A stretch of 64,000 bases of DNA from Diogma glabrata (taxonomy: Eukaryota > Arthropoda > Insecta > Diptera > Cylindrotomidae), in NCBI GenBank assembly GCA_963693315.1, contig OY856186.1, forward strand, positions 460,893,272-460,957,271, read 5' to 3'. Shown one piece after another: positions 1-64,000 of this stretch. Made by a program: the position numbers and the translations under genes. Each line of letters starts with the position of its first letter. The first letter of the stretch is position 1. The notes below the pieces were generated by a model that saw only the letters and a list, made by a program, of their open reading frames with translations, ran no database searches and was not told the DNA's origin.

Positions 1-558
1 TGCAGCTATGAAATTGAGAAATAAAAGAGCAATTCAATATGGATTTTCTCTTACGATTTTTTAAAGTTTGGTATATGAAAAATTCACATGTGTTTTTTTA
101 TTAAGTTAATAATCCTGTACTAAATGTGGATCTAATAAATTAAACATTTCATATTTTAACACCTGCAATAAATTTGAACCATTTTCTGTGCGGTTGAATG
201 GTTAAAAACTTATTAAAAAAATTTAAGTTAAGTGGTAAAATAAAGAAATTTAAATTATTAAAAGGGTCTGTAAAATGTTTATTCATTTTAAAAAATGTCT
301 ATTCAGCCCCTTTTTACTAATTAAAATCTCATTATAGACTCATAGTTTTAACATTTAAAATTTCTAATGACAAACGTTTTTTGGAAAAAATAATGCTTGC
401 ATCCAATCAAAATATATTAAATTGTACCTACCTAATTTTACCTGATTCTACCTATGTCAAAACTATTTAAAGGGTATATATATTGATTGGATTGCCTTAT
501 AGCAAGTATATTCAAAAATATTTAGAAGACATAACGTTTAGGAAAGATAATAATAGAA
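1..558. other. AT-rich flank, no gene seen
   Basis: No coding signal is visible. The stretch is AT-rich with short homopolymers. A TATATATA-containing segment near 476-484 lies about 75 bases upstream of the first pseudogene start and could be a core promoter, but nothing else supports that. Confidence 0.4.
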
Positions 559-1491
559 ATGCCTTTCAAATTGTGCTGTAACTTGTACGGTCTCAAAAAT
601 CATAAGCGGACATGAAAAAATGTGAAACTGGTCACACCAGCTGTTATTCAAAAAGCTGCGACCCTAAATTTTACTTTGCGCGATGACCAGTTTATATGTA
701 AAACATGTCGCACTTATATCTATAAAAATAAGGTAAATTTAATTATTTTATTGAATTGAATAAAAATTCATATGCAAATAATATTTTCTACAGCAGCTTT
801 CATGTTCGGAAACTATCGATAGTGAAATTATTTCTATAAATCAGGATGTTTAAAATGTTCCAACGAAGGAAAATATTCAAATACCTCCAGCATCTTTAGA
901 TCCATCACCAGTTTCGGTTGATACTATATCTCCACCAGTTCCTGAACTACTTAATGACACTTTAGAAGATATTAACAATGTTCTTTTAAGGTTAGCCGAA
1001 TCTCCTATCAAACAAAATCATATTACAACAGGAAGTTATAAAAAACTTGCAAGTGTCACATCGGCAATAAGTCAAAGAATATTTGAAGTAGATTCAGTTA
1101 AAGTGTTATCACTAAATGAGGAATGTGAATATCATGGCTTATGAACCCTAAAAAAGAATTTAAAGATGCTAGCTCTAAATCAAAACAAGTGTTTTTGATG
1201 ACAACTCTACCACGTAAATTTTGGTCAAATCAACGTATCCAGGATGAATTTAATGCATCAAAACGACTGGTAGAATTCGCCATGGATCTGTTGGAAACAG
1301 TAGGTCCTTACAGTTGGCCTCAAAGTAAACAAGTGCACAGTTTGTCACAAAAGATAGTAAAACAAATTCAAACATACTTCTTATCAGAGGAAATTAGTAG
1401 AACAATGCCTGGCCTTAAAGATGTTGTTACAATTACAGAAGGATCAACAAAAATTAGGAAATCAAAGCGGTTGGTGTTATGGACCCTGTAA
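559..1491 (+). pseudogene. Broken N-terminal third of a multi-copy arthropod protein family
   Basis: The start ATG is at 559. The first exon carries a cysteine-containing segment (LCCNLYGLKNHKR, then FICKTCRTYIY) that looks like a zinc-binding N-terminus. A plausible intron follows (GT at 733, AG ending 793). The second exon continues in the same frame into a Pro/Ser-rich linker and then, after a shift at about 1141, an open stretch with LPRKFWSNQRIQDEF, SEEISRTMPGLKDV and KSKRLVL. I recognise this order from a large family of uncharacterised arthropod proteins that are often multi-copy; I have no functional assignment. In-frame stops near 613, 851 and 1142 plus the frame change make it a pseudogene. 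Similarity ends at 1490, and the next third of the same family appears at 4285. The function may be transposition, since copies are repetitive, but that is inference. Confidence 0.6.
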
Positions 1492-3107
1492 CGGAAATTG
1501 CACCTTCATCATGTTTCCTGGTATCACCACCTTCTACATGTCTCCTGTTTTTCTCGCCCCAATTTCTAATCACTTGTCATATTTCACATAAATGCTTCTT
1601 TCATTAAACTTTCTCGAAAACAAACAAATCACATTTTGTTGATCAACTATAATCTATACGATCATGATAGATGATAGTATAGCTATAGAAGATCGAAAAT
1701 TAACATGTAAATAATTACAATGAAGACAAAAACATTAATTTGAGGAAGAAGCAAACTGTATGTTCTTTTTGATCAATTGTTGTTTATACAATTATTATGA
1801 AATGATTGGAATTACAATTATTATGAATGATTGTTGGCGGGAATACGGGAGATGTATGAGAGTAAAATGCTTGTTTTGGAGAGTCCTGACTGTAGATTGA
1901 GTAGAAAAATTTGATTTGATAAGATCATTAAATTCCGCGCCGTGATTGAGATCAGTTGATTGCAATTACTTGCTAATGCAAGAGTTTTAACATTAAATTT
2001 AGTGTATTACCGCGTTAAATAAATTGATTCTTCGGTGTTAATGCCTATCTAAAATTATATCTATCCTATTCGGACATTATAGAAAGCGAAAAATTTTGAG
2101 TGATATCCGATTAAATATTTGTTTTCTAACAAAGATCTGGAAAGAATTTCGCGATCTCAGAAAACAAATAAAATACATAATAACACATTTTTGGTAAATA
2201 AAAATGGAGTTGATTATGATCAATTGAAAGTGCGGTAAAAAATTAAATTGAGTGACGTAGCCCGGTGTGATCAACCGTTTGTGTCGGTGTTATAAAGTGT
2301 TTCAGATATGTACCAGCTAATATTCTTGGGAATCCGGACTCACGAAATGGAAACGATAAGTATCAAATTATTTGCATAAGATTTGTTTTCTTTTGTTCCA
2401 TTTTTTTTCCTTTTCTATATAAATTATATATTAACGTATTTTAATGTCATAAACGGCCGAAAATTTTTGAGTTGTAATCTATTGGATTTTTTGTTACTAC
2501 CAAAGTTCTGGATGGAATTCTGCAACTTAATCGAATAAATAAAATACATAACCACACATTTTTGATAAATAAAAATGGAGTGGATTGTGATAAATTGAAA
2601 GTGCAACGGGATTAACATCAAATTCCGTGTATTACCGCGTGTAATGAATTTGATCTTATATGAAAATTTTATATAACCTGTTCTAGGATCGTAAAAGGCG
2701 GCAAAATTTGTTTTTGAGTTGTATTTTGTTGATTTTTTTTTTCTAAGGTTCAGGTTGGAATCGCTTGATTCAGTTTCGTTGTATTGCCCAGTGTTGGGCT
2801 GATGAACTCGCTTGCAAAAGGACGAATAAATTATTTTTTTTTGTTTTTACTTATAATTACATAATATTTCTGTTTGTATTGGTTAATATTTCATTAATTT
2901 TATCTTAAATTGCAATCAATCTTTCCATAATATTACAGAGTGGGCATTTTAAATAAAATAGACTCCAACCAAATTCTATTATTAATCAGGCAATATTTAA
3001 TTCCAATTCATTTTTAGTGAATAATTATATAAAATTTATTATATTTTATGTCCTTAATTAACTCACAAATTTTTTTGTGTAAAAACACCCACGCCACAAT
3101 AATAAAC
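1492..3107. other. Non-coding, with three diverged copies of a ~200-bp repeat
   Basis: No gene is supported. Three diverged direct copies lie at about 2085-2275, 2445-2612 and 2695-2790. They share a frame such as AAATTTTTGAGTTGTA, then CATTTTTGATAAATAAAAATGGAGT and ATTGAAAGTGC-like blocks. The small minus-strand open frames here are just this repeat read in reverse. The rest is AT-rich and unrecognised. Confidence 0.5.
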
Positions 3108-3512
3108 AAATTATTAAAATTTTGATTTTTAATATTTTAAATTTTGACTTTACAAAACATACGTATACGGCACAATTTAATAATAAATAGAACATAGATC
3201 GTTTAAAAAATAAATAAAAATTAAATAAAAATTAGCTAGGTTACATTTACTATCACAGAGTTTAGTATACGCGGTTTTTTATCCCGTCATGTGGCGTTTT
3301 ATTTGACTTGAATAAACTCTTTTATAAAATAAAACGCCACATGACGGGATAAAAAACCGCGTATACTAAACTCTGTGATAGTAAATGTAACCTAGCTAAT
3401 TTTTATTTATTTTTTAAACGATCTATGTTCTATTTATTATTAAATTGTGCCGTATACGTATGTTTTGTAAAGTCAAAATTTAAAATATTAAAAATCAAAA
3501 TTTTAATAATTT
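3108..3512. repeat. Giant hairpin: ~190-bp near-perfect inverted arms, ~22-bp loop
   Basis: The left arm (3108-3304) and right arm (3327-3512) are near-perfect reverse complements around a loop of about 22 bases. The main difference is an 11-bp duplication in the left arm (ATTAAATAAAA near 3220). The arms have no coding potential. The flanks show no clear target-site duplication, so a MITE origin is unproven; a palindromic inverted duplication is the alternative. Transcription would give a long double-stranded RNA. Confidence 0.9.
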
Positions 3513-4284
3513 ATTTAATTCCATTTTATTAATATAGCATATTAATTATACTATGAAACATAGAATTTTCCAATTTCTAAAAGTTACCAAATATTCAATG
3601 AATTAATGTGACGAATAAATTAAATTTTTGTTTGCTGTAATTTAAATACGAAATTTTTTTTTTGTTGGTCTCTGATATTTTCAGCGTATGGACAAATTAT
3701 TTTGTATCTGTGCATTCATCTCAATCATTAGTTATAAGTGATACGATTAGTGGATATAATTAAGGTTGGTTTCTATAAGAATTATTTTCGTTATTTTCCT
3801 GTCAATTTAATGGCATGTGTAACAAATGAAATTTTTTTTTTGACTAAAAGTAAATACTTCGCCATGTTGTGGTAGAGAGGTTCCGTGGAGCTCTGATGAT
3901 GAGACCCGGAGACAGCAATGAATTATAATTATGACTAGAAGCTTACGTAGCTACGGATCGGTGTGGGTGTAGGTTGAGATGGAGACGGACCGCGTGTATC
4001 TACAGCCACTTTAGTAAATTTTCTCGTCGATTACCCGCTAACTAGTCGCTAGTCCCGATACATATAACTTTTAAATATCGTCTTTGGTCTGCTCCAAATA
4101 AATCGATGTAGGTATTTTATATGCGCATGAATCAAACACACGACCATTTTCCCTCTGGCCAGAGCTGCCGCAGAACGAGACAGAAGCAGACTGCGCACAA
4201 ATATCAAGTTTTTTTTCTTAAGATCTATCCCTCACGCCCAGTAACCTCGTTTTACGAAGTTCTGGAAACGAGCGAAAATAAACA
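3513..4284. other. Unrecognised spacer, GC-richer patch at 3860-4260
   Basis: No gene is supported. The first half is AT-rich. From about 3860 the composition becomes more balanced, with no recognisable domain in any frame. A short forward frame at 4121 overlaps the next pseudogene in another frame and shows no homology I can recognise. Confidence 0.35.
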
Positions 4285-4569
4285 AATACTACAACCCTCA
4301 CCGACATCTACGAAATGTTCTTGGAAAAAAACCCAGATGTCAAAATCAGCTTCGCAAAGTTCACTACGTTGCGACCGAAGGAATGTATTTTAGCCGGACC
4401 TACCGGAACACACAATGTCTGTATATCCATGATACATGAAAATGTACGTTTAATGTGTAAGCCGCTCTTAAATTTAGTAAAAAATGAAAAAGATCTGCTT
4501 AAGAAACTGAGTTGCTCTAATCGACCATTTCATATTAAATCGAGAGGAAACAGCAAAAATCTTAGGTGA
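4285..4569 (+). pseudogene. Broken middle third of the same multi-copy protein family
   Basis: The frame containing the ATG at 4315 reads ...DIYEMFLEKNPDVKISF, then FTTLRPKECILAGPTGTHN, then SMIHENVRLMCKPLL. In the family this block directly follows the KRLVL segment found at the end of the 559-1491 fragment. It is closed upstream by an in-frame TAA near 4277 and ends at a stop at 4567. The C-terminal third lies further on but in inverted orientation (5475-6300). The three pieces therefore look like one gene, or two copies, split and partly inverted. No catalytic role is known to me. Confidence 0.6.
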
Positions 4570-5060
4570 CCATTTCCGATTTGTCTGAAAATGCGTTAAT
4601 AGATTCGTCTCGAGAAAATAAAAAACTAATTTGACCGAAAAAATTCAATAAGTGGTTTTTCATGAGATATCACCATACAAAGTTTCGCGAAAATCGGGAA
4701 AAATCAAAAAAGGAGTCAAATTCAAAAACTCACAGCTCTTTCATTTTTTATCCGATTTGCGTCAACATTATATCGTTGAAAAGGTAATTTAGTCTACTTT
4801 AAGATTAATTGTTCAAAAGTTATTGTTGCCTAACGAAAGGTGAGTCAAAATGTGAGTTTTAATATATTTTCACCCACCCACAAAACCTAACCTTTAATTT
4901 TTTTTTTAAAGGTCAACAAATTACCTTTCCAACGCTATACTGTTCTTGATGGTATCTTGATTCGTTAGGTTTTATTGAGTTTTTTATGAGATATGCCATG
5001 AATTTTCAGTTCAAAGTTTTACCGAATGAGTAAAAAATCGACCATATTCTCTATTCGGTC
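4570..5060 (+). repeat. Dispersed repeat, copy 1 (sense)
   Basis: This stretch begins GTGACCATTTCCGATTTGTC and is found again in reverse complement, split in two, at 8220-8444 and 26616-26890. Those two pieces flank gypsy-1. It directly follows the middle-third pseudogene, so it may be the 3' part of the same mobile unit. It is non-coding. Confidence 0.8.
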
Positions 5061-5474
5061 ACAGATAACTAACTTCGCTCTTCGGCAATATTGATTGTTT
5101 CGACAAAATCTATATTTAATCCATAGAGGTGAATGACCTCTCACGTAACCTTTGACCTCTAAGTTGAACAAATTATCGATTTTCTTGAATTTTCGATTTT
5201 ATTATCTGTATGAATACACTTTTTATTTATTTATTTAATCAACGATGGCGAACAGGCCGAGACCCAATTCTTGCCCAGTAGTAACACAAATCTTAAGACT
5301 ATTAAGAACATTAGAAAAATACAAATACATATATAGTAAAAGAAAATTAAAAAATTGAACAAATTAAAAATTAAAAAATCACAGAACAGGAAATGATATG
5401 ATTTAGTTTATTTTTTTTTTCGATCTGTAAATAGTGTTATGCAAAATGGTTTCTTTAAATTCTGTTTAATTAAT
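5061..5474. other. Spacer, no gene seen
   Basis: No coding signal was recognised. An (ATTT)-rich run at 5219-5240 is followed by AACGATGGCGAACAGGCCG, vaguely like the tail of the window at 63950-64000. The similarity is too short to call a repeat family. Confidence 0.3.
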
Positions 5475-6300
5475 TCATTTAAAGATTGTAAAATCATTCG
5501 AAGCTGAGAATCTTGAGACTTTAATTTCTTTGTCGTTGATTGGAGTAAAGCAATGAAATTTTTGTGTTCCTGCGATAGTTGACACTTTGTCAATTTTTTT
5601 TTCAAATCTCTTTTCAATTTTCTTGTATTCTTCTTCCGGACAAAAGCGAAAGGCAATGGCCGAGTCTTTGTTCGAAATGGCCCATTGGTAGAGTTCTTTT
5701 GCAGTTCTTATATGGCCTTCGAATTTTTTCTGGAGACTAGCTCTTGTTGCGTTGCGCTTAAAGGCACCTCCAATACCATCGCAAGGGCCCTTTTCATGCA
5801 CCGTGGCAAAGAAATGCCATTCAACATCGAAATTATGGGCCTTTCAATGTTGACACAATTGAAAGAAATTTTTTTTGTTTTTGTACTGCGAAGCTGCTCC
5901 ATCCGAAAAGAAGTATATTTTTGTGATGAATTGAAAAGTTTCATCCAAGAATTTAAAAAGTTCCTGCTGAAATTGGTATACTGCTTCATAGTTGTGCTTC
6001 AGACTCTCGGCAATTATCAGTAGACTTTCGAAGTTCAACTCATCTCTCTCATCTTTCGCAAAAGGATGAAGTGTAACCTGCTGCTGGTTCCAATGTGCTG
6101 ATTGTACTTCGTCCTTAAAAAGTTTCGCATTTAATATAAAATGGTAGATCCAACCAATTTTTCGAATCGATTGGAGATGAATATATACCTGAACGAGCCG
6201 CAGTTGATCCTTTTTCATTTTCAAAAAATCAGATTATTTCTTCGCGATGAAATCGTATGGAATCAAAGTTGCCAGCTGCATGCTATACGACCTAATGAAA
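5475..6300 (-). pseudogene. Broken C-terminal third of the same protein family, inverted
   Basis: Read on the minus strand, the frame gives LIPYDFIAKK, a stop (TAA at 6240-6242), then KDEVQSAHWNQQQVTLHPF and FFSDGAASQYKNKKNFFQL. After a second stop (TGA at 5844-5846) it continues in the same frame through EWHFFATVHEKGPCDGIGG and TRASLQ to a natural-looking end at 5475. The DGAASQYKN and CDGIGG blocks are hallmarks of the uncharacterised family whose first two thirds lie at 559-1491 and 4285-4569. The acidic residues of the SDGAA block could belong to an RNase-H-like transposase core, but this is inference. Overlapping plus-strand frames are shadows. Confidence 0.65.
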
Positions 6301-7325
6301 TCATCGGAAGAACGCGTAATATTTTCCAAGTTCGTTCTACCTATTTTTTAAAAAAAATTATTAAAATTATTAAAATAAATCAGTAATACAAAACTCGCTC
6401 TTTAAATTTATATATTCATTCCATAAGGAGTGAGTTAATGAAAATTCACAAAACTTATTCCTCTTTTACTCCTTTTGTTTATTCTTTCGCTTATGATTGA
6501 TCTTCGTTTAAATAATAAATTTGATCTCAATCCCGTGAGCCTTTTTTTTTAAACTGTTTTACCTATTCTTACTCTTCTCTGTGTTTATTTTATTTAGATT
6601 TGAGGATGTAAATTATAAATAAATGGTATATATAGAAGACGTCCGATATAGAAGAATGATATAAATGTTACATTTTTAACAGCAAAAAAAAATCGATTAC
6701 TTTTGGAAAATTTAAATTTTATGATTGAGTGAGAGTAAGTAATTTTTTTTGTGACGAGTAAGTCTTTATACAATGAAGTATATTTATTCACAATTCAAAG
6801 AGTAGTCTTGAACAAAATATTTTTTGTAACTCACTATTCAATCGTAAAAGAATGAAGATATGAAAGAAGGAAAATCAAAATTCTTTTAGTATTAAGAGTA
6901 AGAGTAGATGGGAAGATTTTTTTTTAATTCTGAAATAAATTACTGAACGGCGTAATTCAAATGGCGTAATGAATGGCGTAATTCAAAAATAAGCTAGTTC
7001 AAAATTTACCGCTTTGATTGACCCATTGTTTGTATGGTATACTCTCCATTTGGTTATCTTCAAGAATTTGTTCGAAGAATTGCTCCATTCCATTCACTCC
7101 GGGCATTTATCGCATTCATTCAAATGGCATTTCATGTTTGGCTCAGCACACAACATTTTGATAAAATATTTATTTAATATAATTTTATTAAAATCATATT
7201 TTATATTTATAGCACTAGCACTTATTTTTAATTTAATTTTTTCGTAAAAAATATTTTTTGTCACTTATTTTGTTTTTATTTAACTCTAAAAAGATATATT
7301 AACTAATTATTCTCATTATTCCTAA
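6301..7325. other. AT-rich spacer, no gene seen
   Basis: Homopolymer-rich, AT-rich DNA. The short frames at 6594-6791 (-) and 7014-7247 (+) have no recognisable domain and a composition like their surroundings. Confidence 0.4.
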
Positions 7326-7468
7326 TCCCTATATCCCCATTCCTTCCATTCCTTTATAGTTGACATGGTATCTTCGGATATTCAAAGAGTCTAAATAATG
7401 AATATTTCATATTTAGTGTGCTAAACATGTCTAACTAATTAATAAAAAAAAAAAAAAAAAAAAAAAAA
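7326..7468 (+). repeat. Poly(A)-ended retroposon tail, copy 1
   Basis: The block CCCTATATCCCCATTCCTTC ... TCTAACTAATTAAT ending in about 25 A's recurs at 27703-27838, where it has a short A tail and a 14-bp extra segment. A shared 3' end plus an A tail is typical of a SINE or a 5'-truncated LINE. No coding part is visible. Confidence 0.7.
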
Positions 7469-7534
7469 GACCAATTTTTACTGAATCTAAATTTGAACAA
7501 ACTAACTTATTAAAATTTATTTTTTCTTATCTAA

Positions 7535-8031
7535 TACTAAGTTTACACCAGTATCTAATTTGCTACGTATCAAATTTGCTAGCCATTTTCACCATCATGC
7601 TTTTTAAATTCGATACGGTGATGTAAACTCTTATTAATTAGGTATGACACATTAATTTTTAGCGCGTCCTTTTCATTGTTAATTTTTTGGTTAGGAAAAA
7701 ATAATTTCCATATATATTTTTTATAAAAAACTGAAAACATTTATTATATTAATGCTAAAATTTATTTTACTTTTAATTTCAGCAAAAAAATCACATCAAA
7801 CATAAATATATATTTATAAAATAAGTTAATTTATTTTTATTTTAAATGTCATACCTAATTTTATTGTTCACACCGTAAAAATAATACCTATTTGCTACGT
7901 ACCTAATTTGATACGTAGCAAATCATCCTACCAAATATTTGGTACGTACTTTTTTGATAACTGTTTACATCGACCATAGTCGACCTAATAAGTATAGTAT
8001 GTACCTATTATATCCTGGTGTAAACTTAGTA
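7535..8031. mobile_element. PIF/Harbinger-type MITE, 497 bp
   Basis: The ends are TACTAAGTTTACACCAG and its reverse complement CTGGTGTAAACTTAGTA. They are flanked by TAA at 7532-7534 and TAA at 8032-8034. A 3-bp TAA/TTA duplication with terminal inverted repeats fits the PIF/Harbinger group. The interior has further inverted blocks (GCTACGTA...TACGTAGC) and no transposase frame, so it is non-autonomous. Confidence 0.75.
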
Positions 8032-8219
8032 TAAGTTCTTAAAAAATTGTTTTTATTTTTGAGAGGGAGAGAGATAAAGATAATTAAAAATAAATAGACA
8101 TTTCAAAAGGAACAAATAATATTGGGACCTCGTCCTCTAACCTTTTACATTTTTAATCGTTTCAGCATGTTGTTACTTTTTGGGATTTTTTGTTTTTAGA
8201 GGTTATAGAAAAAAGGGAT
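8032..8219. other. Short spacer
   Basis: A purine-rich GAGAGGGAGAGAGA run near 8062 and otherwise AT-rich DNA; nothing recognised. Confidence 0.3.
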
Positions 8220-8444
8220 ATTTAGTTAGTTATCTGTCACTGAATAGAGAATATGGTCGATTTTTTACTCATTACTCATTCATTTTACTCCAAAAAAATT
8301 TAAAAAAAAAAATTAAAGGTTAGGTTTTGAGCCGAAGGGTGAAAATATATTAAAACTCACATTTTGAACACCTTTCGTTAGGCAACAATAAATTTTGAAT
8401 AATTATTCTTAAAGTAGACTAAATTACCTTTTCAACGATATACT
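8220..8444 (-). repeat. Dispersed repeat, copy 2, left piece (antisense)
   Basis: This is the reverse complement of about 4780-5085 with some deletions. It stops at TACT (8441-8444), the target duplication of gypsy-1, and resumes at TACT (26616-26619). Joining the two pieces restores the repeat order seen at 4570-5060, which proves that the 18-kb block between them is an insertion. Confidence 0.85.
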
Positions 8445-8471
8445 TGTGGTGACTAGGGTGAACACTGTGCA
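8445..8471 (+). repeat. gypsy-1 5' LTR remnant (27 bp)
   Basis: These 27 bases match the first 27 bases of the 3' LTR at 22581, then the sequence jumps straight into gag. A single deletion removed the rest of the LTR, the primer-binding site and the Gag N-terminus. Confidence 0.85.
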
Positions 8472-8655
8472 ACTTCCGAAACAACTCGAATTAATAAATT
8501 GCTAACCAATACACAGTTTGGGGAACAAAGACCTTCGCAGCTGTTACATCAGATGACAGATCTGGCACAAGGGTCGGTAAACGAAACCTTTCTCAAGAAC
8601 CGATGGTTACAACGACTCCCATCACAGATAGGGATGTTTCTGTCAACGGCTACAG
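8472..8655 (+). pseudogene. gypsy-1 gag fragment before the MITE
   Basis: The frame reads ...INKLLTNTQFGEQRPSQLL then MTDLAQGSVNETFLKNRW. It aligns with the gypsy-2 Gag block [19 protein letters not shown] at 49110-49170, so it is retrotransposon capsid. The frame is cut at 8655 by the MITE and picks up again at 8998. Confidence 0.8.
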
Positions 8656-8989
8656 TAGGGTGTTTCATTTTCCAAAGATTTGATTTTCATATGACTTTGC
8701 TTACGCCCCAAGTCTCAGTGATGTAAAAGATATATTTGCCAAATTTCAAGAAAATTGGATAATGTTTAGGGGTTGCACACATCGATCACTTTAAGCTATA
8801 TTTAGTGAAATTTACTTTAAATTTACATAAACTTTTATAAAACTGGTCAAAGTGTGCAACCTCTAAATATTATCCAATCTTCTTGAAATTTGGCATATAT
8901 ATCTTTTACATCACTGAGACTCACGGCGTGAGCAAAGTTTGCAAAAAATTCTACATTTTATTTTTTGCATGTAAAAATGAAACACCCTA
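8656..8989. mobile_element. hAT-type palindromic MITE, 334 bp, inside gypsy-1 gag
   Basis: The termini are TAGGGTGTTTCATTTT and its reverse complement. It is flanked by an exact 8-bp duplication GGCTACAG (8648-8655 and 8990-8997). An 8-bp duplication with a TAGGGTG end fits hAT. The inner arms are also inverted (CTCAGTGATGTAAAAGATAT and its complement near 8925), so most of the element folds into one hairpin. It has no coding capacity. Confidence 0.9.
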
Positions 8990-8997
8990 GGCTACAG

Positions 8998-9091
8998 GTA
9001 GCCTAGAACAATTAGGGCAACTTGCCGATAAATTGTACGAATTCACCAATACAAACGCAATTAACGCAATGAATTCCCAACTTAAAAAATA
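8998..9091 (+). pseudogene. gypsy-1 gag fragment after the MITE
   Basis: The frame resumes with SLEQLGQLADKLYEFTNTN and is closed by TAA inside the palindrome that starts at 9083. It encodes part of Gag only. Confidence 0.7.
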
Positions 9092-9168
9092 AATAAAAAC
9101 GCTTTGTCTTTTCCACTTAAAATTAATTTTTAAGTGGAAAAGACAAAGCGTTTTTATTTATTTTTTAA
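9083..9168. repeat. 86-bp near-perfect palindrome in gypsy-1
   Basis: The left arm (GCTTTGTCTTTTCCACTTAA in its middle) is followed directly by its reverse complement, with one extra A and no real loop. The centre is AAAATTAATTTT. It lies between two Gag segments and introduces a stop. No duplication was found around it. Confidence 0.85.
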
Positions 9169-10013
9169 AATGAATTTCCACAAAGGTGTGTCAATGGACA
9201 ACATTAATTATAATTCCCAACTTAATAACCAGCCGACAGACAACACAGTTACGGATATTAATAAACAACTAACCGTATTATCAAACCAAATCGCTGAACT
9301 GCAGCTCGAAAATAAACGTTATAGGGCAAGAAGTAAATCACCAAACTTCAAACATCGTGACCGATCCAAGTCACGTAATCGAAAACCTAATCCGAATGAT
9401 AGCACATGCTATTACCATCGAACATACGGAACACGGGCGAAACATTGCAGAAAACCCTGCAATTTCAAAACCGAAACCGACCAGGGAAACTAGAAAGTCA
9501 ATTTCCTCACGCGACGAAAGAAATTGACACGATTTTAAACAGTCGCCTCACAGTCTACGACTACAAAAACGAACTCAACTTTTTAATAGACACTGGCGCT
9601 GACGTTTCCGTGATACCTTCAAACACTAGCAACGAAAACTGCAAACCAACCGAAAACGATGTTCAACTTTTCGCAGCAAATGGTACGTTCATTGAAACCT
9701 ACGGCATTAAAACCATCGAAGTGGATTTAGGACTCCGTAGATCATTCCAATGGGACTTTATCATCGCAAAAGTGGACAGACCAATCATCGGAGCAGAGTT
9801 CCTCACGAACTTTGAATTGTTAGTCGATCTGAAACACAAGCGAATAATCGATCAATACACCAATTTAAAAGTAAAAGCAGGAATAACAAAAGTTACACCG
9901 AATAAAATCAGCACAATTAACGCTGACACCTCAATATTCACACAACTTTTAATCGAATACAAAGACATTACTATACCAACGCAAAGTAAATTCGTAGCCA
10001 AACACGACGTTAC
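9169..10013 (+). pseudogene. gypsy-1 Gag C-terminus, CHCC zinc knuckle and aspartic protease
   Basis: The first frame contains an RS/K-rich stretch and CYYHRTYGTRAKHCRKPC, a Cys-His-Cys-Cys knuckle of the CsRn1 type. A frame change near 9485 leads into the protease, with its active-site motif FLIDTGADVSVIP (about 9580-9620) and the flap-side segment PIIGAEFL. In gypsy-2 the same two regions are in one frame, so the shift here is a lesion. At KHDVTH (10013) the frame runs into the nested minus-strand element; the RT part resumes at 19899. Confidence 0.8.
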
Positions 10014-10017
10014 ACAT

Positions 10018-11072
10018 TATTATAATTGGACCTTTGTTACAAAATATGTTGCCACGGGATACAATTTCCCCTTAGCGAATCATAAACTTTGGGAATCTCT
10101 TAATTGGAGTAATTTATCTCAACATTACAAATGGGAAAAAAGGAATAATTAAACAAAAATTAATATATTTAGAATCAGAAATACCTTAAATTATAACTGT
10201 TGATTGGTGTAACCATTAACTTCCAGTATGATGTCCTATTTCCCAAGGTTTAATTTCAAAAGAAAATTCAGCAGCATCTGATGTTAGCTTTTAATTCCCT
10301 TCCTTAAATAGTTTTATAGCTTGTTTACAATTTATCAGCAAATTATTGATAAATATATTGAAATGTTCATTTGTGTGTACTACAGGCATTTGATCTCCAT
10401 GTTTAAAATAAATCAAACGTAATTTATGATATGTATCACTTTATTATTTTATTTTCGTTTCCAGACACATATAATTTGAAACACACTATTCAAAACTTCA
10501 TAGAACATTTTTTTGTGTGGTTAAACATAGCATTACAAAAATTTGATATAATTATCAATGAACTTATTTTTTTACTAAACATAAGGATGTTTAGAACAAA
10601 CTTTAACAACAATATAAAATTATGTTTATTTCTTATTTTTAGTATAAAAATATTTGTGTCGTTATTGACACAAAGCTGAATTGTTTTCTTCTTTAATAAC
10701 AAAATCGGAATTTTTGAAAACTGAATTAAACATTTTGTTTGAAGAACAAAAATGGAATGAATGTTGGAAAAATCGAAAAATGTGATTTTATTTTCTTTGA
10801 CATCTTCCGATGTCAAAATAAATCGTGTAATACTCAAAATTCAGTAAAGATTAGTAACGACATCTGTTCGTTAGAATTGGAAATAAAATTGAGTACGTTC
10901 GTTTGCTTTTTATAGTATATTCGAAATTTAACTAGCAGTTAAGTATTAGAAAATTTTAAAATTATTATTAATGTAAAAATGAACGGAAACTAATGAAATA
11001 CATTTTTATTGAATTAGAAAACGAAGATGAATTTGGTTTCATTATTGTTTTGCGAATATTGCGGACGTTACA
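10018..11072 (-). repeat. 3' LTR of the nested Ty3/gypsy element
   Basis: It is 1055 bp and matches 18844-19898 except for about seven substitutions (for example near 10024, 10275, 10340, 10588, 10829, 10870 and 11037). The 82- and 115-residue open frames inside occur identically in both LTRs and are not genes. Confidence 0.9.
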
Positions 11073-11395
11073 CCATGAATTCAAGGTAAAAACCAAGGTA
11101 TTTACCCTTGAAATCACAAAAACGTCGTCACCCCCTCTACGTCAGAAACCACCGAACTACTTCCCACAACTAATCTGTATCTGGGATCGAGATACCCACA
11201 GTCACTGGCGTCAAGACCGATGACCGGTTCCAACACTCATGAGGTCCTTAGGAACTTCACTGAGTATTGAGACCGACCATCCATCCGAACGTCAGCACCA
11301 TGGACACCCCGATACAACCAGTAAGTATGACCTGAAGATGTGAACCCCAGAGACGACAATCAGCCAGAGGAACAACCCTACCTAACGAAAAGACA
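11073..11395 (-). other. 3' untranslated part of the nested element
   Basis: The stretch between the end of integrase and the 3' LTR has no envelope-like frame. The bases just before the LTR on the minus strand (TTGAATTCATGG) are not a good polypurine tract, which is unusual. Confidence 0.5.
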
Positions 11396-12349
11396 TCATT
11401 CCCTGATGTCTTTCGCGTGATGGACTCCAAGACTCTTACCGCTCATATCTATGCACTCATAGAGTACATTTCCAATCTTAGTCTTAATCATTGCAGGTAA
11501 GAACTTTGGAGCCAATTTTGCCGAGAATTTTTTTGTAGCGTCACTCAAATGATGTTGCCGTACAAACACATCTTGTTGTGGTTGAAAAGACCGTAGTTTA
11601 GATCGCAGGTTATACTGATGTTGCGATTTTTTGAAGGCTGCTTTTAAACTTTGTTGAACCCGGTTCCGAAGCAGAGTCAAATGATCAGAACGTTCTAATT
11701 CCTCACCAGCATCTTCACCAAGCTGGTGTAGTGATCTCAACAAATGGTAAGTATTTCCATCCGAGATTGGATGTTGACCAAATAATAGATAGTACGGTGA
11801 GTACTTGGTAGCTGAATGTACTGCAGCCCGCAGTGCATAAGCGATTTCACCAATCTGTGAATCCCACTTGGTATGTTGACCTTTAATGAACGCTCGAATT
11901 GCTGCTAGAACTGACCTATTGACCCGCTCTGACGCGTTACTTTGAGGACTATAGACACCGGTCCTAATGTGTTTAATGCCGAAATCTGACAAAAGACTTT
12001 GAAAGTTCCTACTAGTGAACTGTTTGCCATTGTCACTGTGTAGAAACTCTGGTACCCCATATGTAAGAAACACTTCATTCCTCAGAAAAGCATTCACCTT
12101 CGGTGAAGTTGCGTTTCTAAGTGGTTTCAGTAGCACAAACTTCGTAGCATGATCCAGAACTATCAATAACACCGTATTCCCAAGTGTAGAACGAGGGTAC
12201 GGTCGCAAAAAATCTATATAGACTCTCTGCCATGGACGTGTTGTTTCGAATTGATATTGCATCGGAGGACGCAATATCTGATTCGTGGCTTTTGTTTGTT
12301 TACATGTGACACAACATAGTTGTGTACCTGTGACGCCATGCCCGGCCAA
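11396..12349 (-). pseudogene. Integrase of the nested element, shifted relative to pol
   Basis: The frame holds the second half of the zinc domain (CCVTCKQTK), then the catalytic core: D in RVYIDFLRPYP, D in LHSDNGKQFTS and E in SPQSNASERVNR. It ends with a C-terminal domain (residues ~230-317) and a stop at 11396. The HxxxH half of the zinc domain (KHHDDSTAAHGG, with YYWPGMA) lies in the upstream pol frame, which overlaps this one at 12214-12349. A one-base shift near 12310-12330 therefore cuts the zinc domain in two. It would integrate element cDNA in the nucleus if intact. Confidence 0.85.
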
Positions 12350-14706
12350 TAATAAAGACGTCGAAGTAATTCTAAAGTCTTTATAACACCCCCATGAGCA
12401 GCAGTACTATCATCATGATGTTTCTGAATCATGTTGGAAGTCATCGGTTTTGGTACCCAGAGTTTCCACACAGGAACATCGTTAGGTATTGCATCAGGTC
12501 TTGGCTCAATACGAATGTATAGCTTATCATCCACGACTTTGACTGAAGGAAAGTCCTTTGGTGATGATTGAACTTTAGCTATCATCTCCGTATATTCGTT
12601 GTGCCGATAACCTTCATTGTCGAGTTTAATGTCGTTAATGTGATGTGTTAATGCTTCCGTCAATTCCTCGTGTGTATCGTCATAAAGACGAGATAGAGCA
12701 TCAGGGACTATATTTTGGGTACCTTTTTGGTGGACAATGGTAAAATCCATATGTTGGAGTTTTAGGCTCCACCTAGCCAGACGACCACTCAAGTCTTTCT
12801 GTGACATAAGCCACTTCAGACTTGAGTGATCAGTCACGATAGTAAATCGGTGACCTTCAACATAGCCCCTGAATTTCTTCACACTCAGAATTGCCGCAAG
12901 ACATTCCAACTCAGAAACTGAGTAATTCCTTTGAGCTTTGTTAAGCTTCTTCGACATGAAGGCTATCGGACACTCTTGTCCGTCAGTATCAACCTGATAC
13001 AACACACTACCTATCCCTGTCAGACTCGCATCGCATCTAATAAAGAACTCTTTATTATAGTCAGGGTTTATTAGAACTGGTGCTGTAGTCAGCAATCGTT
13101 TTAAATTTTCAAAAGCTGCTTGAGCTTCTAATGTCCATTTTAATTTTCCCGAGCTCTTCTTCAACAGATCTGTTATCGGTGATACCACGCTTGCATAATT
13201 TGGTATAAAACGTTGGTACCAACCAGCCATTCCTAGTAGTCTACGTATTTGTTTTACTGTAGATGGAGCTGGATACTCAGCAACAGCTCTTACTTTATCC
13301 GGATCTGTTCGAAGACCATCTTCACCAACCAAAAATCCCAAGTATTTCACCTCTCTCAGAACAAATTTACTTTTCTTGAGGTTTATTGTTAACCCAGCCG
13401 CTCTTAACAATGAAGAGACTTTGGACAGCGATTCCATATGTTCCTGGAACGTGGAAGAGACTACCAATAGATCATCTAAATAAACAAAGACATTTTCGTG
13501 ATATTGATGTGGTATCACTTTGTGCATTAGCCGACACATTATCTGGGGAGCATTGCACAATCCAAAGGGCATAACCCGGAATTGATACAATGGACGACCA
13601 GGCACTGTGAAGGCTGTCTTGTCTCTAGATGCTTCTGCCAGAGGAATCTGCCAGAAAGCATCTTTGAGATCAATACTAGAAATGTACTTTGTGCTATTTA
13701 GACGACCTAGTAAGCCTTCAATCAAGGGAAGTGGGTAAGCGTCCTTTTTCGTTAGTGAATTGACACGACGGCTATCAATACATAATCTGTTTTTACCAGA
13801 TTCTTTTTGTACCAAAACCACTGGCGAGCACCAAGAACTGTTACTCTCTTCGATCACGCCCATTTGAAGCATTCGGTCGAGTTCGGCATAAACCTTTAGT
13901 TGAACAGCCGGCGATGTGGGATAGTGCCTCTGTTTAACAGGTGCACTATCACCAACATCGATGACATGTTCAACCAAAGAAGTCTTTCCGAGCCCAGACA
14001 CTTCAAATGACGGGAAAGAATCCTTGATCATATCCAGTTCATGTTGCTGATCAGTGGTGAGGTTGTGTGTATTCAAAGTTATTGGCTCTGTACGAGTCAG
14101 TTCACTAACAAAAGAAGGAACAATACCGAATTTCTCCCAGAAATCTATGCCCAGGTAGAGCTCTTCTCGTAAACCAGGGACAATATGAAACCGCATTGGT
14201 TTAGTGGAGCCATTCACGGTTATTGGAATTTCTATGTAACCCAAAATTTTATTTGCAGTACCATCTGCCGTACGAATACACGAAGTGTACTTACGGTAAG
14301 TTGTACCTGATGATTCCAATAAATCCAAGGAATTTCTTCCAAGTATTGTGATTGACGCTCCACTATCCAATAATCCTGAAATATGTTTGTCCAAAATCCT
14401 AATTGTCAATCGCGGCCGAGGATCCTTTGTTTCTGAAAGGATAGATGAAACACAAGCTTTGCGAAATAATTTCCTCATCCTCCAATATCTAATGTTGCGT
14501 TCAAGACGTCTAAAATATGTGTGATGTAATGATGGGAAATTAAATGTACTAGGTGATTTTATTCTGTTTTCCTTGGTGGTGGATCGTTCTGCGTTCCTAC
14601 ATCTCTCGTCGATTTCTTCGGGCTCACTGGATGTTGAACCGAGGGTACCATCCCCGAAGCATGTAGTCTCGGACGGTAGTTTACCGACGGGTGACAATAT
14701 GAACAA
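12214..14706 (-). CDS. pol: Pol of the nested element: protease, reverse transcriptase, RNase H
   Basis: The 830-codon frame starts in the overlap with gag. Domains in order: aspartic protease with GLLDSGASITILG (about residue 115); RT with the motif blocks RLCIDSRRVN, SIDLKDAFWQIPL, MPFGLCNAPQ and the active site VYLDDLLV (about residue 400); RNase H with IRCDASLTGIGSVL, SELECLAA and TDHSSLKW (about residues 555-650). The first half of the integrase zinc domain follows. The frame is open throughout these domains. Pol lies in the -1 frame relative to gag with a 148-base overlap, consistent with ribosomal frameshifting. I did not find a textbook slippery heptamer. The frame loses register inside the integrase. 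Confidence 0.9.
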   Translation of the reverse strand: MFILSPVGKLPSETTCFGDGTLGSTSSEPEEIDERCRNAERSTTKENRIKSPSTFNFPSLHHTYFRRLERNIRYWRMRKLFRKACVSSILSETKDPRPRLTIRILDKHISGLLDSGASITILGRNSLDLLESSGTTYRKYTSCIRTADGTANKILGYIEIPITVNGSTKPMRFHIVPGLREELYLGIDFWEKFGIVPSFVSELTRTEPITLNTHNLTTDQQHELDMIKDSFPSFEVSGLGKTSLVEHVIDVGDSAPVKQRHYPTSPAVQLKVYAELDRMLQMGVIEESNSSWCSPVVLVQKESGKNRLCIDSRRVNSLTKKDAYPLPLIEGLLGRLNSTKYISSIDLKDAFWQIPLAEASRDKTAFTVPGRPLYQFRVMPFGLCNAPQIMCRLMHKVIPHQYHENVFVYLDDLLVVSSTFQEHMESLSKVSSLLRAAGLTINLKKSKFVLREVKYLGFLVGEDGLRTDPDKVRAVAEYPAPSTVKQIRRLLGMAGWYQRFIPNYASVVSPITDLLKKSSGKLKWTLEAQAAFENLKRLLTTAPVLINPDYNKEFFIRCDASLTGIGSVLYQVDTDGQECPIAFMSKKLNKAQRNYSVSELECLAAILSVKKFRGYVEGHRFTIVTDHSSLKWLMSQKDLSGRLARWSLKLQHMDFTIVHQKGTQNIVPDALSRLYDDTHEELTEALTHHINDIKLDNEGYRHNEYTEMIAKVQSSPKDFPSVKVVDDKLYIRIEPRPDAIPNDVPVWKLWVPKPMTSNMIQKHHDDSTAAHGGVIKTLELLRRLYYWPGMASQVHNYVVSHVNKQKPRIRYCVLRCNINSKQHVHGRESI

Positions 14707-16355
14707 TTTGCGTAAATAACGTCCGGTTTGTTACATTTCCAGCAATACAATTTTATCCGATTCTTAGAGCAATCAGGAGCTCGATGACCGTTTACTCCAC
14801 ATCTGAAACATACTATTGGTTGTCTGGATATTGATGGACCAGGTTGACTGTTGTCAGATGTTATGCCAGGTCGCTGCAATATCCGTCTCTGTGTTGAATC
14901 CACCGTTTCAATATATCCATGTTGTTCTGGTTCAGCATCCACCTCATAATCATCCATCTGTTGTAACTCGCTAATTCTTAAATTTGATGTTCTGGTCGGA
15001 ACTGGTGTGGACCACAAACGTTCAAACTTCTGACATAAAGTCCGAAGTTCATCAATAGAATGTATTGTTGCAGCCAGAGTAGCGTTTTTGAGCTCCACAC
15101 TCAGTCCCTCCCGAGCAATCTCTAGCATTTCACGGTCAGCAAATGGACGTGCTAAGCGACGGTTTAACGAACCAATCTCCACTAGATATTCGTATACGCT
15201 CTCCTTTGACTTTTGTTTGCGGTTCAGAAGAACGCGCAAGATCGCCTTATCATCAGTGAGCGTACCGAAGGTTTGTAGGAGTCCCTCCCTTAGCACTGGG
15301 TAAGTCACCACCTCATATTCATGAGTTAAATTCAAATAGTATCTGTCGGCCGCTGCTTTCAGATACCGTGGTATGATAGACCTAAGGTCGTCCCATGACA
15401 CACGGTCTCTTCTGGCAGCCGCCTCCACTCTATGAATAAACTCATGAACATCAGGAGAGTGACCATCCCCTGTGAAGGTTGGAACCCAATTTGAGTCATA
15501 ACGACTCAAATTGTTCCCACGAACCCCTCGGTACTCCACTGGTGCTAACGCTGGAGCCGCGTCACGCCATACCTGAGGAGGTTGGTTGTATGGAGGTGGT
15601 GCTGTTAGTGGAGCTGGTGGATATATTGGTGGTAGTTGTACCTGTGGTACTGATGGATAATTTAATTGTGGTTGTGGTTGTACCAATGCTGGATTGTTAT
15701 GTGTGTGTTCAGATTGGAGTGATGGACCCAATTGTGGTATTGCAAAGTCCTCTGCTCTCAGACCCGATTGCTGGAAATAAGCCGGTGGTGCTTGATCTGA
15801 CCGTCTCTGTTGTTGCTGGTTTGGACGATTCAGACTATGTATTGTTTCCGATATTGGCCGTACTGGGATCGGTGTGGATCTCTCACCTGGTTGAAAAGCA
15901 GGTGAAGCAGATGGAGCAGATGATACTCCTGGTTTATTCTGCATAACTGGACGTGTTGACAGTGATCCTATTATATCCCAGACGCGTGACAATTGCGAGA
16001 TAGCGTAGGTACCGGCTTCTTGCAAGTCATTGCGAGGACCCAACCTATTCATCCTACCCGTGTAATGTAACACTCGATTCGCCAAACCATCTAAGAAGGT
16101 CTGATTAATTGGTGGCCGAAGTCGTCGTACCTGGTTTAAAATAAGTTGTGCTGCCTGCACCACCATTTGAGATTCCTCGATCAAATCTCTCGCATGAGAC
16201 ACTGTTATTGGAACTGACCCATGATCTCCATGGTTTCGCAGTTCCTCTGCCCAATTGACCCCCCTAAAGTCCAAACCCCAAATCAAACATTCGACTTGCA
16301 GTTCGGTGGGTTCCAAACCATAGAACGGATGGTCAACGTCTAACTGGCTTGACAT
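14559..16355 (-). CDS. gag: Gag of the nested element
   Basis: 598 codons, start at 16355 (MSSQLDVDHPFYG). Residues ~145-270 are rich in Pro, Gln and Ser. The capsid-like part around residues 280-430 includes VPTFTGDGHSPDVHEFIHR, a typical retrotransposon Gag start, and LNRKQKSKESVYEYLVEIG. A CCHC knuckle CFRCGVNGHRAPDC and a following C-x2-C (CWKC) bind nucleic acid near residues 510-545. It builds the cytoplasmic particle that packages the RNA. The frame is intact. The plus-strand frames at 15088 and 15479 are its shadows. Confidence 0.9.
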   Translation of the reverse strand: MSSQLDVDHPFYGLEPTELQVECLIWGLDFRGVNWAEELRNHGDHGSVPITVSHARDLIEESQMVVQAAQLILNQVRRLRPPINQTFLDGLANRVLHYTGRMNRLGPRNDLQEAGTYAISQLSRVWDIIGSLSTRPVMQNKPGVSSAPSASPAFQPGERSTPIPVRPISETIHSLNRPNQQQQRRSDQAPPAYFQQSGLRAEDFAIPQLGPSLQSEHTHNNPALVQPQPQLNYPSVPQVQLPPIYPPAPLTAPPPYNQPPQVWRDAAPALAPVEYRGVRGNNLSRYDSNWVPTFTGDGHSPDVHEFIHRVEAAARRDRVSWDDLRSIIPRYLKAAADRYYLNLTHEYEVVTYPVLREGLLQTFGTLTDDKAILRVLLNRKQKSKESVYEYLVEIGSLNRRLARPFADREMLEIAREGLSVELKNATLAATIHSIDELRTLCQKFERLWSTPVPTRTSNLRISELQQMDDYEVDAEPEQHGYIETVDSTQRRILQRPGITSDNSQPGPSISRQPIVCFRCGVNGHRAPDCSKNRIKLYCWKCNKPDVIYANCSYCHPSVNYRPRLHASGMVPSVQHPVSPKKSTRDVGTQNDPPPRKTE

Positions 16356-17899
16356 TTCGATGGTAAAATTTATAAAGTCCAGAATTCGAAAAAAAACACG
16401 TCAATAATAATAACAAAACCAATTCCAACAAAAAAAATGTAGCTAGTACGCTGTAAAAGTGAAAATAATGAAAAACGCAAAACGAAAAAAGCAACGAACG
16501 CCCAAAAAAAAAATTTTGTAAAAACAAACTTGTAAAGGAACGAAAAAAACCACTGTCGCCGCTAATCTTTACTTCACCTTTCACAAAAATTCCTATAATA
16601 TTGTATATAAAAATATAATTTATTTATTTAATTTCAGATATACTGAAATATATATATATACCTAAAATTAGTTATTGACGATAGCACCCCTAAAATATAT
16701 TTATTTATTTTAAAAAAAAAAAAATTGAAAAAAAAATAAAAAATATTCAAAAGAATGTTTATTTATCGGATGCACCGTCTTAACTTTGATTTATTGATTT
16801 ATTTAAAAAAACAAAGAATATTTATTTATATCTTGACGTAAAGCTTAATTAAGAAAATTTATTTTATTTAGCTACCTAAAATTATTTAATTCTAAAAAAA
16901 AATTATTTTATTTAATAAAAATTATTTATTTAATTTTTGAAAAATTTGTTTGATTTATTTTATTTTTATTTAATAAGATAAGAGATTCCCAAAATCAAGA
17001 TTCGTCTGGAGAATATTTAAAAAGTAAGTATGGTTACAATATCCATTTTGTTTAAATCTGAATTCCCACGTTCGCGAGCCCACTCCAACAATGCATGTGA
17101 GAACTGACTAGAAAAGCCCCTAACGACCAGATTCTACAGAACAGATTCTCCCCAACCTAATAAAACAATCACAACTGTCACGATTAGACACTAGGTCCAT
17201 TTCTACTGACCCAGTTGTGCTTGTTTAACCTACAAATAAATTACAACTAAACCTAATGCGAAAGTTGAAGAACGCTCCCGAGCACCAGACTTCAAAACCT
17301 AAACTCCATGAAAAATTGTTTTATTGTAAAAGCTAAGTGGAAAAATGGAAAAGTTTTTTGAATTTGTATGAGGTGAAGCCTCTGATCCTGAAAGCAAAGT
17401 ACAATTGGTCCCTCTCTTCATTACACCGAAGAAGCCTCTGAGCAAGGAATGGTACTACTGGTTTGCACCTAAGTACAAACACAGCAACACCACTCCTCGT
17501 CCCTGAGAACTTCCTCGCCGAATGAAGAGAAGAAACCAATGTTCTTCGATCGCATAACCCCGATGGCCATAGGCGATCTAAGAACGACATCAATGTTAAG
17601 GGGAGAAGCCCCATGGATGGCTTGTTAGGCCTACCGCTGAGAGAAATATTAATTAAACCCTAATACACAAAAAAAATAAAAAAATATTTACAAACATATG
17701 TACATGGTTATTCAAAAAATATGTACAATATATACATGGTAGCATAAAAAAATTTCAAAAAAACTGCCTCCCCAAAACGGTTTTTTTTTCCAAATTAAAA
17801 AACAATTAGTATTACTAAAATTCGAATGACAGCACAAAAAAACAATCTCCAAAAAAAAATTGCTGTCCCAAAACGGTTTTTTTTCAAACAAGCAAACAC
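16356..17899 (-). other. Leader of the nested element, gag-proximal part
   Basis: Mostly AT-rich with long A and T runs at 16600-16990, then a more balanced stretch at 17040-17640. A 93-codon minus frame at 17333-17614 shows no recognisable domain. The leader as a whole (16356-18823) is unusually long for a Ty3/gypsy element. Confidence 0.5.
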
Positions 17900-18361
17900 T
17901 TAACTAATGATACAGTGAGGGACAGGGGCCTCCTGTGGACCAGACCACTCCTCTACCTGTCGCATGGTCGGTGAGATGGGAACCACCTCAACCAGCTCCT
18001 CTATTTGAGTACTCTTGGTCGAGGAAGCTCCCAGCTCCACGACCAAGCGACTCTCCTTCTCCTTCTTCCTCCTCTCCTTCCTCTTCAAGTGAGAGCTCCT
18101 ATTTTTCTTTATCCGTCTCCTCTCACGCCAGCCCACATTCACTTCCTCATTCACCTCATCCAACTCCTCATCCACTCCATTCAACTCCTCATACTCTATT
18201 TCACGAATCAGCACATCCAGAAGCTCATCATACTGTTCTTCATATATGTCCTCCATCAATTCCCTATAAATTCCATCCTTAACTTCATTCATAATCACAT
18301 TCATAATTCCATCCACCACATTCCTTGCCTCAACCATTCTCTCCTTTCTCTCCACATTCAC
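17900..18361 (-). CDS. Candidate leader ORF, 153 codons, charged protein
   Basis: An open frame on the element's sense strand, between the 5' LTR and gag. The first ~85 residues are acidic (YEEQYDELLDVLIREIEYEE and similar), followed by a basic stretch with WRERRRIKKNRSSHLKRKE at about 90-115 and a neutral tail. Low-complexity charge makes chance openness possible, and the opposite strand is also open here. If real, it would be an accessory protein translated ahead of Gag; I know of no counterpart. Its compositional contrast with the AT-rich leader around it is the main support. Confidence 0.35.
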   Translation of the reverse strand: MNVERKERMVEARNVVDGIMNVIMNEVKDGIYRELMEDIYEEQYDELLDVLIREIEYEELNGVDEELDEVNEEVNVGWRERRRIKKNRSSHLKRKERRKKEKESRLVVELGASSTKSTQIEELVEVVPISPTMRQVEEWSGPQEAPVPHCIIS

Positions 18362-18823
18362 TCAACCATTCTCTCCACTCTCATCCACCTCATTCATCCA
18401 CGGCTCAAACCCCCCTGGTCGACACCTCCTTCTCAACCCCTGACCCCTTATGTACATATTATAAAGGAAATTCACACAAAAAAAATTCCCAAAAAAAAAT
18501 TAAAAAAACCAATAACAAAAATGATTTTGTTACAAAATTTATATTCTCAAAACCAATAATAAAAAACTGTGGTTTAAATTATTTACCGTTTTCTATTAAA
18601 GATTTAAAATTTAGATAGTATTCTAACAAAAATATATTATTTTACGTTAATATATTATTTTTATATATCATATATTATTTTTGAGGAAAAATTAATTTTA
18701 AAAGTAATCTTTTTTTAAAATTAATTTGATTATACAAAAAAACCCACAGGTTTATCAAAAAAACCTAAACTGGTTTTATTTTTCCAAAAAAAAATAAAAA
18801 AAAATATCCCTACAAAGCCCCAG
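18362..18823 (-). other. Leader of the nested element, LTR-proximal part
   Basis: AT-rich with A-runs; no gene seen. Confidence 0.5.
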
Positions 18824-18841
18824 GTCCCTGTTTCGGCGCCA
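18824..18841 (-). promoter_or_regulatory. Primer-binding site, tRNA-Lys type
   Basis: On the minus strand it reads TGGCGCCGAAACAGGGAC, two bases after the end of the 5' LTR. TGGCGCC...AACAGGGAC is the classic complement of the 3' end of a lysine tRNA, used to prime minus-strand DNA synthesis. Confidence 0.85.
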
Positions 18842-18843
18842 CT

Positions 18844-19898
18844 TATTATAATTGGACTTTTGTTACAAAATATGTTGCCACGGGATACAATTTCCCCTTA
18901 GCGAATCATAAACTTTGGGAATCTCTTAATTGGAGTAATTTATCTCAACATTACAAATGGGAAAAAAGGAATAATTAAACAAAAATTAATATATTTAGAA
19001 TCAGAAATACCTTAAATTATAACTGTTGATTGGTGTAACCATTAACTTCCAGTATGATGTCCTATTTCCCAAGGTTTAATTTCAAAAGAAAATTTAGCAG
19101 CATCTGATGTTAGCTTTTAATTCCCTTCCTTAAATAGTTTTATAGCTTGTTTACAATTTCTCAGCAAATTATTGATAAATATATTGAAATGTTCATTTGT
19201 GTGTACTACAGGCATTTGATCTCCATGTTTAAAATAAATCAAACGTAATTTATGATATGTATCACTTTATTATTTTATTTTCGTTTCCAGACACATATAA
19301 TTTGAAACACACTATTCAAAACTTCATAGAACATTTTTTTGTGTGGTTAAACATAGCATTACAAAAATTTGATATAATTATCAATGAACTTATTTTTTTA
19401 CTAAACATAAAGATGTTTAGAACAAACTTTAACAACAATATAAAATTATGTTTATTTCTTATTTTTAGTATAAAAATATTTGTGTCGTTATTGACACAAA
19501 GCTGAATTGTTTTCTTCTTTAATAACAAAATCGGAATTTTTGAAAACTGAATTAAACATTTTGTTTGAAGAACAAAAATGGAATGAATGTTGGAAAAATC
19601 GAAAAATGTGATTTTATTTTCTTTGACATCTTCCGATGTCAAAATAAATCGTGTTATACTCAAAATTCAGTAAAGATTAGTAACGACATCTGTTCGCTAG
19701 AATTGGAAATAAAATTGAGTACGTTCGTTTGCTTTTTATAGTATATTCGAAATTTAACTAGCAGTTAAGTATTAGAAAATTTTAAAATTATTATTAATGT
19801 AAAAATGAACGGAAACTAATGAAATACATTTTTATTGAATTAGAAAACGAAGATGAATTTGGTTTTATTATTGTTTTGCGAATATTGCGGACGTTACA
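18844..19898 (-). repeat. 5' LTR of the nested Ty3/gypsy element
   Basis: 1055 bp, nearly identical to 10018-11072. On the minus strand it runs from TGTAACGTCC (19898) to TATAATA (18844). It would contain the element's promoter and polyadenylation signal. Confidence 0.9.
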
Positions 19899-22565
19899 AC
19901 ATGTCATCGAAACCACAGGTCAACCTGTGTATCGGAAAGCGAGACGGCTCGATCGCAATAAACTCGAAATTGCAAAACGCGAATTTCAGTACATGGTGAA
20001 TAATGGTATATGTCAACCTTCAAAATCACCATGGGCAAGTCCTCTGCACATGGTACTGAAAACGAACGGGGAATATCGTCTGTGCGGGGATTACAGGGAA
20101 TTAAATTCAAATACCCAGTCCCCCATATTCAGGACTTCAACCATCTACTCCACGGGAAGCAAATTTTTTCGGTAGTTGATTTGGTTAGAGCATATAATCA
20201 AATCCCGGTTAGTCCGACGGATGTTCCTAAAACTGCCATCATAACGCCATTCGGGTTATTCGAATTCAAGAAAATGACCTTTGGACTACGAAATGCAGCT
20301 CAAACATTTCAACGCTTCATGCAACACGTACTAACCAATCTCGATTTCGCTTTTGTATATTTAGACGATATACTAATCGCGTCCAAAAATGAAGACGAAC
20401 ACGTAACTCATTTGCGACAATTATTCGATCGATTACGTCAGTACGGAATGGTTGTCAACGTTAATAAATGCGTTTAAGGCGAAAAAGAAGTCAAGTTCTT
20501 GGGTCAATTAGTCAATAAAGACGGAGTGAAACCCCTCCCAGAAAAGGTACACTCAATTTGCGAATTTCCTGAACCTACAGATGTACGTGGACTACGTCGC
20601 TTCTTAGCAATGTCCAACTTCTACCGAAGGTTCATAAAGGATGCAGCAACGATACAAACACCATTACTGAGTTTTTTAGTCGGCAACAAGAAGAACGACA
20701 AGAAACTAATTTCATGGACGGAAGAATCTCGAAACGCTTTCAGCAAATGTAAACAGGCATTAGCAGATGCCGCCTTGCTGGCACACCCAGCACCGAACAA
20801 AGAAATCGCATTAATGGTTGACGCGTCTGATTTCGCTATGGGAGCAGTAATACAACAACGAGTTGATAATTACTGGCAACCGCTAGCCTATTTCTCTCGA
20901 AAATTCAACGAAACACAACGCAAATACAGCACGTACGACCGCGAGCTAATAGCGATATTCACAGCAGTTAAATATTTCAGGCACATCTTGGAAGCACACG
21001 CATTTATTATCTATACAGATCATAAACCGATAACGTTCGCGTTCCGACAAAAACCGGATAAAGCTTCACCCAGGCAAACACGACAACTAGACTTCATAGG
21101 TCAATTCTGTACAGATATACGACACATATCTGGTTCTGTTAACATAGTGGCTGACGCGTTATCACGCATTACGTCGATTGATACGTTCCCACTCGCAGAA
21201 ATATTCACAGACATCACTGATGCACAAAATAACGATGAGGAATTGACTATGATACTTAACAGTGACACAAGTCTCAAACTATCCAAATTACAACTACCAA
21301 ACAGCGACTTGGAGATGTATTGCGATACAACCACGACACAAATTCGTCCTTACGTACCGAAAGTATTACGACGATCGATCTTTAAACATTTTCACAACAT
21401 GGCACATCCTGGAATCAGAGCAACAACTCAGCTAATCAAATCCAGATTCGTGTGGCCATCTATAACTAAAGATTGCATCAACTGGACTCGAAGCTGTGTA
21501 CCGTGTCAACGGGCGAAAGTATCACGTCATACAAAAAGCGAACTAGGTATATTCAAGGTACCAGATCAACGATTTACACACGTAAATATCGACTTGGTTG
21601 GACCATTACCTGTCTCACAGGGATACACCTACTGCTTAACATGCGTTGACCGTTTTTCACGCTGGACGGAAGCTTTCCCGATCGAAGACATAACCGCCGA
21701 GACTGTCGCAAAGTCATTCTACGTAAACTGGATCACTCGATTTGGCGTCCCACAAGCGGTAACGACAGATCAAGGTCGCCAATTCGACTCAAATCTATTC
21801 CGCGAACTGAACCAATTTTTAGGGATGAAACATTTTCGCACGACACCATACCACCCACAATCCAACGGATTAATTGAGAGGTGGCATCGTGACATTAAAG
21901 CGGCAATCAAAAGCCACGTCACGGAAAGTTGGGTCGATGTCTTACCAACAATTATGTTAGGTATGAAGGCGGTCATGCATCCAGACCTTGGAGCAACAAC
22001 CGCAGAAATGGTTTACGGCACAACTATCCGTTTGCCAGGCGAATTTTTCGATCCAAAACAAAATTTCGAAAATCAAAGTCAACTCGTAGAACGAATTAAA
22101 AACGATTTTAATAACTTGAAACCACGGCAAACTTCAAATCATGGAAAACAAACGATCTTCGTCAATAAAGATCTGAAAACCTGTTCTCACGTTTTCGTTA
22201 GGAACGATAAGGTGCGAACGCCTTTGCAACCACCTTATGACGGTCCTTACGAGATCATCGAGCGTAACGCGAAGATTTTTAAACTTAACATAAAGTCAAA
22301 ACATGTTAACATTTCGATTGACAGACTCAAACCTTGCTTCTTACTAGCCGACACCACCAACGAAACATTAACTCAGTTAACGACCGAGGAGGACACCACA
22401 ACATCCAACTTATCACACATACGGACTAAAACGTTATCAGATCAAACACATTTAAGTCCCAATACCAACAAGGAGACAAGAACTGGTCGCAAAATACGTC
22501 TACCAGTAAGGTTCCTCGAACCCCTCAACACTTCGACAATAGTTATCGTTCCAACTACGTCGTAA
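19899..22565 (+). pseudogene. gypsy-1 pol: RT, RNase H, integrase
   Basis: The frame resumes after the nested element at HVIETTGQP. RT blocks: WASPLHMVLKTNGEYRLCG, then a small deletion with a frame change near 20100, then [28 protein letters not shown] and the active site FVYLDDILIA. An in-frame TAA sits at 20475-20477. RNase H follows with [19 protein letters not shown] and TDHKPITF. Integrase has a zinc domain (H...[11 protein letters not shown]) and the triad: D in [10 protein letters not shown] in [11 protein letters not shown] in NGLIERWHR. The C-terminal part ends DRLKPCF plus a tail to 22565. It is about as diverged from gypsy-2 as two families of one clade. The stop and frame change mark it as inactive. 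Confidence 0.9.
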
Positions 22566-22580
22566 CTGGTGGGGGAGTGC
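22566..22580 (+). promoter_or_regulatory. gypsy-1 polypurine tract
   Basis: A GGTGGGGGAG run directly before the 3' LTR (TGTGGTG at 22581) would prime plus-strand synthesis. The equivalent tract of gypsy-2 is at 52982-52991. Confidence 0.7.
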
Positions 22581-22830
22581 TGTGGTGACTAGGGTGAACA
22601 CTGTGCACCCGTGTAAACAATCATTCGATTAATAACAATGGATAAAACTAGATGGCGAGAGTTGTAGGCTGTCAAAATAAAAAACACATTGTTAATAATA
22701 ATAAAAATTACTTTTTACTTTTTCGTTTTCTCGAACAGTCGAGTTACATAAATTAAATATAATTTTACTTACCTGTATATTGATATTGTTTTCTCGTTAC
22801 GAAATCTGAAATAAATAAAGTTAAACATTA
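22581..22830 (+). repeat. gypsy-1 3' LTR, first part
   Basis: It begins TGTGGTGACTAGGG, matching the 5' remnant at 8445. An AATAAATAAAG cluster near 22813 could be a polyadenylation signal. The LTR is cut by a LINE whose exact 5' junction I cannot fix to better than about 20 bases. Confidence 0.75.
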
Positions 22831-23110
22831 CCCTAGTGTCAAAAATTCCATAAAATTAAATGAAGTAACTAGAGAACAACATGAAATTAAACGTCAGATT
22901 TATTTTAACTCATATCTCTCTGTTTATAACAAGAATTTACTTAACAAGGCTAAAGAACTAAAATATTATAATTATAAATTTGTTTGGTTTGGCTATAACA
23001 ACCAAGTGTGTGTTCGCAAGGAACCTGATTCTAAGGTAATAATTATTCGTACTGTCGAGGACATAGAAGCATTGAAAAATAATACTAAAAGAGGAACAAA
23101 CGAAGAATAA
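22831..23110 (+). pseudogene. LINE ORF1, C-terminal remnant
   Basis: The frame ending in TAA at about 23110 includes NLLNKAKELKYYNYKFVWF and CVRKEPDSKVIIIRT. This is the conserved C-terminus of the ORF1 proteins found in CR1, L2 and related LINEs (YKYVWYKNG...ILLRK type). The N-terminus was lost by 5' truncation. Confidence 0.65.
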
Positions 23111-23183
23111 ATTAAGTATTATTCTACAAGTTTCATATATTATTTCGTGTTATTTTATTTGTTAATCTAAATTTTTTCTTTTA

Positions 23184-24240
23184 ATGAATTCAAATTCATT
23201 AGTTTTATATCCTAATATTGTTTCAAAATACTCTAACTTAAATTTATTTTCATCAAACAAGAACAAAGATAATCTCAACATTCTGTATCTTAATATCAGA
23301 AGTCTTCGTTATAAATTACAGGATCTTGAATTAATATTAAATTCTTATTCTGATTTAGTCCATGTGATAATTTTAACGGAAATTTATATATATGAAAATG
23401 AAAACAAATTCTACAACTTACATTCATATAATTCTTACTTCAGTAATAGAGATTCAAATATTGGCGGTGGATGCGCTGTGTTTGTCCATGAATCTATTCA
23501 ATCTTCATTCATTGCTAGTTCTTCTATAAATAATATTGAGTATATTGTAATTAATCTTTCAAATTTACATATTAATTTGGTTGGTGTTTATAGGTCACCT
23601 AGTTCTGATGTTGCAACTTTTTTAAATATATTTGAAAATAATATATTGAACCTAAAAAATTCAATAATTATGGGTGATTTCAATTTTAATTTGCAAGACA
23701 AAGATGATAATGTTGTTATTCAGTATTGCAATAACCAGCTGCGGATTTATGTATTTAAATTCTTTGGATATGAAAATGTCAACTAGAGTTTCTAACACAA
23801 GTTGTACAACAATTGATCATGTGATTACTGATATCATTAAAAATTTTGAAATTTCAATTACCGATTGTGATCTTTCGGATCACAAAATGTTACAGCTTCG
23901 TTTTTGCCTTGCTAATAAATCTAAACGTACCCCAACAATTTACTCAAAAAGTTTTATTGATTATTTTTCCATTAACAATGCCTCTATGTACAAAGATCAG
24001 ATAAATGAAGTACAAAATTTTTCGGAGTTCATTGATGTTACCCAAAACTGCATTCAAAACAATACAGTCTTAATTCCAAATTCCAAATCACGTCAAAAAT
24101 TTTTAAATCCCTGGTTTAGTGATAAATTGCTGAGGATTAAAAAAATCAAGGACTATTTTTATAAATTGAGATTGAAATTTCCTGACAACCTATATGTTAT
24201 TTCTCAATTTAGATTTTATAGAAATAATTTAAAAGTATAG
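23184..24240 (+). pseudogene. LINE ORF2, endonuclease part
   Basis: An apurinic endonuclease-like domain: LNILYLNIRSLRYK (N-terminal strand), a GGGCAVFV block, GVYRSPSS, the metal-site motif IMGDFNFN and, after a frame change near 23740, the catalytic SDHKMLQL. The following linker ends at a TAG at 24240. The domain nicks target DNA. The frame change and stop make this copy inactive. Confidence 0.85.
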
Positions 24241-26029
24241 TGCTTGAATGCCAAAAAAAGTTATTATAATAGTCTCATTTCTAAAAATATTGCTAATCCT
24301 AGTTATTTGTGGAAAATTGTAAATGAACTAATTTATAACAAAAGTAATAAGCAATCAGTCATTACAAAAATTTAAAAAAAAGACATAGAACTAATGCACC
24401 CAATTAAAATTGCAAATGCTTTTAACGAACACTTTATTGAGGTAGGATCAAAACATAATCAACAATTTTCAGTTTGCAATTTTTCTAATTTGACACCTTG
24501 TAGTCCGAAAAAAGGTATTAACTTTTATCTTACGCCTACTAGTGCAGTTGAGTTGGAATCTATAATTAAGGGTCTAAATTTATCTGCTGCTAACGGTGCT
24601 GATTGTATATCTTCTAGATTTTTAAAACAACAAATTAATGATATAATTAATCCACTAGAAAAGTTGATAAATTCTTGCTTAGAGAAATGTGAATTTCCGG
24701 ATAATTTAAAGATAGCCAAGGTTCTTCCATTATTTAAATCTGGAGAAAAAACAAATATGTCAAATTATAGACCAATTTCAATTTTGAACAGTGTTTCAAA
24801 AATATTTGAAAAAGTTTTGTTAGCTCGTCTTGAAACTTTTTTAGCTGCCAATGAAATAATTCATCCTCAGCAATTTGGTTTTACAAGTCGGTCAAGCACT
24901 TTAACTGCTTGTGTTCATATGATAGATTTTGTACAAAAAAATATTAGTAATGGTCTTTATGTTGCATTGCTTTTTGTTGATATATCTAAAGCTTTTGATT
25001 CCATTGATCATGAATTATTGCTTCAATGCTTATTTGATTTAGGAATAAAAGAGCCAGTTATTAGCATTTTTCGATCATATTTAAGTAACCGTATGCAATT
25101 TGTGCAAATTGGAGATACAAAAAGTGACTTGAAGCTTATTAAATCTGGTGTCCCTCAAGGTTCTATTTTGGGACCAATTTTATTTAATATAATGATTAAT
25201 GGCGTGTTTGATCTTTCTCTTAAAGGAAAAGTGCTATGCAGATGATTCTGCGTTCATGTATGCCTGCAAAAATCATACTGACTTGATTCTAGCTATTCAG
25301 GAAGATCTTTTGAAATTAGATTCATGGTTCAATTCGATTCGTTTAAACATAAATATAAATAAAACTAAATTCATGCTATTTAAATGTTCTGATTTAATTA
25401 ATAATTTACCTATGCTTCATAATAATGTAATTGAATCTGTTGAAATTTACAATTACCTTGGCCTAACAATCGATTTTAAATTAAATTGGGAGAAACACAT
25501 TCAAAACACCACAAAAAAAGTTTCACCTTTAATATTTGCTGTGAAAAGAATTCGTCATTTGGTTAGCCCAAATACGCTATGGTCCATTTATCATGCCCAT
25601 TTTGTTTCGCATTTGATTTATCTAAATCCTTTATGGAATTCTGCTACACAATCAAGGATTCACTGTTTAGAAGTGCTTCAAAATAGAATAATAAAAACCA
25701 TTAGGTTCCTGCCGAACTTACATCCAACAATAAAATTGTATGACCATAAAATTATTCCCTTTAGAAAAATATGTAAATCAGAAACATTAATATTTATATT
25801 TAAACTTAAAAATAATCTTATTAAAAATAATATTATATTAAGAAGAGCTAATGAGATCCACCATTATCAAACACGTAGAAATGCAGATTTCTTTATTGAT
25901 TTCAGAAAACTAAATGTAGGTAGAAGTTCAGTTTTGTTTTCTGGCTTGGCTGATTTTAATGCACTTCCTACTCCGTTAAAGATGGAAACATCTTTAACAA
26001 AATTCAAAATTAATGCACGACTTCTTTAA
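24241..26029 (+). pseudogene. LINE ORF2, reverse transcriptase part
   Basis: A linker with a stop at about 24375 leads into RT. Blocks: NYRPISILNSVSKIFEKVL, QQFGFTSRSST, LFVDISKAFDSIDHELL, SGVPQGSILGPILFN, then after a frame change near 25230 CYADDSAFMYA with the catalytic YADD. The thumb and C-terminal region run to the TAA at 26029. The block set is that of the CR1/Jockey assemblage. Two stops and frame changes per kilobase suggest moderate age. Confidence 0.85.
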
Positions 26030-26268
26030 TTTTTTCTAAATGTTGAGATTATGCTTTTGTTTTCATAAATACTTTTCTTAACACTAACTGTCTATTATAT
26101 TTTAATCATATCTTGTTTAATTTAACTATACTATTTTTATTATTTTACTCTAATTTACTAATTGTACTTCTGTTTTGTTGATCTTAATTTGAATTAATTG
26201 TTACTATTTCAAGGCTTTGCCTTTTTGTAACATGAAATGTTTAAATAAAGCAAAAAAAAAAAAAAAAA

Positions 26269-26615
26269 AGTGGAGTAAAAAGTTTATGTAACTTAAATGT
26301 AATTTAATCAAAAATAGGAAAATTAAATATAGTGTCATAAAGTCTAGAGTTAGTGTTGTTATTATTACAAGAAGAAACGTCTAGAATACTGAATCCAAAT
26401 ACTAAGTGTACTGCTAAAAGTCAATTGTTAGCATATTTATTATTGTGAGAAGAAACGCCTGGAATCTTGTGAAAAAACTGTTAAGTGGTGGAATGAAATA
26501 AACAAGACGCACCTTCCAACGAACATTTATATGGAGTCAAATATTATGGAGTATGTAGCTATCATAACCACCATTAGTAAAACCAACGTATATCAACCTT
26601 CTACCATAGGCTACA
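26269..26615 (+). repeat. gypsy-1 3' LTR, second part
   Basis: This is the stretch between the LINE poly(A) and the end CATAGGCTACA, followed by the target duplication TACT. It is assigned to the LTR by position, since no second full LTR remains for comparison. Confidence 0.7.
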
Positions 26616-26890
26616 TACTGTTGACGCAAATCGGATAAAAAATGAAAGAGCTGTGAATTTATGAATTTGACTCCTTTTTTGATTTTTCCCGATTTTCGCG
26701 AAACTTTGTATGGTGATATCTCATGAAAAACCACTTATTGAATTTTTTCGGTCAAATTAGTTTTTTTATTTTCACGAGACGAATATATTAACGCATTTTC
26801 AGACAAATCGGAAATGGTCACCTAAGACCCCCTCTCGATTTGATCTGAAATGGTCGTGCTAAGCTGTTGGTTCACTCTGCTGCCATTTTG
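26616..26890 (-). repeat. Dispersed repeat, copy 2, right piece (antisense)
   Basis: Reverse complement of about 4515-4775 (TTGACGCAAATCGGATAAAA ... GGTCACCTAAG). It continues the left piece at 8220-8444 after removal of gypsy-1. Confidence 0.85.
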
Positions 26891-27702
26891 TTGAGACACA
26901 GACTTACCCTTTGACATTGCAGGTATAGATACTGAAATTCAGCCAGGCCTAAATTTCAACACTACACAGTACAAAAAACTGGGTATCTCTGTCTCAAAAA
27001 CACGATAGCAGGTTTCATGCAACAGTAGCACGAAAAGAGAAAAGCAAAACAAAAATGGGGACACAAAAGACACTAACAAAATTGAAGAGTACAAATAAAG
27101 GGTTAAATTTGAAATTCCTACTAAAGGCTTGAAACCACATACAACGGAAACAGAAACCGAAACCGAATTTCATACATATTTTACAGAAACCGAATTTTTA
27201 TCTGTCAAATTTGTATGAAATTCGGTTTCTGTTTCTGTTTCCGTTGTATGTGAATGCCCGGCTTTACAACTAAAACGAGATTTTACATTTCCTATTACCA
27301 AGCAATACAAAACAAATTTATGCTTTAAAATAATAAATAAATTTATTACATCAAAGCAATAAAAGGTAAAATTTTACCTGCCTACCTGGTAACAGCAAAT
27401 ATGAAATACCAAATAATTTTTTAATAAAGAACAATTTCACCAATTATATAATTGTACGCCTCCGTTCTTCAACAATTTTATTTTCATAAACACTAACACA
27501 AACAGTATAATAGACACTTATTTTTCTATTTTCGATTATTTTTTGTTTGTTTCTTTTTCGTTTAAAATTTAGGAGATAACACTAACACAAACACTATAAC
27601 ATACACTTATTTTTCTATTTTCGATAATTTTTTTTTGATTTTTTTTTCCTTTAAAATTTAGGAGACAACCTTATTGGTCTGACTCCGATTGATGATTGAT
27701 CC
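26891..27702. other. Spacer with one inserted palindrome
   Basis: No gene. Besides the palindrome listed separately, there is a ~60-bp diverged direct repeat (CACTAACACAAACA...TTTTCTATTTTCGAT) at 27487-27545 and 27580-27630. Confidence 0.4.
27137..27254. repeat. 118-bp palindrome built on GGAAACAGAAACCG
   Basis: The left arm CACATACAACGGAAACAGAA mirrors the right arm ending TTCTGTTTCCGTTGTATGTG, around a ~35-base middle. It is probably a small foldback MITE; no duplication is clear. Confidence 0.7.
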
Positions 27703-27838
27703 CTATATCCCCATTCCTTCCATTTTCCTCATCTCCTTCCTTTATAGTCGACGTGGTATCTTCGGATATTCAAAGAGTCTAAATAATGAATATTTCATAT
27801 TTAGTGTGCTAAACATGTCTAACTAATTAATAAAAAAA
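27703..27838 (+). repeat. Poly(A)-ended retroposon tail, copy 2
   Basis: Matches 7326-7468 with a longer pyrimidine segment and only about nine A's at the end. The second copy supports a dispersed retroposon family. Confidence 0.7.
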
Positions 27839-29036
27839 AATCATTCAATTTCACCAATAAACATTTGAATTATACTAATAACAAATATTTATACGTCTGG
27901 CCTACTGGGATATCAAAAATTATCAGTTTAATTTTGAAATAATTAACTGATGTCACAGTAGACCAACGTATAATTCATAAAAAATAGATAAAAAAAAATG
28001 AAAAATGGCAAAACATTTTCTAAACGAATTCCCCTCGTTCGTTGATAAATTCTTATAATTTTTTGAAAAATTCCTCAAGCAAGTGGTATTGATAATAGCC
28101 CTCGGCCTACGGCCTCGTGCTTTCATCAATATATTTGCTTTCGAAATTTTAGGCAAAAAATTATTTCGAATTATCACCGCCCTTGGGAAATTACAACTGA
28201 AAATTTTTTGCCTGTTTTATTTTAATTTAAGCCAAAGAAATTCTCTAAAATATAATGACATCATTCAATTTCCCCAATAACATTTGAATTATACTAATAA
28301 CAAATATTTATACGTCTGGCCTACTGGGATATTAAATTATCAATCTAATTTTGAAATAGTTAACTGATATCACAGTAGGCCAACGTATAATTCATAAAAA
28401 ATATATAGAGAAATGAAAAATGGCAAAAAGTTTTCTAAACGAATTCCCCTCGTTTGTTTATAAATTCTCATAATTTTTTGAAAAACTCCTCAAGCAAGTG
28501 GTATTGATAATAGCCCTCGGCCTACGGCCTCGTGCTTTTATCAATATACTTGCTTTCGAAATTTTTGGCAAAAAATTATTTCGAATTATCACCGCCCTTG
28601 GGAAATTACAACTGAAAACTTTTTGCCTTAGTTTTATTTTAATTTAAACCAATGAAATTCTCTAAAATGTAATGACATCATTCAATTTCACCAATAAACA
28701 TTTGAATTATACTAATAACAAATATTTATACATCTGGCCTACTGGGATATTAAAAATTATCAGTCTAATTTTGAAATAATTAACTGATATCACAGTAGAC
28801 CAACGTATAATTCATAAAAAATATATAAAAAATGAAAAATGGCCAAACATTTTCTAAACGAATTCCCCTCGTTCGTTGTTAAATTCTCATAATTTTTTGA
28901 AAAATTCCTCAAGCAAGTGGTATTGATAATAGCCCTCGGTCTACGGCCTCGTGCTTTTATCAATATACTTGCTTTCGAAATTTTTGGCAAAAAATTATTT
29001 CGAATTATCACCGCCCTTGGGAAATTACAACTGATA
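27839..29036. repeat. Tandem repeat, ~418-bp unit, 2.9 copies
   Basis: Units start at about 27840, 28259 and 28678, each with TCATTCAATTTC(A/C)CCAATAA. Spacing is about 418 bases and similarity is high. Each unit holds an inner inverted repeat (TATACGTCTGGCCTACTGGG against CAGTAGACCAACGTATA) and a GC-rich palindromic block CCCTCGGCCTACGGCCTCG. The third unit is cut short where the palindrome array starts. The 60-150-codon frames here repeat with the unit and are not genes. Confidence 0.9.
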
Positions 29037-30528
29037 ATTTTTAAAATTATGCAAGTTGTGTTTTTTATGAAATCCCATATAAAATTTTTTGAATTTATTC
29101 TCTTATCCCCCTTTTGCAGCGCCTTTGCGGTAAATGCGGTAAACACCGCTATATAGAGCGATTTTTCTGTTCCGGTGTTTACCGCAATAGCGCTGCAAAA
29201 AGGGGATAAGAGAATAAATTGAAAAAATTTTATATGGGACACAACTTGAATAATTTTAAAAATTATTTATGAAATTTTTCTTTTTACTACAATAATAATT
29301 ATTATTTAAATTTGTTAATGAACTATTATTGACTATATATTAAGCTATATATTATATTATTATTGACTATTTATTAAATATAGAAAATATTTTATTTTCT
29401 TCTGTCCGTAAAACAAATACGAAAATAGGTTAAATTTTTCATACAACTTTGTATGGGAACTTTTGGTAATTTTTATGTTTCTTTTTTGAGCGAATTAAGA
29501 ATAATATTTTATATATTACGCTTACTATATAGTCAATAATATTTCATTAGAAAATTAAAATTGTTTAATTGTGGTAAAATGAGAAATCTTATAGATTACT
29601 TTTAAATTTATTCAAATTGAGTTTTGTATGAAATCCCATAGGAAATTTATTCTCTTATCTCCCTTTTGCAGCGCCATTGCGGTAAGCACCGGAACAGAAA
29701 AATCGCTCTGTAGAGTGTTTGCCGCAATGGCGCTGCAAATGGGGGATAGGAGAAAAAATCACAACACTTTTATATCGAACACAAATTGAATAATTTTAAA
29801 AGTCATCTATAGAATTTCTCATTTTACCACAATTGAACAATTTTAATTTGATTATAAAGTATTATTGACTATATATGAAGCGTAATATATAAAATATTAT
29901 TTTTAAGGCGCTAAAAAAACATAAAAATTGCCAAAATTTCCCATACAAAGTTGTATGAAAAATTTAACCTATTTTCGTATTTGTTTTACGGACAGAAAAA
30001 AATAAAATATTTTATATATTATGCTTAATATATAGTCAATAATAGTTCGTAAACAAATATAAATTATTCAAGTATAGTAATATGAGAAATTTCATAGATA
30101 ATTCTTAAAATTATGCAAGTTGTGTTTTGTATGAAATCCCATATAAATTTTTTGAATTTATTCTCTTATCCCCCTTTTGCAGCGCCATTGCGGTTAACAC
30201 CGGAACAGAAAAATCACTCTATAGGTCGATTTTTCTTTTCCGGTGTTTATCGCAATGGCGCTGCAAAAGGGGAATAAGAGAATAAATTCAAACAATTTTC
30301 TATGGGATTTCATACTAAACACAATTTGAATAATTTTAAAAATTATCTATAAGATTGCAATGGCGCTGCAAAAGGGGGATAAGAGAATAAATTAAAACAA
30401 ATTTATATGGGATTTCATACAAAACGCAACTAGAATAATTTAAAAAATTATCTATGAAATTTCTTATATTACTACAATTAAATAATTCAAATTGGTTTAT
30501 GACTATTATTGATTTGTAATGAAGCGCT
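29037..30528. repeat. Giant-palindrome array, block 1
   Basis: Three head-to-head palindromes with centres near 29155, 29705 and 30215, plus a half copy at 30354. The shared inner arm reads TTATCCCCCTTTTGCAGCGC then ATTGCGGTAAACACCGGAAC and AGAAAAATCG, followed by its mirror. The outer arm runs through TAAAATGAGAAATTTCATAG, ATTGACTATATATTAAGC and TTACGGACAGAA. The middle palindrome spans about 29385-30020. Neighbouring palindromes share their outer arms, so the series alternates orientation about every 260 bases. Confidence 0.9.
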
Positions 30529-33176
30529 GCTTCGTTGAATGACAACGAAGTGGCATAGCAGGTCGCGTACCTAGCGAGATTTATTTATAGCCCCAGACTA
30601 GCTGCAATCTATGGGATCGAGAAAGAAATCCTGCTACTTCAGTACAAATAAACAATAGTACGCGTGAAACATGATAAGAACAGATAGGAGAAAATAAGCA
30701 GGTGAAGGCTTGAGACTCTGGCGACCCTCATTCGCAAAAAGAACCACGATCACCACGTCCAACCCTCTACTTCAACACACTATTTCACACTTTCACTTCT
30801 CATACACCCGCGAACCCTCACCCGCATACACACACGCACACACTTACACACACATGCACACAATCAACCATACCTAAATCCATGCCCCTAAGTTGAACAT
30901 TTCAAAATAATATTACACCAACTTACCGGTAACATAATTTGAAAAGTTCCCGTTAGTGATTGAATTATTTATTCGATTATTGTGGTAATCGGTTACATCC
31001 AAATATAATTTCATAGACCAAATGGTAACAAATTTTGTAAGTTTTTTAGTAGTAAAAATCCCGCGCATTCAAAATTTGTAATGTATACAGAGAACTCGCA
31101 AAAAAAAATAACATTTTGTTTGTTTTACTGTAAATTGTTAACCTTTAACGCTTTCGCAGAGGGAATTATATATATTATAATATATTTATATAATAGGCCC
31201 AATTGCTGGTTTGAAACAAAATAACCAGAATACGGAATTCCAATATTATCTCCCTTCATAACACCACGCCCAGGATATATTACGAATTAAAGTATGTTTA
31301 TGGCATGTGCCGGTTTGATGTTAATGCGTCTGCGCAGAATCAACAATCCCAATATCAATTATTATTACCTTTGTTTAAATTAAATTAAAATATAACATCA
31401 GAATCCACGAATAACGTTAGATCTTGGCCTGATGTGATCGAATAACAATAACAAAAAACAGGTTTGTCTTCTAAAAATAAAAAAAATTAGAGGTAATCCT
31501 GGCTACTTGAGATAGCCGTAGCCGTGTTGTGTGGAAATAAACTCATTTAATCTAACACATTCTCCTCTGACTCATACGCACATGTACCTTATACACCCGT
31601 TCATACATATCCCCATCCACACATCCATCTACAGACACTCGTACACCTACATACTTCCCCATAATCATTCATGCATAAAATAAAAATAAAAAATCAGATA
31701 TGACTCACCACATGATGTTGTCCCGTCCTACTCTTCTATCCTTCAAATTCAGCCGCTCATCTCCATCAGGTCATACATAGACCAGAGCTCGGCCAATGTG
31801 ATTGCAACTTGCCACCGTTGTTAAGATCCAAGTGTGATATAAATTAACGGATACAGAAATTGGTAATAATTTATGGCAGCTGTAATGAATCAATCCGGAA
31901 ATAACAACCGGTTTCAGCGATGATTCACCGTTAACTCTCGGTGATGAAATGTGATGATATCAACTTGTAACCAACACCGTTAACAGAACTAATCCAGACA
32001 GCCTCAAGATCACTTGTCAATTTTTGTCATGAATTTTATTATAATTTTACTATAATTAACCGTTGGGATAGATGTTATTGCCCGAATTTGGAAATGACGT
32101 CAACCAATGAATCTAACCACTAACACAGCTTCAGAAAAAAAAGACTTATATTTTATGGATTCCGCTAACTGGATAAATCACAGCACACATATCATATGTA
32201 TAATTTTTGTTTTAATTTTCATTTAATTGGATTGATACATGGAATATAATTAGACTATGAAATTTTACTAGTCACTGACAATGAGTTGAATATTAAATTT
32301 AAATTTTAACTAAATAAATTACGATTTTTTTTAATTAACTAGATAACTTCACAAACATACAGCGATTGAATCTCTTTTTTTGTAAATGAATAACTTAATT
32401 AAAATTTTTAACTAAATAAATAGATGGTTTCACAAACATATAGTGATTAGTATTTTTTTTATTGTTACTTGGCCTTACTTGGACTGTGGAAATATACATG
32501 CTAACTTCAACTCAACAAAGTGGTTATATTTTGATTACGTAAATCGTCGCTTTAATAATGAAACCACGTATGCTATTTATACGTTGTTTTTATATAATAG
32601 GTGCGCTGCATTCCCCATAAGGGTATCTTTGAATTGGCATTTTTACATTTTCGAATTATTTTATGACTGGGGGTAAGAATTAATAAATTATAAATTAACG
32701 TCCATGCAAATGCATGCGCACATCAAACTTTAAACTCAAATATCTCGAAACTATACTTTTGCGTATACGTCATTTCATTATTAAAGCGACGAAATTTGTT
32801 TACTTAATTGTCAAAGAAAATGACGTGAATTACACAAAAAAACTATTAAACTAACTATTATACCGAACGTTATATTCGCGATGCACAAAATTGAAAAAAT
32901 TTCCACAATTAATCTGATAACAAAAAAAACCAGATCGATCAAATATGGCGCTCGCAACGGCACAAACATATAAATAATTTTTTTTGATTTTGGTTCACTG
33001 ACACTAAATCGGTACATTAGAACCCCACGAATTGATATTATTGTAAACTACTAAAAATTTGACTAATTAATTTTATACGCACTATCGCGAATTTAATAAA
33101 AAAAAACATTTGCTAATTTCGACATTCAAAATGTAATATTTTACAAAATCACAACTTGTCAACTTCGACCACACAG
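30529..33176. other. Unexplained insert in the palindrome array, left part
   Basis: The array breaks at 30528 (...TTTGTAATGAAGC) and resumes near 35671. This part has a balanced-composition stretch at 30530-30900 with a CA-rich run (30825-30870), further balanced patches at 31500-32060 and AT-rich DNA elsewhere. TGGCGACC at 30719 resembles a tRNA-Arg-type primer-binding site, but no paired LTRs were seen. The 77-codon frame at 32443 has no recognisable domain. Confidence 0.4.
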
Positions 33177-33820
33177 GGGTGCGTTTCGAAATTAACCACG
33201 GTTAACCATAAGGTAATAATGTCACTAATGTCATAGTCAAAATAGTGACGTCAAATATTAAATTCAAATTACCATAGTAAAGCTGTCAAAGTTAAATTGT
33301 AATAGACCGCTAAAAATTCAAAATTAATAAAAAATAATATTCTTATTACGATAAATAAAACTAAAAATGTAGTGCATGTTTTTTATTTCTATAATTTATT
33401 TTTCAGTCTTCAGTATCAAATAAAAATACTAAAAATAACACATTTCACTAAAAATTATTAAATACTTCATAAATAATAATTAAATGTACGATATATTCAC
33501 AAAACAATATAATTTCTAACTTTTTTTTCCAATTAAAATTTTCTTTTATTATAAAAAACTATATTGTGTTTGATAAATCGGTTGACATGTCGATTTAAAT
33601 ATTTATATGTTTTGACATTAGAACCTCAACAAACTCTACTCTAGACTTGAGTAACAAAGTTAAAGTAGTGACGTCACAATTTACTATGACAACTAATTTT
33701 TATAGTTTTGGAACGATAGTACATCTGTCATCCAGTAAATTTTTTATTTTGCGGTTAATTATGGAACGACATTTGGTAAAGTTAACTGCGGTTAACCATA
33801 GTTAATTTCGAAACGCACCC
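33177..33820. mobile_element. MITE, 644 bp, 3-bp CAG duplication
   Basis: The ends are GGGTGCGTTTCGAAATTAAC and its reverse complement, extending inwards to (C/T)GGTTAACC. They are flanked by CAG at 33174-33176 and 33821-33823. Inner copies of GTGACGTCA occur on both sides (near 33244 and 33668). It has no transposase. The superfamily is uncertain: the 3-bp duplication would fit PIF/Harbinger-like or CACTA elements, though CAG is not the usual Harbinger target. Confidence 0.7.
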
Positions 33821-33823
33821 CAG

Positions 33824-35670
33824 ACAGATCGAAAAGTCAATCCCAAACTGAGACACTACATGTCTTCAACCACGTATTTATAGGCTAAAGTCACGTCGTT
33901 TTTACACCTCAATAAACCGATAAACGCGATAATTCTGTTTATTGGTTATTCTCTTTCGTTATATCTTGTACTAAAATTGGAGAATAATTATAAACAGAAA
34001 CGTGGATTATGAAAATCTACATGGGAATAGCGCAAGTTATTGTACAGCTGTTCTATGCTACCCAGTTAGAAGTGTTATCAATCAGTTATTGATAAACACT
34101 CGATAATGCAACATCTATATATCGATAACGCGTTATGTACATCATGATGAAATATCATCGATAATTTTTGTTCAAAACTGTGGCACCACATTATCGATGA
34201 AAACTATCAATAACATACAAGCTAGCTATTATCGATAACGCAATCAATTATCTGTTACCAATATCGTTGTCAATAACTGTTATTGAAAAGGTTAATGAAT
34301 TGAAACCATTATTTGGTTTCAATACAAAATATAAATAAAAATCGGGGTGGTTTTAATTACATATTAATTTTATTTTCATATATTATATTTTAAAAAACGG
34401 TTACATATTTACATTTAAACTTATATTGAATTTATATTTTAAAAATCAACAATTATATATTTTTATGAAATTGAAATATGTACATATATAAATTTAATTT
34501 TAGGTTATAGATTAGTAGGCACTATATAATATAAATATTAAAAAATTATGCACATATTTCTTATATATAAAAAATAAACATATGACTGTTAAGATTTTTG
34601 TTTTATCTAACAATATTAATTTTATAATACACCTTAATTTTATAATATAATAATTATCACTTCATTTATATAAATCACAATTCACAACACAGTCATTACT
34701 TTTGAAATTTGACAAAATGTCTGACTTTTGCTTACAAAAGTGAGACAGCGCACCCAGATAACAATTTATAGTTTTTCCTTTGTTCTGCTGGTCGATAACA
34801 ACATCAATAGTCGCGTTTTTTCTTCGGACAACTGTCCGGGACAGCGATTGTTTTATTTATATTTTTTCGTTCAAATTAAAATTATTTCAATTTTGATTGC
34901 ATAAATATTAAATATTTATCGTTTATCCATCCATTTTAATTAATCTCTTTAAAATAAATTGACAAATTAAATTTATTTTTACCAGTTCGCAACAAATCTT
35001 GTGTTTTATCGAGAGCAGTTCAGAACAGGTGAGGGAAATAAACAATGGGACATTTTTAGTACTATTTTTGAAATTAACACTATCTTCATGTATGTTTATT
35101 TTTAGATGTCAAAAACATTACATATATGTACATACGTATAAAACAAAAAATTAAATTTAATCTTTAATTTAATTTTTTTTTTAGTTCGAATCTCGTCGTT
35201 TAAATATAAAATATATGGCTCTTTATGAAATAAACAAATATAACACAAGCCTAAACAAACATTAATGGCGATTGTCAAAATATTCACTTGAAGTTAGCTA
35301 CAATTTAGTTCTAAAACTTTCCCTGTATTTTACCAATATTTTTCTCTGTCCTGGACAGCCAGTTCGAAGATAAAACGCGACTAATAACGGTTGTTATCGG
35401 TATTGGATTTTTAACTGGTTAATTTTATATAGTGATAAACGATCACAAACTGAATAAAGGGAATTAAATTTGGAAATATCACACAACCGTTTCAGGACAA
35501 TAATTCTTTTAACAGAAACTATAGTAGATGATGACTATGGATTGAGTATAAGAAGCCATGTGTAAAGGAAAAATAAATACAACCATGAAATTTTCTGCCA
35601 AGGCAAATTTGATGTGTGTGGGACAGTGGTTCGAATTTCAATTACAGAGTTTGAATTACCCTTCATAACA
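33824..35670. other. Unexplained insert in the palindrome array, right part
   Basis: No gene. It contains a TATCGATA-rich repeat (34072-34220, listed separately) and an imperfect inverted pair. The pair is GATAACAACATCAATAGTCG with a GGACAACTGTCCGGGACAG block (34784-34855) against its mirror at 35345-35405, and may be the ends of a ~620-bp MITE. Confidence 0.4.
34072..34220. repeat. TATCGATA-rich repeat, copy 1
   Basis: CAGTTAGAAGTGTTATCAAT ... GTGGCACCACATTATCGA is shared with 44739-44896. It contains several ATCGATAA-type motifs and many short inverted pairs. TATCGATA is the known DREF/BEAF site in flies; its use here is speculation. Confidence 0.75.
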
Positions 35671-37211
35671 GATTATACATTAAGCATAATATAGAAGATA
35701 TTTTATTTTCTTCTAACTACGTAAAACAACCCAGTGAACACAAGACGTAAATATGACATCACACGAACGTCATATATATGTGATGTAGTTGTTACGTAAA
35801 TTTGACATAAAAATGACACTCGTCATGACTATATCCTGGTATCATTTATATGAGGCTTTCATGACATCACACTGATCTTAAATTTGACTTCGATATGATG
35901 TCATAATTTGGACTTAAATATGACCTTATTATGATTTTGTTAAATTTCACTAGAGGTATATCCATTTTAATTGTATATAGTTTGAAAAATTTTATAGTAT
36001 AGTTAGTTATTGCTTCCAAGCAGGTTATAGAATCCTAGCAGGAACGTAATGAGTAATGACCGATGAATGACTGACGGGTGAGTGTTTTTGTTATAAATTT
36101 GTTTTTTAATTGTTGTTAAATTTGTTTTTAATTAAAAATATAATACATCACAAAAAAAAATTATATTACTATGATATCAACCTTATATCGTTGTTATGAT
36201 AAATATCTCCACAGACATCACTTTTATGTCATAGTTATATCATTATTGTTATGTCATGCTCTTACGTAAACAAGTGGGAAATAATGATATACATATGACT
36301 TATATATGACCCAGATCTTACATAAGACGTGACTTAGCGTGATGTCATTTTGATATCACAATGACGTAAATGTGTTTTCTGGGAATTATACGAAAATATG
36401 TTAAATTTTTCATACAACTTTGTATGGGAAGCGACTCAAGAACAATATTTTCAATATTACGCTTAATATATTGTCAATAATACTCCATTAAAAAATTTAA
36501 ATTATTTAATTGTAGTAAAATGAGAAATTTCATAGATAACTTTTAAAATTATTCAAATTGTGTTTTATAGGGCGATTTTTCTGTTCCGGTGTTTACCGCA
36601 ATGGCGCTGCAAAAAGGGGATTAGAGAAAAAATTCAAAAAAATTTATACGGAACTTCATACAAAACACAATTTGAATAATTTTAAAAATTATTTATGAAA
36701 TTTATCATATTACTACAATGAAATAATTTAAATTTGTTTATGAACTATTATTGACTATATATTAAGCATAATATATATAATATTTTATTTTTTCTGTCCG
36801 TAAAACAAATACGAAAATAGGTTAAATTTTTCATACAACTTATGTCTCTTTTTTGAAAAACTTAAAAATAATATTTTATATATAACGCTTAATATATAGT
36901 CAATAATACTTTATAATCAAATTAAAATTGTTCAATTGTGGTAAAATGAGAAATTTCTTAGATAACTTTTAAAAATATTCAAGTTGTGTTTTGTATGGAA
37001 TCCCATATAAAATTTTTGTAATTTTTTCTCTTATCCCCCTTTTACAGCGCCATTGCGGTAAACACCCGAACAGAAAAATCGCCCTATAGGGCGATTTTTC
37101 TGTTCCGGTGTTTACCGCAATGGCGCTGCAAAAAGGGGATAAGAGAATAAATTCAAAAAATTTTATATGGGATTTCATACAAAACACAATTTGTGTAATT
37201 TTAAAAATTAT
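35671..37211. repeat. Giant-palindrome array, block 2
   Basis: The outer-arm sequence (ATTAAGCATAATATA...) resumes near 35671, is interrupted by a MITE (35730-36383), and leads to a half palindrome near 36590 and a full one centred at 37086. The latter has the perfect core GCCCTATAGGGC flanked by AATCG...CGATT and matching arms. Confidence 0.85.
35730..36383. mobile_element. CCCAG-ended MITE, 654 bp, in the palindrome array
   Basis: It starts CCCAGTGAACACAAGACGT and ends TGTGTTTTCTGGG, giving imperfect inverted ends. Flanks AA/AA suggest a 2-bp duplication. Removing it rejoins the array sequence GTAAAACAA...ACGAAAATA. The interior is full of TGACATCA/TGATGTCA-type words in both directions. 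There is no coding capacity. The same CCCAG end recurs in the element at 55550-59312. Confidence 0.7.
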
Positions 37212-37775
37212 CATATATAATATAACGAGTCGTCAAATAATAGTCGATTATTTTTCATAATCATTATTACGAATGTCATTTGAGGTCCCGAGTGCGCGTA
37301 GCGCACGAGGGAAATTTTTGACCTCAAATGGCATGAGTGGTAATGTTGAAAAATAATCGACTAATAATTTGATGACGAGTTGTATTTAGCAGACAATTTA
37401 ACGAACAGAAATAGTAACATTATTTCATACAACATATTCCTTTGTTGTCAAACAAAATTAAATATTATTTCATCTTAGTAGGCGCATAAATGTTATAAAT
37501 TTGTAATTTATTTTTGAAAAATAAACATAAACATGCAGTCATTTATGAATGAAAACGGACATTTTTACTATTTGCAAATTGCATTTACACATAATTTTGT
37601 ATGTGCATTTTGGTTTTAAATTAATATATTAAGTAGGCGAAAAATATTCGAAAATATTCGCTGTTCCTTCCTACCAGAAAAAAATAATCGAAACAAATCG
37701 TTTTGATTTGATAAAAAATAGTAAATGAAGCGTTTTGATTGGACCTTATTGAAACTTTTTTTAGAGAGTTGAATT
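37212..37775. repeat. Insert in the array with a GC-centred palindrome (37225-37385)
   Basis: The array sequence AAAATTATC|TATGAAATTT is split here. The insert opens with a ~160-bp imperfect palindrome whose arms pair AGTCGATTATTTTTC with GAAAAATAATCGACT. Its centre is GTGCGCGTAGCGCACGAGG. The rest (37386-37775) is AT-rich. Confidence 0.7.
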
Positions 37776-38845
37776 GTCTATGAAATTTCTTATTTTACTA
37801 CAATTAAATAATTTAAATTTGTTTATGAACTATGATTGACTATTTATTAAGCATAATGTTTAAAATATTTTATTTTTTTCTGTCCGTAAAACAAATACGA
37901 AAATAGGTTAAATTTTTCATACAACTTTGTATAGGAAATTTTGGCAATTTTTATGTTGCTTTTTTGAGCGATTTAAGAATAATATTTTGCATACCACGCT
38001 TAATATATAGTCAACAATACTTCATAAACAAATTAAAATTGTTCAATTGTGGTAAAATGAGAAATTTCATAGATAACTTTTAAAATTGTTCAAACTGTGT
38101 TTTGTATGTAATTCCATATGAAATTTTTGTGCTTTTTTCTCTTATCCCCCTTTTGCAGCGCCATTGCGGTAAACATCGGAACAGAAAAATCGCTCTATAG
38201 GGCGATTTTTCTGTTCCTGTGTTTACCGCAATGGCGCTGCAAAAAGGGGATAAGAGAAAAAATCACAAAAATTTTATATGGAATTCCATACAAAACACAA
38301 CTTGAATAATTTTAAAAATTATCTATGAAATTTCTCATTTTACCACAATTGAACAATTTTAATTTGCTTATGGAGTATTATTGACTATATTTTAAGCGTA
38401 ATTTTAAGAATAATATTCTTAAGTCGCTCAAAAAAGAAACATAAAAATTGTCAAAATTTCCCATACAAAGTTGTATGAAAAATTTAACCTATTTTCGTAT
38501 TTGTTTTACGGACAGAAGAAAAGAAAATATTTTATATATTATGCTTAATATATTGTCAATAATACTTCATAAACAAATTTAAATTATTTAATTGTAGTAA
38601 AATGATAAATTTCATAGATAACTTTTAAAATTATTCAAATTGTGTTTTGTATGGAATTCCATATAAAATTTTTGTGATTTTTTCTCTTATCCCCTTTTTG
38701 CAGCGCCATTGCGGTAAACACAGGAACAGAAAAATCGCCCTATATGGAATTCCATATAAAATTTTTGTGATTTTTCTTTTATCCCCTTCTTGCAGCTTCT
38801 TTGCGGTAAACACTGGAACAGAAAAATCGCCCTTTTTTCAAACAA
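37776..38845. repeat. Giant-palindrome array, block 3
   Basis: It holds a ~685-bp palindrome (about 37855-38540) centred at 38197, whose arms reach out to the TTTTACGGACAGAA block, and a partial one centred near 38735. The 60-81-codon frames that recur here simply read the inner arm and are not genes. Confidence 0.85.
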
Positions 38846-38930
38846 CCCAGTAAAAGTGTTATACCAGACTTACTAGTAACTTCCCAGTAAAAGTGTTATA
38901 CCAGATTTACTAGTAACTTACTATTAACGC
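38846..38930. repeat. Two tandem copies of a ~38-bp motif
   Basis: CCCAGTAAAAGTGTTATACC followed by AGA(C/T)TTACTAGTAACTT occurs twice in a row. It may belong to the end of another CCCAG-type element whose other end I could not identify. Confidence 0.7.
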
Positions 38931-40124
38931 GTTATAGTAACAAGACCAAGACAAACCCAAGACCGCGCGAACTAAATGTCCCACCTCGTCTTGTACAACA
39001 TGTATAGGGTTTGTCTGGTAAGACGTGTCTTTAGTTTGTTTGGTCAGACATGTCTTTAGTTTGTCTTGGTAAACCTAAATCGTGTAACCACCTTGGTATA
39101 GAATTTGGAATTTTTGTAAATAAAATACATTTTAATAATTATGTTTAAGTTGTTTATTATCTGTAATAAAATAAACAAATATAAATATAAAAATATTTCT
39201 TCAATAAATATTTAAAATAATACTATATATACAGTTATTAATTATCATATATCAATCTGGAAAAATAAAATGGGGTTAAGCTAAAAAAATAACATATATA
39301 ATGTTTTAAAATTTGAGTATTTACTTATATATAAATATAGGTACTTACGTTTACAATTCCCTTTATTATATTTAAAAAATTTAAATATGATTAAAAACTT
39401 TAATTATAAATTCACTTTATTAAAATTAAATGGTCGACATATATATACATAAAACGTAAAAACACAATTGTAAATTGTTCTCATATAATAGTTTCGATCT
39501 TTTTCGTATGTGCGTATAAGCAGTGGCACTATAAGAGATATATGCCTTTCTCACTTCCACTAACGCACTCTTATGAATGATAACAAACTAAAGACGTGTT
39601 ATACTAGTAAGAAAAAGTTTAGTGGGAATATAATGATTATGGTTTACCGTCTTTATATCGTGGATCGTGTCTTTAGGCACGGCTTTGAATTTAGCTATGG
39701 GCAGAATATTTTTGGTATCCGGGTTTTTTGACAGATTTTATAATTGTCATAGTTTTACAATAATAAAATATTTTGTCTGAACGATTCTTAAATCGGCGTA
39801 GAAACTGAACCAAAATAAAATAGGTATATTTTAATTTACTTATCATTTATTTGTTGAATTGTTATCCTATTATTTCTTCTAGTCTATTATGTAAATTAGA
39901 TTTACATCTTACAAACGAAGAAATGCATTCTAGAAAATTCTCTTATGTTTGAAATTCAAACTAAAAACTGCTGAAAATATTGAACAAATGAAATGTTTCC
40001 AATAACTGATTTGAAGATATTGTGACGCTTAAGTTTATCTTAAATCTAATGATCATTTAAAAATAAATATCTGTAATTTTATTTCACTTCGTCAAATAAG
40101 TTTTGGACTAATTGAATTGCTAAA
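38931..40124. other. Upstream region of the zinc-finger gene
   Basis: Contains the inverted words AAGACGTGTCTTTAGTTTGT (39021) and AACAAACTAAAGACGTGTTA (39584), and a repeat at 39515-39632. From 39640 on it is AT-rich and presumably holds the promoter and 5' UTR of the gene at 40125; no core element can be fixed. Confidence 0.4.
39515..39632 (+). repeat. Dispersed repeat upstream of the zinc-finger gene
   Basis: GCAGTGGCACTATAAGAGAT ... ATGATAACAAACTAAAGACG ... GTTTAGTGGG recurs at 59424-59532 with few differences, where it lies just upstream of GET3. Confidence 0.8.
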
Positions 40125-41741
40125 ATGCATGTTCAAAGTTATACTAAAACCTACTGTTGTGTGATATGTTCCAGTAATTTTTGTACTTTGGAAAAATTTT
40201 CATTTCATAATCATAATGAACATTCTTCAGAAAAACTGCAATATACATGTCGATATTGTACAAAATTACTTGGGGATTCGGAAAAATATACTGATCATGA
40301 TAATAGTCATATATTAAAACCGTACGATTGTTTTACATTTGAAAAACACGATGCTCTAAAACTCCTGTCGAGTGATCAGAAAAAACACATAACTACTGAT
40401 GAGTCTTACACATGTAATGTTTGTAACGGTCAATTTGTGCGTTCAGAAGATTTAAATAACAGTTTGACCTTATTGGAATGTAAATTTTGTGATAAAATAT
40501 TTGCTCAAGATAAATCATTGGATAGCCATGTAGAGAAATTCCACAACACTGGCATCACATCATTATGCAATAAAATCACCAATAAAACATCAAATAAATA
40601 TCTTCGAAAATTCCAATGTCTATTTTGTAAACTGTTATTTTTTAAAATGAAAAGTCTCGAAATTCATTGTAAACGAAACCATAAAGATCAGTATAATCAT
40701 TATAGTTTTAAGATTACGAATAAAGATCTAAAATTTTGTGGAATCGAAGATAAATCTTTACAAAATTCTTCATTAAAAACTAAACTAAACAACTGTATAA
40801 TATGTAACGAACATTTCAAAAACGAAAGTGAATTAGACCTTCATTTAAAAGTAAAACATAATTCTGGGAATCCCCACAAGTGTATAAAGTGTCGAATGAA
40901 ATTTGCAAAAAGTTCAACACTTGCAAAACATACAAAAATTCATTTGGATAAAGAAAAAAAATGTTGTTTTTGTGATTCGTATTTTCAAAACAAAAATTCT
41001 TTGGAAAAACATATAAAGATGCATGAAGGAGCTGTTTTAATAAATTGCAATGTACCGTATGTTTGTAAGAAAGATTTAGAAAAGCATAATCTAACACATA
41101 CAGGAGGGAAACCACATAAATGCCCGTATTGTGATAAATGTTTTGCACAGAGTTGTGATAAAAGAAAACATATTAGAATTCACACTGGTGAACGACCATA
41201 TAAATGTAAAGATTGTGAGAAGACTTTTACACATTTAACCAGTTTAAAAAAACATAAAGTGTTACACACTGGAGAACGGCCGTTTCAGTGTACTGTTTGT
41301 GGAAAATCATTTCAACATTGTAGCAATTTGACTGTTCACAATCGAATACACACAGGAGAACGTCCATTTAATTGCAAAACGTGTGGCAAATCTTTTTATG
41401 CATTGGGGCATTATACCGATCATTTAAAAATTCATTCAGGTCAAAAAGACTATAAATGCTCTGTTTGTGACAAAAGGTTTCTCCATCAAAGTAGTTTTCA
41501 AAAGCATAAAAAAGTACATACTGGCGAAAAACCTCATAAATGCCATATGTGTGACAAACATTTTTCACAACCTGGTCATTTAAGAGAACATATGAGAATA
41601 CATACTGGAGAAAAGCCTTTTAATTGCTCCATTTGTTCTAAAACATTTCGCCGTTCTGATACATTAAAAAACCATATTAAAATACATAGTAATACCAAAA
41701 ACGGTGCGATTAATAATAGAAATCAAACAGTGCCCAACTGA
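40125..41741 (+). CDS. C2H2 zinc-finger protein, 538 aa
   Basis: An open frame from ATG (context TAAAATGC) to TGA with no intron. About 14 well-formed C2H2 fingers can be read. Seven are spaced apart: near residues 12-33, 42-62, 119-140, 165-185, 224-245, 253-273 and 280-300. A compact run of seven lies at 333-521, joined by HTGERP/HTGEKP linkers. Degenerate fingers lie near 69-88, 97-112 and 308-325. The linker-joined run is the part expected to bind DNA in the nucleus, so a sequence-specific transcription regulator is likely. No ZAD, BTB, SCAN or KRAB domain is visible, so the target and mode are unknown. AATAAA-like signals follow at about 41785-41810. Being intronless, it could be a retrocopy, but no A tail is seen. 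Confidence 0.9.
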   Translation: MHVQSYTKTYCCVICSSNFCTLEKFSFHNHNEHSSEKLQYTCRYCTKLLGDSEKYTDHDNSHILKPYDCFTFEKHDALKLLSSDQKKHITTDESYTCNVCNGQFVRSEDLNNSLTLLECKFCDKIFAQDKSLDSHVEKFHNTGITSLCNKITNKTSNKYLRKFQCLFCKLLFFKMKSLEIHCKRNHKDQYNHYSFKITNKDLKFCGIEDKSLQNSSLKTKLNNCIICNEHFKNESELDLHLKVKHNSGNPHKCIKCRMKFAKSSTLAKHTKIHLDKEKKCCFCDSYFQNKNSLEKHIKMHEGAVLINCNVPYVCKKDLEKHNLTHTGGKPHKCPYCDKCFAQSCDKRKHIRIHTGERPYKCKDCEKTFTHLTSLKKHKVLHTGERPFQCTVCGKSFQHCSNLTVHNRIHTGERPFNCKTCGKSFYALGHYTDHLKIHSGQKDYKCSVCDKRFLHQSSFQKHKKVHTGEKPHKCHMCDKHFSQPGHLREHMRIHTGEKPFNCSICSKTFRRSDTLKNHIKIHSNTKNGAINNRNQTVPN

Positions 41742-42547
41742 ATGTGATACATCGTATTCATAAACGTATTCATGGTAGCATCGAATAATAAATTTCAATA
41801 ATAAAAATTTAATATTTATATTGGGTTTATACTAGTATCAGCATTGTTTTTTTAATATCCTCGTGAGTGAATTGGGCTTGAAGAATATATGTAGAAGGTT
41901 TTGCCTTATTTTATAAATGTAATCACAATTACTGAAGTCGTGTCACATCAGGTGACATGACTATAGTCATGTCACGTCGCTTAAAAATTGGTATAGTAGA
42001 ATTTTTTTTCCGACAATCAATATTTTTACTTGTTTTGGGGTTTCTATCATAATTGGTCGAATTTCAATAGTAATTTATGAATTTTTTTTCCATTTCAATG
42101 GGACCCCAATAGTTTTTTTTAATAATTTAATCGAGACACTGAATGTGCAAACAATATGCGCATAACAAACAAATTTCGTGTTCTCTGGCAAAAAAATTCT
42201 ACTATATTATATTATTGAAGTCGATAAAAACGGTTACGAATAACTAAAAATTCCAAAACTAAAAAAAACTTACACTTAACGTTCTTCAATTTCACAAAAC
42301 AATTAAGGATGTTTGAAAAAATTGAGGCGACTAAAACTTCATTTAATGTGACATCTGTCGTATAAAATGACGAGGCGTAAAAAACGACTTCAACAATACG
42401 AAAATTGATGCGATGTGACTTTAGTCATTTAAAGTGAAATGACTTTCCTTCGGTAATCGGGGTGTATATAATTTATTTTTTAATTCCTAGTTTACACTTC
42501 GAGACGCGTAAACGTGCTAGTGAGCAGGCGAAATACTGTAGTACAGT
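41742..42547. other. 3' flank of the zinc-finger gene
   Basis: No gene. A short palindrome GACATGACTATAGTCATGTC lies at 41952-41971. TTCTACTATA-type words near 42200 echo the complement of 41990-42010, hinting at a loose inverted repeat over 41940-42440. Confidence 0.4.
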
Positions 42548-44624
42548 TAGGGCTACCAACTGAGTATTTTTCACCCGGAGACTCAGGGTTTGTCGACTAA
42601 TCTCCGGGCTCAGGGTTTGGAAGACAAATCTCCGGGTGAAATAATAATTACATAAAAATAAAAGAATGTAAAATTTCTTTTAATTCAAATAAACAGAAAA
42701 CAAAAAAAAACGAAACTCTGTGTATTATAAAACGACCGAGTTTAGTTTTGCGATGAGCTTTTTGGTTATTTATGTTGGTTCATTGGATATTTTGTTTTTC
42801 CATATTACGTATAAGCTCATTGATGTCTTATGTCTATGTTGGAATGTTGGGTTACCCAACAAACACTGTGTCTGCACAATGCGTTCACGCGCGTCATGGC
42901 ATGTTGTCCCTGGGACGTCCAGGTGCATCCATATTGCTATCATAGTGCCATCATAGCGTGACGGCAGATGTGGTGGCAAAATGTACCCATTTGCTATTTA
43001 TTTTGTGGCCATTATGACACTATATGCGAAATGCATAACGGGTTTTACTTCGTTTTTTGTTGTTGATTTTGAATGGGTTTGAAATTTGAATCTAATTAGT
43101 TGGCCGTATAAAACTGTGCGTATGTTTATTTTACTATTAAAAACTTTACAATTATAAATAATGCAAAATAAATATCAGTCAAATGAAAATAATCCCAAAC
43201 AAAACAATGACAAATAAGATTGAACCCAACAAAATATGACGTGCAATTTATAAAATTTGTTTGCTAACCATACAATTGTCGATCAATCTAGATTCAAACC
43301 GATAAGAAATTTTTAATAAACTTTAAAAAAGTATATCATTCGCATCAGGGCTAGCCGACTAGATACACTACCAAAAAAAGTGAACGCTTATAAACCACAA
43401 TTGGTCTACTGCTCTAGCGAAACATAAGAAAACAAAAAACTTACATAAACATATGTTTATTAGATTCCGGTTTAGTCGACTTATTTCACTAGTTGATCAC
43501 TATTGTTGTTATACTCTAACCAAGTTAGAATTGGAATACAAACTTGTATCGGCGAGAAGGAGATTGACTAAAACTGAATCTAATAAATACATGTTTAGGA
43601 AAGTTTTTTGTTTTCTTATGCTTCGCTAGAACAGTAGACTAATTTTGGTTTATAAGCTTACACTTTTTTTGGTAGTGTATATCTAGTCGGCTAGCCCTGA
43701 TACGAATGATATACTTTTTTAAAGTTTGATAAAAAGTTCTTATCGGTTCGAAACTAGATCGATCGAGAATTGTATGGATGGCAAAAAAAATTCATAAATT
43801 GCCCACCATATTTTGTTGGATTGATTCAGTCTTATTATTCATGATGGGGTAACTTCCATTGGAGTGATGTCATATCACAAAAAACTCATTGAATTAATTG
43901 TAGATAATGTGTCGAGACACAAGTGAAGATGGTCATCTTCTTCTCGCCGATACAAGTTTGTTATCCAATTCTAGCTTGGTTAGAGTATAACAACAATAGT
44001 GATCAACTAGAGAAATAAATTGACTTAACCTGAATCTAATAAATATATGTTTATGAAAGTTTTTGTTTTCTTATACTTCGCTAGAGCAGTAGAACAATTT
44101 TGGTTTATATAGCGTTAACTTTTTTTGGTAGTGTATCTAGTTGACTAGCCCTGATGAGAATGATATACTTTTGTTGAAAGTGTAATAAAAAGTTTTTATC
44201 GGTTCAAAACTAGATCGATCGACAATTGTATGGGTAGCAAGAACATTTCATAAATTGCACACCATATTTTGTTGGATTCAGTCTTATTATTCAAGATGGG
44301 ATAACTTCCATCGGAGTGATGTTATATCACAAATAATTCATTGAATTAATTGAAAACAATGACAATAAAAGAAAATGTTATTATGTCTCGTTCAATAACG
44401 AATGAAAAATCAAAATTATAAGGATTGGCTCGAAAAAATTAACCAGTTTACAGGAAAATGCAGATTATACTGTATTAATTTCATTATAAAGCATGGTGGA
44501 AAAAAGCTGTAATCACTCATTATAATAGTAATAAGCACAGACTATTTATTCAATTTTTAGTGAATTATATTTTTCTATATTATAAAATCTCCGGGTCGCG
44601 TACTTTCAAGAGTTGGTAACCCTA
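42548..44624. mobile_element. Non-autonomous hAT element, 2077 bp
   Basis: The ends are TAGGGCTACCAACT and AGTTGGTAACCCTA. They are flanked by an exact 8-bp duplication AGTACAGT (42540-42547 and 44625-44632), the hAT hallmark. CTCCGGGT blocks follow inside each end. The middle contains one module three times: forward at about 43210-43560, inverted at about 43565-43840 and inverted again at about 43925-44310. Each carries (T)AGGGCTAG(C)CGACTAGAT-like and CTTCGCTAGA(A/G)CAGTAGA-like words. No transposase frame remains; the 69-78-codon frames at 42720-42979 show no domain. Confidence 0.9.
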
Positions 44625-44632
44625 AGTACAGT

Positions 44633-44903
44633 TAATGGCATCGTGTGAACACAGGCATGCTGCTTGCATATGCGAGTCGAGTAGAACAATAACTGACAGA
44701 CTGTCAATTTTTTTTTTGTTTATTAAATAGACATGAGACAGTTAGAAGTGTTATCAATCAGTTATTGATAAATACTCGAAAATGCAGCATCGACATATTG
44801 ATAACGCGTTATCGACATCATATAGGAATCTCATCGATAATTTTTGTTCTAATCTGTGGCACCACATTATCGACGAAAAATATCAATAACAAACCAGGGC
44901 TAA
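44633..44903. other. Spacer with TATCGATA-rich repeat, copy 2 (44739-44896)
   Basis: 44739-44896 matches 34072-34220. It is cut at its right end by the element starting at 44904, and the matching continuation was not found after 59423. Confidence 0.6.
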
Positions 44904-45393
44904 CTGGTTAAACATTCCAATTGAAACCAATTGAAAAAAATTAATTGGATTAATCGGAATTCTGCATTGGGAATTTTCAATTAATTCCTATTCAAAAAAT
45001 CTATTTCCAATACAATCCTATTCATTCCTGTTAAATATCTCTATTATATTTTTCAACCGGAATCTATAGGAAATGTATATAAATAGGAATTAATTGGAAA
45101 TTTCCATTGCAGAATTCCGATTAATCCTATTCATTCCTATTAAATCTTTTCCAATTAAATCCTGTTAAATTTATAAGATTCTTTAATTTTTTTCTAAGTT
45201 CCTTTTTCCTATTGAATCCCTTGATTTCCGATTGAAATTCAATTGGAAATTTCCTTTAGAATCCTACAGAACCTCTTTTCCTGTTAAATCCCATTCATTC
45301 CGATTGAATTTTAATTGGTATATCGAAGTCTTCCTATTAAACCAATTCAATCCAATTTAATCCTATTGAATTTATATTGGATTTAATAGGATT

Positions 45394-45632
45394 TATTGAA
45401 TTAATTAAATAAAACAAAGCAGATTAGTAAAAGTATATAATTGATTATAATTGAAAAGTTTATTAAACATATACAAGTTACAATAGACTTCAAACAACGT
45501 GTTGCTTTGTTCTTTGACAGAATGAAAAAGGAAAGAAGTTTAACAATTATAGCAATATGTAGAGAAAAAGTGTTGCCATATTAAAATTATATAATTCAAA
45601 ACTAAATTGTTGTTTACAATGTATGTTCAACA
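45394..45632 (-). repeat. Copia-like element 3' LTR
   Basis: 239 bp. On the minus strand it follows a polypurine tract AAGAGAGAG (45633-45641). Confidence 0.9.
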
Positions 45633-45663
45633 CTCTCTCTTAATCAAAAATTTTGTTTTTAAT

Positions 45664-47307
45664 TCAATTCAGACCAATTAATTTTAAAAATCTATGAAAA
45701 CTATCTTTAGTTAAAGGTTTTGTAAAGATATCAGCAAGCTGCAGTTTGGTTTCAACATAGTTTACTGCTGCTATCTTTTGTTCAATGACGTCTCTTAAAT
45801 GATGATATTTAATTGAGATGTGTTTCGTTCTCTTGTGAAACTCAGGATTTTTTGACAATTTAATAGCACTTTGATTGTCAACATTTATAATTATTGGCTC
45901 TTCAATTTCAAAATTTAAATCACTTAAGAGCTGCTTCAACCATAAGACTTCTTTTACTCCTGCACTCAGAGCAATATATTCGGCTTCGGTAGTTGATAAT
46001 GCCACAATAGTTTGTTTTTGAGAGTTCCATGTAATAGGAGCATCAGCAAGTTTAAATAAATATCCCGAAGTGGATTTTCTGGTGTCAATATCTCCAACAT
46101 AATCAGCATCCATGTAACCAACTAATTCTTTGTTGTTTCCATTGTAGACAATTGAAACATCCATTGAACTCTTTAAGTATCTAATTATTCTTTTGACTGC
46201 ATTCCAATGACACATACCTGGATTACTTAAATATTTGCTGACTTGACTTACAGCAAAGGAGATGTCTGGTCTTGATACTGTAGCTGCGAATATCAATGAA
46301 CCGACTGCTTCTCTGTATGGTACATTTATCATTAGTTCTGTTTCCTTAGTGTTTTTAGGACAAAACTCATTAGATAATCTACTATTTGCATCAGCTGGTG
46401 TCGACATTATTTTTGCATCATTTAAATTAAATAAGTTGACTATCTTCTTAATATAATTTGTTTGAAAAATTTTGATTTGTTTCAGGTTTCTATTTCTTGA
46501 AATTTGCATGCCTACGAATTGCTTATTGTTGCCGATCGTTACTTTAAATTTTTCTTTCATAGCATTCAATATATTGTTAATTGCAAGTTTAGAAGTTGCC
46601 ATTATCAGGTCATCATCAACATATAGTGCTATATAAATTTCATGCTTGTCAATTCTACCATAATAAATACAAGTATCAGCTATGGATTGTTTTAAATTAT
46701 ATTCAGCCAAAAACTTATTAAATGTGCTGTTCCATATTCTCGGTGCTTGTTTTAAGCCATACAAGCTTTTGTTTAATTTATAAACTAAATTCAATTCTTT
46801 GTTCTCAAATCCCAAAGGTTGTTTGACGTAAATTTCTTCAGTTAAATTTCCGTTTAAGAAAGCAGTTTTAATATCAAATTGTGCCATTTCTAAGTCTCGA
46901 ATAGCTGCAATAGTTAATAAAATTCTAATCGTTTCATATCTAACAACTGGGCTAAACGTTTCTTTATAATCTATGTTGGATTCTTGTTCAAATCCTTTGG
47001 CAACCAGTCTCGCTTTATATCTTTCAATTTCACCAGTTGCATCGGTTTTAACTCTGTATACCCATTTGACATCAATTGCTTTTCTATTTGCTGGTAAGCT
47101 TGTTAAAATCCAAGTTTGGTTTTCATTTAATGCAGTAATTTCTTCATTCATTGCCGTTAGCCATTTGTCTTTATTGTTTGATTTGACTGCTTCTTCATAA
47201 CTAGATGGAGTAGCAACATCAGCAAAATAAGATACACAATCTTTCATTTTTGAAGGAACTTGAATTTTTGATCTGTCTCTTAAATTATGAGGATTATCAT
47301 TGTTCAC
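45664..47307 (-). pseudogene. Copia-like reverse transcriptase and RNase H
   Basis: A 547-codon open frame, continuous but out of register with the integrase frame upstream. RT starts with WLTAMNEEITALNENQTW and VDVKWVYRVK-type copia blocks (here AIDVKWVYRVK). It continues through RYKARLVAKGFEQ, FDIKTAFLNGNL and SLYGLKQAPRIW to the active site ALYVDDDLIM. RNase H has GYMDADYVGDIDTRKSTSG, LSTTEAEYIALS and NVDNQSAIKL. It ends at 45664 just before the polypurine tract. The enzymes copy element RNA into DNA. This block is intact; the polyprotein as a whole is not. Confidence 0.9.
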
Positions 47308-47339
47308 AATCGTTTCTGCTGTTTCGTTATTTTGATCAT

Positions 47340-47769
47340 CTACCAGAATTTCATTATTATTTTGTTGTTGTTCTTGTAAAATGGATTACTGTCAGTATCA
47401 ACTTCTTCATTCAAATCTAGTATAACAAAATTATCATGCTGTTCTTCAAATTTGTAATTCTCGTCAAATGAAACATTTGTTGATATGCAAACCTTTTTGT
47501 TTTCTAAGTCCCAGAGTCTGTAATTTTTAGTAGTATTTTCGTAACCAATAAAAATCATCTTTTTGCATTTTGGATCTAGCTTACGACGTTGTTGACTAGG
47601 AATATGTTTATAGGCAACTGAACCAAAAACTTTCATGTTGCGTAAATCCGGTTTCTTTTTAAACCAAAGTTCAAATGGTGTTACGTTTGAATTTTTGTAA
47701 ACCACTCTATTTAATGAGAAAACAGCTGTGTTGACAGCTTCGGCCCAAAATTTAATAGATAAATTTTTT
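47340..47769 (-). pseudogene. Copia-like integrase, C-terminal part (after gypsy-2)
   Basis: NSKNLSIKFWAEAVNTAVF, then TPFELWFKKKPD, VFGSVAYKHIP and KMIFIGYENTTKNYRLWD. These are the standard C-terminal blocks of copia integrases. It continues the frame cut at 53542 by gypsy-2. A frame change near 47340 separates it from RT. Confidence 0.85.
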
Positions 47770-47773
47770 GAAT

Positions 47774-48326
47774 TGTGGCGAACTACCTTCAAAAATATAA
47801 TAGTTGGTTGAGACTACCTTAATTTAATTTTGAGATTTGTTTTTTACGCCTAGCCAACTAGTTGACAGTTCGTGAAAAGTAACATGTTGAAAAAAATGTG
47901 AACTCTCTATGTAAGATATTTAATCAACACGCCACGCCAAAAGTTTGCTAAGCATTTTTAAGTCTCTAATATAAAATATTTGTTGTTCGTTTAATTCATT
48001 TAATATAAAATATAGGATGTTAAGGCAAATAAATTCACATAAATGTTTTGGTGAAATGACGTAATGTGTTTCAGTATTTAGTAAATGTTTGGTGATTGTT
48101 TTATTATTGTCTACAAAATTTTATTCACATCTGCGAATGGTAAAATAAGAAAAATATTCACCTGAATCAAAATGGAACAAATTATCGAAACAATGAAGCC
48201 GCATTAAATATATACATATAATCAATTCAATTCGGAGTCAATAAATATTCAAGTATCGAGCTACTAACTGCTCTACTCTACTCTACACTGTTCTGCTCCA
48301 CTTTACGCTCCACAAGAACAGCTATA
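47774..48326 (+). repeat. gypsy-2 5' LTR
   Basis: Runs TGTGGCGAACTACC ... AGCTATA; 553 bp. Confidence 0.9.
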
Positions 48327-48329
48327 AAT

Positions 48330-48345
48330 TGGTGACCAGCCGACT
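48330..48345 (+). promoter_or_regulatory. gypsy-2 primer-binding site
   Basis: TGGTGACCAGCCGACT starts three bases after the 5' LTR. TGGTGACC is the start of the complement of tRNA-Trp used by CsRn1-type elements; the following bases match only with a small offset. Confidence 0.6.
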
Positions 48346-48467
48346 AAGAATACAATTTTGGGATTAAAAGTTCAAGTATTTTTTAAAATTAATTCATTTT
48401 TTTAAATATATTTAATTTTATTGATAATTATTTTGTTTGTTGTTCAATTTTAAATAACTTTAGAATT

Positions 48468-50390
48468 ATGTACATGTTTAGTGAATTTTTGGTTTGTTTC
48501 GGAGTTTTACTCCTTTTCATATTGTTCGCTTCAACCGCTCTCTTCCTGGTTGCCGTCACAACTAGGCTTTCCCGCCGTTCATTTACGTTCCCAGCAGTTT
48601 TAGCAGGTCCACCAGAACCTGAGGAAACTGCTGCAACTTCCGAACTCAAAACCTTTACAATTACTGAAGACCAGCTTGAGGCACTGGTCGCCAAGCGGAT
48701 CGATGCCGCTTTGGCACGATTGAACCATAGAGGTCCTATTTCAAATCCTCCACCACCTCCAACTCTCGCTCTGTCTCCTCCACCATCTCCAGCTACATCT
48801 TCGGCAACTATGCCACAAACCGAACCAGTAGCTATCGAAATTTCTCCTTTCTGGTCTGAAACACCAGACCTTTGGTTCATCACTCTAGAAGGGCAATTCT
48901 TGTTGGGAAATGTCAAGTCCCAACAAACTAAGTATGATCATCTACTTAGTACAATCACTCCTACACTGGCAAAATTAGTCAGTGATATCTTGGTAGAGCC
49001 CGACCGAGATTTTCCTTATGATAGGCTTAAAGAGGCTCTCTTAGCCCGCCTATCCAGCAGCACTTTAGACCGCATGAAAACGGTATTATGTGGTATGGAC
49101 CTTGAGGATAAAAAGCCCTCACAGCTCTTACGGGATATGACTGCTGTTTCCCGAAATACCTTTCAAGAGGAAACTCTTAAACTTATTTGGATGGAAAAAC
49201 TTCCACCCACAGTTCGCGCTGCTATCTCGGTTCTTAAAACCAGTTTGCTAGAAACTGCCGAGATAGCAGACAATGTCCTCACTTCCCTAAGAGGATCTCA
49301 ACTCCATGCGGTAACTAACCCTGCCGCTTCTTCTCTTCCTCCTTCTTCCGCAAGTGAAATCATGTCACTTGAGGAAAAATTCAAAGAACTGGAGACACGA
49401 AACGTGCAACTCCTCCATGCCATCGAACAGCAAAATTTCTCCCAATCTTCTCATAATTATCGGAGTAGATCTAAGGATCGAAACGATAATCTCAACAGAA
49501 ATTTGAATAGCTCTCCATCGCCACCACGGTCCAGGTCGCGAGTTCAAATGTATGATGGTATCTGCTACTACCATCATACTTTCCAGGGAGATGCAAACAA
49601 ATGCGATCCAGAGTGCAAACAGTTCTCCCAGCACTCCGATTCCTCTGCCTCTATTTCTTCTTCAGAAAAACGATTAGACTCTTCACATGTGACGGCATGT
49701 GATGACAGTCACTCTCAACTCCGTCTTCTGGTCCTCGACATTTCTTCGCGTAAGAACTTCCTAATTGATACAGGTGCTGAAGTATCAGTTATTCCCGCTA
49801 CTGTGGAGGAAAAACTTCACAGAAAATCAGACTTCTTCCTTTACGCCGCTAACGCAACTAAGGTTAGCACGTATGGTACACGAACTCTCAATTTAAACAT
49901 TGGTCTCAGACGAGCGTTCTGTCAGACCTTTGTTGTCGCCGATGTTACCATACCGATTCTCGGAGCTGATTTTCTAAATAAATATGGCCTTTTAGTGGAC
50001 ATTAAAAACCGACGTCTTGTCGATCCACTAACCTCCTTATTCACATTGGCTAAAATCTCCACTTCTCCTGCACCTTCTCTTACACTGATCAACGATTCTG
50101 TCAATATCGAAATTATCGATATTCTCAAAAATTTCAAGGACTTAACGTCCAAAAATGATCTTACCAAACCAGTGAAACATAACGTAACTCACGTTATTGA
50201 AACACATGGTCCTCCCATTTCATGTATCGTCGACTTGCTCCAGACAAACTGGCCATCGCAAAGACGGAATTTGACGTCATGTTATCCCAAGGAATTTGCC
50301 GACCATCTAACAGTCCTTGGGCTTCTTCTCTCCATCTCGTTAAAAAGAAGAACGGCGAGTGGAGACCTTGCGGTGACTACCGTGCTCTGA
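48468..50390 (+). CDS. gag: gypsy-2 Gag and protease
   Basis: 640 codons. From the first ATG the N-terminus is strikingly hydrophobic (residues 8-32, [20 protein letters not shown]), so either Gag carries a membrane segment or translation starts elsewhere. Capsid-like part at residues ~125-270 ([57 protein letters not shown]). The CHCC knuckle [18 protein letters not shown] lies near residue 366. Aspartic protease has [15 protein letters not shown] and [13 protein letters not shown]. The frame ends at 50390, 169 bases after the next frame opens. Conserved sequence switches frame near 50220, so Gag-protease and RT are out of register; this may be a small deletion or a recoding site. Confidence 0.88.
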
Positions 50391-52951
50391 ATAATGTTTC
50401 TACTCCTGATAAATATCCGATTCCACATATTCAGGATTTTTCGCATCAACTTCATGGATGCAAAATTTTCTCCACTATCGACCTCGTCCGCGCATATCAT
50501 CAAATTCCTATTGATGAGCGCGATATTGCAAAAACTGCAATTTCTACTCCGTTCGGACTCTTCGAATTCGTTCGAATGACTTTTGGATTGCGAAACGCCG
50601 CGCAATCTTTCCAACGGTTTATGCACTCCCTTCTCCGAGACCTTAAATTTGTTTTCATCTACATAGATGACCTCCTTATTGCTTCTGAAACCTTTGAGGA
50701 ACACCTCCAACATCTCAGGACAGTTTTCGAGCGTCTTTCTGACGCAGGTCTCATTATCAACGTTGATAAATGCAACTTTGCTAAAACCAACGTTGACTTT
50801 CTTGGACACTCCATTGATTCAACAGGAATCAAACCAAATGCTGAACGTATCGATGCTATTACGCGTTACGAACGACCTGAAACTGTAATGCAACTCCGCC
50901 GTTTTCTTGGAATGATAAATTTCTACCGCCGATTCATTCCTCACGCTGGTGGCAATCAAGCCATTCTTAACGATTTCCTTAGAGGTTCCAAAAAGAATGA
51001 CAAACGTGTCATTCAATGGTCCGAAGACGCCATTCAAGCCTTCGACTTATGCAAGCGGCAACTCAGTGAGGCTACAACGCTTTCTCACCCCTCACACTCT
51101 GCTCAACTTGCCGTTATGGTCGACGCTTCCGACAAGGCACTTGGCGCCGTTGTTCAACAAAAAATTGACGATTGTTGGACACCTCTCAGTTTCTTCTCTG
51201 TGCGACTCAATGAAACGCAACAGAAATACAGCGCTTATGATCGTGAGCTCCTTGCAGCTTACTCTGCAATTAAACATTTTCGGTATCTCCTTGAAGGTAG
51301 AATCTTCACTCTCTTTACCGATCATAAGCCGCTCGTATACGCTTTGTCGCAGAACCCTGCCAAAGCTAGTCCTCGCCAATTTCGCCATTTAGATTTTATC
51401 AGTCAATTCACGACTGATATTCGCCACATTTCTGGAATCGATAATGTAGTCGCCGACACACTTTCTCGTGTCGAGCAAATATCAATTCCAGAAAACATTA
51501 ACTACGACGAAATTGCTGACGCTCAGTTCAACGATGACGAACTAAAGGAATTAGTGGACACTAGTCCCACACTTCAATTCCGATCCTTTCCAGTATCGTT
51601 TGGCAATTCTAGTGCTAAAACTATTTTATGTGATACCTCTACTGGTAATCCACGCCCCTTTATTCCAAAGCAATTTCGTCAATCTGTTTTCGATAGTCTC
51701 TACAATTTATCTCACCCAGGAGTCCACAGTTCTGCCAAACTACTTGCAGAAAAAGTCATTTGGCCATCAATTAAAAAGGATGTACGACAAATGGCTCAGA
51801 ACTGCCTGGCTTGCCAAAAGGCAAAAGTTTCTCGCCACACTCAATCTCCATTAGGTAATTATCCTCAAACTTCTCAGAGATTTTCCGAGATTCATATGGA
51901 CATTATTGGTCTACTTCCTACCTCTGAGGACAAACGCTATTGTGTCACAATTATTGACAGATATACTCGCTGGCCTGAAGCCATTCCTATCTCGGATATC
52001 ACAGCTGAAACAGTAGCATCAGCTCTCTACTCAAATTGGATTTCTCGCTTCGGAGTACCTTCAGTAATTGTCACTGATCAGGGCTCCCAATTTGAATCCA
52101 ATCTCTTCAACGAGTTGTCAAAACTTGTCGGTTTCAAACGTAAACGCACTACAAGTTACAATCCGAAATGTAACGGTCTAATCGAACGTTGGCACCGAAC
52201 TCTAAAATCTGCGATAATGGCCTACGACAGAACTGACTGGACACGAATATTACCGTCAATATTACTTGGTTTACGAACCACTTTCCGTGAAGATTTCCAA
52301 TCTTCATCGGCTGAGCTCGTTTACGGTACTAACATACGCCTTCCAGGAGAATTCTTTAACCAAAACTCTAACTCCACTCCACAATCTGATTTCGTTTCAC
52401 AATTGAAACAACATTTTGATCACCTTCGTCCCGCCATTGCATCAAGACACACTTCTCCTAAAGTTTTCATCTCCAAAAATCTCCAGTCTTGTTCGCATGT
52501 CTTCTTACGTACGGACTTAGTACGTAAATCATTACAACCGCCATACGAAGGTCCCTTCAAAGTCATCAGTCGCGATGATAAAAATTTCGTTATTGACCGT
52601 AAAGGTCAACACATTCGAGTTTCAATCGACAGATTAAAACCTTGCTTTAGGGAACAATCTGAAGATGATGTAACTCAAAACTCACCTACTTTGAGAACTG
52701 ATCTCAGTCGCGCAGACGAAACTTCGTCTTCTACAGATATTGTCCATTCTACTCCTTCGGACACATTCCAGTCTTCTCCTTCTACCTCCACAGAAACGAA
52801 AAAACGCGACGCTAAGACAGCTGTATCAACTAAAAGGGTTAGATTTGACCCCATTCCTCAACAACAGATATTCCACCCTGCGTCCACAATTACGCGAGCA
52901 GGCAGAACCACTCGTACCCCTACTCGCTTCCTTCGTGCTGTAGCACCATAA
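50222..52951 (+). CDS. pol: gypsy-2 Pol: RT, RNase H, integrase
   Basis: 909 codons without interruption. [59 protein letters not shown] and the active site [10 protein letters not shown]. RNase [25 protein letters not shown] and [11 protein letters not shown]. Integrase: zinc domain (LSHPGVHSS..., CLACQKAK), D in [11 protein letters not shown] in [13 protein letters not shown] in [10 protein letters not shown]. The C-terminal part has [13 protein letters not shown] [12 protein letters not shown] and SIDRLKPCF. The full-length pol suggests recent activity. Plus- and minus-strand frames inside it are shadows. Confidence 0.93.
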
Positions 52952-52981
52952 TTTCTATATCGTCTCATCTTCGATGATACT

Positions 52982-52991
52982 AGGGGGGGAG
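52982..52991 (+). promoter_or_regulatory. gypsy-2 polypurine tract
   Basis: AGGGGGGGAG, four bases before the 3' LTR. Confidence 0.75.
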
Positions 52992-52995
52992 TGTT

Positions 52996-53537
52996 TGTGG
53001 CGAACTACCTTCAAAAATATAATAGTTGGTTGAGACTACCTTAATTTAATTTTGAGATTTGTTTTTTACGCCTAGCCAACTAGTTGACAGTTCGTGAAAA
53101 GTAACATGTTGAAAAAAATGTGAACTCTCTATGTAAGATATTTAATCAACACGCCACGCCAAAAGTTTGCTAAGCATTTTTAAGTCTCTAATATAAAATA
53201 TTTGTTGTTCGTTTAATTCATTTAATATAAAATATAGGATGTTAAGGCAAATAAATTCACATAAATGTTTTGGTGAAATGACGTAATGTGTTTCAGTATT
53301 TAGTAAATGTTTGGTGATTGTTTTATTATTGTCTACAAAATTTTATTCACATCTGCGAATGGTAAAATAAGAAAAATATTCACCTGGAATCAAAATGGAA
53401 CAAATTATCGAAACAATGAAGCCGCATTAAATATATACATATAATCAATTCAATTCGGAGTCAATAAATATTCAAGTATCGAGCTACTAACTGCTCTACT
53501 CTACTCTACACTGTTCTGCTCCACAAGAACAGCTATA
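52996..53537 (+). repeat. gypsy-2 3' LTR
   Basis: 542 bp, near-identical to the 5' LTR; it lacks 12 bases (CTTTACGCTCCA-like) near its end. Confidence 0.9.
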
Positions 53538-53541
53538 GAAT

Positions 53542-53950
53542 GTATCATAGTTCTGGCTGCTTCTATTATAGTACGGTTTTCTCTCTCTGATTTACCGTTT
53601 TGTTCCGGTGTGTATGGTGCTGTCATTTCAGAAATTATTCCACATTGTTTTAAATAACTATTTAGTGTATTGTTACAATACTCACTTCCATTGTCAGATC
53701 TTAAGCGTTTCATCGAGTAACCAAATTGATTTTTGAATTGATTATTAAATTCGATTATTTTTGCAGTTGCATAACTTTTACTTTGTAAAAAGTAAACGGT
53801 TCTATAGCCGGAAAAATCATCTTTCAATAACAAGAAATACTTAGAGCCTTTAAATGAATCTACTTGCATTGGCCCACATAAGTCATTATGAAACAGTTCA
53901 CCAACAGATGTTGTCTTGTTGCTTACAGTTTTAAAAGAATGACGATGCAT
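53542..53950 (-). pseudogene. Copia-like integrase, catalytic core (before gypsy-2)
   Basis: The minus frame contains the D-D-E core: D in LCGPMQVDSFKGSKY, D in RLRSDNGSEYCN, E in YTPEQNGKSEREN, then ARTMIHS at the gypsy-2 junction. The zinc domain (LWHERLCHIN ... CESCLKGK) straddles a one-base frame change near 53970. The C-terminal part resumes at 47769. Confidence 0.88.
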
Positions 53951-53969
53951 TTTTCCTTTTAAGCAAGAT

Positions 53970-54533
53970 TCACATGAATTTCACATTATTATTGTTCAGA
54001 TTTAGACCAATAACTGCATTTGAATTTTCAGTTAATTTTAATGTATTAAGATTTATATGACAAAGCCGTTCGTGCCATAATTTCAAGCTATCATTTTGTG
54101 CAGTATGAGCAGTAATATTTTCAACTGGTTTAAATAACATTGTGTACATTTGACCAGGTCCATTTCTTTTACCAATAGCCACAATTTCACCATTTGTTTT
54201 TAAAATTTGCAATGTAAATTTATTAGCATTTTGTTTATATCCATGATCAGTAGCACTTCCTATTGAAAATAAATTACAGCTTAGATTCGGTACAAATAAA
54301 ACATTCTTCAATGTTTTTAACACCCAATTTCCATTAACATTAGCATAAACTTCAATATCACCTCTTCCTTCAATTATTAAAGTTGATTCGTTATTAGCAG
54401 TTGATATGGTTTTATGTATTTCTTCAAAATTTTTAAACCATTCCTTTTTAAAGCACATATGAAAACTGGCACCAGAGTCTGCAATCCATTTTTCATTTTC
54501 ATTCACATTTAAACTTTTTAAATCACATATCAT
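53970..54533 (-). pseudogene. Copia-like protease and integrase N-terminus
   Basis: Aspartic protease motif WIADSGASFHMC near residue 17, then the conserved LKNVLFVPNLSCNLFSIG, then LWHERLCHINLNTLKL, the HxxxH half of the integrase zinc domain. It is in the same frame as gag but separated from it by an in-frame TGA just upstream (near 54553), and loses register at 53970. Confidence 0.88.
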
Positions 54534-54554
54534 TGCATCATTTGATTTTGAAGT

Positions 54555-55331
54555 TCAATCTTTATTTAAACGAGCTCTACATTCTTTCCACCAATGACCC
54601 GTTTTTTTGCAATAACCACATTTTGAATTTTTCTTTAATTCTCTTATTCTCTCTTTTTTTGACTTATCTTCTTTATTTTTATTAGTATTAATAGCAGAAC
54701 ATTTCATAGCATTTGTCAATTGTTCGACAGAATTTAAGGATAATTCTTCTTTCATTAATCTGGCTGTTAGATTAGCTAATTTTCTTTCATCAGGCGAAGT
54801 AGAATCCCAGCTTCTTGGAAAATCTTTATATTTCAATGGCAAGCTCCATAGTATTTTTGAAATATGCTGTTCATCGCTGATTTGTTCCCCTGAATCACGT
54901 AAATATTTGATAATACTTTCCAAATTTGCCAAGTTATTTGCAATTGAATCCGCTTCAGTCATTTTGAAATCATAGAATTTGGCAAAATATAGCTGCTTGC
55001 TTATCAGAGTATTTTGTTCATATACTCCTAAAATTTTTGTCCACATTTCAGCTGCAGTTGCACAGTTAATACATAATTTCAATGTATTACAGTCTATTGA
55101 TGACGTCATATAAAGCATTGCTTTTCCATTTTGTTGTAGCCATTTTTTAGTAACAGCTTCAGGTTTGGCTTCAGTTCCATCCACAATATCCATCAATTCG
55201 TGTGCATGGAATAAATTCATTATGGAGAATTTCCACTCTATGAAGTTTGAGCCATCAAATTTTATTAAACATTTTTCAATTTTTGTCGCCATTTTTAAGC
55301 TTCCTTTTTCTTTAACAAAATCAATTAACAC
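54555..55331 (-). pseudogene. Copia-like Gag
   Basis: 258 codons: KFDGSNFIEWKFSIMNLFH and LWSLPLKYKDFPRSWDS are typical of the copia Gag (UBN2-type) domain. A CCHC knuckle CGYCKKTGHWWKEC lies near residue 238. The true start may be the second Met (MATKIEKCLI, 55290). A TGA ends the frame where copia elements normally read on into protease. Confidence 0.88.
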
Positions 55332-55369
55332 TTTAGCAATATATGTTTTAATTATTCATCACTAGACAT

Positions 55370-55384
55370 GCAGGACCCATAACC
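55370..55384 (-). promoter_or_regulatory. Copia-like primer-binding site, initiator-Met tRNA half type
   Basis: On the minus strand, directly after the 5' LTR, is GGTTATGGGTCCTGC. Drosophila copia uses GGTTATGGGCCCAG, complementary to the anticodon region of initiator methionine tRNA. The match implies priming by a 5' half-tRNA rather than by the tRNA 3' end. Confidence 0.75.
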
Positions 55385-55549
55385 TATTGAATTAATTAAA
55401 TAAAACAAAGCAGATTAGTAAAAGTATATAATTGATTATAATTGAAAAGTTTATTAAACATATACAAGTTACAATAGACTTCAAACAACGTGTTGCTTTG
55501 TTCTTTGACAGAATGAAAAAGGAAAGAAGTTTAACAATTATAGCAATAT
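55385..55549 (-). repeat. Copia-like 5' LTR, part split by a MITE (rest 59315-59388)
   Basis: 165 + 74 = 239 bases, identical to the 3' LTR once the CCCAGG insertion and its AT duplication are removed. Confidence 0.9.
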
Positions 55550-56119
55550 CCCAGGTAGTACGAATTCGGTTTGAAATTGATACGATATCGATTACATGTA
55601 ATCATGTAGTCGAAACATATTTCGATATAGTTTCGATACTGTATCGATTACATTTAGAACCCCAGGTAGTACGAATTCGGTTTGAAATTGATACGATATC
55701 GATTAGATGTAATCATGTAGTCGAAACATATTTCGATATAGTTTCGATACTGTATCGATTACATTTAGAACAACGTGTTCGCCCTAGTAAGGGAATATGT
55801 GATCGATACCAAATTGAAACTATAATCGATACCTAATCGGACCACGTAATGGAAACATACTCATAACGTGTTTCGATACATAATCGAAACTACTAGTAAC
55901 AATGTGATCGATAGTTTAGAGTTCGTATTTTTGGTTGTACATTTTAAAATATTTGGAATAATTTTTATAAATACATTTATTTATTATAACATACAATACA
56001 TATTTTAGATATTTTTAATTAAAATAAATATAAAAATTTCAACAAAAAAGCTGCAAATTGAAATGTGAACCTGAAATCAGAAAAAATACCATTAAAAGAA
56101 ATAGTTTATAGAATTATAT

Positions 56120-56120
<1 letters not shown>

Positions 56121-56206
<86 letters not shown>
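56121..56206. repeat. (TA)n microsatellite
   Basis: About 43 TA units. The matching site in the second unit (near 58876) has only about six, so the array expanded after duplication. Confidence 0.95.
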
Positions 56207-56215
<9 letters not shown>

Positions 56216-56920
56216 CAAAATGTGAACCTGAAATGAGAAAAAAAAAGCCATTAAAAATAGTTTATAGAAATATCTTAAATCAATAAATGCTGCAACTTCA
56301 AATTATAGGTTATGTAAACAATAAAATAACAATAAAATTAAAACAATTCACGACATAATACATATTTTCTTATATATACATAACATTAAAATGTACTTAC
56401 TGTTGAAATATATTATGTTCAAAAGACTTTAACTTTAAATCATATATTGTTTAATTTACCCACAAATATATGTTTCGCGCGACTGCAAATGAAAAATATG
56501 TACAATTTTAAATGTCAAAACGCCATATTTTTTTGTTATAGTGAGATGACAATATATAATAGCTATATGACTCTTTTTTTCCAGTTCGAAACTATCGATT
56601 ACAAAACGATTTCGATTACAGTTTCTTGCCTGGGATGTACAATTTTAAATGTCAAAACGCCATATTTTTTTGTTATAGTGAGATGACAATATATAATAGC
56701 TATATGACTCTTTTTTTCCAGTTCGAAACTATCGATTACAAAACGATTTCGATTACAGTTTCTTGCCTGGGACAACGTGTTCGCCCTAGTAAGCGAATAT
56801 GTGATCGATACCAAATTGAAACTATAATCGATACCTAATCGGACCACGTAATCGAAACATACTCATAACGTGTTTCGATACATAATCGAAACTACTAGTA
56901 ACAATGTGATCGAAAGTTTA

Positions 56921-58669
56921 GGACCATATCGACAAACCCAACTAAAATCTCAACTACAACTAAAGTGTCAGTTTTGGTATTTTTAAACCACATTAAATCG
57001 TCAGTTTTAAATGTAGATTAAAGTTGTAGTTGCAGATTTAGTCATGGATATCGGTGATTAAATTTACACTTACAATCCCAGCGAATAAAATGTTATCGAT
57101 TCGTTCATGAATCGTTGAAGAAACTTCTTCTCTGAGGTGTAGAATCGTGATGGAAAAGGAATGGAAATTTGTATGCAAAAAAATAAAATGTCCGCCAGAT
57201 TCGTGAACGAATGCTCTACTACGATTCATCATGTAATACTACCACTTGAATCGGTATGGAATATTCCCCAACGATTCCATAGTGAAATTTAGACTATTTT
57301 CTTTAACGATTCTTTACAGAAATTTTGTTATTTTTCACCTACGATTCTATTGGTAGAAATCGAGAAACAAATTGAATAAAACATTGAAATAATAAAAACA
57401 CATTTTCGTTTAGTTGAATCTAGTTACAGCTTTAATAAATTTTTTCTAAGTACATATTTATTTAGGTTAATATATAGTTTAATTTTAATTTTTCAGTTTA
57501 ATTTTTATTAAAAATTAGAAAACTAAAATATTAAATTAAATGTTATTTTTGTAATGTTTTTATAACGATTGTTGGTATAGCATATTCAGCATTTTGTTTT
57601 TTTGCAATGTATCTAAAAATAATTTATAAAATTAATAATAAAATAAATTAAAAAAAATAATTTATAAAATTTACTAAAATATAAAATTAATTTATTGAAA
57701 TAAATTTTAAAATTATTTTAGTTTAATATGAAGATGATTTAAGAAATTATTTAAATTTTTATACATGCTTTCTTCCCTGGATACGTCTTCCACGTTCAAT
57801 CTTACGAGAACTTAAATCGTTTATCATTCGCCATTGTTGTTGACTTTCTGTAAAAGTTTGAGCAAATATTTTTATTTCAAACATAAATTTAAATCAAAAT
57901 AGCGTAAAATTACAAAATTGAAATTAAAAAGCAAAATATCTAGTTTTAGTAAAGTTTGTAAACCTGAATGTTTTCGTTCGTTGTGTTTTTAGCTTTGGAA
58001 CTTAATTTTTTAACTTCACTTTCACGTTTAAACTATAAAGTTATACAATGTTTGTTGTTACGTTTTTCTTGTGTTAGTTCTGTTCTGTAAAATTAGTTTA
58101 TAGATGGCAGTCTCATCAGAGATTTAACCAATCAAAAGTCATTAAAATTGTATAGCAAGAATCGAGATAGAATCGTAGTGTAGTCTTCCTATGGAAAAGG
58201 TATAGAAACTTTCCACTGTAGAAATGAAATTCGTTGGGATTGACGGTTAAAATTCGATGATAGATTTTTTTAAATCAATACGTGGTCAAATAATATTTTA
58301 TAATAAAATGTTTTGAAACATTAACATGTATGCGTATTTCAATTGTGTTTTTTATAAAAATTTTAAATAATTGAAAACTCTAAATAATTGTTAACCTTGC
58401 AAATCAATATTGTTTTGTGTTGTATTTAAGTTGTTTTTACTATAATTACATTATTATTAATATTGCAATAAATTTTAATACATAATTACTGATTTCTAAT
58501 TAATGCTGTGTTCGAAAAATTATAGTTTTAAATTACGTTTAAAAATACCATCAAAATCTCAACTAAATTCGTAGTTTTAATGTGGTTTAAAAATACCAGT
58601 TTTGAACATCAATTTCGAAAAAACTGTGACTACAACTAAAAGTTGTAGTTGCGTCTGTCGATATGGCCC
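56921..58669. mobile_element. PIF/Harbinger-type element, 1749 bp, nested
   Basis: The ends are GGACCATATCGACAAACCCA and TGTCGATATGGCCC (mirror GGGCCATATCGACA). They are flanked by TTA (56918-56920 and 58670-58672). Removing it rejoins AGTTTA|GAGTTCG as in the first unit at 55914. CAACTACAACT blocks lie inside both ends. On the minus strand near 57770-57860 a frame reads SQQQWRMINDLSSRKIERG, possibly a remnant of a coding exon. No full transposase. Confidence 0.75.
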
Positions 58670-59423
58670 TTAGAGTTCGTATTTTTGGTTGTACATTTTA
58701 AAATATTTGGAATAATTTTTATAAATACATTTATTTATTATAACATACAATACATATTTTAGATATTTTTAATTAAAATAAATATAAAAATTTCAACAAA
58801 AAAGCTGCAAATTGAAATGTGAACCTGAAATCAGAAAAAATACCATTAAAAGAAATAGTTTATAGAATTATATAGATATATATATATGTATATATCAAAA
58901 TGTGAACCTGAAATGAGAAAAAAAGCCATTAAAAATAGTTTATAGAAATATCTTAAATCAATAAATGCTGCAACTTCAAATTATAGGTTATGTAAACAAT
59001 AAAATAACAATAAAATTTAAACAATTCACGACATAATACATATTTTCTTATATATACATAACATTAAAATGTACTTACTGTTGAAATATATTATGTTCAA
59101 AAGACTTTAACTTTAAATCATATATTGTTTAATTTACCCACAAATATATGTTTCACGCGACTGTAAATGAAAAATATGTACAATTTTAAATGTCAAAACG
59201 CCATATTTTTTTGTTATAGTTAGATGACAATATATAATAGCTATATGACTCTTTTTTTCCAGTTCGAAACTATCGATTACAAAACGATTTCGATTACAGT
59301 TTCTTGCCTGGGATGTAGAGAAAAAGTGTTGCCATATTAAAATTATATAATTCAAAACTAAATTGTTGTTTACAATGTATGTTCAACAGGATTCAATAGG
59401 TTTGAATTGGAATGTTTAACCAG

Positions 59424-59532
59424 GGGCAGTAGCACCATAAGAGATCTATGCCTTTCTCACTTCCGCACTTACACACTCTTATGAATGATAACAAACTAAA
59501 GACGTGTTATACAACAAAAGTTTAGTGGGTAG
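59424..59532 (+). repeat. Dispersed repeat upstream of GET3
   Basis: Matches 39515-39632 (GCAGTAGCACCATAAGAGAT ... AACAAACTAAAGACGTGTTA). Confidence 0.8.
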
Positions 59533-59747
59533 CTCTACACGACCCGGTTGAATTAAAAAACAGACCCTTTGCGTTCGTTCAGTGAGAACTAGTAAAAACA
59601 AAGCCGCTCAGATAATCTATATTTCCGAACGGATTTATAGTTCTCAAAATTTCAACTTTGACTTTCAGTTTTGACAACTCATGTAATTTTAATTTTATTG
59701 ACATTACTAATTTGAATTTCATTTTTAGTTTTAAAGAAACTTTAATT
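59533..59747 (+). promoter_or_regulatory. GET3 5' flank
   Basis: A TTCAGTGAG word at 59577-59585 fits the insect initiator consensus TCAGT. A pyrimidine-rich ATTTTTAG just before 59729 could be the end of a 5' UTR intron. Confidence 0.3.
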
Positions 59748-60036
59748 ATGGAAACCGATTATGAAGATTTACAACCAAATTTAAAAAATGTAATAGAGCA
59801 AGAATCTTTGAAATGGATTTTTGTTGGTGGAAAAGGAGGTGTTGGGAAAACAACCTGCAGGTACAATAACCAGATTTTATTTTTACTATTAAAAATTCTA
59901 TGAACTTGTATATTTTAGTTGTAGTTTAGCAGTTCAGTTAGCAAAAGTAAGACCAACTGTTTTGATTATATCAACAGATCCAGCACATAATATATCAGAT
60001 GCGTTCGACCAAAAATTCACGAAAGTTCCAACAAAG
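59748..60036 (+). CDS. Get3: GET3/ASNA1 (TRC40) ATPase, 5' part: exons 59748-59860 and 59919-60036
   Basis: Exon 1 encodes residues 1-37 plus two bases: [11 protein letters not shown]..., then [15 protein letters not shown] with the deviant Walker A loop (residues 27-36). A 58-bp intron (GTACAA...TTTTAG) follows. Exon 2 gives residues 38-77, [31 protein letters not shown] with the switch I aspartate near residue 58, ending VPTK before GTAATA. The family protein has about 340 residues and delivers tail-anchored proteins to the ER membrane from the cytosol. The start was chosen by family alignment. An upstream in-frame ATG at 59658 adds a non-conserved stretch. The remaining exons are not in the window: either intron 2 exceeds 3.9 kb or the gene is truncated. 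Confidence 0.9.
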
Positions 60037-60189
60037 GTAATATTTTTTATTGCAAAATACTATTTGCATTATAGTCGTCACTTGCCAATCGAGTAAATTG
60101 CCGAAAGATTCACTTAAACTGATTTGTATTCCGTAATTTGCATATTCTGCCCATGTCCAATAGTAATGATCACAGTGTAGGTTGTTGTT

Positions 60190-60600
60190 GTTGTATCGAC
60201 GGGGTTGGTGCTAGTCTTCCGGCTTCATGTCCAGGTTCAGCAACTCTGCTACTGCTCTTGGTCGGTACCATAAATATTCCTTCGTCAGGTTGGTTGAAGT
60301 TTCAGGACATTTGAATAGGTAGTCTAAATCGTGCGGCGTGCCCTCACATACGGGACACTTGTCAATAATTTCAGGATTATCTTTGCTCATGTAGTTGTTT
60401 AAAATCAAGGATGCTTGACCAGCCGGATCTTAGTTGAGTTAGGATGGATCTGGTGCTACGGGGTAGTTGGGCTTCTTCGTGAGCGACTTTTGGTGGCTAT
60501 TTAGAACTTGATTTGAAGTATGAAGTATTTTTAAGCCTGTTTTATAAGTAAACTCTTCGATGTTACCTGTTACTTGGTGGTCTCTAACCTCATGCAGGAA
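60190..60600 (-). pseudogene. Jockey-type LINE, C-terminal fragment
   Basis: The minus frame has LTQLRSGW (near 60440) and, after a frame change, NYMSKDNPEIIDKCPVCEG, then LDYLFKCPE and LWYRPRAVAELLNLD. The CPxC...H...C arrangement followed by LW..P..VA.FL is the usual end of insect Jockey-group ORF2 proteins. It lies in GET3 intron 2. Confidence 0.7.
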
Positions 60601-60605
60601 GCATC

Positions 60606-60806
60606 TTGCTGTCCTCCTTTAGACGGGTTTGGATTACAACGTATCAAACAATAAGTCGACCTATTATAAACTATGCTGCACCCATATGGCCACCCCCAGT
60701 TGCTGACACGCACTGGAAGAAGCTACAAACAACACGAAACGCTGATTTGCGAACCGCAGCCGTGTCATTTGATGGCCCACCGAGATCACCTGCACGAGGA
60801 ATGTAA
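60606..60806 (+). pseudogene. Jockey-type LINE, RT thumb fragment, opposite strand
   Basis: TTYQTISRPIINYAAPIWPP and WKKLQTTRNADLRTA match the region just after RT in the same LINE group. It faces away from the fragment at 60190-60600, so the two pieces were inverted relative to each other. Confidence 0.65.
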
Positions 60807-60899
60807 CATACGGTTAGTCCGTAAACAAATGAAATGCTAACTAAACAATATCTATTGGCCTGTCACAAAGAGAAACATCCTTGTAATGATACCTTATCA

Positions 60900-62760
60900 A
60901 AAATTGAGCCACCTAGAGGCATAAGAAGGACAAAGAGATGCTTTCTGCATGAGGTTGCAAGTCTCGCCCTTTTCATTTAATTGCAAATGTTTAAATGGAA
61001 AGGGCGAGACTGAAGGGATCATTGGGATCCATGGCAGAATAATAAATACACCTTGAAACTTGCCGTTTAAAATGGTAGCTTCAAGAACATTGCCCATGAT
61101 TTGTTTTATTACCAATCGCGTACCATTGCATAGCTTTGATTCATTCAAATTTCTAAGCAAAATAGTTTGTGAACCAATCTTCATTGGTAAATTGTGGTGG
61201 CATTCCAGTCAAATTCAATGAATTCAACAGTGAAGTTCACAACTGCCTCAGGACAGAGACAATCGATTTTAATGATATTTCATTGCCAGGCAATATCTGT
61301 TTTATTTTAAAATTAATTGCGTCAACATCTATATTCTTTGCGCCCCAGCTCACGTAGCTACGCATGATTAGTGTAATGGAAATATCCTTTCAATCAATGC
61401 ATCCTAATAAATTTGGAATTATCCTTTCAATCAATGCAAATTTGTAGCTACCATTTTGCAAAAATTATCTGGGGATGGGTGCATTGTGGCCGTTGTCAAT
61501 TTTGAGCAATTGTTTGCCATAGGTGTGATTCTTTCGAGCATAGCAGTAGAGTACCACCAAAAAGTTTGGTATTATTATTGAGATTTTCCAGCGTTCTATC
61601 GAGAGCTTCAAGTGAATGCTTATGGGTCTTATTCATCCCAGGTAATTTTACATTTTTTCAAAACTTCAGCGACGCCTGAATGCTTCTTTATGTTACATTG
61701 CGTCTAGATTTTGTGTGAATGTTCAATGGTAAATTGAGTGCTGAATGTCCAGTTCACAAATCATCAATCAAGGTTGTTGAAATGCCGATAAGGCAATTTC
61801 CAACGCAATATGATTTTATGATCGAATGCGCGCAAATATCTTAGATGAATGTTTTGCCATCATCGCCTGCACAGTCCAAAAATAAAAATCCACCATGCTG
61901 TGCTGCAAATAACAAATGAATTTGTTCATATATATTTTTTGCTCAACAGTGAGAAGCTGAGTAGCTCAATATTAGGAACATAAGTAGCCAAAGACGTTGT
62001 ATCGTACTGTTGATCACGTTAAATATTCCTGTTAATGATTTCTGCTGCTGAGCGGTTTGGCGAGGACATGAATGAGTGGCATATTTGAAATGAGAATACA
62101 AATATGCTCAATCATTAATAATGCCTCGTTATATATTTCTGGCGAAAAATCGATGTTGGGATCTTGATCAGCAACCTAAATACGATGTAGATTGTCATCA
62201 CTCATCGAATCTTTATATTTATCCCAGAGAGCAGAAGCATCAGACGGAAAACATGTGATCAATATCATAGCGAATAGTTAACGAATTTGATGAGGAAAAT
62301 AACTCAGGAACATAAGTAGCCAAAGACGTTGTATCGTACTGTTGATCACGTTAAATATTCCTGTTAATGATTTCTGCTGCTGAGCGGTTTGGCGAGGACA
62401 TGAATGAGTGGCATATTTGAAATGAGAATACAAATATGCTCAATCATTAATAATGATGCCTCGTTATATATTTCTGGCGAAAAATCGATGTTGGGATCTT
62501 GATCAGCAACCTAAATACGATGTAGATTGTCATCACTCATCGAATCTTTATATTTATCCCAGAGAGCAGAAGCATCAGACGGAAAACATGTGATCAATAT
62601 CATAGCGAATAGTTAACGAATTTGATGAGGAAAATAACTCAGTCTGCATCTGAAAGTGTGATATCATAATGGTTATCTTCTTCCAGTAAATTCAATTCAC
62701 CACGCGCATCGAAGTACGTGTCGTACAAAATACCATTGACAATTTGCAAACGTTGAAAAT
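60900..62760 (-). pseudogene. Helitron helicase remnant (Pif1-like), with a tandem duplication
   Basis: Read on the minus strand with several frame changes: LLEEDNHYDITLSDAD (near 62660); FSPEIYNEALLMIEHICI (near 62430 and again near 62100); GGFLFLDCAGDDGKT (near 61880), a degenerate Walker A; HSLEALDRTLENLNNNTKLFGG-type text (near 61580); ILPGNEISLKSI (near 61280); LLRNLNESKLCNGTRLVIKQ and WIPMIPSVSPFPFKHLQL (61000-61160). This order matches the helicase half of Helitron Rep-helicase proteins. The nuclease half is absent. It is a dead fragment inside the presumed GET3 intron 2. Confidence 0.8.
61975..62641. repeat. Tandem duplication, two units of ~333 bp
   Basis: GGAACATAAGTAGCCAAAGA starts at 61975 and at 62307. 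The units are almost identical apart from 3 extra bases (ATG) in the second. The duplication lies inside the Helitron remnant and is much younger than it. Confidence 0.95.
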
Positions 62761-63541
62761 TGAAATCTTTATAACATACATAACACCTATTGTACGAATA
62801 GAGAAATGAAAAAAAAAAATATTTTGCCGGAATTGACGAACCGGAAGTTGGAACTAAACTGTAACAAATTATACTTTAATATATTAGCATATTTATCAAG
62901 TTTAGTCAAAATCCATTTTCAAAAATTGATGTTATTGAAGTTTCAAATAAACAGGTGATTAAGAGGCCCCCACGACTTATCCCAATATCACCCAAAAACT
63001 AATCAGTTATTTTGTCCTTTTAATTTCTATTCAATTCGATTATGAGGTACAAATATTATAGATCTTTAAAAACAGGAGCTCTTGAGACCCCCACAACCTC
63101 CAACCCTCTGTCTAATGTATCCATAAGCTCTTTCTCAAATTTTTTGCATTAACTTTTATCAACGTTTTATGTCGATTTTCATAAAACGTTGATAAAAGTT
63201 AATGTAACTGTAGAGTACAACAGGGATAAACACTTTAAAAAATAAAAAAAAAAGTTTTACTCGGAAGTGACAAACCAGAAGTTGGTACGCAGAAATATTA
63301 GAAACATTACTAAAACCTTATATACCAAGTCTCAATAAGATTAAAAGCCAGGATTAGAACTTATTGAAGTTTCAAACTTACAGGTGTTCAGAAGACCCCG
63401 TCATTTTGTCCAATTTTATCCAATCGTAAATCTAAACCATTCTCAGATCATACTTTATCGCACACACATAATTTCATTAAAATCAATACAGACGTTTAGG
63501 AGGAGTTCAGTCACAAGCAAACTCTCTCTCTCTCTGGCGTT
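62761..63541. other. Spacer with a diverged ~200-bp direct repeat
   Basis: Blocks around GGAAGTTGG(A/T)AC and TATTGAAGTTTCAAA...ACAGGTG occur at 62820-62990 and 63255-63420. A perfect 56-bp hairpin lies at 63147-63202 (CATTAACTTTTATCAACGTT and its mirror). No gene. Confidence 0.5.
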
Positions 63542-63815
63542 TACATCCCATGGAGGGATTTTGCCGTCTGTACAATCAGCTTCCAATCATCTCGTTCCAT
63601 GACACCAGTTGACCCCAGTTTCGACATCCTATATCACGAAGGTCTTGAATGATGTCATCACGCCAGCGTTGTCTAGGTCTTCCTCTTCGACGAACACCAA
63701 CTGGTTGTTGTTGGGACGCTTTTTTAATCATTCTATCTAATGGTGCCCTTTCTACATGACCAAACCATCTAATCCGGTTAGATTTAATGAATCCGATTAC
63801 ATCGCAGCCTCACAA
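63542..63815 (-). pseudogene. RTE-type LINE, C-terminal fragment
   Basis: The minus frame reads IRWFGHVERAPLDRMIKK, RRRGRPRQRWRDDIIQDL and IGCRNWGQLV. One frame change later it reads ERDDWKLIVQTAKSLHGM and stops at 63542. LxWxGHVxR...GRPRxRWxD...W...A..LHG is the standard C-terminus of RTE-like LINE ORF2. Confidence 0.75.
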
Positions 63816-64000
63816 GCAAACGGACAGAAGAAATATATATATAAAGATAGGTTAAGTTTATTATGCTATAGGTTAGAAAACAATACAATACATACTATTA
63901 TTATGGAAAAAACATGCTAATAAAGTTGTAAATATAAAATTATTTATTTATTTGACAAGGAGCCCATGATTGGGAGCCGACCGATATGCCACTGATGTGC
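63816..64000. other. Window end, no gene seen
   Basis: AT-rich, ending in an (ATTT)-rich run and GGGAGCCGACCGATATGCC. Confidence 0.3.

What the first reader, a model, noticed from the sequence alone, without database searches (positions are those of the whole stretch)
29037..38845. Alternating array of giant head-to-head palindromes
One ~260-base half-unit is repeated in alternating orientation, making palindromes up to ~685 bp with a perfect core (CCCTATAGGG flanked by mirrored AATCG and GGTGTTTACCGC words) and with outer arms that are themselves shared between neighbours. Simple MITEs do not alternate like this; it resembles neither a head-to-tail satellite nor a single foldback element. 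It may be a self-propagating foldback family, a rolling-circle or hairpin-replication product, or a source of long double-stranded RNA.
Basis: partly seen in the sequence, partly recalled or inferred. Interest (0 to 1): 0.85.

Follow-up and report, generated by a model that had tools for sequence, protein, structure and literature searches.

The report
Back-to-back cluster of small transposons
The giant palindromes come from six copies (plus two fragments) of one small, non-coding, transposon-like element with long mirror-image ends, lying end to end in mixed directions in an animal-like stretch of genome rich in transposons; striking to look at, but of a known kind.

Summary
The palindromes are real and far beyond chance, but the proposed unit is wrong. 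The repeat is not a 260-base half-unit flipped back and forth. It is a ~545-bp element: ~215-bp terminal inverted repeats (TIRs) around a ~115-bp non-palindromic spacer. Six copies plus two terminal fragments lie end to end, joined at TATA (once TATATA, once TGTA). Two TIRs meeting at a junction make a palindrome by themselves, so arms must alternate. The spacers show true orientation: F R F F F R, not alternating. Left and right TIRs differ at recurrent columns in most copies, so the element has two distinct ends, located at the "core". Five comparable copies are 88-92% identical, and neighbours are not closest.

This fits independent insertions of a MITE/foldback-like family into short TA tracts beside earlier copies. 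About 6.3 kb of the 9.8-kb interval is unrelated inserted DNA. [quoted passage not shown]

The genome-wide copy search, which would settle formation mode, TSD and superfamily, could not be run: the server did not complete. I rate this a new member of a known kind, of low to moderate interest.

The parts
29033..29151 (.). U0: partial terminal arm of a copy, fused to the 419-bp satellite on its left and lacking about 17 bp near junction J0 (linker TATATA); no spacer, so orientation unknown
29152..29712 (+). U1: copy complete from end to end, forward by spacer (29389-29503)
29710..30223 (-). U2: copy, reverse by spacer (29898-30008); its end at junction J1 (linker TGTA) lacks about 17 bp
30220..30525 (+). 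U3, left part: left TIR with an internal 105-bp duplication (30252-30455)
30526..35650 (.). About 5.1 kb of unrelated DNA inside U3, holding other inverted-repeat elements; not part of the array; boundaries approximate
35651..35729 (+). U3, middle part (inner left TIR and start of spacer; weakest orientation call, 22.3 against 14.4 bits)
35730..36385 (.). About 656-bp insertion with ends CCCAG...CTGGG inside the spacer of U3; right boundary within a few bases
36386..36566 (+). U3, right part: rest of spacer and inner right TIR; about 90 terminal bp are missing at J3
36566..37088 (+). U4: copy, forward (deletion in spacer)
37085..37213 (+). U5, left part (outer left TIR)
37214..37778 (.). About 565-bp insertion in the left TIR of U5, holding a separate hairpin (arms within 37235-37369)
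37779..38199 (+). U5, remainder; forward spacer at 37867-37981 (used as the orientation query)
38196..38744 (-). U6: copy complete from end to end, reverse; its two outer TIR ends are identical at 100 of 100 positions
38743..38833 (.). U7: 91-bp terminal fragment, near-copy of 38651-38742; right end of the array

Best explanation
The array is a multimer of one short, non-coding class II element of MITE/foldback type: ~545 bp, ~215-bp TIRs beginning GGGCGATTTTTCTG, and a ~115-bp oriented spacer. Shown: unit structure, two distinguishable ends at the core, mixed orientation, TA-type linkers, near-equal divergence between five copies. Inferred: copies were moved by a transposase supplied elsewhere and inserted one after another at a TA/TATA tract beside a resident copy. 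That target reads the same on both strands, so either orientation could go in. Wherever two TIRs met, a palindrome formed. Later the array was damaged by deletions and duplications at TA steps, by exchange between TIRs, and by three unrelated insertions.
For: Units align end to end from core to core. Left and right TIRs differ at 13 recurrent columns, 8 of them in the inner part, by a rule of at least 66% agreement on each side. In the tree of 10 of 14 arms (both U3 arms, U0 and U7 left out) L and R each need 1 change, support 89/90 (below the tool's starred level), 5 and 3 of 500 shuffles as low; the tree of 12 inner parts agrees with support 62/56, 1 and 0 of 500 shuffles. Spacer pieces give F R F F F R: U5 is the query, and the other 6 pieces all score higher in one direction, five of them by far. 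The 7 junctions carry TATA (5), TATATA (1) or TGTA (1). The 10 pairs among five copies (U3 left out) are 88.2-92.2% identical; the adjacent pairs U1-U2, U4-U5 and U5-U6 score 88.2, 91.2 and 91.6, the best pair U4-U6 is not adjacent. None of the 6 copies is interrupted by another of its family. The window holds retroelement ORFs (5 of 9 ORFs scanned, of 38 listed).
Against: No single dispersed copy with its own target-site duplication was seen, so transposition and TSD length are not shown. The outer 100 bp of the TIRs do not keep L and R apart (4 changes each, 284 and 276 of 500 shuffles as low; U1_R groups with L, U6_L with R). U3's right arm carries the L state at 4 of the 8 inner columns. 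The array's right edge is CGCCC followed by TTTTTT, not TATA, and its left edge is truncated, so neither flank shows a target site. No transposase with these ends was found.
Confidence: 0.68

Rival explanations
1. One or two element copies inserted, and the array then grew locally by tandem duplication, unequal exchange or template switching, with inversions through recombination between inverted TIRs.
For: Partial duplications exist: 105 bp at 30252-30455 and 92 bp period at 38650-38833. Long inverted arms invite inversion. U2 and U4 pair by their right arms in the tree (89/85). U6's outer TIRs are identical and outer TIR types are mixed between ends, so exchange between TIRs has acted.
Against: Five copies are near-equidistant rather than nested in similarity. 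Unequal exchange alone gives only head-to-tail units. In U2 the outer ends group as the inner ones do, which a simple flip by recombination between its own TIRs would not give; for U6, the other reversed copy, both outer ends are R-like, so a flip is not excluded.
Confidence: 0.25
2. A hairpin- or rolling-circle-replicating element deposited the array in one event.
For: Long palindromes with small central loops; strong predicted fold.
Against: Rolling circle gives head-to-tail units, not F R F F F R. Across-centre arms are not consistently the closest pairs. The one ORF of at least 110 aa touching the array is mechanical. Of 9 ORFs scanned elsewhere 5 match retroelement families, 1 zinc fingers and 3 nothing; the other 29 listed ORFs were not scanned against Pfam, so a replication gene in the window is not strictly excluded.
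Confidence: 0.03
3. The array is kept as a source of long double-stranded RNA or another host function.
For: 37774-38621 folds at -528 kcal/mol against -140.4 (sd 7.34) in 20 shuffles. The spacer varies less than the inner TIRs: 11/441 against 83/1274 cells, Fisher p 0.0009; against outer TIRs 51/948, p 0.017.
Against: Any long-TIR multimer folds so. Copies are broken by insertions and deletions. The lower spacer divergence may reflect composition (GC 0.27 against 0.14-0.19 in inner TIRs) or exchange between TIRs, and the cells are not independent. No expression data.
Confidence: 0.03
4. Assembly artefact: repeats joined in the wrong order.
For: Related repeats are hard to assemble; no reads were available to test this.
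Against: The five comparable copies differ by 8-12%, so they can be told apart, and unrelated insertions mark two copies.
Confidence: 0.03

Closest known systems
SaTar elements (guayule, rice, sorghum, citrus; non-autonomous MULEs; PMC5907723: passages and sections 14 and 17 seen)
   Same: Short elements, some with long TIRs (180 bp of 380, 170 of 425); uninterrupted copies stacked end to end through microsatellite, (TA)n among them; fusions where deletions removed linker and element ends.
   Different: SaTar clusters mix different families, in plants, and 11 of 15 guayule families have members with 10-bp TSDs. Here one family, linker only 4-6 bp, no TSD seen, animal-like genome, no MULE link tested.
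MuTAnT (Medicago; PMC4486113: passages seen) and Micron (rice; known here only through PMC5907723)
   Same: MuTAnT: foldback element with long TIRs (144 bp of a 292-bp copy; TIR mask beginning GGGG) flanked by TA repeats. Micron: small MITE-like element targeted to (TA)n.
   Different: Plant MULEs; MuTAnT makes a 9-nt TSD. The passages seen describe insertions flanked by TA repeats, not multimers. No sequence relation tested.
gadMor-hAT-1784 MITE arrays in Atlantic cod (PMC12368964: passages seen)
   Same: Animal example of tandemly arranged inverted repeats made of MITEs; mean lengths 1.3-5.8 kb.
   Different: hAT-derived, 600-bp TIRs, 167-169-bp repeating units, at inversion breakpoints; no sequence relation tested.
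Tetris foldback element, Drosophila virilis (PMC4079207: passages seen)
   Same: Insect foldback-like element with repeat-bearing TIRs around a middle domain; source of tandem arrays.
   Different: Its arrays are of 220-bp repeats from inside the TIR; TSDs of 8-10 bp were found.
MITE clusters in rice and maize (Jiang and Wessler 2001; paper not held, known through its citation in PMC5907723)
   Same: MITEs inserting next to or into resident MITEs to form clusters.
   Different: There, insertion into a copy is reported as commoner than adjacent insertion; here 0 of 6 copies is interrupted by its own family.

Membership tests
MITE / non-autonomous TIR element | Short (<1 kb), no coding capacity | tested here: met
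   ~545 bp; the only ORF of 110 aa or more touching the array (28790-29266, minus strand) runs across the neighbouring satellite and the U0/U1 palindrome
MITE / non-autonomous TIR element | Terminal inverted repeats | tested here: met
   217-nt arms, 93% complementary, 115 nt between, in U6 (pair I5)
MITE / non-autonomous TIR element | Target-site duplication of fixed length around single copies | tested here: inconclusive
   Only junctions between copies are present; TATA, TATATA or TGTA lies between copies; no isolated copy in the window
MITE / non-autonomous TIR element | Many dispersed copies in the genome | not tested
   The genome search did not complete
Foldback element | TIRs make up most of the element | tested here: met
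   ~430 of ~545 bp are TIR. The fold is of most of two adjacent copies (U5, U6), not of one element
SaTar-like TA-targeted multimer | Copies stacked end to end, none interrupting another | tested here: met
   0 of 6 copies interrupted by another copy; three interruptions by unrelated DNA
SaTar-like TA-targeted multimer | Microsatellite linkers between copies | tested here: inconclusive
   Only 2-3 TA steps at 6 of 7 junctions, TGTA at one: too short to tell a microsatellite from a 4-bp TSD
Mutator superfamily (MULE) | 8-11-bp TSD and a MULE transposase partner with the same ends | not testable with these tools
   No isolated copy and no partner element seen in the window; genome search did not complete
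Head-to-tail satellite DNA | All monomers in one orientation | tested here: not met
   Spacers read F R F F F R

The most novel reading that the evidence does not exclude
An animal counterpart of plant SaTar elements: a family whose insertion machinery targets TA tracts left beside its own ends, so copies stack end to end in random orientation without interrupting each other and build kilobase palindromes.
Probability: 0.3. Interest if true: 0.45.

Novelty: new member of a known kind. Interest (0 to 1): 0.24.

Why it matters
Multimers of long-TIR elements make very long palindromes. Such palindromes are known to be prone to breakage and inversion and can be read into double-stranded RNA (general knowledge), so seeing that they can arise from ordinary end-to-end insertions removes the need for a special replication mode. 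If the end-to-end bias is real in an animal, it gives another lineage in which to study insertion next to one's own copies.

Tried and rejected
Half-unit model: rejected because the spacers and the end-specific TIR columns define a 545-bp unit. Strict alternation and head-to-tail satellite: rejected. Homogenisation across junction palindromes: inner arms outside within-unit and junction pairs average LL 87.4%, RR 87.8%, LR 83.5%; the five measurable junction pairs range 79.4-89.1% and within-unit pairs 81.1-87.3%; outer arms give no clear answer. Rfam: 0 matches at gathering scores; tRNA scan: 0. Exact arm words in viral contigs: 0 hits for a 31-mer and a 22-mer. A 20-mer in genome contigs hit two bacterial MAG contigs; with the whole unit as query, L001 shows only a 24-nt and L002 only a 20-nt match, so I treat both as chance. 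Plasmids: no match. Two protein searches meant to name the host gave retroelement relatives only, best hits 43% (LINE query) and 63% (gypsy query) identical; of the best 120 rows listed each time (5893 and 6327 hits), the named sources were Euphydryas editha (44%), Cordylochernes scorpioides (51%), Trichuris suis (54%) and Hermetia illucens (56%), none close enough to name a species. Six paper searches were made.
Full report
WHAT IS THERE. The interval 29037-38845 contains a real set of very large inverted repeats. The longest ungapped one has 424-nt arms, 91% complementary, centred at 38197. The left block aligns with its own reverse complement over about 1.3 kb at 1218 bits, while 50 dinucleotide shuffles of the interval gave at most 51.8 bits. 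The core word GTTTACCGCAATGGCGCTGC is found 13 times with up to 3 mismatches, against 0 in 100 shuffles. Chance is excluded. The exact core CCCTATAGGG occurs once, at 37082.

THE UNIT. Taken from one core centre to the next (38196-38744) as query, the sequence matches whole units elsewhere in the array. Oriented and aligned, the copies run end to end: about 215 bp of left TIR, about 115 bp of spacer, about 215 bp of right TIR. The spacer is not palindromic. With U5's spacer as query, the other six pieces score 22-180 bits in one direction against at most 20.3 in the other (U1 180/14.4, U2 172/16.4, U3a 22.3/14.4, U3b 69.9/14.4, U4 107/16.4, U6 180/20.3). Only U3a is weak, and U3b agrees with it. 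The orientations are F, R, F, F, F, R.

TWO ENDS. Left and right TIRs are similar but differ at 13 columns under a rule of at least 66% agreement on each side, 8 of them in the inner part; U3's right arm carries the left state at 4 of these 8. In a tree of 10 of the 14 arms (both U3 arms and the fragments U0 and U7 left out) the left arms form one side and the right arms the other, support 89/90, which is below the tool's starred level. Twelve inner parts agree with weaker support (62/56). The outer 100 bp do not keep this separation (4 changes each): U1's right end groups with left ends and U6's left end with right ends. In U6 the two outer ends are identical over 100 positions. I read this as exchange between TIRs after or during insertion.

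WHY IT LOOKS ALTERNATING. Every TIR element carries an arm and its mirror image. When two such elements lie end to end, the arms at the junction face each other and make a palindrome, whatever the orientation of either element. The exceptions in the strand order of the core word (two + in a row at 30245 and 36591, two - at the right edge) are explained by the missing end of U3 and the extra fragment U7.

JUNCTIONS. The seven junctions carry TATA (five), TATATA (one) and TGTA (one) between element ends. At J0 and J1 about 17 bp near one neighbouring end are missing, and at J3 about 90 bp. The fragment U7 repeats just the terminal ~91 bp. These look like deletions and duplications at TA steps (inference). 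By spacer, the five junctions between copies are R|R, L|L, R|L, R|L, R|R.

INTERRUPTIONS. U3 is split by about 5.1 kb (30526-35650) and by a ~656-bp element with CCCAG/CTGGG ends (35730-36385). U5 is split by about 565 bp (37214-37778) that holds a separate hairpin. Together these are ~6.3 of the 9.8 kb. The first insert contains a further inverted-repeat pair at 33164-33207/33790-33833 and a 159-bp stretch with an 88% match at 44739. No copy is interrupted by its own family.

HISTORY. The ten pairwise identities among five copies (U3 left out) are 88.2-92.2%. Adjacent copies are not closer than distant ones: U1-U2 is the lowest, and the highest, U4-U6, is not adjacent. Together with mixed orientation this favours independent arrivals of family members over local duplication, though local growth plus inversion is not excluded. 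The spacer varies less than the TIRs (11/441 cells against 83/1274 in inner TIRs, Fisher p 0.0009; against 51/948 in outer TIRs, p 0.017). Cells are not independent and composition differs, so I do not build on it.

MECHANISM. Most likely these are non-autonomous transposons (MITE/foldback type) that inserted one after another into a short TA tract at the end of a resident copy. A TATA target has no direction, so either orientation results. Transposition itself, the target duplication and the transposase are inferred, not shown. The search that would show them, copies across the genome, was asked for ten times and never answered.

COMPARISON. Plant SaTar elements form uninterrupted multimers through microsatellites and show the same kind of fusion by end deletion (PMC5907723, passages and sections 14 and 17). 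MuTAnT elements are foldback MULEs in TA repeats (PMC4486113, passages). Atlantic cod has tandem arrays of inverted repeats made from hAT-derived MITEs (PMC12368964, passages). Tetris is a Drosophila foldback element feeding satellite arrays (PMC4079207, passages). The present array works like these. Membership in any superfamily is open, since TSD and transposase could not be tested. That the family begins GGGCG and is flanked by TATA is suggestive of TA-targeted elements but proves nothing. No library of known eukaryotic repeats could be searched, so I cannot say whether this family already has a name.

SETTING. The window is AT-rich and holds retroelement ORFs: of 9 ORFs scanned (of 38 listed) 5 match retroelement families, 1 zinc fingers, 3 nothing. 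That it is an arthropod is my impression, not a result; the species was not identified.

Noticed in passing
27829-29042: True head-to-tail satellite, 419-bp period, 2.9 copies (TRF 93% matches); it directly abuts the left edge of the array.
   Followed up: partly
9134-22565: A gypsy-type element (ORFs 9134-10152 and 19798-22565, + strand) appears to be split by another on the - strand (ORFs 11396-16400); 300-bp direct repeats at 10017 and 18843 (99%) may be the inner element's LTRs (my reading of the ORFs).
   Followed up: no
45394-55549: A copia-type element (- strand) appears split by a gypsy-type element (48393-52951, + strand); direct repeats 47773/52995 and 45394/55385 are reported as 100% identical over 300 and 165 nt, so both look young.
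   Followed up: no
55550-62642: Several near-perfect duplications: 111 bp x2 (99%), 137 bp x2 (100%), 335 bp x2 (99%), and blocks of 300 and 226 bp repeated about 2.7 kb apart, beside a (TA)50 tract at 56115-56215.
   Followed up: no
29389-38528 (spacers): The element's spacer is less variable than its inner TIRs: 11/441 against 83/1274 cells in five copies.
   Followed up: partly
33164-33833: Inverted-repeat pair (44-nt arms, 84% complementary, 582 nt between) inside the 5.1-kb insert, like another small TIR element.
   Followed up: no
34063-34221 and 44739-44897: A 159-nt repeat (88%) shared between the 5.1-kb insert and a place 10.7 kb away: another dispersed element.
   Followed up: no
40116-41741: ORF of 541 aa with many C2H2 zinc fingers: a likely host gene or exon close to the array.
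   Followed up: no
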